Shown here: in pieces, positions 1-32,875 of the stretch | Position numbering within the stretch: the stretch's first letter is position 1 | Layout of the letters: every line of letters begins with the position of its first letter | NCBI GenBank assembly: GCA_944322695.1 | Contig: CALUPQ010000054.1 | Coordinates: forward strand, 1 to 32,875 | Reading direction: 5' to 3' | Source of the DNA: an uncultured Mailhella sp. | Lineage (GTDB): Bacteria > Desulfobacterota > Desulfovibrionia > Desulfovibrionales > Desulfovibrionaceae | Length of the DNA: 32,875 nucleotides | The notes under the pieces: generated by a model | What the model was told of the DNA's origin: nothing | What the model saw: only the letters and a program-made list of their open reading frames with translations | The model's database searches: none | Program-made: the position numbers and the translations under genes

Positions 1-61
1 GAGGAAAGTAGCGTTTGATACGAGCAATCTGTTCATGAGAAAGATAAAAAAGTTCTTTCAT
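1..61 (-). CDS. IS5-like transposase, first 20 residues only (cut by window edge)
   Basis: Read on the minus strand, ATG at 61-59 follows a strong GGGAGG ribosome-binding site 5 bases upstream. It opens a frame starting MKELFYLSHEQIARI, which stays open to the window edge. This start (short hydrophobic patch, L-S-x-E-Q, basic residues, then Y-F-P) is typical of the N-terminus of IS5-family DDE transposases, which carry a small helix-turn-helix-like region before the catalytic core. Only 20 codons are visible, so neither the DDE residues nor intactness can be judged. It is transcribed away from the PepSY gene. Confidence 0.65.
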   Translation of the reverse strand, partial: MKELFYLSHEQIARIKRYFP

Positions 62-125
62 GGCATCCTCCCTATGCCGACAATAAGAACTTCTTACCCT
101 TTTGGCAACTAATGAGTCCTGAGCC
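1..125 (-). mobile_element. End of an IS5-like insertion sequence (continues past the left edge)
   Basis: The segment holds the start of a transposase gene (1-61) and about 60 bases of leader. On the minus strand its outer end appears to begin GGCTCAGGACTCATTAGT near position 125. I place the boundary there because the coding frame of the neighbouring PepSY protein loses its family character at exactly this point and runs through the leader to a stop at 72-74. The flanking TAA or TA could be the target duplication. The other terminal repeat lies outside the window, so the boundary is inferred. Confidence 0.55.
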
Positions 126-1919
126 TAAATTATTCTTCCATGGGAAAGTTGTTTTATGATATCCAATAAAGAGGAACAATAGACCTACTACTATCAGTAG
201 AATGTCAATAAATGCCAGCTGCCATGGGCCGTGCAGCAGGGTACAATTCAGAGCAAGTCCTCCCGTCATGCCGTTGATGACAGGGAGCAGAATAAAAAGC
301 AGGCCTCCGGCGAGAAGCTGCACTCTTCTTGCCGTCTGCTTCCTCCATAGTGCATGTACGGCGCTTAGGCCCCAGGCCAGAAAAAAGGCCGAGCTTTCAA
401 GATGTATTCTTTCTGGAGCGTCGCTTCCGATAAGCCTGCCGACAAGGAAGTAGCATCCCACAGCGAGAGGCAGACCGGCAAGAAAGACGGTGTTGAGCAG
501 CGTTACGACACGGCTGGATAGAGAAAGTTTTTTCTCCTGTCTTTTTTCACGGAAAAGAAGACCAGCCGCCATCATTCCGACACTGAGCATGCCGAACAGA
601 AACAGAACCGTGCGCATGGCAGGAGAGGCGAAGCGCCCGAGGTGCAGTGCGGTTGCACCATACCACAAGGCTTTGACACCGGACATGTCTTTCTTTCCGG
701 ATTCTGTCAGTTCTCCATATCCGTCATGAATATCCAGCGTCAGTCTTTGCGGGGCTGCGCGTCCGGCAAGATCGGTACTTCTGGCCTGAACCGCCTGGAT
801 GGACGTTATACCGCCGTTTTTCCAGGTCAGGATTATCTCACCGGCCCCCGTTCCGGGCCAGAGTTTTTCCGCCTTTCCCAGAAGGGCGGCAGGGTCAGGG
901 ATATGAGGCAGGGATTCGCCGAGCATATCGACGGACATGGGGCTACCTGCAGACGCCTGGGGAGAATATGCGCCCATGCCCTTTGTCTCCCTCATGAATT
1001 CTCTGCTGTTTTGCGCATAGCGCTCCTGGAGAAGGGAAGGCAGTACTCCCTGTGCCGTCAGAAACAGACCGGACAGGCAGAAAAGAAGAACGAATGGGAG
1101 TGTGATTCCTCCGGCAATGCAATGAGTGTCGTGCCATGCCAGGATGGCCGGACGTTTCCGGAAGAGGAAAAAATCCCTGAAAAAATGACGCCGTGCCAGA
1201 ACACCGTTCACGGTGACGGCAAGCAGCAGAAGGGTAGCTGCGCCTACCAGAAATCGTCCCGTATGTCTGTCCATGCCGAAAAGGTCGACGTGCAGTCGGT
1301 AAAGAAAGGTGCCGCCGCCTGTAGGCCGTGGTGTCAGTATTGTTTGTGTGGAACAGTCAAAGGGCAGAGTATGGGCGCCCGGGCGTGCCCCAACGTCGTT
1401 TTTTGAGGCCCATCGGATGGACGGTACAGGGGTACGCTCTCCTGGAAGAGAGACGGTCCACATGTCGGCCTCCGGGGCTTTTTCTGCAAGAAGAGCAAGA
1501 CCGGTACGAGCGGCCTTCACCTTGTCATCAAGGGACGTACTCAGCGCCGCACGGTGTGTTTCCGGCTGCATCCAGAAGGTGATTTCACTTCTGTAGAGCG
1601 CTATGGAACCCATGAGAAACAGAAATATGCCGACCCATCCAAGAAGAAGCCCGGAGAAGGAATGTATCTCATGCATGCCCTGGCGAAAAGAGACGGCGCG
1701 TTCCGACAGAAAGCGTCCTATGAGTCTGTGGCAGAGAAACACGAAACAGGGATAGAGGGTAAAACAGAGGATATAGGAAGTAACGGTCGCTTCAAACGCA
1801 GGATGGAACGATAAGCGCACAAGAAGATGCCCCAGAACCCATGTCATGGCATAGGCAAGGCCGAAGGCAAGAGTACATTGCAGCCATGGGGGTAGAGATA
1901 TTGGAAAGCGAGTGGACAT
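72..1919 (-). CDS. PepSY-associated TM-helix protein (iron-uptake-linked), C-terminus probably replaced by IS sequence
   Basis: This inner-membrane protein of about 615 residues has the pattern of the PepSY-associated TM family: an N-terminal hydrophobic pair, the motif EIHSFSGLLLGW followed by a helix ending in LYRSEI, a periplasmic stretch, HDTHCIAGGITLPF, a later WYGATALHLGRF helix, and further C-terminal helices. Members commonly sit beside TonB-dependent receptors and are thought to help reduce or release iron from siderophores at the inner membrane; that role is known for the neighbourhood, not shown here. I chose ATG 1919 because GGGGA lies 6 bases upstream. The ATG four codons earlier (1931) has no visible Shine-Dalgarno sequence. 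The gene lies 125 bases downstream of the TonB receptor on the same strand and is probably cotranscribed. The last ~17 residues (GSGLISCQ onward) are encoded by the IS end and are unlikely to be native. Confidence 0.75.
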   Translation of the reverse strand: MSTRFPISLPPWLQCTLAFGLAYAMTWVLGHLLVRLSFHPAFEATVTSYILCFTLYPCFVFLCHRLIGRFLSERAVSFRQGMHEIHSFSGLLLGWVGIFLFLMGSIALYRSEITFWMQPETHRAALSTSLDDKVKAARTGLALLAEKAPEADMWTVSLPGERTPVPSIRWASKNDVGARPGAHTLPFDCSTQTILTPRPTGGGTFLYRLHVDLFGMDRHTGRFLVGAATLLLLAVTVNGVLARRHFFRDFFLFRKRPAILAWHDTHCIAGGITLPFVLLFCLSGLFLTAQGVLPSLLQERYAQNSREFMRETKGMGAYSPQASAGSPMSVDMLGESLPHIPDPAALLGKAEKLWPGTGAGEIILTWKNGGITSIQAVQARSTDLAGRAAPQRLTLDIHDGYGELTESGKKDMSGVKALWYGATALHLGRFASPAMRTVLFLFGMLSVGMMAAGLLFREKRQEKKLSLSSRVVTLLNTVFLAGLPLAVGCYFLVGRLIGSDAPERIHLESSAFFLAWGLSAVHALWRKQTARRVQLLAGGLLFILLPVINGMTGGLALNCTLLHGPWQLAFIDILLIVVGLLFLFIGYHKTTFPWKNNLGSGLISCQKGKKFLLSA

Positions 1920-1958
1920 GGAATTCCCCATTATATAAAAAGAAGACTACCGGAAAGA

Positions 1959-2017
1959 AAAGTCTGCGGGCGTTGAGCGGCACCCGACGAAAGGAACAGA
2001 CTTTCATCAGGTGCCGC
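1959..2017 (-). promoter_or_regulatory. Interleaved inverted repeats between the TonB receptor and PepSY genes
   Basis: Two perfect 8-bp inverted repeats are interleaved: AAAGTCTG (1959-1966) pairs with CAGACTTT (1997-2004), and GCGGCACC (1977-1984) pairs with GGTGCCGC (2010-2017). Read in the minus direction, the AAAGTCTG/CAGACTTT hairpin is followed by TTCTTTCC, a weak terminator-like tail. Because the arms cross, the two stems are either mutually exclusive or form a pseudoknot. This could be an attenuator between the two genes. Confidence 0.4.
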
Positions 2018-2044
2018 AAATCCGCACGTTAATGGGCCGTGCTT

Positions 2045-4075
2045 TTAGAAGGTCTTGGATATCTTGAACCAGAAGCGGCGGCCGCTGTCGGCATAGGTAT
2101 AGGTGGCGTCGTCCTTGTCGCGCATGTCGTTGAACAGGTTATAGACGACGGCGCTGAGTTTCAGCCCCTTGCTGGGTTCCCACGTCGCGCCTATGTCCGT
2201 GGTGAGCGTGGTATCTTCGTTGTAGTTCAACGAGCCGCCCTGTCCGAAGTTGGGATAGTATTCCTTGCCGCGATACTGCAACGTGGCGAAGGTGCTCAAG
2301 TTTTCGAGAGGCAGCCATTCCAGCGTCAGATTGGCCAGGTGCTTGGGCATGGCGACCAGAGGCTGACCGTTGAGGCCGTCGTATTTATGAAATTCGTACG
2401 GAAGGTTGGACGCCTTGCCGGTGATTTCCGAATGATTGTAGGTATAGTTTGCCTTGGCGGTGAGGGTATCGGTGAACTTGTAGGCCAGCGCGAACTCCAG
2501 TCCGTAAACCTCAGCACCGGTAATGTTGTAATAGGTGCTCAGTCCCACGCCGGTGAGCGGGTCGATGATGACGTTACCTTCTGCATCAAGAAGCCCGTTG
2601 GTACCGGTGTTGACGATTTTATCCTTGTAATCAGTATAGAAGGCGGTCACGCTGCCGCTCAGACGGGAATTATCGTAAAGCAGGCCGAGTTCATAGTTTA
2701 CACTGGTTTCAGGGTCGAGGTCAGCATTGCCTCTGGTTATGCTGCCGCCTCTCTGGCTCATGCCGAACATGGGGTTTATCTGTACCAGCGTGGGAGATTT
2801 GAAGCCCCACGCCACGCCGCCTTTGAGCGTCCAGTCGGAAAGGAAGTTCCAGACGCCGTAGACGCGGGGAGACCAGTGATCGCCGAATTCGGTATTGTTG
2901 TCGTAACGAAGGCCGGCGGTAAGACTCAGGTTGTCCAGAAGCCACCATTCATCTTCCAGAAACAGGGAATATTCTTCCATGTCGGCTTCGGTCTGTTTGA
3001 TGTTGGTTCCGCCGGGAACTATGGTCGTATAGTAACCGTCGTCATCAAGTTCATACTTTTTGTAGGCTCCGCCCATGAGCAAAATATGGTTGCCGAGGGC
3101 AATGTTGTACTTCGCTTCCAGATTATTGTTGGCGATATCGACCTGACCGGTACTGCTGGAAAATGTGGTGTTGTACTCTTCACGGAAAGCATCGACAGAA
3201 AGCGTTCCTCCAAAGACCTTGCCGTTGTAAGCGAAGTCGTACTGCGTGCGGTCGAATTCCGTTTCCTTCACGGTACCGCTTTCAGCCTGCACCTTGCCCG
3301 GAGACGTGCGGAAAAGCTGCGACTGGCGGGAGATACCCAGCATGAATTCCTGATTCTCCCAGGGGGTGTACCAGAGGCGGGCCGTGCCGTTTTCCTTTTT
3401 GCTGCGCCCCGTGCCCTCAAGCACCTCATCTTCCTGCCTGTCGGAAAGGTTGCCCCAGAGTTGCAGACCGAGTTTGTTGTCGATGATGGGACCGGAGACA
3501 TACACATCCCCTCCGAGAGTGTCACCCATATCATTGTCTCGCAAGGTAGCGCTTGTGGAGAAGGTTCCTGTCCACGTTTTCCCCGTTTTTTTGGTGATGA
3601 CGTTGATGACGCCACCGATGGCTTCGGAGCCGTACAGGGTGGACATGGGACCGCGCACGACTTCAATGCGCTCTATGGCTTCCACGGGGGGAATCCAGTT
3701 GTTGCCCTGCCCCTGACTGAGTCCTCCTTTTCTCGTGTTGCCTGTGCCGTTCTGCCGACGCCCGTCCACCATGATGAGCACCTTGTCGGACTCCATGCCG
3801 CGGATGGAAATGGAGCCTGTTTCACCGCCGATGATGTCCAGCCCCTGAACGCCGCGCAAGGCTTCGGTAAGAGATGCCGCGGACTTTTTTTCCAGCTCTT
3901 CCTTTGTGATAACGGTGACGCTGGCCGGGGCATCCTTCACGTCCTGTTCGTATCCCGAAGCGGTAACAAAGACATCCGCAGCCTGAAGGGTGTCTTCGGC
4001 CATGACGTTATGGGGCATAAAGGTGACAGGGATGGCGCAGAGAAGCGCGGCAAGGTACAAAGCAGGTTTTGTCAT
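2045..4075 (-). CDS. TonB-dependent outer-membrane receptor (siderophore/colicin-receptor type)
   Basis: This is a 676-residue receptor for active uptake of an iron chelate or similar ligand across the outer membrane, powered by TonB-ExbBD. Residues 1-26 are a signal peptide ending NVMA. A TonB-box-like DVFVTAS follows at about 34-40, then the plug domain with typical motifs: VTVITKEEL, LRGVQGLDI, GSISIRGMES, VLIMVDGRRQNGT, VEAIERIEVVRGPMSTLYG and EAIGGVINVITKK. The rest is a beta-barrel ending in phenylalanine (FWFKISKTF), as BamA substrates do. The plug resembles the CirA/FepA/IroN group, but the ligand cannot be read from sequence. ATG 4075 has AAGGAGT 6 bases upstream. A Fur-box-like site lies 60 bases upstream. 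The PepSY gene follows, and a two-component system is divergent. Confidence 0.93.
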   Translation of the reverse strand: MTKPALYLAALLCAIPVTFMPHNVMAEDTLQAADVFVTASGYEQDVKDAPASVTVITKEELEKKSAASLTEALRGVQGLDIIGGETGSISIRGMESDKVLIMVDGRRQNGTGNTRKGGLSQGQGNNWIPPVEAIERIEVVRGPMSTLYGSEAIGGVINVITKKTGKTWTGTFSTSATLRDNDMGDTLGGDVYVSGPIIDNKLGLQLWGNLSDRQEDEVLEGTGRSKKENGTARLWYTPWENQEFMLGISRQSQLFRTSPGKVQAESGTVKETEFDRTQYDFAYNGKVFGGTLSVDAFREEYNTTFSSSTGQVDIANNNLEAKYNIALGNHILLMGGAYKKYELDDDGYYTTIVPGGTNIKQTEADMEEYSLFLEDEWWLLDNLSLTAGLRYDNNTEFGDHWSPRVYGVWNFLSDWTLKGGVAWGFKSPTLVQINPMFGMSQRGGSITRGNADLDPETSVNYELGLLYDNSRLSGSVTAFYTDYKDKIVNTGTNGLLDAEGNVIIDPLTGVGLSTYYNITGAEVYGLEFALAYKFTDTLTAKANYTYNHSEITGKASNLPYEFHKYDGLNGQPLVAMPKHLANLTLEWLPLENLSTFATLQYRGKEYYPNFGQGGSLNYNEDTTLTTDIGATWEPSKGLKLSAVVYNLFNDMRDKDDATYTYADSGRRFWFKISKTF

Positions 4076-4134
4076 GGTGACTCCTTAAACCCGAAGCTTC
4101 TGCACTCAAGGCAGAAAACTTCACAAGTTGAAAT

Positions 4135-4149
4135 TGAAAATCATTTTCT
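4135..4149 (-). promoter_or_regulatory. Fur box upstream of the TonB-dependent receptor
   Basis: TGAAAATCATTTTCT matches the 7-1-7 Fur core TGATAATNATTATCA at 11 of 14 informative bases and is centred on the expected N. It sits 60-75 bases upstream of the receptor start codon, a normal position for a promoter-blocking Fur site. This implies that the receptor (and probably the PepSY gene) is derepressed when iron is scarce. Confidence 0.7.
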
Positions 4150-4165
4150 TTATACTTAGAAAAGA

Positions 4166-4184
4166 AGTCTGACATGAGTCTGAC
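4166..4184 (+). promoter_or_regulatory. Tandem AGTCTGAC repeats, candidate response-regulator site
   Basis: AGTCTGAC occurs at 4166-4173 and again at 4177-4184, an exact direct repeat with an 11-bp period. OmpR/PhoB-type regulators bind tandem half-sites spaced 10-11 bp apart. The pair lies about 100 bp upstream of such a regulator and about 20 bp from the Fur box of the divergent receptor. It could serve autoregulation, control of the receptor, or both. Confidence 0.5.
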
Positions 4185-4281
4185 GAAAAAATGGATGACG
4201 GAATTTTTTATGTGTTGAGGCAGGGCGGGGAGCTCGCTGCAAGGATGAGCTGACGCGCTTTTTCATTTTTGGGGAAGGATT

Positions 4282-4965
4282 ATGAACATTCTTGTTGTGG
4301 AAGACCATCCGCTCCTTCGGGAAAGGATAGCAAAACATTTTTTGGGGGTCGGCTTCTTCGTGAACAGTGCCGGTAACGGAGAAGAGGCCGTAGCCTATCT
4401 CAGGCATATATCTTACGATCTGGTTATCATAGACCGTGGCCTGCCTGATATGGATGGACTGAACCTGCTCAAGGAAAAAAGGGGGGCGCGCTGCCTGATA
4501 CTTACAGCATGGGATGCTCTGGAAGATCGAATCGAAGGGTTGAACATCGGTGCCGACGATTACATGCTCAAGCCTTTTGCCCTTGCTGAATTGGAAGCCA
4601 GAGTGAGGGCTATACTGCGCCGTGGGGAAGCGGAACTGCCGTGCATGCTGCACTGCGGTGCGTTGTCCCTCGATACAGTACGGAAACAGGCGGTATTCGG
4701 CAGTATTCCCCTGAATCTTTCGCGTCGTGAGGTGGCACTTTTGGAGCTCCTTATGCGTTCATCACCACGCACGGTGGTGAAAGATGTACTGGAGGACGCT
4801 CTCTATAAAGCAGAAGAGGCTGTAACGCCCAATGCACTGGAGGCAGTAGTGTCCAGACTTCGCCGCAAACTGCGTGTCGTGGCAGCAGACTGTTCCATCG
4901 AAAACATACGGGGACTGGGATATCGCCTTCTCCCCATCAAATGTTCCGACAAGGTTTTTCCATGA
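4282..4965 (+). CDS. OmpR-family response regulator
   Basis: This 227-residue regulator has a CheY-like receiver followed by a winged-helix DNA-binding domain. In the receiver, the acidic pair is ED at 7-8, the phospho-acceptor is Asp51 (VIIDRGLPDMDG), the switch Thr is at 74 (LILTAWDA), and the conserved lysine is Lys97 (YMLKPFA). The output domain (about 125-220) has the usual LSRREVALLELL and the recognition helix region NALEAVVSRLRRKL, ending IRGLGYRLL. It resembles the QseB/TctD/PmrA branch. ATG 4282 follows GGGGAAGG. Its stop overlaps the start of the sensor kinase (ATGA), which indicates translational coupling. Divergence from a Fur-controlled receptor suggests a role in metal or envelope sensing, but the signal is unknown. 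Confidence 0.95.
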   Translation: MNILVVEDHPLLRERIAKHFLGVGFFVNSAGNGEEAVAYLRHISYDLVIIDRGLPDMDGLNLLKEKRGARCLILTAWDALEDRIEGLNIGADDYMLKPFALAELEARVRAILRRGEAELPCMLHCGALSLDTVRKQAVFGSIPLNLSRREVALLELLMRSSPRTVVKDVLEDALYKAEEAVTPNALEAVVSRLRRKLRVVAADCSIENIRGLGYRLLPIKCSDKVFP

Positions 4966-6290
4966 AATGCCCGCCTGTTTGGTCCTGTATCAGTTTCAGA
5001 ATGATTGTTGCTCTGTTTGTCATGCTTTTTCCTCTTCTTCTGGTACAGCTGTGGTATCATCGTGATATTCTCGATGACCTGCGCAGGCAGGTTCTGGCTT
5101 TTCAGGCACAGGATCTGACCTTTGGCAGAAATTCGGAAGAGGCGAAGAGTATGCCCTTCGTATGGGGGCAAAGCACCTTCTATTACACGTTGTACACCCC
5201 GGAAGGCACGTTGCTCTGGTATGCACCGCATGGAGGCCGTCCGCGAAGATTCAAGGACAGTCTTCTTCAAGATGGGTATGCCAACAGAGTGTGGTTTTCG
5301 CATTATGCAGGCAGAGAGGTGAGTGCTGCTGTGGAGCTTGTAGACGGAAATATTCTCATTGTTTCCAAAAGAGACGACAGGGAAAGAGAAGCTCTTGATA
5401 GTCTTCTGGACAGTCGCACGCTGAAGGGCGTCTTTTTTGCCTCTGCGGGGGGAACTGTCGTCATCGGTCTCATGTTTTTTCTGTTTCGCTGGACAACATA
5501 CCCGTTGCGCAGAGCCGCCAGAATGGCACGGAACATAGGCCCCGCACACCCAGAGAAGAGGCTGCCGGTTCAGCAGCTGCCTTATGAACTGCACGAACTG
5601 GCCAAAGCGACAAATGAGGCCTTGGACCGACTCTGTGAAGCCTGTGAGCGTGAAAAGAACTTTGTATCTTATGCTGCCCATCAGCTTCGGACACCTTTAT
5701 CTGTGACGGTGTTGCTTCTTGAAGAAGGCAGGAAAAGCGGACAGCCCGAGTGGGACCTCATCAATGGCCAGATTCGCCAGATGGAGCGCATGGTGTTTCA
5801 ATTAGGCAGACTTTCTAGAAGTGACAGAGGCGCGGAATTCACCAATAAGGACATGCCGCGTTTTAATGTCTCCAGACAGGCACGGGAGTGTGCAGCTGCA
5901 TTACTTCCCTTGTTTGAAAAACAGGGGCGCATTCTTGAAGCAGAGCTGGAGGATGGGCTTTTTTGTCGCACCATGGAATTCGGACATCTTCATGAAATAC
6001 TTGGCAACCTGCTGGAGAATGCCCTGATGCACGGCAAGGGCAAGGTATTAATGAAAGGCTTCAGAAGAGACGGTCTTATTGTGCTGGACGTATCAGATGA
6101 AGGAGAAGGTGTTTCAGAAAAAGACAGAGAACGTGTTTTTGAGCGTTTTTGCAAGGCAGATCCGAATTCGGAAGGGTCAGGCCTTGGATTATCCATAGCA
6201 CGATCTATTGCTCGTAATGGACAGGGTGATCTCTTTGTATATTCTACTTATCCATGTATTTTTCGATTAGAGATTCCTTTTACTTGTTAA
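4962..6290 (+). CDS. Sensor histidine kinase paired with the upstream regulator
   Basis: This kinase of about 442 residues is anchored in the inner membrane. A first TM helix lies near residues 12-33 (FRMIVALFVMLFPLLLV), followed by a periplasmic sensor of about 130 residues, and a second TM helix near 160-180 (GTVVIGLMFFLFR). The HisKA motif AAHQLRTPLSV has the phospho-acceptor His at about residue 240. The N-box is HEILGNLLENALMHG, G1 is DVSDEGEGVSEKDR, the F-box is VFERFCKA, and G2 is GSGLGLSIARSI, so the catalytic domain looks complete. I chose ATG 4962 over ATG 4941 because it forms the classic ATGA overlap with the regulator's stop codon. The gene is richer in A+T than those to the right. 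Low-GC sequence and a tRNA-end-like motif follow it. Confidence 0.93.
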   Translation: MKCPPVWSCISFRMIVALFVMLFPLLLVQLWYHRDILDDLRRQVLAFQAQDLTFGRNSEEAKSMPFVWGQSTFYYTLYTPEGTLLWYAPHGGRPRRFKDSLLQDGYANRVWFSHYAGREVSAAVELVDGNILIVSKRDDREREALDSLLDSRTLKGVFFASAGGTVVIGLMFFLFRWTTYPLRRAARMARNIGPAHPEKRLPVQQLPYELHELAKATNEALDRLCEACEREKNFVSYAAHQLRTPLSVTVLLLEEGRKSGQPEWDLINGQIRQMERMVFQLGRLSRSDRGAEFTNKDMPRFNVSRQARECAAALLPLFEKQGRILEAELEDGLFCRTMEFGHLHEILGNLLENALMHGKGKVLMKGFRRDGLIVLDVSDEGEGVSEKDRERVFERFCKADPNSEGSGLGLSIARSIARNGQGDLFVYSTYPCIFRLEIPFTC

Positions 6291-6452
6291 ATATTAATAT
6301 CAATTTTTCTATTGTCTTGTCAGATTGTGCAAAAATATTTCACAGCTCTTACCGCGTATCACAGTTTTTTGAAAATAGGTATTTTTGTAGGTATAATTAC
6401 TTATGAGTATATATTAAATATATTAATTCAATATATTACATTATAAAATTTA
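6291..6452. other. AT-rich non-coding tail of the left module
   Basis: The 160 bases after the kinase gene are extremely AT-rich (runs such as ATATATTAAATATATTAATTC) and contain no ORF with a ribosome-binding site. Such sequence is common at the ends of integrated elements. It stops abruptly at the tRNA-end-like motif at 6453. Confidence 0.5.
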
Positions 6453-6469
6453 TCCGCCTGGGGACGCCA
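6453..6469 (+). other. tRNA 3'-end fragment, candidate attR of a genomic island
   Basis: TCCGCCTGGGGACGCCA reads like the last bases of a tRNA gene: T-stem 3' strand (CCGCC), a 7-base acceptor strand (TGGGGAC), discriminator G, then CCA. The bases immediately upstream do not form a T-loop and there is no tRNA body, so this is a fragment. A rho-independent terminator follows 10 bases later, as it would after a real tRNA gene. Integrases that use tRNA genes leave exactly such a copy at one end of an island. The G discriminator and GTCCCCA 5' partner would fit an Arg-type tRNA, but the identity is a guess. Confidence 0.5.
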
Positions 6470-6479
6470 AATAAAATTC

Positions 6480-6511
6480 AAGGACTTGGATTAATATCCA
6501 AGTCCTTTTTT
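6480..6511 (+). terminator. Strong rho-independent terminator after the tRNA-end fragment
   Basis: AAGGACTTGGA (6480-6490) pairs perfectly with TCCAAGTCCTT (6497-6507) over a 6-base loop, followed by TTTT. An 11-bp stem with a T-run on the plus strand is a good intrinsic terminator. It was probably inherited from the tRNA transcription unit and now also ends the kinase transcript. Confidence 0.85.
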
Positions 6512-6718
6512 CGTATGCGGGTATTTTTCGTCATCCTCCATATAAGGAGACCGTACCGCTACTGTCGTCACAACCTCATACTCTGTTAAATCCGGAGGGC
6601 GTTCGCAGATTGAGGATTCGGCGTTTTCTGCTGTTGCCGGAGCAAGAATATACGGATTCCACAGGGGATTACGATTTGTTTTTACGGCATACCAGACGGC
6701 GGGAACCAGGTCTTTCAT
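6491..6718 (-). CDS. Possible small hypothetical protein (75 aa)
   Basis: The minus-strand ORF from ATG 6718 has AGGAA 8 bases upstream. It encodes a 75-residue protein starting MKDLVPAVWYAVKTNRNP, rich in Pro, Glu and Tyr, with no signal peptide or TM helix. The last codons read through the terminator hairpin and stop inside its loop, which argues against a fully native gene end. I do not recognise the family. It could be a remnant of the integrated element or a chance ORF. Confidence 0.3.
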   Translation of the reverse strand: MKDLVPAVWYAVKTNRNPLWNPYILAPATAENAESSICERPPDLTEYEVVTTVAVRSPYMEDDEKYPHTKKGLGY

Positions 6719-7491
6719 CGTATGTTCCTGCGATGGAAGTAGGTATGAAGATTTTCCAGGCGCGTTAAAAGCAGACAATCTTTTTGTTTTTTTACAGCGT
6801 ATCTGCAGAGTTCATGAAGATGCAAGTGGAGCATGGCGCCATATCGGACTGCTATCTTGTCATTCCGACGTGGGGTACAGTTCACTCATAAGGAGGGAAT
6901 TGTTTCCTTGGGGGGCAAGTCGTTTTCTCTTGTCGGGAGATTTCGTCGTGACGACTGCCGCCTTTCGTGAAGCTTGAGGCAGAGCCAAGGCGAAAATCTG
7001 TCCCGTGGAGGTATCCTTCCCGGCTGAGCGGTATTGAAACGCTGGGCGGACCGCTGTCATCCTTGAACCTGTCGCCGTAGTGCCGGAGACCCGCTCCATG
7101 TTTCTCTTCGGCGGTATGAGGTTCCCCGTTTTTTGTTATGGTCGCCTGCCGCGATACGCTCAAAGGGCTGCGTGGACTCAAACACCTTTTCGGCAGACGG
7201 GCTTGCGGGGCCTGTCTGAACCGAAAAGGTGTTTTTTAGGGAACGGCTTTTTTCACGACAGGCCGTCACGGCCGCAGGCTGGGGGCGGATGAAGGACGGC
7301 CTGGCGTAAGAGAGGAAAGCGAAGAGGCATCGTGCTGTGGCCGGCATGGTTGAGGTGAATGGGAACAGGACGACAGGTCGCGTTTGGGGCGAGGGGCCGG
7401 CAGTCGTCATGCTTCGGCAGGGGCAGGGGATTTCCGAAGCGTATGGCTGCCGTTTCCGTTCAGGATGCGACCTGTCGTCCTAAGGCTCCGT
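6719..7491. other. Gene-poor stretch right of the tRNA-end fragment
   Basis: About 770 bases in which the ORFs on both strands are short, Arg/Pro/Ser-rich and without good ribosome-binding sites. An AAGGAGGG at about 6889-6896 is not followed by a usable ORF. The only clear structure is the long hairpin at 7180-7236. Confidence 0.6.
7180..7236 (+). terminator. Long composite hairpin with plus-strand T-run
   Basis: AAACACCTTTTCGG (7180-7193) pairs perfectly with CCGAAAAGGTGTTT (7221-7234). Inside, CAGAC (7194-7198) pairs with GTCTG (7214-7218). The 3' arm runs into TTTTTT on the plus strand, but only TTTG follows it on the minus strand. It is therefore a plus-strand terminator by sequence, although no plus-strand gene is seen upstream. 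The minus-strand TRAP operon ends 250 bases to the right and may also use the stem. Confidence 0.7.
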
Positions 7492-9393
7492 TTAGTGCAT
7501 GGACAGGGGCAGCCAGGTGGCAATGCCGGGGAATATCACCAGCAGAACGACGGTGATGACCATGCCGATGATATAGGGTACGGCCGCTTTGAAAACCAGC
7601 GTAAGCGGCACGTCCGCCACGCCTTTCATGACGAAGAGGTTGATGCCGAAGGGCGGGGTGATACAGCCGAGGTTCATCATGATGCAGATGAAGATGCCGA
7701 ACCACAGCATGTCCCATTGATAGAGGGCGGCGACGGGGACGAGTATCGGCACGCACACCAGCATGAGGGGAATGGCCGGGATGAAGCAGCCGAGGAAGAG
7801 CAGCACCATGAAGATGAGGCTGAAGGTGAGGTACTCGGGCAGCTGCAGCAGGGCTATGCCGTTTGCCAGCAGCATGGGAATCTTGCTGAGCGTCATGAAG
7901 TAGCCGACCACGGTGGCGCCCGTCAGCACGAAGAAGCACATGGCGATGTACTTGGCGGATTCGTTGACCGCGTCGAGGAACTTGCGCCATGTCATCCTGC
8001 GCAGGAACAGGGAGATGAGCAGGCTGCCTATGGAGCCGATGGCTGCGCCTTCCGTAGGCGTGAACACGCCGCCGTAGATGCCGCCGATGACGAGGACGAA
8101 CAGGATGAGGATGGGAAGAGCAAGGCTCAGGGATTTCACCCGGACGGAGAGCGGTTCCTTGGGAAGCTGCGGAGCCAGAGAAGGATTGCGCCAGACCTTC
8201 CACCACACGATGATGCAGTAGACGACGCAGGTCAGTAAGCCGGGAACGACGCCCGCAAGGAAGAGGTCGGCGATGGACTGCTCCGCCAGAACGCCGTAGA
8301 GGATGAGCATGCTGCTCGGAGGAATGAGCGTGCCTATGGGGCCGGAGCAGGAAAGGATGCCCAGAGAGATGGAATCGTCGTATTTGTTGCCGCGCATTTC
8401 GGGCAGGGCTATGGCGGTCATGGCCACGGTTCCGGAAATGCTGTCGCCGACGACCGCGCCGAAGGCCGTGCAGGCCACGGCGCTGCCCTGGGCGAGGCCG
8501 CCGCGGTAATGTCCGAGGAAGTTGCGGGCGCAGTTGTACAGGTCCTTGCCGAGATTGCCGTAGGAGCAGAAGTAGCCCATGAGCATGAAGAACATGAGCG
8601 GGGCCCACGTGTAGTTGGCGCTCGTGCTGTACATGGAGCTGCCGTACATGTCCAGAATGGGCTTGAGCCCGCGGATGACGCCGGAGAAGATGAAGCCCGT
8701 CGCCATGAGGGCGAAGCCTATGGGCATGCCGCTGACGAAGAGCAGCAGCATGACGACGATGCCGCAGATGCCGATATAGACCTGATTCACGCCGAAAAGA
8801 CGGTGTGAGCCGAAATGCCAGCCCAGCACGACGGGAATGAGGGCAAGGAGCACGGCAAAGAGAATGTGCGTCCAGGGCTGCTGCATGACGAGAAAGGCTT
8901 TCTTCAGCACGTCCACGACGATGACGAGAGCCAGCAGGGCGAAGCCGAAGCTGACGAACAGGACGAACGGCTTTACGGAAAGATTGAGGGTGAGGATAAT
9001 CAGCTTCGTATTGAAGGCATAGACGCAGGAGGCATAGGCGGAAAGGAGACAGACGGCCAGACTCCACACACCGGTGGCGAATTCAAGAACGTTTTTCTGG
9101 TCGTCTTTGAGCTTGCCCGTCAGCAGGTCCATGCTGATATGGCTTTTCGTGCACTGCGTGTAGGCGACGGAGGAAAAGACCACCAGCGGCATGAGCATTG
9201 CCGTTATTTCGAAAATCCCCTGCATGGGGCGATTGAATATATAACGCATGAACACGTCCAGAAAGGTCATGAAGACCATGACCATGAAGACGCAGATGCC
9301 TGCCGAACTGAGCCATCTGCAAAAGGACGTGAGATATGCTTCGACCGATTCCAGAACAGGCGGAATGCCGCCGATATTTTTTACATCATTCAT
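7492..9393 (-). CDS. TRAP transporter fused small-large permease (DctQM type)
   Basis: This 633-residue inner-membrane protein joins the two permease parts of a tripartite ATP-independent periplasmic transporter. About residues 20-200 are the four-helix DctQ-like part (FMTFLDVFMRYIFNRPMQGIFEI). From about 215 onward is the DctM-like part with its hallmarks: SGMPIGFALMATG, GDSISGTVAMTAIALPEM, GTLIPPSSMLILYGVLAEQSI, FTPTEGAAIGS and GCITPPFGINLFVMKGV. It drives Na+- or H+-coupled uptake with the binding protein encoded just upstream. ATG 9393 is chosen because AAGGAA lies 7 bases upstream. A frame extension to 9447 lacks such a site. It is the last gene of the sigma-54 operon. Confidence 0.93.
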   Translation of the reverse strand: MNDVKNIGGIPPVLESVEAYLTSFCRWLSSAGICVFMVMVFMTFLDVFMRYIFNRPMQGIFEITAMLMPLVVFSSVAYTQCTKSHISMDLLTGKLKDDQKNVLEFATGVWSLAVCLLSAYASCVYAFNTKLIILTLNLSVKPFVLFVSFGFALLALVIVVDVLKKAFLVMQQPWTHILFAVLLALIPVVLGWHFGSHRLFGVNQVYIGICGIVVMLLLFVSGMPIGFALMATGFIFSGVIRGLKPILDMYGSSMYSTSANYTWAPLMFFMLMGYFCSYGNLGKDLYNCARNFLGHYRGGLAQGSAVACTAFGAVVGDSISGTVAMTAIALPEMRGNKYDDSISLGILSCSGPIGTLIPPSSMLILYGVLAEQSIADLFLAGVVPGLLTCVVYCIIVWWKVWRNPSLAPQLPKEPLSVRVKSLSLALPILILFVLVIGGIYGGVFTPTEGAAIGSIGSLLISLFLRRMTWRKFLDAVNESAKYIAMCFFVLTGATVVGYFMTLSKIPMLLANGIALLQLPEYLTFSLIFMVLLFLGCFIPAIPLMLVCVPILVPVAALYQWDMLWFGIFICIMMNLGCITPPFGINLFVMKGVADVPLTLVFKAAVPYIIGMVITVVLLVIFPGIATWLPLSMH

Positions 9394-9425
9394 TTGCCGT
9401 TCCTTTATGTTCATACTTCGTCGGC

Positions 9426-9452
9426 GGCGCATGGATGTTGTTTCCATGCGCC
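9426..9452 (-). promoter_or_regulatory. Hairpin between the TRAP binding-protein and permease genes
   Basis: GGCGCATGGA (9426-9435) and TCCATGCGCC (9443-9452) form a perfect 10-bp stem with a 7-base loop and no T-run. Hairpins at this spot in transporter operons often protect the upstream binding-protein message, so that the binding protein outnumbers the permease. That role is inferred from position. Confidence 0.6.
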
Positions 9453-9464
9453 GTGCGAATCAGC

Positions 9465-10535
9465 CTATTTTATCAGGCCGGCCTCTTTCACGAGACGCGA
9501 GGTCTGCCAGGGAGAGTAATACTTCTCGCTCAGTTCGTAGAAGCGCTTTTCGAGCTTGTCGGTGGGAATACCGTTTTCCTTCATGATGTCGAGAACCGGC
9601 TTGTTCAGCGGCAGCGTGAGTTCGCGGGCCTTGGCGTAGTCCTCGTCGGAGAGCATGATGATGGTGCCGCCCATGTCCTTCATCCACTTGGCGGCGGTTT
9701 CATACTGGTCCTTTTCCCAGAAGGCGTCGAACATGCCGTCCACATAGTTGGCGGACATGTCGTTGATGACTTTCTGCAGGTCTTCGGGCAGGGCGTTGAA
9801 CACGTCCTCGTTCATGAACATGCCGAAATAGCAGCCGGACATGGTCAGCGGCACCATGTACTTCAGCATGTCGCCGAAGCGGCGGGACACGAGCATCTGA
9901 AAGTCGACGACGGCGCCGTCGAGCAGGCCCTGCTGCAGGGAGATGTACATGTCGGCAAGAGGCATCATGACGGGCGTGGCGCCGAGGGCCTTCAGCTTGT
10001 CGGCCGTGGCGGGCGTGATGGCGCCTATTTTCTTGCCCTTGAAGTCGTCGAGGCTTCTGATGGGTTCCTTGGTGCAGGGCACCATGCCGACGGGAAGCGC
10101 ATGGATGGCAAGAATCTTCAGGCCCTTGCATTCGTTGTATATTTCAGGAAATTCCGTTCCAAGTTCCTTGAGAATCTTCACAGGAGCGTCGATGGAGCGG
10201 GTCACGTCGGAGAGGTCTGCAAAGCGGCTGAAGAAGGGGAAGGCGCCGGGAGCCGTGGTCAGGGCCGTTTCGGTGATGTCGGCAAGACCGTTGCGCACGG
10301 AATCGGCGCATTCGCTCATCTTGCTCAGGGATTCGGCGAAGTAGGGCTCGACGACGATGCGTCCGCCGGAGCGTTTTTCGAGTTCGTCGAAGTACACCTT
10401 AACCGCACCGGTCCACCGGGTATGAACGGGAGCGATGGGAAGGTTGAGCGACAACGTGTAGTCCGCAGCGGAAGACATCTTCGGAGCGGCGAAGAGGGTT
10501 GCGGCCATCGCGAGAAGGGCGAGCTGTTTTTTCAT
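9465..10535 (-). CDS. TRAP transporter substrate-binding protein (DctP family) with altered ligand motif
   Basis: This 356-residue periplasmic protein has a signal peptide (MKKQLALLAMAATLFAAPKMSSA, cleavage near residue 23), followed by a DctP fold: SLNLPIAPVHTRWTGAVKVYFDELEKRSGGRI near the N-terminus, FAESL, the hinge segment DDFKGKKI at 163-170, LKALGATPVMMPLADMYISLQQGLLDGAV, and the C-terminal helices. In most DctP proteins the strand after the hinge reads KIR, and this Arg holds the ligand's carboxylate. Here the residue is Gly171 (KKIGAITPATADK). The ligand may therefore be bound differently or lack a carboxylate. ATG 10535 has AGGAGAACGAT upstream. It lies 30 bases after the FeS-oxidoreductase gene in the same operon. 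Confidence 0.92.
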   Translation of the reverse strand: MKKQLALLAMAATLFAAPKMSSAADYTLSLNLPIAPVHTRWTGAVKVYFDELEKRSGGRIVVEPYFAESLSKMSECADSVRNGLADITETALTTAPGAFPFFSRFADLSDVTRSIDAPVKILKELGTEFPEIYNECKGLKILAIHALPVGMVPCTKEPIRSLDDFKGKKIGAITPATADKLKALGATPVMMPLADMYISLQQGLLDGAVVDFQMLVSRRFGDMLKYMVPLTMSGCYFGMFMNEDVFNALPEDLQKVINDMSANYVDGMFDAFWEKDQYETAAKWMKDMGGTIIMLSDEDYAKARELTLPLNKPVLDIMKENGIPTDKLEKRFYELSEKYYSPWQTSRLVKEAGLIK

Positions 10536-10565
10536 ATCGTTCTCCTGGCTGGGGTTGATGGTTGG

Positions 10566-12245
10566 TTATACGAGGTGGGTTATGGGGAACTCGATGTCTA
10601 TGGAGCCTGTGGGACAGCCTATCCGGCAGGCTGCGCAGTGCCAGCACTCCTGGGGATACCTGACGAAGGGGCCTTCGTTTTCGACTCTTTCGAGAATGTA
10701 GTCCGGGCAGCGCTCGACGCAGGTGCCGCAGTCTATGCAGTGGCCGCAGTGCATGCAGCGTTCGGCCTCGGTTACGGCCTCTTCATCGTTGAAACCGGCC
10801 TTGATTTCCGCGAAGGGAAGCATGGAAGTGTCGTTGACGCGCTGAGCCGTTCTTGCCGCGTGCTCATGGTAGTCGGGATTTCTGATTTCGGAGAATTCCA
10901 CCACATGCTGCGTAAGCTCGCACGCCTTCGCTCTGTTCACGACGGGAGTGAAAGAACCATTCTCATCCAAATCCAACTTTATTTCAACAGGTTCGGCCTG
11001 TTTCGAAAGAAAGGCGTGGATGCAGACGGCGGCCTTTCTGCCGCTGCCGACGGCGGAGGTGACGGTGGCAGGGCCCGTCACTATGTCGCCGGCTGCGAAA
11101 AGGCCGGGAACGGAAGTCATCATGTCGGTTCCGACTTCGAGATGGCCTCTGGGCGTGCGCTTCGGGGCGAGAGCGTCGAGAAAGGCGGTGTCTGGCTTCA
11201 GACCGCTGGCGCAGATGACCATGTCGCCGGGAATGTCGTACGTCACGTCGTCTTCAAACTCGGCGATGAGTTCGCCTTTCTCGTCGAACCTGAAGTCCGT
11301 CAGTCTGCGCGCCCGGACCTTTCCTTCCTCAAGGGCGGTGGTGAGGTGCGAGGGATACAGGACGATGCCCTCGTCGTGGGCCTGCCGGATTTCGTCTTCG
11401 GTCGTTTTGATGCGGTCGGCCTTTTCCGGGAAGACCAGACTGACGGAGGAGGCTCCGAGGCGCTTGGCGGTGAAGGCGCAGTCGAAGGCGACGCCGCCGC
11501 CGCCGAGGATGACGACGCTCTTTCCGGGCAGGGGGTCTCTTCTCATGTTGCTTTCATGCAGGAAGGTCGTGGCCGGCCTGGCGGATTCGATGCCGGGAAC
11601 GGCAAGCATGCGCTGCACGGGGTTGCCCGTGGTCGTGAGGCAGGCGTCGAAGTTGTCGAGCAGCGTTTGCATGGAAACGTCTCTTCCTACCTTGGTATTC
11701 GTATGCGCCGTGATGCCGAGAGAGAGGATGAGGCCGACTTCCGCGTCGGGAACGTTCTTGGGAAGACGGAAATCCGGAATGTTCACCCGGGGGACGCCGC
11801 CGAGAACGGGCTCGGCTTCGAAGATTTCGACGCGGTGTCCCAGCAGGCGCAGGTAGAACGCGGCCGTCAGTCCGGCGGGACCGGAGCCGATGACGGCGAC
11901 GCTTTTGCCGCTGTCATCCATCGGACGCAGGGAGGGCACGGCGCCTCTTTCCGAGGCGAAGCGCTCCAGCGCGCGGATGGCCACGCCCTCGTCGTAGCTG
12001 CGGCGGTTGCATTTTTCTTCGCAGAGCCCCGGGCACACGCGTCCCGTGGTGCCTGCAAGGGGATTGCGGGAGAGAAGGGCCATTCTGGCTTCGTCGAACC
12101 GGCCTTCCTTGATGAGCGTTTCGACAAGCTGGATGCGGTTTTCGGCCGGGCACGCATGCTCGCAGGGGGATGTCCTTCTCTGCCTTTTCACGGGCACGTC
12201 CGTGATATGATATTCCCGAACTTCCTTACTGAATCTGGGGGGCAT
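10566..12245 (-). CDS. GltD/NfnB-like NAD(P)H oxidoreductase with C-terminal 2[4Fe-4S] domain
   Basis: This 559-residue cytoplasmic protein has three parts. Residues 1-100 are the FeS domain of the GltD family, with Cys28, Cys32, Cys71, Cys75 and Cys79. Residues 114-415 are a two-dinucleotide-fold reductase with an FAD site (VAVIGSGPAGLTAAFYL at 116-132), an NAD(P) site (VVILGGGGVAFDCAFTAKRLG at 244-264) and the closing FAD motif PGLFAAGDIVTGPATVTSAVGSG. The C-terminus is a ferredoxin-like domain with C497, C500, CxxCxxCxxxCP at 503-513 and CxxCxxCxxxCP at 534-544; this last part resembles AprB-type motifs. It probably moves electrons between NAD(P)H or ferredoxin and the flavoprotein encoded 13 bases upstream. 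ATG 12245 has AAGGAG 6 bases before it. Confidence 0.9.
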   Translation of the reverse strand: MPPRFSKEVREYHITDVPVKRQRRTSPCEHACPAENRIQLVETLIKEGRFDEARMALLSRNPLAGTTGRVCPGLCEEKCNRRSYDEGVAIRALERFASERGAVPSLRPMDDSGKSVAVIGSGPAGLTAAFYLRLLGHRVEIFEAEPVLGGVPRVNIPDFRLPKNVPDAEVGLILSLGITAHTNTKVGRDVSMQTLLDNFDACLTTTGNPVQRMLAVPGIESARPATTFLHESNMRRDPLPGKSVVILGGGGVAFDCAFTAKRLGASSVSLVFPEKADRIKTTEDEIRQAHDEGIVLYPSHLTTALEEGKVRARRLTDFRFDEKGELIAEFEDDVTYDIPGDMVICASGLKPDTAFLDALAPKRTPRGHLEVGTDMMTSVPGLFAAGDIVTGPATVTSAVGSGRKAAVCIHAFLSKQAEPVEIKLDLDENGSFTPVVNRAKACELTQHVVEFSEIRNPDYHEHAARTAQRVNDTSMLPFAEIKAGFNDEEAVTEAERCMHCGHCIDCGTCVERCPDYILERVENEGPFVRYPQECWHCAACRIGCPTGSIDIEFPITHLV

Positions 12246-12258
12246 GATATTCTCCTTT

Positions 12259-13932
12259 CTAACGCAGATATTCCGATTTTACTTCCCAGTGCATCTTCGG
12301 CGAACCGTTTACCTTTTGAATGACGAGAATCTTGTCCGCCAGGTTTTTGTCGGGGTCGGGATAGTCGCCGCGTATCGCCATCGTGCAGAGAGAGGTTTCC
12401 CTCCGCTCCATGCTCGCCATGACCACGAGCCTGCAGAGCTTCAGGAGGTCGAGCCCCTCATGGATGCGCATGAGTTCATGGAGGTTTTCCGCCCGCAGGT
12501 CGTCGGTCAGCTTTTCAATGCGCTCGAGGCTGGCAAGAGCCTGCTTCATGCCCTTTTCGTTGCGCGTGTAGCCCATGTAGTAGTTCATCACCTGATGAAT
12601 GGCGGATTCGAAAAGCTGGTAGGTGGTGTCTCCGCCGTCGAGCATGGGCCTGAGCACGCGGGCCTTCTCCTCGTTCAGCTCTTCTTCGTTCAGCGCCAGA
12701 AATTCGACGGGGGCGGAGGCGATTTCCTCCGAGGCGTGCCTGGCGGCAAGGTAGCCGCCGCAGATGGCGCCGCTGAAGGACATGAAGCTGCACCCGACGT
12801 AGAGGCCGGGAAGCGTGCTCTGGAAATTCTTGTTTCTGAGCACTCTGCCTTCCATGCTGATGGAGCCGATTTCAATCTCCATGGGAGAGGTGGCGATGTC
12901 GAAACCCTTCTGCTCGCAGTATTCGAACCAGGTGGCCTTGTCGCCGGGCATGAGGTCGTTGTTGAGAATGTCGCGCGTCACGTCGTCGATATGGCGCATG
13001 TCCATGTAGAAGGGCGGGCCAGCCTGCCTGAGCTGTTCGCGCACGGTGCCCTGCATGAGCAGTCCTCTGGGGGCCTGTTCGGTCATGGCGTGGTAGTTGA
13101 GCATGTACCTTTCGCCCTTGGCGTTGAGGCCGTGTGCGCCGGAGCCGGTAATGCCGTTCATGCCCGGACAGCCGAAGCTCTTCGGGAAGAGCGTCGCTCC
13201 CTGAAGGGTGTCCAGACAGGCGAGCTCGGCGCCCATTTCATAGGGCAGGACGAAATGCGAACCCGTCACCGAAGGCGGGTACATGCAGTTGAAGGGATTG
13301 CCGGTGGAGTTCGTCCAGCCGCGTTCGGCCACCGGGCCGAGGCACAGAATGACCGCTTTGCCGAGCATGACGTGAAATTCGCCCGTAAGCACGTTGAAGC
13401 CGACCGCGCCGACGATTCTGCCCTGCTGCGAGATGAGCTTCGTCACCTGCACGTGATTGAGGCATTCCGCCCCCATTTCCAGAATGCGTCTGGACATCTT
13501 GGTCTTGAGCTTCTCGCCGTCCTTGATGAGAATCCACCAGCTGCCCGGCTGACCGAACCCCTGGCTTCTCATGTACGAACCGTCGGGGTTGCGCCGGAAT
13601 TCCACGCCGACGCTTTCCAGAAATTCAATCATGTGCGGGCAGACTTCGGCCCACTGGCGGATGGTGTCCGGCACGAGACCCCAGTTGGGCTTTTCATAGA
13701 AGTTGATGAAGTCCGCCGTGGTGTCGAAGGGAGCGTCCGTGTTCAGAACCGCCATGAAGTGGTCGTTGCCGCCGCCGATGCTGCCGCAGCTTTCGAATTT
13801 TCCCTTATCGACAAGCAGAACACGCCGTCCCGCTTCAAGAGCCGCGAGCGCGGCTCCGGTGCCGGCCGCCGCGGCGCCGAGGACGAGTACGTCCGTTTCA
13901 TGCACAGTAAAACCGTTGACGCTTTGTGGCAT
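12259..13932 (-). CDS. Cytoplasmic FAD flavoprotein of the FrdA/AprA-like superfamily
   Basis: The protein has 557 residues and no signal peptide. The N-terminus carries the FAD-binding motif VLVLGAAAAGTGAALAALEAG (16-36) and VDKGKFESCGSIGGGNDHF (41-59). The middle has GERGWTN-type and NPFNCMYPP segments (about 203-220) and NAKGERYM (270-277), and the FAD-closing region is LPGLYVGCSFMSFSGAICGGYLAARHA (374-400). The C-terminus has a helical domain and MERRETSLCTMAIRGDYPDPD, which resembles the end of APS reductase alpha and fumarate reductase flavoproteins. The family reduces or oxidises C=C bonds or adenylylsulfate; the substrate here is unknown. ATG 13932 has AAGGAGGG 5 bases upstream, while an in-frame extension to 14013 has none. 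It is the first gene of an operon with its FeS partner and a TRAP importer, directly behind a sigma-54 promoter. Confidence 0.88.
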   Translation of the reverse strand: MPQSVNGFTVHETDVLVLGAAAAGTGAALAALEAGRRVLLVDKGKFESCGSIGGGNDHFMAVLNTDAPFDTTADFINFYEKPNWGLVPDTIRQWAEVCPHMIEFLESVGVEFRRNPDGSYMRSQGFGQPGSWWILIKDGEKLKTKMSRRILEMGAECLNHVQVTKLISQQGRIVGAVGFNVLTGEFHVMLGKAVILCLGPVAERGWTNSTGNPFNCMYPPSVTGSHFVLPYEMGAELACLDTLQGATLFPKSFGCPGMNGITGSGAHGLNAKGERYMLNYHAMTEQAPRGLLMQGTVREQLRQAGPPFYMDMRHIDDVTRDILNNDLMPGDKATWFEYCEQKGFDIATSPMEIEIGSISMEGRVLRNKNFQSTLPGLYVGCSFMSFSGAICGGYLAARHASEEIASAPVEFLALNEEELNEEKARVLRPMLDGGDTTYQLFESAIHQVMNYYMGYTRNEKGMKQALASLERIEKLTDDLRAENLHELMRIHEGLDLLKLCRLVVMASMERRETSLCTMAIRGDYPDPDKNLADKILVIQKVNGSPKMHWEVKSEYLR

Positions 13933-13959
13933 AATCCCTCCTTGTTTTCCTTTTGAGAA

Positions 13960-13975
13960 AGCAAGAATCATACCA
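13960..13975 (-). promoter_or_regulatory. Sigma-54 (-24/-12) promoter of the flavoprotein-TRAP operon
   Basis: On the minus strand the site reads TGGTATGATTCTTGCT. Compared with the RpoN consensus TGGCACGNNNNTTGCW it keeps the invariant GG and GC with exact spacing, plus A5, G7, TTGC and W. The predicted transcript starts about 12 bases downstream, leaving a leader of roughly 17 bases that contains AAGGAGGG before ATG 13932. The divergent gene encodes a sigma-54 activator, which strongly supports the call. Confidence 0.82.
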
Positions 13976-14144
13976 AAAGAAACATTCAATGATTTCAATG
14001 GATAAAAAATCACCGTGCGCCGGATGATATTTTTTATTCATTTTTTTCACGAAATATTTACATACTATGCAAAGAGAGCTATGCCTTTTTTAAAGCCCGG
14101 TATCGCGGCAACGTCATGTCACCGGCAGCAAAACGAGATGCGCT
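13976..14144. promoter_or_regulatory. AT-rich divergent control region (candidate activator and IHF sites)
   Basis: The 170 bases between the sigma-54 promoter and the activator gene are AT-rich in a GC-rich neighbourhood, as expected for a bendable region between an enhancer and its promoter. A short direct repeat, TTCAATG-ATT-TCAATG, lies at about 13985-14000 and may be part of an activator site. I cannot identify the activator's own promoter with confidence. Confidence 0.4.
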
Positions 14145-17126
14145 ATGGACCACTACGACTTTTCCTCTCTCTGCGTAAACTCCGCTCTGACCCCCTTCGG
14201 AAAGCTTGCGCTGCTCTGCTTCTGTCTTCCAGAAGGCATAACGTCCGAGGATGCCTGCCGGATTCTGCGTATCGGAAGCGAAACTCTGAAGGAACTGCCC
14301 GACAGGTATTTCACGATGCAGGAAGGGGAGAGCATCCTGTGCCGGCGGGAAAACGTCGGCCCCATTCTGCGCAGCCTTGCCGTGATGGCGGACAACGGTC
14401 AGGAAAGCCTGAGCCTCTCGCTTGCGGCCGCCTTTTACCGGGACGATGCCGAAGCCGAGCAGCGGTTCTGCCGGGCGGCTGCGCGGGCCTTTTCCTCCTC
14501 GCTGCACCTTGCGGAAAAGAAGGTGCTGGCCGCCGTTCTCATCTTCGTGCTCACCAGGCGCCGTTTCGTTCTCAAGGATATCGCCGGGTGCGGAAGTTTT
14601 GTTTCCTTCATGACCGGCATTGCGCCGCGGCTGCTCTCCTACGGCGAGCTCGGGAGCTTCAGAACGCTTCTTTTCAAGGCGAAGGGCCTGGCTTTTGCCA
14701 TAGGCAACGACAAGGCCTATTCCTTTCTTCATTTCGCCATACAGTGCGTCCGCCTGCCGCTGGAATACGCGCAGGGCAAAACCTTCGACGGGCATTTCGT
14801 GGAAGAGAGCTTCTGGCAGCTCAGAAAGTTTCACGACTCCTCGCTGCACCTGATATCGTCATCGTTTCTCAGCCATTTCTACATCCTTACCGGAAAGTAC
14901 TTCAACGCCATCAACATCTGGAGACTGAACACGCTTCTGGATGCGGAAGGCATGGCGAAGGACGACGTCGTCATGGAAAACGCCTTCATCGGCGCCATGA
15001 TGACCTGCCAGTATGCGCTTGCCCTGGACATCGTTTCGTCTGCCGGAGCCCCGTCGAGCCTGCCCCTCGGGGAAATTGCCGGACTGTACTGCTCCGGCTG
15101 GAAGAAGGGCATACCTTCCGGGAAGCTGAAGGATTATTCTCCGAACGTGTTTCTCGCGCTTGCCCATGCTCTGTCGAAAAGGTATGACCTCGCCGCGGAA
15201 ACGCTCGGCCGCATCCGCATCAGGCCCGAATACTTCCTCAGATATCCGTTTCTGGCGGAAATGCTTTTCCAGCTGGAGCGGGAAGGCTTTCCCATTTTTT
15301 CGGACCGGGACTGGGAGGAGGAGTTCCGGCGGGCGAGAAACGCCTCGAATACCGTGCTCAGGGCCGTCTTTCTCAGAATATCGGCGGGCAGGATGCTCCT
15401 TTCCCTGCAGAGGGACGATGCGGCCATCGTTTCCCGCCTGCGTCACAGTCTGAACATTCTGCAGGGGAATCTTGCTCCGCTGGAGACGGCGCGGACCTGT
15501 CTGGTTCTGTCGAAGGTGCTGAGGATGACGGAGCGGCCGTCCGAAGCGGAGGCCCTTGAAAGGAAGGCCGCCGAAATCATCCGCGTCTTTTTTCCGCCCC
15601 TGTGGCCGGAAGACCTGGCGCTGCCTTCCGTTTCCGACGCTTCCGCCATGATGCCCCATTTCCCCTATTTTCTTCTCTTTCAGGCGCTGCTCGAGCTGAA
15701 CTGTCGGCAGCTCATCAAAAGCGCGCCTCTATTCTTCAACGGTATTCTTTCCGCCTTCATGACGGCTTTCGGCGCTCTTCAGGGGTATGTCATACAGGAA
15801 AAGGAGAAAAAAAGAGAATGCATCGCCGTTTCCGCAGGATGCCGGTATGACGGAAAGGCGGACACGGCTCTTCCCGAAGGAGAGTTCTGCCGCATCGTCG
15901 AGGGAAGGGACAATCCGGGGGGCCTGTCGCAGATTATGCTGAAAGTCGTCGACGACGAAAGAGAGTCGTTTGTCCTGTCCATCTTCGGGCATTTCGGCGG
16001 CCCCATACTTCAGATTCTGGACAGGAGCATGTGCGAGCTGCTGGCCAGTCAGATTCTTTCGGAAATCGGGAACTATCAGCGCAAGCAGCAGACCCATTCC
16101 CACAGCCTTCTCCGCTCTCCCGTCTATATGGCGCAGCCCGGAGACGGCGCCATCTTTTTCCGCAGCCCGGAAATGAAGGAGCTCATAAAGACCATAGACG
16201 CGCTCGCGCCGAGCGAGGCCTCCATTCTTCTCATCGGGGAAAGCGGCGTGGGAAAGGAGCGGCTGGCGCGGAGAATACACGACCAGAGCGGCCGGAGCGG
16301 GGAATTCATTCCCGTCAACCTCGCCTCCATCCCTTCGTCCCTGTTCGAAAGCGAATGCCTTGGATATGAGAAAGGCAGCTTCACAGGCGCGGTCGGCCCC
16401 AAGAAGGGGCTGTTCGAACTTGCCGACAACGGCACGCTTTTTCTCGACGAAATCGCGGACGTGCCCATGGACATACAGGTGAAGCTGCTGCGCATACTTC
16501 AGGAAAAGGCGTTCCGGCACGTGGGCGGCATCAAGCAGATTCATTCCCGTTTCCGTCTCGTGGCGGCGACGAACGCGAATCTTGAGAAGGCCGTGGCCGA
16601 GGGAAAGCTGAGGGCCGATTTGTATTTCAGGCTCAACACCATTTCTCTGTCCGTGCCGCCCCTGAGAAAGAGGCGTGGGGACATTCTTTTTCTTGCCGAC
16701 ATATTCCTCGGGCAGTTCTGCCAGCAGTACGGGAAAAAGAGGCGGGTGCTCACGGACAGGGAGACGGAAAGCCTGCTCGCCATGCCGTGGCCGGGAAACG
16801 TCCGGGAGCTCATGCACTTCATGGAGCGTCTGGTGCTGCTCGGGGATTTTCAGCGCGCCAAATCCACCGGGGCGGTGCATCCCGGGGATTTTCCGCCGGA
16901 AGGGAACCGACCCGAAGAACCTGCGGACCGGCCGGAGCTTTCCGGTTTCGCCCTGTCGCAGGAAGACGGCATCATTCCCCTGTCGGACTTGGAGGCGCGG
17001 TACTTTACCTTCGTTTACCGGCAGAAGAACGGCAAGGTGACGGGCAGAAACGGCATTGCGCAGGCTCTCGGCATTTCGGACCATACGGCCTTCAACTGGA
17101 TAAAGAAGCTGAACCTGGCACGGTAG
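14145..17126 (+). CDS. Sigma-54-dependent transcription activator with a large helical N-terminal domain
   Basis: The protein has 993 residues. Roughly 1-520 is a long alpha-helical, TPR-like region unlike the usual receiver or PAS input. About 530-640 resembles a GAF-type sensor (FNGILSAFMTAFGALQGYVIQE through SMCELLASQILSEIG). The AAA+ domain (about 675-895) has Walker A GESGVGKE (about 698-705), the sigma-54 contact loop written GSFTGA (about 744-749) rather than GAFTGA, Walker B LFLDEI (about 766-771), and the arginine-rich PPLRKRRGDI and WPGNVREL. A Fis-type helix-turn-helix (GIAQALGISDHTAFNWIKK) closes the protein. It is divergent from an operon with a good -24/-12 promoter and almost certainly activates it on sensing the substrate. 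The start has only a weak GAGA upstream; no better in-frame start is visible. Confidence 0.93.
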   Translation: MDHYDFSSLCVNSALTPFGKLALLCFCLPEGITSEDACRILRIGSETLKELPDRYFTMQEGESILCRRENVGPILRSLAVMADNGQESLSLSLAAAFYRDDAEAEQRFCRAAARAFSSSLHLAEKKVLAAVLIFVLTRRRFVLKDIAGCGSFVSFMTGIAPRLLSYGELGSFRTLLFKAKGLAFAIGNDKAYSFLHFAIQCVRLPLEYAQGKTFDGHFVEESFWQLRKFHDSSLHLISSSFLSHFYILTGKYFNAINIWRLNTLLDAEGMAKDDVVMENAFIGAMMTCQYALALDIVSSAGAPSSLPLGEIAGLYCSGWKKGIPSGKLKDYSPNVFLALAHALSKRYDLAAETLGRIRIRPEYFLRYPFLAEMLFQLEREGFPIFSDRDWEEEFRRARNASNTVLRAVFLRISAGRMLLSLQRDDAAIVSRLRHSLNILQGNLAPLETARTCLVLSKVLRMTERPSEAEALERKAAEIIRVFFPPLWPEDLALPSVSDASAMMPHFPYFLLFQALLELNCRQLIKSAPLFFNGILSAFMTAFGALQGYVIQEKEKKRECIAVSAGCRYDGKADTALPEGEFCRIVEGRDNPGGLSQIMLKVVDDERESFVLSIFGHFGGPILQILDRSMCELLASQILSEIGNYQRKQQTHSHSLLRSPVYMAQPGDGAIFFRSPEMKELIKTIDALAPSEASILLIGESGVGKERLARRIHDQSGRSGEFIPVNLASIPSSLFESECLGYEKGSFTGAVGPKKGLFELADNGTLFLDEIADVPMDIQVKLLRILQEKAFRHVGGIKQIHSRFRLVAATNANLEKAVAEGKLRADLYFRLNTISLSVPPLRKRRGDILFLADIFLGQFCQQYGKKRRVLTDRETESLLAMPWPGNVRELMHFMERLVLLGDFQRAKSTGAVHPGDFPPEGNRPEEPADRPELSGFALSQEDGIIPLSDLEARYFTFVYRQKNGKVTGRNGIAQALGISDHTAFNWIKKLNLAR

Positions 17127-17741
17127 CCGGGGCAAGCGCCGTCGTCGGAGCGTTTCGGGACGAGGAGTATCGGACAGGAAGGCGGACGGGCATGACCTTT
17201 GCCCGTGCCGGTACGCGGACCCCGTTCCGGTTCAACGGGGAAAGGGCGTGGGGATGACGGCTGCCGGGAAAGAAGCGTCCGTGGGTTCGCGCCGCGGGGA
17301 GGGGCTTCCTCCTGTTTTCCGGGCTGGAAGGCCCGGCCGCGGATGGACACTTCCGGGAACATTTTCGGCTGTCCGGAGACTTTGGAAAGGCTTTGGGAAC
17401 GCTCTTCGTCGCGCATCATGGCGGAAGGCGGAGCAGCCGGAGAATGGGGGCTTGGTTTTTTCCGTGGCGGCACTTTTTTGAAGGTTTTTCCAGAAACCGT
17501 CATGGGCGGAAAAGTGTCCCCTCTTGGGAAATCCGCAGAGGAGAAAGAAGGCTCTGTTCCGGGGAACAGAGCCTTCTGATGGTCATCGAGCCGCGTCTAT
17601 GGGCGTTGTCGTTTCCTGTTTCGAAAGAAAGGTATGCCCCTGTAGCCGTTCTCAGAAAAAGGGCGGATGCCTGCCATGCCGGGCGTCCCGGAGTCTGCCC
17701 CTGTTTGCGGGAAGGCGCGGCCTTTTCCGGCATGACGGGAA
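17127..17741. other. Gene-free stretch between convergent genes, with several inverted repeats
   Basis: About 615 GC-rich bases lie between the activator and the YidC-sulfatase gene, which converge. No ORF here has a supported start. Visible dyads are CCCCGTT/AACGGGG (about 17220-17240), GGAGG/CCTCC (about 17296-17311), CCGGGC/GCCCGG (about 17321-17338) and the long hairpin at 17546-17577. Confidence 0.6.
17546..17577 (-). terminator. Perfect hairpin ending the TagD-to-YidC/LtaS operon
   Basis: AGAAGGCTCTGTTCC (17546-17560) pairs with GGAACAGAGCCTTCT (17563-17577), a 15-bp perfect stem with a minimal loop. In the minus direction it is followed by TTCTCC, a poor T-run. It lies 165 bases beyond the stop of the last operon gene and is the best candidate for its terminator. 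A converging plus-strand message from the activator gene could also end here. Confidence 0.6.
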
Positions 17742-20384
17742 TTACTGCACCTTTATCCAGCTCTTCTTGTCGTACAGCGGCCCCTGGATGTTGTACACTT
17801 CGTGCAGGACGAATTTGTTGTCCTGGTGGCGTGCTCTGTTGATGTCGCCGCTCACGTGGTGGCGCTTGCGGTTTTTGTCCGCCCACGGCGTACGGATGTC
17901 CTCTTTTTGGGCGGCGAGGGCGTTGTCGATGATGACGGGCACGTCCCAGTTGGCCATGAGGCTCGTGGTGTCCGTGCGCGCGGGGCCGCGCTCACCGGCT
18001 TCCTTCACCAGCAGCAGGCCGTGAAGGTGCACGGAAGGCAGTCTTCCCCAGAGCTTGAAGATTTCCGCGCTGTCGCCGCGGCCGTGGTCGGAGACGATGA
18101 TAATCTGCGTGTTGTCGTACACGCCCTGTTCCTTCATCCAGTCGAACCAGCGAATCAGGGACCTGAGGGCGAAGCCTTCGGCGCGCAGGTGATGCGGGGA
18201 GAGACCGTTGTTGGCGGGGTCGCGGGTGGCGTTCGTGCCGCTGTCGCTGGTGGGCAGGCCGTTGTCGTCCAGGCCCCACGGCACGTGGGTGAGCAGGTTG
18301 GACATGAAGATGAAGGCGTTTTCGTCCGTGTCCGAAATCTGTGAGGCTTCGGGCAGCACGTCCAGCGAGGCGAGGCATTTCAGCGAGTGGCGGATGGAGT
18401 GGCTGGCGATGGACACGGCGTTCATCCAGCGTCCGTTGCGGTAGATTTTTTTCTTGACGGACAGCGGCGCGATGTTGAACAGGCCCACGGCCGTGAGGAC
18501 TCTGTCCTGCTCGTTGACTTCGGGATAGACGAAGTTGTGCTTTTTCGCCCAGTACTTTCCGGCTCCGGGCCAGATGTCGTCGCCTGAAAGGAAGACGGCC
18601 TTCGGCTCTTCCTTCAGCATGGGAGCGACGAGGGCGGGGCGGAGCGCTTCGCCGTTGTGCACGGACAGCCTGAAGTTTTCGTCCTGAAGATGGCGGAAGA
18701 AGTTTCCGTAGGCGGCGTTTATCTTTTCTTCGAGGGAGCGGGTGGCGTCCTCGTTCAGCGCCACGGGATGGCATTCCTCGCCGCCGAGTATGCCGGGCTT
18801 GCCGAAGATGGTGGAGGTGCCGGCCGTCACGGTGTCCTCATACCAGGTGAAACCGTCGAGGCCGGTCTTCAGGTCGGGGTATTTTTCGAAAAGCTGCGCC
18901 ATGTTGCCGCCGGTGAACATGTCGAGCATCACGACGAGAACGTTCTTTCCGTTCCTGCTGAACGTGTAGAAGTCCTTCATGTACTGCGGCGGCGCGGAGT
19001 CCTCGTCCTGCGCGGGAGGAGTGTTCTGGGCGATGAAGTCCAGCGTTTCCCTGGCGGAAGTGTAGTGTATGCCCGTCATGACGACGAGTATGGTAAGGGT
19101 TGCATAGACCACGCTTTTGAGCACGGCCGTTTTGCGGAATTTCACGAGGGCGAGGAAGGCGGCGATGATGGCCGCAATCACGGCGATGTCGATATAGACG
19201 TTGTACCAGCGGTACAAAGGTTCCGGCCTCTGCAGAATAAGGGCGTCCAGCGCGCCGAAGTCGGGCGCGAGCAGGAAGGAGAAGCAGAGCGCCGCAAAGC
19301 CGAGCACCGTGAAGAGCGCGCCGAGGACCCAGCGCAGGGGGCCGCTCAGAACTCCCACGATGTAGAGAAGCAGGGTGAGCATGAACAGGATGCCGAGCCG
19401 CTCTCCGGTGAACTCCACCACCGGGGTGGAAAACACGGCCGGGTCGGAGCTGTACACCGCAAACGGGCAATAGACCATGAGCAGCATGGCGATGAGCGTG
19501 GTCATGGGCAGGTACAGTTCGGCCAGCACGGCCTTCTGCGAAGAGGGCAGGAAGGCGTTCCATGCGGCGGATGCCTTATGCCAGTTCACAAGGCGGAAGG
19601 GAAAGACGCCGCCCAGGCGGACGAGCACGGAGGAAACGGCCGAGCCTGCGCGCGTGAGAAGCCGGTTTCTGGAGGCGGCGAGCCTGCGCATGGCGCCTGT
19701 CCAGCCCGGACGCTTCATCCAGTCCTTCTCCACGATGTTCTTGCCAAGGGAATAGACGTTGTTCAGCGTCCAGTAAAAGGTGAGGGCGGCGGGAGAATTG
19801 TACAGCAGCACGAGAAAAAGCGCCGCCATGCCGTAGAGCTGCACCTTGTCCCGTCGGGAAAGGCCGTGGGTGTAGAAGAAGGCCGAGACCAGGTTGATGA
19901 CGGTCATCAGGATGGGCAGAACGTTGACGGTCACGTTCCCGATGCTGAAGAGCTCGTCCGGAGCGCCGAGGTCGCGGATGGGGCCGAAAGTCACGCCGTG
20001 CAGCACTTCCATGTGGGACAGAAGGTGATAGGCGGCGAAGAAGAAGGGCACCTGCAGAAGCACGCCCACGCTGGCCCGCAGGGTCATGAACTGGCTGTAG
20101 CCGTGCTGGCGGTACAGCGTGGAGAGCATGGCGAAGCGCTCCTGCCCCTTGAAGACCGAGCGAATCATGTTTTCCATGGGAGCCATGCGGGCCTTCAGGG
20201 CGCGTTCCTCTTCCTGCCAGCCTTCCACCTTGTTGTAGATGGGCAGAATGACGGTATTGACGGCGAGGCTCATGAGAATGAGGGCGAGGCCGAAGGAATG
20301 CGTGGTGTAGAAGCCCCAGTTCAGAATGGTCTGCATGAAGAATTCAAGCGGGGCTATGCAGATGAGGTACAGAAATTCAAGCAT
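17742..20384 (-). CDS. Fusion of a YidC/Oxa1-like domain with an LtaS/EptA-like sulfatase-fold transferase
   Basis: The protein has 880 residues. Residues 1-230 follow the YidC core: GFYTTHSFGLALILMSLAVNTVILPIYNKVEG, the cytoplasmic loop with LSTLYRQHGYSQFMTLRASVGVLLQVPFFFAAYHLL, then the helices containing NSPAALTFYWTLNNVYSLGKN. The groove arginine needed by YidC insertases (Arg366 in E. coli) aligns with Asn43, so insertase activity is doubtful. Five or so further TM helices follow (about 285-450). From about 478 to the end is an alkaline-phosphatase-superfamily domain: LVVMLDMF (metal Asp, about 486), GTSTIFGKPGILGG (nucleophile Thr, about 525) and SDHGRGDS (metal Asp-His, about 765). Such domains in LtaS and EptA transfer phospho-alcohol groups on the outer face of the membrane. 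ATG 20384 lies 3 bases after the previous stop. Confidence 0.88.
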   Translation of the reverse strand: MLEFLYLICIAPLEFFMQTILNWGFYTTHSFGLALILMSLAVNTVILPIYNKVEGWQEEERALKARMAPMENMIRSVFKGQERFAMLSTLYRQHGYSQFMTLRASVGVLLQVPFFFAAYHLLSHMEVLHGVTFGPIRDLGAPDELFSIGNVTVNVLPILMTVINLVSAFFYTHGLSRRDKVQLYGMAALFLVLLYNSPAALTFYWTLNNVYSLGKNIVEKDWMKRPGWTGAMRRLAASRNRLLTRAGSAVSSVLVRLGGVFPFRLVNWHKASAAWNAFLPSSQKAVLAELYLPMTTLIAMLLMVYCPFAVYSSDPAVFSTPVVEFTGERLGILFMLTLLLYIVGVLSGPLRWVLGALFTVLGFAALCFSFLLAPDFGALDALILQRPEPLYRWYNVYIDIAVIAAIIAAFLALVKFRKTAVLKSVVYATLTILVVMTGIHYTSARETLDFIAQNTPPAQDEDSAPPQYMKDFYTFSRNGKNVLVVMLDMFTGGNMAQLFEKYPDLKTGLDGFTWYEDTVTAGTSTIFGKPGILGGEECHPVALNEDATRSLEEKINAAYGNFFRHLQDENFRLSVHNGEALRPALVAPMLKEEPKAVFLSGDDIWPGAGKYWAKKHNFVYPEVNEQDRVLTAVGLFNIAPLSVKKKIYRNGRWMNAVSIASHSIRHSLKCLASLDVLPEASQISDTDENAFIFMSNLLTHVPWGLDDNGLPTSDSGTNATRDPANNGLSPHHLRAEGFALRSLIRWFDWMKEQGVYDNTQIIIVSDHGRGDSAEIFKLWGRLPSVHLHGLLLVKEAGERGPARTDTTSLMANWDVPVIIDNALAAQKEDIRTPWADKNRKRHHVSGDINRARHQDNKFVLHEVYNIQGPLYDKKSWIKVQ

Positions 20385-20387
20385 GGC

Positions 20388-21671
20388 TTATTCCCCGGCA
20401 GAGGCTATGGTCAGGATGGCGTCGGTCACGGGTTTCGCGGCGTGGCCGAAGTTTGCGACGTTTTCGCGGCGGAGCGTCAGGATGCGGTCGGCAAAGTCGC
20501 CGTCGGAGGTCAGTTCTCCGATGATGCCGGGAAGGCGGTCGAGCTCGGCCGCGCTCACCTGCCGCCCCAGCTTCTTCACGGTTTCCGCCTCCCACGCGGG
20601 ATGGGAAAGGCTGAAGCCGTCGAAGCCGCGCATGTCGGATTCATATTGAAGCGTGATGACGGGCCGCAGGAAGATGAAGGCGAAGTCGAAGATGACGCCG
20701 GAGAAGTCCGAGACCATGATTTCGGCACGGCTAAGAGAAGCGAATCCGTCGGGGTTGCAATCCCATTCGATGTTCGGATACGCGGAGAGTTCCTCCTGCA
20801 GGCGCTGCATGAGCGCCTTTTCCGAAATGAAGCTCTGCGGATGCGGGCGCAGGATGACCTTGTAGCCCGCTTCGGCGAGATGGCGGGGCACGGCGGAGCC
20901 GTGGCGGGTGAGCATGCCGTTTCTGCCCCAGGAAGGCGCGACGAGCACGCAGCCTTTTTCCGCCTGAATGTTTTCCCTCTCCTTCCGGGCGACGAGCAAG
21001 TCCATGTACGGGCAGCCGACGACGGGCAGCTCTTTCGGCGTGGTGCCGCGCGAGGCTTCCAGCGCGCGCAGGGACTTGACCTGATAGGGGCCGCTGCAGA
21101 GCACGGCGTCGTAGTAGTCGAAGGCGAAGAGCTTGTAGGAATGGATGTCGGTGAGGGAGTGCACCACGTGGACGTACTTCTTGACGCCTTTGGAGCGGCG
21201 GATTTGCAGAACGTCTATGCCGGGCGTGGTGAGCACGAGGGCGTCCGCTTCAAGAAAGTTCAGCGTGGTGTAGGCCGTGTTGCCGGTGCCGATGTAGCGG
21301 CAGGTGATGCACTCGGGAAGGGTTGCGCTGAAGCAGGGGTCGTTTTCCGTGGAGGTGAGGTATTCCACGCTTTCGCCGCGGCGTCCCAGTTCTTCGAGCA
21401 GGGGACGGAACGTGCCCCAGTAGTTGGCGGATTCGCCGTAGATGGCGATGTGCTTGCGCTCCAGCAGCCTGCTTTTGCCCGTGGCCTTGAAAAGAAGCGT
21501 GCGGAACAGGGTGGGAATCTTGCGCACGACGAAGTACGCCGTGGACAGCAGGCCGATGAACACGGAAAGAAGCATGCTGCCCGTGCCCGGGTCGAGATAG
21601 GCATAGGCGGGGGTGGGGCTTGCCAGAAGAAGCAGACCTGCCGCAAGGGCAAGGTTGAGAACGTATTTCAT
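20388..21671 (-). CDS. CDP-glycerol glycerophosphotransferase family protein (TagF/TagB-like)
   Basis: This 427-residue protein has an N-terminal signal or anchor (MKYVLNLALAAGLLLLASP), then the motif YLDPGTGSMLLS with a second hydrophobic helix (about 26-50), which is often seen in surface-polysaccharide proteins. The rest matches the CDP-glycerol:poly(glycerophosphate) transferase family: IAIYGESANYWGTFRPLLEEL, HVVHSLTD, VLCSGPYQ, VLVAPSWGRNGML, VILRPHPQS and EIMVSDFSGVIFDFAFI. The last three form the conserved nucleotide and phosphate-handling region of TagF. It should transfer a phospho-alcohol unit from a CDP-activated donor to a glycan or lipid at the cytoplasmic face. The donor could come from the TagD-like enzyme encoded at the operon start. 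ATG 21671 has GAGAGG upstream; the previous gene ends 9 bases earlier. Confidence 0.88.
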   Translation of the reverse strand: MKYVLNLALAAGLLLLASPTPAYAYLDPGTGSMLLSVFIGLLSTAYFVVRKIPTLFRTLLFKATGKSRLLERKHIAIYGESANYWGTFRPLLEELGRRGESVEYLTSTENDPCFSATLPECITCRYIGTGNTAYTTLNFLEADALVLTTPGIDVLQIRRSKGVKKYVHVVHSLTDIHSYKLFAFDYYDAVLCSGPYQVKSLRALEASRGTTPKELPVVGCPYMDLLVARKERENIQAEKGCVLVAPSWGRNGMLTRHGSAVPRHLAEAGYKVILRPHPQSFISEKALMQRLQEELSAYPNIEWDCNPDGFASLSRAEIMVSDFSGVIFDFAFIFLRPVITLQYESDMRGFDGFSLSHPAWEAETVKKLGRQVSAAELDRLPGIIGELTSDGDFADRILTLRRENVANFGHAAKPVTDAILTIASAGE

Positions 21672-21680
21672 TCGAACCTC

Positions 21681-23300
21681 TCAGCGGGAGACGATTTTCT
21701 TGTAGAGAACGTGGAGCACGCCCGCTCCGGCGGTGACGGCCAGCACCAGGGTGTTCATGGCGGCGGCGGAGCCGAGGTATCCCGAATCGTACATGTTGAC
21801 GATGGAGATGGCGGCGACGGTGTATTTGCCCCCGCACAGGAAGGCCATGGAGGAGACCGTGGTCATGGCGTTGATGAAAAGATAGAAGAACACGTCGGAA
21901 AGGGGCAGGCGGCACTGCGGCACGACCACGCGCAGGGCGGTTTTCCATGCGGGAACGCCCATGCTTCGCCCGGCCTTTTCATAGTTGTCGTCCACTTTGG
22001 CAAGAGCGGACACGCACGTCAGGTGCGCGACCGTGGAGAAGTGCACGATGGTGTTGATGACGAGGATGGCGAAGCTGTCGTACAGAAAGGAAAAGGGGCC
22101 GCTGTTGAAGGCGAAGATGTAGGCAAGGCCGAGCACGAGGCCCGGCAGGCTCAGCGGCAGAAGCAGCAGAAGGCGGTACAGTCTTTTCAGCGCTGCCGGA
22201 ATCTGCCCGCGTTCCACGAGGTAGGCTCCGGTGTAGAGAAGAGCGGTGCCGAACACGGCCACGCACAGGGCCATGGCGACCGAAGTGCCGAGCGAGGAGA
22301 GGCTGTAGCCCGCCTCCTCGAAGAAGTAGTTGTCCGGCACGAGCGTCATGTCGTAGGGCCAGAAGGCCGTGAACGAGGCGAACACCACCACGGCGATGGA
22401 GGCCATGGGCAGAAGCAGTATGCCCCAGCAGACGACGCCGAAAAGAGGGGAGCTTTTCTGCTCCACGTCGGAAACCGGTCTTGCGTTCTGCACGCGCAGT
22501 CTTGCGTGGGCGCGGCGCGCCCATGCGTCAAGGGTGAGGGTAAGAACGGTGGGAGCCATGAGCACGAGGCTGATGAGGGCGCCCATGGTGAAGTTCTGCT
22601 GACCGATGACCTGCGAGAAGATTTCCGTGGACAGCACGGAGTAGTCGCCGCCGAGCACTTTGGGAACACCGAAGTCCGTTATGGAGAGAGTGAACACCAC
22701 GAAGGACGCGTTGATGATGCCGTAGCGGGCGTTCGGCAGCGTGACGGTCGTGAACTTGCGCCACGGCCCGGCGCCAAGGCAGGCGGAGGCCATGTAGAGA
22801 CGGCTGTCCACGCTGCGCAGGGAGGTGAGGAGCAGCAGCGTGGCATGCGGCAGGGTGAAGACCGCGTTGCCGAGCACTATGCCGAGCGGGCCGTACAGCT
22901 CCTGCCCGCAGAGCAGAAAGCGCGCGATGCCCTGCGCTCCGAAAAGATAGACGAAGCCGATGGCCGGAAGCAGCGACGGCACGAAGAGCGGAAGCAGCAC
23001 CAGAAGACCGCAGATTCTGCGCCCGGAAAAGCGGGTATGCGTCAGCCCGTAGGCCAGAAGGAACGCCGCGGGAACCACGAGCGCGGTGACCGTGGTGCTG
23101 ATGGTCAGGGAGTGGACGAAGGAAGAGAACAGGCCCGGAGAGTGGAGGTACTCCAGAAAATTGGCCGCCCCGACGAAGTTGCCTTCCGCATCGGAAACGC
23201 TCCGCACAAGGAGCATGTACAGCGGATAGATGAGCGCCGGAAAAAGGAGGCACAAGAGAAGAATCTGGAGCAGCACGCCCCGCGGGGAAGGTCTGCTCAT
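21681..23300 (-). CDS. ABC importer double permease (PhnU-PhnV-like, 2-aminoethylphosphonate/iron type)
   Basis: This 539-residue inner-membrane protein has two binding-protein-dependent permease halves fused in one chain, about twelve TM helices. The two cytoplasmic coupling loops are visible as ASACLGAGPWRKFTTVTLPNARYGI in the first half and AGRSMGVPAWKTALRVVVPQC in the second. This fused layout is usual in the iron(III) and 2-aminoethylphosphonate importer family. I start at ATG 23300 (GGAGA 8 bases upstream), which leaves 2 bases after the ATPase stop. The longer frame to 23489 overlaps that gene and has no support. It works with the ATPase and binding protein encoded upstream. Confidence 0.9.
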   Translation of the reverse strand: MSRPSPRGVLLQILLLCLLFPALIYPLYMLLVRSVSDAEGNFVGAANFLEYLHSPGLFSSFVHSLTISTTVTALVVPAAFLLAYGLTHTRFSGRRICGLLVLLPLFVPSLLPAIGFVYLFGAQGIARFLLCGQELYGPLGIVLGNAVFTLPHATLLLLTSLRSVDSRLYMASACLGAGPWRKFTTVTLPNARYGIINASFVVFTLSITDFGVPKVLGGDYSVLSTEIFSQVIGQQNFTMGALISLVLMAPTVLTLTLDAWARRAHARLRVQNARPVSDVEQKSSPLFGVVCWGILLLPMASIAVVVFASFTAFWPYDMTLVPDNYFFEEAGYSLSSLGTSVAMALCVAVFGTALLYTGAYLVERGQIPAALKRLYRLLLLLPLSLPGLVLGLAYIFAFNSGPFSFLYDSFAILVINTIVHFSTVAHLTCVSALAKVDDNYEKAGRSMGVPAWKTALRVVVPQCRLPLSDVFFYLFINAMTTVSSMAFLCGGKYTVAAISIVNMYDSGYLGSAAAMNTLVLAVTAGAGVLHVLYKKIVSR

Positions 23301-23302
23301 GG

Positions 23303-24298
23303 TCAGTCTCCGTTCCAGCTCCGCCACTTGTTCTGAGGCAGGTGCACGGCCACGATGCCGCCTTTTTTGAACTTTGCGGCCGCGGAGGCGGGCATTTCCG
23401 CCCACAGCCTCGTGGAATAGTCCTGCAGAAGCAGGTCCATGCGGACGACCGCTCCCAGGTAGCAGACGTCCATAATCTGCGCGGTCCACGTATGGGGCTG
23501 ACCGAGCACCAGCTCCGTGGCTTCCGTGACCACGATGTCTTCTCCGCGTATGCCGTATTCCCTGCCCTCCATGAACGAGAAGGACAGGAAGTTCATGCGG
23601 CCGATGAAGGACGCCACGAAACGGTCGGCCGGGGCTTCATAGATTTCGGCGGGAGTTCCCGTCTGGGCTATGCGGCCGTCCTTCATGATGACGATGCGGT
23701 CGGCCATGCTCATGGCTTCCTGCTGGTCGTGCGTCACCATGATGGTGGTGATGCCTATCTGGCGCTGAAGACGGCGAAGCTCTTCCGCGAGCTGCTGCCG
23801 GATGGAGGCGTCGAGGGCGGAAAAGGGCTCGTCGAGCAGCAGAATGTGCGGTTCGGGGGCAAGGGCGCGGGCGAGGGCCACGCGCTGCTGCTGTCCGCCG
23901 GAAAGCTGGTTGGGGTAGCGACCGCAAAAGTCGGCAAGGCCCACGAGTTCCAGCATTTCGCGCACCCTGTCGGCGCGCTTGCGGGCATCCCATGAGGCAA
24001 GGCCGTAGGCCACGTTCTTTTCCACCGTAAGGTTGGGAAAGAGCGCGTAGCCCTGAAAGACCACGCCGAAGCGGCGCTTTTCCGGGGGCAGAGCCGTGAT
24101 GTCTCTGCCGGAGAGCGTGATTTTTCCCTCGGAAGGATACGCGATGCCCGAGACGGCGTTCAAAAGCGTGGTCTTGCCGCAGCCGGAAGGCCCTAGAATG
24201 GCGATAAGCTCGCCTTCATCCACGGAAAACGACACATTGCGGAGCACCCGCGACGCGCCGTAGCACATGCCGAGCTGCTCTATCTCCAGAAAGGCCAT
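23303..24298 (-). CDS. ABC importer ATP-binding protein (PhnT/FbpC/PotA-like)
   Basis: This 331-residue ATPase has Walker A GPSGCGKTT (about residues 38-46), Q-loop VVFQGYALFPNLTV, signature LSGGQQQR, Walker B ILLLDEPFSALD and the switch histidine in MVTHDQQEA. A C-terminal TOBE-like part (about 235-331) contains RGEDIVV and VVRMDLLLQD, as in CysA/PotA/FbpC-type importers. The start at 24298 (MAFLEIEQLGMCYG) has GAGGGA upstream and leaves 10 bases after the binding-protein gene. It powers the fused permease encoded next. Confidence 0.93.
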   Translation of the reverse strand: MAFLEIEQLGMCYGASRVLRNVSFSVDEGELIAILGPSGCGKTTLLNAVSGIAYPSEGKITLSGRDITALPPEKRRFGVVFQGYALFPNLTVEKNVAYGLASWDARKRADRVREMLELVGLADFCGRYPNQLSGGQQQRVALARALAPEPHILLLDEPFSALDASIRQQLAEELRRLQRQIGITTIMVTHDQQEAMSMADRIVIMKDGRIAQTGTPAEIYEAPADRFVASFIGRMNFLSFSFMEGREYGIRGEDIVVTEATELVLGQPHTWTAQIMDVCYLGAVVRMDLLLQDYSTRLWAEMPASAAAKFKKGGIVAVHLPQNKWRSWNGD

Positions 24299-24308
24299 GT
24301 TGCGTCCC

Positions 24309-25301
24309 TCAGCGGGCGTAGCGGTTCCGCCACTCTTTGAGCAGACGGTCGCGGTTTTCGGCCGCCCATTGCAGGTCGTTGTCAATCATGAGCTCTTCGG
24401 CCTTCTTGGACTCGGGCGTGGTGAATTCCGGTCGTCCGGCCAGTCCGGAGAAGTCGGCCGCAATCTTTCCCACGGCTTCGGAGCAGGTCCAGTCCATGAG
24501 CTTGCGCGCGGCGTCCGCCTTATCCGTGGTTTTGATGATGGCCGTGGCTTCGGCTTCCCAGCCGAGGCCGTCTTCCATGAACACGATGTCGATGGGGGCG
24601 CGGCGCTTGAGCAGAGGTTTCATGAAGGCCGGGGAGCCTATGCCGATGGCGATTTCGCCCTGCGCGGCCATGGTGCCGGGCTTGGAGCCGGAATGGGAAA
24701 GCAGCTTGACGTTGGCCATGAGGGCGTCGGCATACGCCCAGCCCTTTTCTTCGCCCATGACCTGTATCCACGCGGCAAGATTCATGTAGCCGGTACCGGA
24801 AGAGGCCGGGTCGGGCATGGCGATGAGGCCTTTGTAGCGGGGGTCGGCAAGGTCGGCCCAGGATTTGGGGTGGGGCAGACCGAGCTTTTCCATCTCGGGC
24901 TTGTTGATGGCCATGCCGCTGGTCCATGCGTTCATGGCAACCCAGACGGGCTCCGCCGCATTGTCGCGCATTCTGGGGGAAAGTTTGTCATACCCTTCGG
25001 GCTTATAGGGAAGAAGCAGGCCTTCCTTCTGAAGCAGGAGCAGGGAGCTTGCGGCAAGACCGAAGACGGCATCGGCCTTGGGCGCGTCCTTCTCGGCGAG
25101 AAGCCGCGCCGTGATGACGCCCGTGGAGTCGCGCACCCAGGTGATGGATATGTCGGGATAGGCGGATTCGAAGCCCTTCTTGTACAGATTGAGATAGTTG
25201 GGTTCCACCGCGGTATAGACGAGAAGTTCCGTTTTGGCAGAGGCGGTATCGACGTACAGAAGCAGAGAGAGGAGCATGGCTCCGAAAACGCGCAGTTTCA
25301 T
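24309..25301 (-). CDS. ABC importer periplasmic binding protein (PhnS/FbpA-like)
   Basis: This 330-residue protein has a signal peptide (MKLRVFGAMLLSLLLYVDTASA, cut near residue 22, no lipobox). The mature part starts KTELLVYTAVEPNYLNLYKKGFESAYPDI, characteristic of the bacterial extracellular solute-binding family that includes iron(III), 2-aminoethylphosphonate and polyamine binders. Further family segments are WVRDSTGVITARLLAEKDAPKADAVFGLA, LADPRYKGLIAMPDPASSGTGY and GEIAIGIG. The FbpA tyrosine pair that binds iron is not obvious, so a phosphonate or phosphate ester is more likely than iron; this is inference. It starts 2 bases after the cytidylyltransferase stop, so the two products are likely linked. 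Confidence 0.88.
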   Translation of the reverse strand: MKLRVFGAMLLSLLLYVDTASAKTELLVYTAVEPNYLNLYKKGFESAYPDISITWVRDSTGVITARLLAEKDAPKADAVFGLAASSLLLLQKEGLLLPYKPEGYDKLSPRMRDNAAEPVWVAMNAWTSGMAINKPEMEKLGLPHPKSWADLADPRYKGLIAMPDPASSGTGYMNLAAWIQVMGEEKGWAYADALMANVKLLSHSGSKPGTMAAQGEIAIGIGSPAFMKPLLKRRAPIDIVFMEDGLGWEAEATAIIKTTDKADAARKLMDWTCSEAVGKIAADFSGLAGRPEFTTPESKKAEELMIDNDLQWAAENRDRLLKEWRNRYAR

Positions 25302-25303
25302 GA

Positions 25304-25771
25304 CTAATCCAGCCTGAAGTCGTTTTTGATGGTTTCAAACAGGGCCCGGGCCACACGGTCGGAGCCTTCCTCGGCATCCTTGCGCAGGTTGATGGAAATG
25401 AGGCTGTCGAGCACGCGTCTGCGCATGTCCGAGCTGCTCACGCCTTCGGTGCGCGGGAAGATGACCAGCTTTTCCGCGGGAATGAGATTTGAGTTGTCGC
25501 TGCCGTGAACCAGCTTGTCGATGTTGTGCTTCACGAGGAAGGCATCGTCGATGAGCCACGGGGAGGGAATGACTTCGTCCACATAGCGGATGCTTTCGAG
25601 TATTTCCTTGCGCTCCTCGAAGCTGAGCTCGGGCGTGTAGCCCTTTTTGTTCTTCACTTCCTCATCTGTGGTGAGGGCAACGATGACGGTGCCGAGCTGA
25701 CTTGCCTTTTTCAGCAGCCGCACGTGGCCGTGATGGATGAGCGTGGCGGACATATCGACAAGAATGCGCAT
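25304..25771 (-). CDS. Cytidylyltransferase of the TagD/phosphoethanolamine type
   Basis: This 155-residue soluble enzyme belongs to the HIGH-motif nucleotidyltransferases. Motifs: MRILVDMSATLIHHGHVRLL, in which His13-x-Gly15-His16 is the HxGH site; FEERKEILESIRYVDEVIP (51-69); and RTEGVSSSDMRRR (107-119), the counterpart of the RTEGIST motif in TagD. The family joins CTP to glycerol-3-phosphate, phosphoethanolamine or similar compounds, releasing pyrophosphate. The close fit to TagD favours CDP-glycerol. The N-terminus MSATLIHHGH replaces the usual FDLLHxGH, so the acceptor may differ. The start at 25771 has AAGGAGG 6 bases upstream. It heads a six-gene operon with an importer, a TagF-like transferase and the YidC-sulfatase fusion. 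Confidence 0.85.
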   Translation of the reverse strand: MRILVDMSATLIHHGHVRLLKKASQLGTVIVALTTDEEVKNKKGYTPELSFEERKEILESIRYVDEVIPSPWLIDDAFLVKHNIDKLVHGSDNSNLIPAEKLVIFPRTEGVSSSDMRRRVLDSLISINLRKDAEEGSDRVARALFETIKNDFRLD

Positions 25772-25904
25772 GGTGGCCTCCTTTTTTCAGGCTTGGTAGA
25801 AGAGGTCTTGAAAAAGTTCAGTTCGTCGCATCTCGAAAAGTGAGTACGCGGTTCCTGAAAGCTGTCGAGTCATATATCCTTCGGTCGTCATAATGCATAT
25901 TTAT

Positions 25905-25995
25905 ATTATAAAAAAAGACACTTACACGGTATACGCCGACTTTTCCCACCGGGAACGAAGTCTGATGGCGAGAGTCGCCCGATAAAAAGTGTCTT
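25905..25995 (-). promoter_or_regulatory. Leader structure and -10-like box upstream of the TagD operon
   Basis: In the minus direction AAGACACTT (25987-25995) pairs with AAGTGTCTT (25915-25923) across about 63 bases. A run of seven Ts and then TATAATATAAAT follow directly. The arm plus T-run looks like a terminator, and the TATAAT (25905-25910) like a -10 box about 135 bases before the first gene. Either reading implies control of the operon here, by a structured leader or by a promoter. No clear -35 element is visible. Confidence 0.4.
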
Positions 25996-26023
25996 CTTCC
26001 GAATGTGTCCGAGAATATTGGTG

Positions 26024-26037
26024 ACGTATCGATACGT
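26024..26037. promoter_or_regulatory. 14-bp perfect palindrome, candidate operator
   Basis: ACGTATCGATACGT is a perfect 14-bp palindrome in the AT-rich region about 250 bases upstream of the TagD-like gene. Its symmetry and position suit a dimeric regulator site. No regulator gene is adjacent. Confidence 0.35.
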
Positions 26038-27198
26038 ATCAGACAAACAGGAAAATTCCAACAAAAAAAAGACAAAACATCTCGTACTTATGTGATAACT
26101 GCGTTTTTTTATTGTTATTCTTTGCGGGGATTTTTTCTTTTTTGCCGAAGTTGCGGGCAAAGAGCCAAAGAAATCGAAAAGGCCGCATGGAACTTCTTTT
26201 AGGCATGTTTCAGAGAAGACATCCTCGGCGGAATGTCCGCCGGAAGCACGAGTCCATTCAGTCGTATGTTGACGGCATAAGCAACAAGGCATTCCGTGAG
26301 AAACTCTGCGGACTGTCCTGAACGGTGGCACTCAGAAAGGGAAGGGGGGAGGGCGTCATGACGCCGTTTGTCGCGCCGTCGGGGGCAGAAGCAAGAACAG
26401 AACGCCTGCCGCTACGGTCTGCTCCATGTCGAAAAAACGTTTTCCAGGAAGAGGCCGTCGCGCTGCTGCCGTTCCCGGTGCTGTAAGAGGCCGTGCTTTT
26501 TAGAAGGATTTTCTGAACACGCAGGGAAAATTTTTTCAGCCGTGCTCAGTCCAGTCCGGCACAGAAAGTCCGTTTGATGACAAAATGGCTCGTGGGAGCG
26601 TGAGCCGGTACAGCGGCCATATGGCACGACAATCACTGGGGCCGGATGTTCTGCCTCATTACTGCTTTTCGACGAGTTCTTCGGAGAGGCGCGGGGAAGA
26701 TGGTGAGACAGCCGGGGGATGAAAGATGGTGTGCTGCCTGACGGCTCGTCTTAAACGCAAGGCGCGGACTTTCTGTGGTGTTGATGAGAAGTCAATAGTC
26801 TGAACAGTTGCTTCCGGGTGCAGGGAAAACGTTGCGTGTGCGAGGACTATTTTGTCCGGCATGTGTGGCGGCTTATGCCGTATCGTCTGGAAGAGACCAT
26901 CTGGGCAGGGCGGAAGAATCTGCCGGAAGATGTGGGAGATGTGTGCCGTACAGGAAGGTTTTATTCAGAAGCGGCAACGCAGACGGGCGGGTAGGCGGGG
27001 AGGTCAGGCACGGTCTCCCGACCGGGATGAGGAAATCATAAAGAAGGTCTGCCCGGAATTCGCTTCATAAAGGAAACGCATGATGTGAGAAAGGAAGTTG
27101 CCGGGCGGTTCTTGTCTGAGGCAACTAGAATGACGGAATTCGATGGGCTGCGCCGGAAAAGAGTGAAACCTTCGACAGCTTTTTTAGTTAAACGAAAA

Positions 27199-27222
27199 GG
27201 GGAGAGGTTTTCTCCTCTCCCC
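27199..27222 (-). terminator. Rho-independent terminator of the porin gene
   Basis: CCTCTCCCC/GGGGAGAGG forms a 9-bp perfect stem with a 6-base loop. On the minus strand it is followed by TTTTCGTTT. It lies 43 bases after the porin stop codon. A second perfect dyad, GCGGGCT/AGCCCGC (27244-27258), sits between the stop codon and this terminator. Confidence 0.85.
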
Positions 27223-27264
27223 GTAAGGCCGATTCAATCCGGCGCGGGCTAAGCCCGCAGCGAA

Positions 27265-28608
27265 TTAGAACTGGTAGGCGAGGCTGAGCATGGCGCTCCA
27301 GCCGTTTTCGTCCCAATCCTTGTTGTTGCCAGCAAAGGTAGCATGGTCGTCCTTGTCGAAGTCGGCAATGACGTAGGCAAGTTCAAGGTTGGCGGTGAGG
27401 TTCTTGTAAATCTTGTAGGTGCTGGCGAGGTCGAATTCGACAGCGGTATCAGAGTAGGTCATGTACTGGAAGGGAGCTTCGGAAGAAGCAAAGGCAGTGT
27501 CATGGTTGGTGCCCTTGAACAGAGTCACGGTGAACTTGTGGCTCAGGTCCTCAAGGAAGGACACGTCTTCGATACCAGCCTGCACGCCCCAGGTGCCGCA
27601 GATGTTGTGCTGAGCGGCGAGGCCGTCATACAGACCGTACTGGCCGTTGTAGAGACCGTAGGTGGGATGGAAACGACCGGCATAAGTGGGAATCCAGTCC
27701 TGACGGCCGTACTGAGCGTCGCGGTCGTCACCGGAGCCGTACCAGGCACCCAGGATGGGAGTGCCATAGGCGGTCTTGTAGGAAGCCTTGGCCTGCACAT
27801 ACCAGCCGGCACGGTCGTTCATTTCGTATTCGCTGTCATAGCTGGCCACACCATAAGCACCGGACAGCTTCAGCACGAAGGGGTCGAAGTAGGTCATGGT
27901 GGAGGTCACACCAGCCCAGAAAGCATTACCGTCGGCAGTAGTAGCAGCAAGGGAACCATCGGTGGAGCCGGGAACCGGGGCACCTTCATCCAGAGCAGCG
28001 TACATGACATAGGGGGTCACGGCAAAGCCGTCAAACTTCATGGGAGCGGACACAGCGAAGAAGTCGGACTTGTCGGACAGAGAGGTGTCGTAGTATTCGC
28101 CGTCATCAACATAGTTGCCGCGCATCCAGAAGGCGTTGAGGCTCATCCAGTCGGTCACGGGAGCAGCTACAGAGATACCGTCACGGCTGGCCCAGGAATG
28201 GAAGATGGCGCTCTTACCGAAGGCGTCAGCGGGAAGGGCGATGAGCTGCTTACCCATACGAACCTTGACGTCCGTGTTGGGGACAATCCAGTCGATGTAG
28301 GCCTGACGGACGGCAACGCGGGAGTCACGACCGGTGGTATCGTAACCCCAGCTGTATTCAGAGTTATCTTCGGGAGAGATACCGGCCTGCAGCTGCAGGT
28401 AGCCGGAGAGGTTTTCATTGGCGGTGAAGGTCATGCCGATACGGACGCGCTGACCGGCAACATCGAAGTTGGAACCGGTGGCCATGCGTTCGCCGATACC
28501 GAAGGTGAACATGTATTCGCCGTCCATCTTGACGTCAACAGCAGAAGCAGGGGCAGACGCGGCAAACACCATGCCGGCAGCCAGCAGAAGCGTAGTAAGC
28601 TTTTTCAT
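27265..28608 (-). CDS. Outer-membrane porin, Desulfovibrio homotrimeric type
   Basis: This 447-residue protein has a signal peptide MKKLTTLLLAAGMVFAASAPASA and a mature part beginning VDVKMDGEYMFTFGIG. The rest is a porin barrel of alternating amphipathic strands rich in Tyr, Trp, Gly and Asp, ending LSLAYQF with the terminal phenylalanine needed for outer-membrane assembly. The N-terminus (MKKLTTLLLAAGMVFA) and overall pattern match the abundant homotrimeric porins of Desulfovibrio, which form general diffusion channels. ATG 28608 is chosen because AAGGA lies 9 bases upstream. ATG 28617 is too close to that site, and the extension to 28671 has none. It is a single-gene unit with its own terminator. 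Codon use appears uniform, as in a highly expressed gene. Confidence 0.93.
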   Translation of the reverse strand: MKKLTTLLLAAGMVFAASAPASAVDVKMDGEYMFTFGIGERMATGSNFDVAGQRVRIGMTFTANENLSGYLQLQAGISPEDNSEYSWGYDTTGRDSRVAVRQAYIDWIVPNTDVKVRMGKQLIALPADAFGKSAIFHSWASRDGISVAAPVTDWMSLNAFWMRGNYVDDGEYYDTSLSDKSDFFAVSAPMKFDGFAVTPYVMYAALDEGAPVPGSTDGSLAATTADGNAFWAGVTSTMTYFDPFVLKLSGAYGVASYDSEYEMNDRAGWYVQAKASYKTAYGTPILGAWYGSGDDRDAQYGRQDWIPTYAGRFHPTYGLYNGQYGLYDGLAAQHNICGTWGVQAGIEDVSFLEDLSHKFTVTLFKGTNHDTAFASSEAPFQYMTYSDTAVEFDLASTYKIYKNLTANLELAYVIADFDKDDHATFAGNNKDWDENGWSAMLSLAYQF

Positions 28609-28647
28609 GGTAGTCATTCCTTTGAAAAATTTGGTTGATTGACACCG

Positions 28648-28670
28648 TATGGAAAATCCCTCTTTTTCCA
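28648..28670 (-). promoter_or_regulatory. Hairpin in the porin 5' leader
   Basis: ATGGAAAA and TTTTTCCAT around TCCCTC form a stem about 40-60 bases upstream of the porin start. It may lie within the transcript leader and affect message stability. Confidence 0.35.
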
Positions 28671-28716
28671 TGAGCGGAGCTTAGAATTAACCCGTAAAAT
28701 AATCAATAAAAAAATG

Positions 28717-28774
28717 TTAACGAAATGATAATTTCAAGAAAAAAGTCAAAAAATTTTTATCATGTTTTCGTTAA
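28717..28774. promoter_or_regulatory. Large imperfect inverted repeat upstream of the porin gene
   Basis: TTAACGAAATGATAA (28717-28731) is mirrored by a segment at 28757-28774 whose complement reads TTAACGAAAACATGATAA. The two share TTAACGAAA and TGATAA with a 3-base insertion. The spacer is about 25 bases of A-rich sequence. It lies about 110-165 bases upstream of the porin start, in the probable promoter region, and could bind a regulator as a looped or paired site. Confidence 0.4.
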
Positions 28775-30076
28775 TTCAGCAGGTTGAGAAAGGAAAGAAA
28801 ATTGGGAGAGAGGATTTTTGATATTTTTTACAGAAAAGTAATTTTTTATATAACCAATGAAAATATTTTAATTTTTATAATTTCTTCATAAAGCGGGCAG
28901 AGTCTGTTTTTCAAGCGTGCGCCTGGAAAAGAACGCGTCATGAGCCGGGATACGGTAGCCCAAAAGAGACTGCCTGGAGGGAGAAAACCAAGGTTTTGAA
29001 GTCGTCCAGGGAAAAGTCCTGTTGAAAATTTTGGCTCCTTCACAGGAGGGCAACGGACCTGTATTCGGTACGTCAGCCGTCACAACCTCACAGGGGGGGG
29101 CGGCCGGTAAAGGCAGCTCTCTCCCATGTCGTTTTGGAGGAGGCTCGATGGCGGGCGCTTGCGGGGAATGTCCGTTTCCCGGCCGAGGGGAATCCCATAA
29201 AGAAGACGGGTTGAGCTGGCGAATTTCTCTTTTTAGGGGAGGGCAGGGACACAGAAAGGCGTGTCGCTCTGAAACGGTGCCGTTTTTTTTGCCAAGGAAG
29301 AGGACAGGGGACGCGCGGGCTTGTTGCCTCGATTGCCTCAGTTCGGGATGTTCAAGGCGCCGGAGGGAGACTTCCCGGCGTTCCGTTTTCTGCCGAAACT
29401 CCGGCAGGCAGGCGATGAGGCATGCGTGGGGCGGCAATGGTGGTGTGGAGCTCATGTTCCGGTCCGGCAGAGGAGGCATGTTTTTGGAGCATGATTCTGT
29501 TTCTGCCGAAATGGCGGAGACTGGCCTCCTACGTCCTGCCCCCGGCTCCTTGAAAAGCGGAGATTTTTTCCTTTCACTTCTTTACCCTATAGAACTGTTT
29601 TTACAGGGTGCTCCCGGAAAACGGCGACACCGGTTTCGCTTTCGCTCCTGTTCGACGGATATGCGTTCCGGCATGCACGGCGGGGAGGGGAGAGCGCGCT
29701 ATCCAGAAGCATCTGCGAACGAACTTCGGAAAGGGGGCTCTACGGTGTGTCCGGTGGGAGAGGGGAAGCATCCCTTTTTAATGTTAAATGCGGCCTGTAA
29801 GGAAAGTGCTGTCTGGCGCAACCTTTTCTTTTCCCTGTTTTTGCGGTAGCACAGGCGCTTGCCGGATTGTTTTTCATCGGCTTTTTCTGCTGCAGAGAGG
29901 CGGTGGAAGAAATGCCGAAGTTTGGTGCTTTCAAGACCGGGGCCGCACATGGCGCAGCACACCGAGCGATGCCTGTGGACGTGCCCACGCACCGGCATGA
30001 ATGCTGTAACCCCTCTTCCTCCAAGGAAGGGGAATTCATCCGGGATGACGCCGGATGACCGACAATGGACGGAATC
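28775..30076. other. Gene-free stretch between the porin and the AlaX-like gene
   Basis: About 1.3 kb without a supported gene. The first 120 bases are very AT-rich. After that, overlapping ORFs on both strands are Arg/Gly/Ser-rich and lack good starts; one at about 29148 has GGAGG upstream but no recognisable product. A run of eight G lies at 29093-29100. A weak hairpin with a T-run (AAACG-GTGC-CGTTT then T5) lies at 29272-29290. Confidence 0.55.
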
Positions 30077-30541
30077 ATGAGCAAAGAATATGACCCGCGC
30101 ATGCACACGGCCGAGCACGCCCTGAGCGGTGTTCTCATCCGCCGCTACGGCTGCCCCCGCTGTTTTTCCACCCACATCAACGCCAACAAGTCCAAGGTGG
30201 ATTTTCATTTCCCGCACGACTTGTCCGCCGAAGAGGTTGCTTCCATCACCGCTGAAGTGAACGAAGTGCTTGCCCGGGATTTGCCCGTGGTGGCTCGCAA
30301 CATGCCCCGTGAGGAGGCCGCGCGTCTCTTCAATCTGTCCCGCCTGCCCGAAAGCGCGGGCGATACGCTGCGCATCGTTTCCATTGGAGACCCCGATTCC
30401 CCGGAAGGATGCGTGGACAGCTGCCCCTGCATCGGCGAGCATGTATCTCATACGGCGGAGTGCGGTTCCTTCCGCTGGGTATCCCATGAGTGGAAGCCTG
30501 ATGACGGCGGCGTGCTGCGCATACGCTTCAAGTTGGATTGA
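30077..30541 (+). CDS. AlaX-like stand-alone Ala-tRNA editing domain protein
   Basis: This 154-residue protein matches the second additional domain of threonyl/alanyl-tRNA synthetases found free-standing as AlaX. Zinc ligands are visible as His10-xxx-His14 (MHTAEHALSG) and Cys118-xxx-His122 (CPCIGEHVSHTAECGSFRW). Such proteins hydrolyse Ser or Gly wrongly attached to tRNA-Ala, in the cytoplasm. The size fits the short AlaX class, with no glycine-rich linker or extra N-terminal domain. I prefer ATG 30077 (MSKEYDPRMH) with GACGGA 5 bases upstream; ATG 30065 would add four residues. It stands alone, with a terminator about 95 bases downstream. Confidence 0.85.
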   Translation: MSKEYDPRMHTAEHALSGVLIRRYGCPRCFSTHINANKSKVDFHFPHDLSAEEVASITAEVNEVLARDLPVVARNMPREEAARLFNLSRLPESAGDTLRIVSIGDPDSPEGCVDSCPCIGEHVSHTAECGSFRWVSHEWKPDDGGVLRIRFKLD

Positions 30542-30635
30542 CTAAAATCGTCCGACGCCTGCGGGCATTTTTTGTAGCGCATGAGCTTGCCGCCGGCGGA
30601 GCTGCTGCGTCCCCGATGTTGACGAGGCGTTTTTG

Positions 30636-30670
30636 AAGGAAGAGCACCGTAAAAGGTGTTCTTCCTTTTT
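30636..30670 (+). terminator. Rho-independent terminator downstream of the AlaX-like gene
   Basis: AAGGAAGAGCACC (30636-30648) pairs with GGTGTTCTTCCTT (30655-30667, with one G-T pair), a 13-bp stem with a 6-base loop. A T-run follows on the plus strand. Confidence 0.87.
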
Positions 30671-30780
30671 TAGGATGTTTCTTGAGGGGATGTGTTGGTT
30701 TGTAACGCGTTTTATTACAATGTGTTATGTTATTTTCTATTTAAAAATTCCCGAGGAAGGAAATTTTTTTGAAATTTAAG

Positions 30781-30809
30781 TTGACAATGAAATTCGTTTT
30801 CATTAGTGT
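30781..30809 (+). promoter_or_regulatory. Sigma-70 promoter overlapped by a Fur-like box
   Basis: TTGACA (30781-30786) is a perfect -35 hexamer. Exactly 17 bases later TAGTGT (30804-30809) could be a weak -10. Between them lies AATGAAATTCGTTTTCATT (30786-30804), a symmetric 19-bp site with 7-base arms that resembles a Fur box. A Fur site between -35 and -10 is the classic arrangement. The first plus-strand gene downstream is flavodoxin, about 1 kb away. Confidence 0.55.
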
Positions 30810-30982
30810 TCTTTTCAACGGGGATGTGAAAGAGCCGGAACACGGCAGAGCGTTCCCGGGAGCCGTATTTTCGGCGGTAAGAGAATGGGTTCCACCGTCC
30901 GCCGGAGCGGTTCGTTCCTTGAAAAATGAAGAGAGTTCGCAACGACCGATTCAGGGCAAGAGTATTGACCTCCCCCCCCCCA

Positions 30983-31719
30983 GCCGTCTGACGACGGCTT
31001 GACCCGGCTTCTGCCGGAGGCGTCAGACGGCAAAATTTCCGCGAAGTTCCCTTTCGCAAGATATTGGAATGCGACCGGGTCGTATTCCGTGCTGAGGTGC
31101 CAGCCTCAGTCTCCTGGTGCGGCGAGGGCCGTTCCCCATAGGGGGGAACGGCCCGAAAAAAAAGAGCACCGTCCATTGCCCATAACAGCGTGGGGCGACC
31201 GAGCGCCTCATGCCTCCATAAAGAGCGTGTCGTGTTCATCCTGCATGCAGGGGACATCGTGCAGGATGCGGGTGTTTGCCTGTTCATGCGCTGAGGAAAG
31301 CGGCTTCGGCCCATGCCGGAATACGCATGAAAGCCGGATGCCTGACATGCTCATGAAGCGCCGTCTTCTCCGGGACGACGCTCACGCCGGAACATGATGT
31401 CTGGATGTTCCGGCAAAATTTCTCTGCCATGCGGCAGGAGCATGGACAAGCAGGTCCATCATCATATTCGCCATAGCTTTTCGGGAAAAACAGGTGTTCC
31501 CGGGAAGTTTCTCCTCCGCATTGCCGGTATGCTGCACGCCATGGCATGCCGGCAAAAATTTGCTCTGGAACCCATGGTTCCAGTCTCCTCCCCCCCCCTG
31601 CCGGGTCATCGACTCACAGCGGTGCCCCGGCCAGAAATTTCTGTCCTGCATCCACCCCGCAACGGGGTGAGTACTCCTGGTCGTGCACGGCGGAGAAAGA
31701 CGGCATATCTCCGCCGTGC
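30983..31719. repeat. Series of five long inverted repeats, spaced about 110-165 bp
   Basis: The dyads are: GCCGTCTGACG 30983-30993 with 31021-31031; GGGCCGTTCCCC 31126-31137 with 31143-31154; GCCGGAACAT 31386-31395 with 31405-31414; TTGCCGGTATG 31521-31531 with 31545-31555 (one G-T pair); and GCACGGCGGAGA 31685-31696 with 31708-31719. Each 3' arm is directly followed on the plus strand by an A-tract, optionally after one G (AAAATTT, GAAAAAAAA, AAAATTT, AAATTT, AAAAAG). Shorter perfect dyads lie between them: 31237-31268, 31442-31459, 31566-31582, 31632-31643 and 31653-31669. Confidence 0.7.
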
Positions 31720-31837
31720 AAAAAGCGAACTCATATCGACCCCGGGGCAAAGAAGGCCGCTCGGGCACGGCACGGGGCCGTGTTCGGACATCTGCCCTAT
31801 GGTCTCATGTCCCGGGGTTTTTCGTTGGAGAAAAAGT

Positions 31838-32281
31838 ATGAAGGTTCTTATCGTTTACGGTTCCACCACCGGCAATACGGCAGGCATAGCGGAAGCCCTC
31901 GGCGAGCAGATTGGCGGCGCAGGGCACGAAGTGACGGTAAAGAGCGCCGCCGACGTGACGGCCGAAGGTCTCTGCAACGGTTACGATGCCGTGCTTTTCG
32001 GCTGTTCCGCCTGGGGCACGGACGAAGTGGAAATGCAGGACGACTTCAACGCCCTGTTCGAGGATTTCGACGCCATCGGCGCAAGCGGCAAGAAGGCCGC
32101 CTGCTTTGCCAGCGGAGACAGCAGCTTCGAGCATTTCTGCGGAGCGGTCGACGTGATTGAGCAGAGGCTTTCCGGCCTTGGCGCCACCATCATGGAGGAA
32201 GGCCTCAAGGTGGAAGGCGACTATTCCGGCAGCAAGGACGACGTGGATGACTGGGGCAGGCGCATCATTGCGGACCTGTGA
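31838..32281 (+). CDS. fld: Flavodoxin, Desulfovibrio short-chain type
   Basis: This 147-residue FMN protein carries low-potential electrons in the cytoplasm, often replacing ferredoxin when iron is scarce. The phosphate loop is GSTTGNTAGIAEAL (8-21). The 60s loop is CSAWGTDEVEMQDDF with Trp59 stacking on the flavin. The 90s loop is ASGDSSFEHFCGAVDVIEQRL. Residues from KVLIVYGSTTGNT to the end align throughout with the D. vulgaris protein without an inserted loop, making it the short-chain class. The tyrosine that covers the outer face of the flavin in that protein (Tyr98, in DSSYEYF) is Phe97 here. ATG 31838 has TTGGAG 7 bases upstream. Regulation by the distant Fur-type promoter is possible. 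Confidence 0.96.
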   Translation: MKVLIVYGSTTGNTAGIAEALGEQIGGAGHEVTVKSAADVTAEGLCNGYDAVLFGCSAWGTDEVEMQDDFNALFEDFDAIGASGKKAACFASGDSSFEHFCGAVDVIEQRLSGLGATIMEEGLKVEGDYSGSKDDVDDWGRRIIADL

Positions 32282-32287
32282 ACATTT

Positions 32288-32309
32288 CGGGCGGACGTCG
32301 TCCCGCCCG
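32288..32309 (+). terminator. GC-rich hairpin just after flavodoxin
   Basis: CGGGCGG (32288-32294) pairs with CCGCCCG (32303-32309) over an 8-base loop, 7 bases beyond the flavodoxin stop. Only TT follows, so it may stabilise the message end or terminate weakly. Confidence 0.45.
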
Positions 32310-32406
32310 TTCCGCTCTGCCGGTCTTGCCGCACAGGAAAGGCGGCTGTTCGCGGCTGAGCGGAGAAGAGGATGAAGGCAGCCTTCCGGGGATATCCGGA
32401 GAAAAA

Positions 32407-32439
32407 GAGGCCCCTCATGGCATGGTCATGAGGGGCCTC
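32407..32439 (-). terminator. Perfect 12-bp hairpin, terminator for the minus-strand aroE transcript
   Basis: GAGGCCCCTCAT (32407-32418) pairs with ATGAGGGGCCTC (32428-32439) over 9 bases. Read on the minus strand the stem is followed by TTTTTC, so it can end the transcript coming from the right edge. It may also block plus-strand read-through from flavodoxin. Confidence 0.75.
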
Positions 32440-32728
32440 ATGCGTTATGGGGATTTTCGCAGAAGAAGCGAGGCTAACGCCGGTGTGCAGAGTGCTTTTT
32501 TCTGCCTGGATGTCGGACGCGGAAAGGACAACAGGCCGGGCAGGCAGTTCTGCTCTCAGGCTGACCTGACAGCAAGCGCCTGTGCGCTGCCGTTTCTTCG
32601 GGAGTTGGAAGGGGGGGGAGGAAAAAGCAGCCAGAACGGACCGTTTCAGGCAAAGGCTGGTGCTTTTCCGGGGGAAGCAGGGGCTTTTTCATGGTCCCGC
32701 CTGGGTTTCCACCTTCACAACGCGTCGC

Positions 32729-32875
32729 TTATTTTCCTTCAAGCGCGGGCAGAAGACGTTTCATGACGGCGGCCTTCATGCGTGCGGCGTCGAGCGGCAT
32801 GTCGGCGAAAAGCTCAAGGGCGAGTATGGCCTGATGGATGAGCATGCCGAGCCCGTTCACGGCGAGGTGCCCGCG
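32729..32875 (-). CDS. aroE: Shikimate dehydrogenase, C-terminal 48 residues (cut by window edge)
   Basis: The minus-strand frame entering from the right edge reads HLAVNGLGMLIHQAILALEL, then FADMPLDAARMKAAVMKRLLPALEGK and a TAA stop at 32731-32729. The G-L-G-M-L-x-x-Q-A segment followed by a helix and a short basic tail is the conserved C-terminal part of AroE, whose Gln contacts shikimate. The enzyme reduces 3-dehydroshikimate to shikimate with NADPH in aromatic amino-acid synthesis. The NADPH domain and most of the active site lie outside the window. A terminator lies about 290 bases downstream. Confidence 0.75.
   Translation of the reverse strand, partial: RGHLAVNGLGMLIHQAILALELFADMPLDAARMKAAVMKRLLPALEGK

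Follow-up and report, generated by a model that had tools for sequence, protein, structure and literature searches.

Phosphonate import is mostly interpreted as feeding. A use other than feeding is represented by the Pnt (phosphonyl tailoring) pathway, in which, according to parts of PMC6697681, PntC activates 2-aminoethylphosphonate (AEP) with CTP, likely for cell-surface decoration. Phosphocholine-type decoration, on the other hand, is associated with the Lic-1 (LicABCD) pathway and with PptA-type enzymes of the alkaline-phosphatase superfamily, for which a 2023 survey, in the parts concerned, reports that there is no evidence of coexistence in one species (PMC10434233).

The window analysed here, a stretch of 32,875 nt from an uncultured Mailhella sp. 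(GCA_944322695.1, contig CALUPQ010000054.1), contains a six-gene operon on the minus strand (25771-17742) which combines elements of these systems (Table 1). As stated in the preliminary description, the genes are tightly spaced, with intergenic gaps of 2, 10, 2, 9 and 3 bases, run in one direction and end with an 880-aa fusion of a YidC domain and an LtaS/EptA-type, sulfatase-fold domain. No description of the combination of importer, cytidylyltransferase, TagF-like enzyme and YidC-LtaS fusion was found in the literature searched. On balance, we lean towards a system in which a scavenged phosphonate is activated by CTP and placed on the cell surface by the TagF-like enzyme and the fusion, hereafter the pair. 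With the Pnt pathway, such a system shares the predicted CTP activation of AEP for likely surface decoration and, in the relatives G600 and G111, a PepM fused to a PF01467 cytidylyltransferase, as also found in parts of PMC6697681. It differs in that the phosphonate is likely imported, with 0 PepM matches in the window's genome (G000), which is only 76.75% complete so that gene absences there are weak evidence; in that the cytidylyltransferase CyT is of the PF01467 type and PntC of the PF12804 type; and in that the transferases are TagF-like and a YidC fusion in place of the LicD-like ones (parts of PMC6697681).

Table 1. Features of the operon in the window
Feature	Coordinates	Strand	Basis
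CyT, cytidylyltransferase of TagD/ECT/Fom1 superfamily, 155 aa	25304..25771	-	PF01467, PDB matches
SBP, periplasmic binding protein, PhnS2 type	24309..25301	-	TIGR03261
ABC ATPase, PhnT2-like	23303..24298	-	TIGR03265 below cut-off
Two-in-one ABC permease, PhnU2-like, 539 aa	21681..23300	-	TIGR03262 below cut-off
TagF-like phosphotransferase, 427 aa	20388..21671	-	PF04464, GT-B domain
YidC + LtaS/EptA-type fusion, 880 aa	17742..20384	-	domain and fold matches
YidC-like domain of fusion, residues 1-222	19719..20384	-	N43 codon 20256-20258
Helical membrane and alkaline-phosphatase-fold transferase part of fusion, residues 280-880	17745..19547	-	PbgA alignment

The importer had been described as PhnS/T/UV-like; the correct type is PhnSTU2 with a two-in-one permease. 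As in PhnSTU2/AepSTU-type importers, whose gene order it shares, the binding protein SBP scores above the PhnS2 cut-off (TIGR03261, 403.9 against 392.75); the ATPase (TIGR03265, 401.9 against 457.7) and the permease (TIGR03262, 558.5 against 593.25) are near relatives that do not allow a member call. AEP is the predicted ligand of SBP and cargo of the importer. However, the nearest PDB entries of SBP are 4r72, 8x1a and the pyridoxal-phosphate binder 6wce, with PhnS (4r6y) matching only at E 7e-6, and in the tree the CyT-linked binding proteins are set off as a branch from the PhnX-linked ones (support 100/99), so that SBP may have shifted in specificity, for instance towards a different phosphonate or some phosphate ester.

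The importer is also present in 16 fusion-less genomes. Of 10 such fusion-less loci examined, seven continue after the permease with PhnX and PhnW, in that order (PhnX scored 331-333 bits in three cases, against a cut-off of 220, and PhnW 569 in one, against 400.8), while the other three have neither. Within one bacterial family, the same importer family thus occurs in two settings, beside degradation genes and, as in the operon, linked not to PhnX/PhnW but to CTP activation and a surface-type pair. The degradative setting would favour phosphorus or nitrogen nutrition as the sole function also of the operon's importer, with an incidental place beside the pair, but this appears very improbable as the order CyT-SBP-ATPase-permease is kept in six genomes (the window's, G324, G155, G008, G099 and G086), the importer branches separately and PhnX was above cut-off in none of 13 fusion genomes, with both of two controls positive. 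PhnW (TIGR02326) was above cut-off in 0 of 28 genomes. In G070, CyT adjoins a GlpT-family carrier, which is 47% identical to a carrier in G141 located next to an AEP aminotransferase (445 bits, cut-off 360.8). The G070 carrier may transport phosphonate in the manner of AepP, a GlpT relative shown by mutants to be an AEP permease (parts of PMC8316502), but it is also the only neighbour of the pair that could point to glycerol phosphate. Two PhnX-like matches in G141 (148 and 138 bits) are below cut-off; together with the aminotransferase they leave room for AEP degradation there.

Co-occurrence in relatives, on which the preliminary description had staked its interpretation, did not contradict it. 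The fusion is encoded by 14 of the 199 genomes of the family, 42 of which gave a match, with 28 matching by the YidC part alone (39.9-47 bits) and excluded as canonical YidC; in the further fusion search, those among the matches listed, in order of E-value, that scored below 80 bits were likewise taken as canonical. The TagF-like gene is present in 13 of the 14 fusion genomes and 0 of the remaining 185, and the CyT subtype (E <= 1e-20) in 9 and 0, respectively. Over 30 loci from 28 genomes, the TagF-like gene adjoins the fusion in 26, and in the other four a contig end lies at most 0.3 kb from the fusion; the count becomes 26 of 29 if L041 and L042 (both G111; identity 83% between the fusion genes and 92% between the flanks), maybe strain variants of one locus, are counted once. 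L073 and L002, identical in sequence, were counted once, and G728, with a fusion fragment on a 3.5-kb contig and no other marker found, stands outside the 30 loci. Fisher values take no account of common descent.

In 23 of the 30 loci, the stretch that contains the pair also encodes a nucleotidyltransferase, while the other seven reach contig ends. The accompanying modules are CyT with PhnSTU2 (4 loci), with a GlpT-family carrier (1, G070) or alone (2); a LicC-type nucleotidyltransferase with a choline-kinase gene (12), without it (2, one with a BCCT transporter) or with a CobD-like decarboxylase (1); and a CyT-PepM fusion with Ppd and an Fe-ADH (1, G600). The activation module beside the pair is therefore exchanged elsewhere for types making phosphocholine, phosphoethanolamine or phosphonate. 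The G600 CyT-PepM fusion carries PF01467 and PF13714 and has a 54%-identical protein in G111, PepM being above cut-off in both genomes, and two PepM-like matches in G008 are below cut-off. The final alcohol dehydrogenase of the G600 pathway is nearest to PsrA, although below its cut-off (301 bits against 423.7), which suggests hydroxyethylphosphonate as the product there.

In CyT itself, residues 13-16 form HxGH and residues 107-114 RTEGVSSS, corresponding to the HxGH and RTEGxSxx motifs of PF01467 cytidylyltransferases, and the protein reaches 55.3 bits with PF01467 against a cut-off of 21. Its matches in the PDB comprise ECT (3elb), TagD (1coz), CCT (4zcp) and the Fom1-type 5x3d, with scores of 75.6 bits for the ethanolamine-phosphate enzyme, 71.8 for the glycerol-phosphate enzyme and only 49.6 for the phosphonate enzyme; the predicted product is nevertheless CMP-2-aminoethylphosphonate. 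A route from glycerol phosphate, imported or home-made, via CDP-glycerol to a teichoic-acid-like polymer, whose assembly falls to the TagF-like enzyme and LtaS-like domain, would fit the TagD match, the matches of the TagF-like profile in the PDB to TagF, TarL and Cps3D, the GlpT-family carrier that precedes CyT in G070 and the automatic annotation, in which some names read glycerol-3-phosphate cytidylyltransferase. We judge it quite improbable, though, as CyT scores 75.7 bits with the TagD equivalog model TIGR01518, which needs 165.4, as the neighbours of the pair elsewhere are choline-, ethanolamine- or phosphonate-activating types, as relatives of the importer adjoin phnX-phnW and as cells normally synthesize their own glycerol-3-phosphate. 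The teichoic-acid-like route of the preliminary description, understood as a glycerol-phosphate polymer, was rejected as first choice on these grounds, whereas its linked system of phosphonate scavenging, CTP activation and surface-type transferases is supported by context. The swapped modules and the importer relatives beside phnX-phnW make surface decoration with scavenged, CMP-activated AEP the likeliest reading, ahead of a glycerol-phosphate teichoic acid. The product may be a polymer or may consist of single decorations.

The TagF-like protein starts with hydrophobic stretches around the motif YLDPGTGS, followed by a GT-B-fold domain, scores above the Pfam cut-off of PF04464 and possesses H168, H171, R275, H277, S321, D322 and D329, invariant in 59 of 59 aligned sequences including the window's. 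From the wall teichoic acid polymerases TagF/TarL it differs by size (427 residues, where the solved TagF chain has 729), by the membrane stretches with YLDPGTGS and by its gene adjoining choline or phosphonate activators. The TagF/TarL-like fold and the invariant His/Asp/Ser set would also suit a final cytoplasmic transferase onto a lipid-linked glycan, as LicD acts in the Lic-1 pathway (parts of PMC10434233), with the fusion adding a phospholipid-derived phospho-group or aiding export and with substrates and purpose unchanged; L082, where a single 981-aa open frame joins the TagF-like part, LicC and LicA, points the same way. This alternative is unlikely, if a serious one, since a transfer of an unrelated extra phospho-group needs no link as tight as that between the TagF-like gene and the fusion. 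Moreover, EptA/LtaS-type enzymes use lipids as donors. Phosphatidylcholine, for its part, is named merely as a possible PptA donor in parts of PMC10434233. Like Lic-1, relatives of the operon place LicC-type and choline-kinase genes, and once a LicC-type gene and a BCCT transporter, beside the pair, but a TagF-like and an outside-type transferase take the place expected for LicD, which was not noticed among the neighbours scanned without a LicD model.

The fusion shows a YidC fold over its 222 N-terminal residues, with PF02096 above and TIGR03592 below cut-off (70.7 against 84.3). It is not the cell's own YidC, as a canonical copy with Lys at the groove position is encoded on contig C4 of the same genome, nor a chance assembly join, as full-length homologues of 880-1010 aa occur on many contigs. 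At the groove position (N43 in the window), 62 aligned sequences show N in 59, S and V in one each and a gap in one, such that no Lys or Arg is present in the 61 having a residue there. That the domain works as a genuine insertase, or as a folding chaperone for the fused transferase or a partner, and provides no lipid path would agree with the YidC fold and the PF02096 match, but is improbable considering the groove residue and the canonical YidC in the same genome; some YidC proteins do tolerate loss of the groove Arg. The YidC fold likely serves a non-insertase role. In vitro, E. coli YidC has lipid-scrambling activity (parts of PMC10491306).

In common with EptA, PptA, LtaS and PbgA, the fusion has a helical membrane part and an alkaline-phosphatase fold in which Asp, Asp-His and Thr are conserved; its N-terminal YidC domain and its conserved linkage to TagF-like and CMP-activation genes are distinctive. 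Residues 280-880 align with PbgA (6xlp) over 368 residues (rmsd 12.9), and LtaS, the assignment given earlier, is among the good fold matches, as one of several similarly good ones. PF00884 (sulfatase) remains below cut-off (16.9 against 25), while some homologues are annotated with it (e.g. P0029). D488, D766 and H767 are conserved in 62 of 62 sequences and T525 in 61, with Ser in one; D766-H767 aligns with the Asp-His of LtaS. These residues likely form the metal/nucleophile set, with Thr525 probably as the nucleophile.

What the analysis shows is the order of the genes, their domains, the conserved residues, the co-occurrence and the swapped activation modules beside the pair; the decoration route is inferred in every chemical step, in its substrate and in its acceptor. 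The PhnSTU2-type ABC importer would take up AEP made by others and CyT would join it to CMP using CTP, upon which the membrane-anchored TagF-like enzyme would transfer the phosphonate head group from CMP to a membrane lipid, an intermediate that in itself we propose tentatively, as a minority expectation. The YidC domain, lacking the basic groove residue of insertases, would then pass the loaded lipid to the outer leaflet, where the fused LtaS/EptA-type domain would transfer the head group onto a glycan, lipid A or a protein outside the cell membrane. More tentative still is the generalization to a third logic of placing phospho- and phosphono-head groups on the surface of bacteria, in which different transferase cassettes would be recombined onto a constant part, a YidC fold turned dedicated lipid gate, and head-group modules could be exchanged; scavenged AEP, phosphocholine, phosphoethanolamine or hydroxyethylphosphonate, delivered as CMP-head groups, might be loaded onto lipid by the TagF-like enzyme, flipped by the gate and transferred outside by the LtaS-type domain. 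In tandem fusions, the YidC segment is near-constant and the transferase halves are divergent.

If true, cells wear phosphonate made elsewhere, a scavenging-for-decoration use which changes the reading of uptake genes in metagenomes, and the YidC fold is employed in a non-insertase job. The pair also unites LicA/LicC-type choline activation with alkaline-phosphatase-superfamily transferases, separate in the parts of the 2023 survey concerned (PMC10434233), and a surface decorated with choline or phosphonate would be relevant to how gut sulfate reducers are perceived by the host. The system is hidden by annotation, as NCBI labels several of the fusions merely YidC/Oxa1 insertases.

In the window, six genes on one strand, separated by intergenic gaps of 2, 10, 2, 9 and 3 bases, combine a predicted cytidylyltransferase, an importer of the PhnSTU2 type, a TagF-like protein and a fusion of YidC with an LtaS/EptA-type transferase (Table). 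The window makes up contig C54 (32,875 bases), and the genome bin behind this contig (2.27 Mb, 206 contigs, completeness 76.75%) has as closest named relatives Mailhella sp. bins from animal guts such as goat colon and water deer omasum. In family-model scoring, the binding protein exceeded the PhnS2 equivalog cut-off and the TagF-like protein that of PF04464; ATPase and permease did not reach the PhnT2 and PhnU2 cut-offs, respectively, and the cytidylyltransferase scored far under the TagD equivalog cut-off. The N-terminus of the TagF-like protein carries the motif YLDPGTGS flanked by two hydrophobic stretches. The fusion matches PF02096 (YidC) above and a sulfatase model under the Pfam cut-off; its homologs P0003, P0005 and P0007 (879-975 aa) are named 'YidC/Oxa1 family membrane protein insertase' at NCBI, which hides the transferase half.

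Features of the window and of the compared loci (L, cut from genomes G)
Locus	Position	Strand	Feature
Window	25771-17742	-	Operon: cytidylyltransferase (CyT, 155 aa), binding protein, ABC ATPase, two-in-one permease, TagF-like (427 aa), fusion (880 aa)
Window	14145-17126	+	993-aa sigma-54-dependent activator facing the operon 3' end; no clear Pfam family over the first ~670 residues
Window	27265-28671	-	468-aa protein upstream of operon; signal-like N-terminus, barrel-like/porin-like by eye; no Pfam match at E 0.001
Window	72-14013		TonB-dependent receptor, PepSY_TM protein, histidine kinase, TRAP transporter (DctP and a DctQM fusion) plus two flavoproteins; no tie to operon seen
Window, L036 (opposite strand), L037, L073			CyT + PhnSTU2-type importer
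L034			CyT + GlpT/PgtP-family carrier
L040, L043			CyT alone
L035, L045, L046, L071, L074-L076, L078-L082 (n=12)			LicC-type nucleotidyltransferase joined to choline/ethanolamine kinase
L047, L048			LicC-type, alone or with BCCT-family transporter
L070			LicC-type joined to CobD-like decarboxylase
L083 (G600)			CyT-PepM fusion, phosphonopyruvate decarboxylase, iron alcohol dehydrogenase; convergent, begins 0.6 kb past fusion gene
L070 (G276)	13030-16163		LicC-type/CobD-like PLP enzyme fusion adjoining octopine-dehydrogenase-family protein, just upstream of TagF-like gene and fusion
L082 (G312)	786-3731		LicC-type, choline-kinase-type and TagF-like parts consecutive in a single 981-aa open frame
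L104 (G086)	4561-6868		Second cluster upstream of CyT-importer operon: different second CyT, BhcA/AEP-aminotransferase-like aminotransferase (under cut-offs)
L041 (G111)	6790-8517		EptA-type phosphoethanolamine transferase gene directly downstream of fusion
L034 (G070)	9650-15122		Two fusion genes in tandem, 13 bases between
L072 (G294)	1-4775		Tandem fusion genes

The TagF-like gene and the fusion behave as a unit. The fusion occurs in 14 of 199 genomes of the family, 28 further genomes that match only through canonical YidC being left out. Thirteen of the 14 also carry the TagF-like gene (E <= 1e-30), which the remaining 185 lack; the sole exception, G049, carries its fusion on a 4.5-kb contig ending 21 bases past the gene. 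Class-wide (348 genomes), fusions were confined to one family among the matches listed, while a sample of 395 genomes from the phylum yielded three with a fusion: that of the window, G126 from its family, and G600, which belongs to a different family. In the order of G600 (41 genomes) one more was found, a fusion fragment in G728. Among 30 loci from 28 genomes (the window, L034-L048, L070-L082 and L083), the TagF-like gene adjoins the fusion in 26, with 36% identity between the L083 and window proteins; in the other four (L041, L042, L044, L077) a contig ends <=0.3 kb from the fusion. L041 and L042, both from G111 and 83-92% identical, may be strain variants of a single locus; the otherwise similar L042 lacks the EptA-type gene, its flanking sequence continuing immediately past the fusion, so these near-identical contigs differ by an insertion or a loss.

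Beside this conserved pair, the activation modules are exchanged (Table; types called by domain searches, other LicC/LicA assignments by BLAST to L045). No module was found in L038, L039, L041, L042, L044, L072 and L077, every one of which reaches a contig end; in L044 the importer permease adjoins the fusion. The LicC-type/kinase module of L071 is accompanied by a sodium:solute symporter. In the PDB, the CobD-like part in L070 comes closest to 6oux, which resembles threonine-phosphate decarboxylase, and the cluster possibly serves phosphoethanolamine (or aminopropanol phosphate), the octopine-dehydrogenase-family neighbour lending it an opine-like side. The long frame of L082 would unite activation with transfer in one protein, unless a base error has run separate genes together. 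The cytidylyltransferase subtype (E <= 1e-20) is present in 9 of the 199 family genomes, all within the 14 with a fusion (Fisher 1.8e-12, shared ancestry ignored), on a contig separate from the fusion in G099, G111 and G086. G111 has cytidylyltransferase and TagF-like genes together (L103), a fusion gene in one copy or two, and, elsewhere (L105), a phosphonate set scoring 488.6 bits for Ppd (cut-off 312.5), 367.1 for the 2-aminoethylphosphonate (AEP) aminotransferase (360.8) and 397 for PepM (319.55).

The imported compound is probably AEP. The importer binding protein (E <= 1e-50) is encoded in 22 of the 199 genomes, of which 6 have the fusion and 16 do not. In seven of ten fusion-less importer loci (L117-L122, L125), the permease gene is followed by those for the AEP-degrading enzymes PhnX and, at a greater distance, PhnW, with all four proteins scored above cut-off; L123, L124 and L127 lack this arrangement. 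In a tree of 17 binding proteins, one branch (support 100/99) splits six cytidylyltransferase-linked from seven PhnX-linked proteins, those of G011 and G019 falling on the cytidylyltransferase side despite no neighbouring cytidylyltransferase; substrate specificity may have shifted among the cytidylyltransferase-linked proteins. None of 13 genomes with the fusion had a PhnX above cut-off, as both controls did; PhnW (TIGR02326) exceeded its cut-off in 0 of 28 genomes and PepM in two of 28 (G111, G600); the broader model TIGR03301 was exceeded by aminotransferases in G141 and G111. Because G070 (97% complete) has a cytidylyltransferase and carrier with PepM, PhnX and PhnW all absent above cut-off, its carrier shares 47% identity with the one adjoining an AEP aminotransferase in G141 (L106), and AepP, a relative of GlpT, is an AEP permease according to passages of PMC8316502, we read the ABC importer/GlpT-type exchange as two ways by which the same phosphonate may be obtained.

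The operon noted in the preliminary description is real and conserved. For its chemistry, head-group decoration with a scavenged phosphonate is likelier than the teichoic-acid-like route suggested there. The imported phosphonate would be activated with CTP, its head group transferred by the TagF-like protein to a membrane lipid, passed via the YidC groove and handed by the fused domain to an acceptor outside. All component families are known. As far as the consulted passages go, CMP-AEP has been described for likely surface tailoring (PMC6697681), purified E. coli YidC scrambles lipids (PMC10491306), and PptA is an alkaline-phosphatase-superfamily transferase for phosphocholine with phosphatidylcholine as possible donor, coexistence of Lic-1 and PptA not being known (PMC10434233). 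No description of the arrangement, the module swap or a YidC-linked transferase was found in titles, abstract starts and passages of the literature searched.

The two halves of the fusion appear to differ in their history, the YidC half being constant and the transferase half variable. In the G070 tandem, residues 1-200 share 93-97% DNA identity (third positions 82-92%), whereas past residue 250 identity is just 38-57% (third positions 25-48%), so that transferase halves as divergent as distant paralogues are joined to near-identical YidC segments. G294's own pair likewise shows 81-96% (third positions 66-90%) over residues 1-200 and 31-49% thereafter, with 76% in the final block. Both tandems suggest recent copying, or gene conversion, of the YidC segment from one gene to another, with the transferase half swapped, presumably as a cassette.
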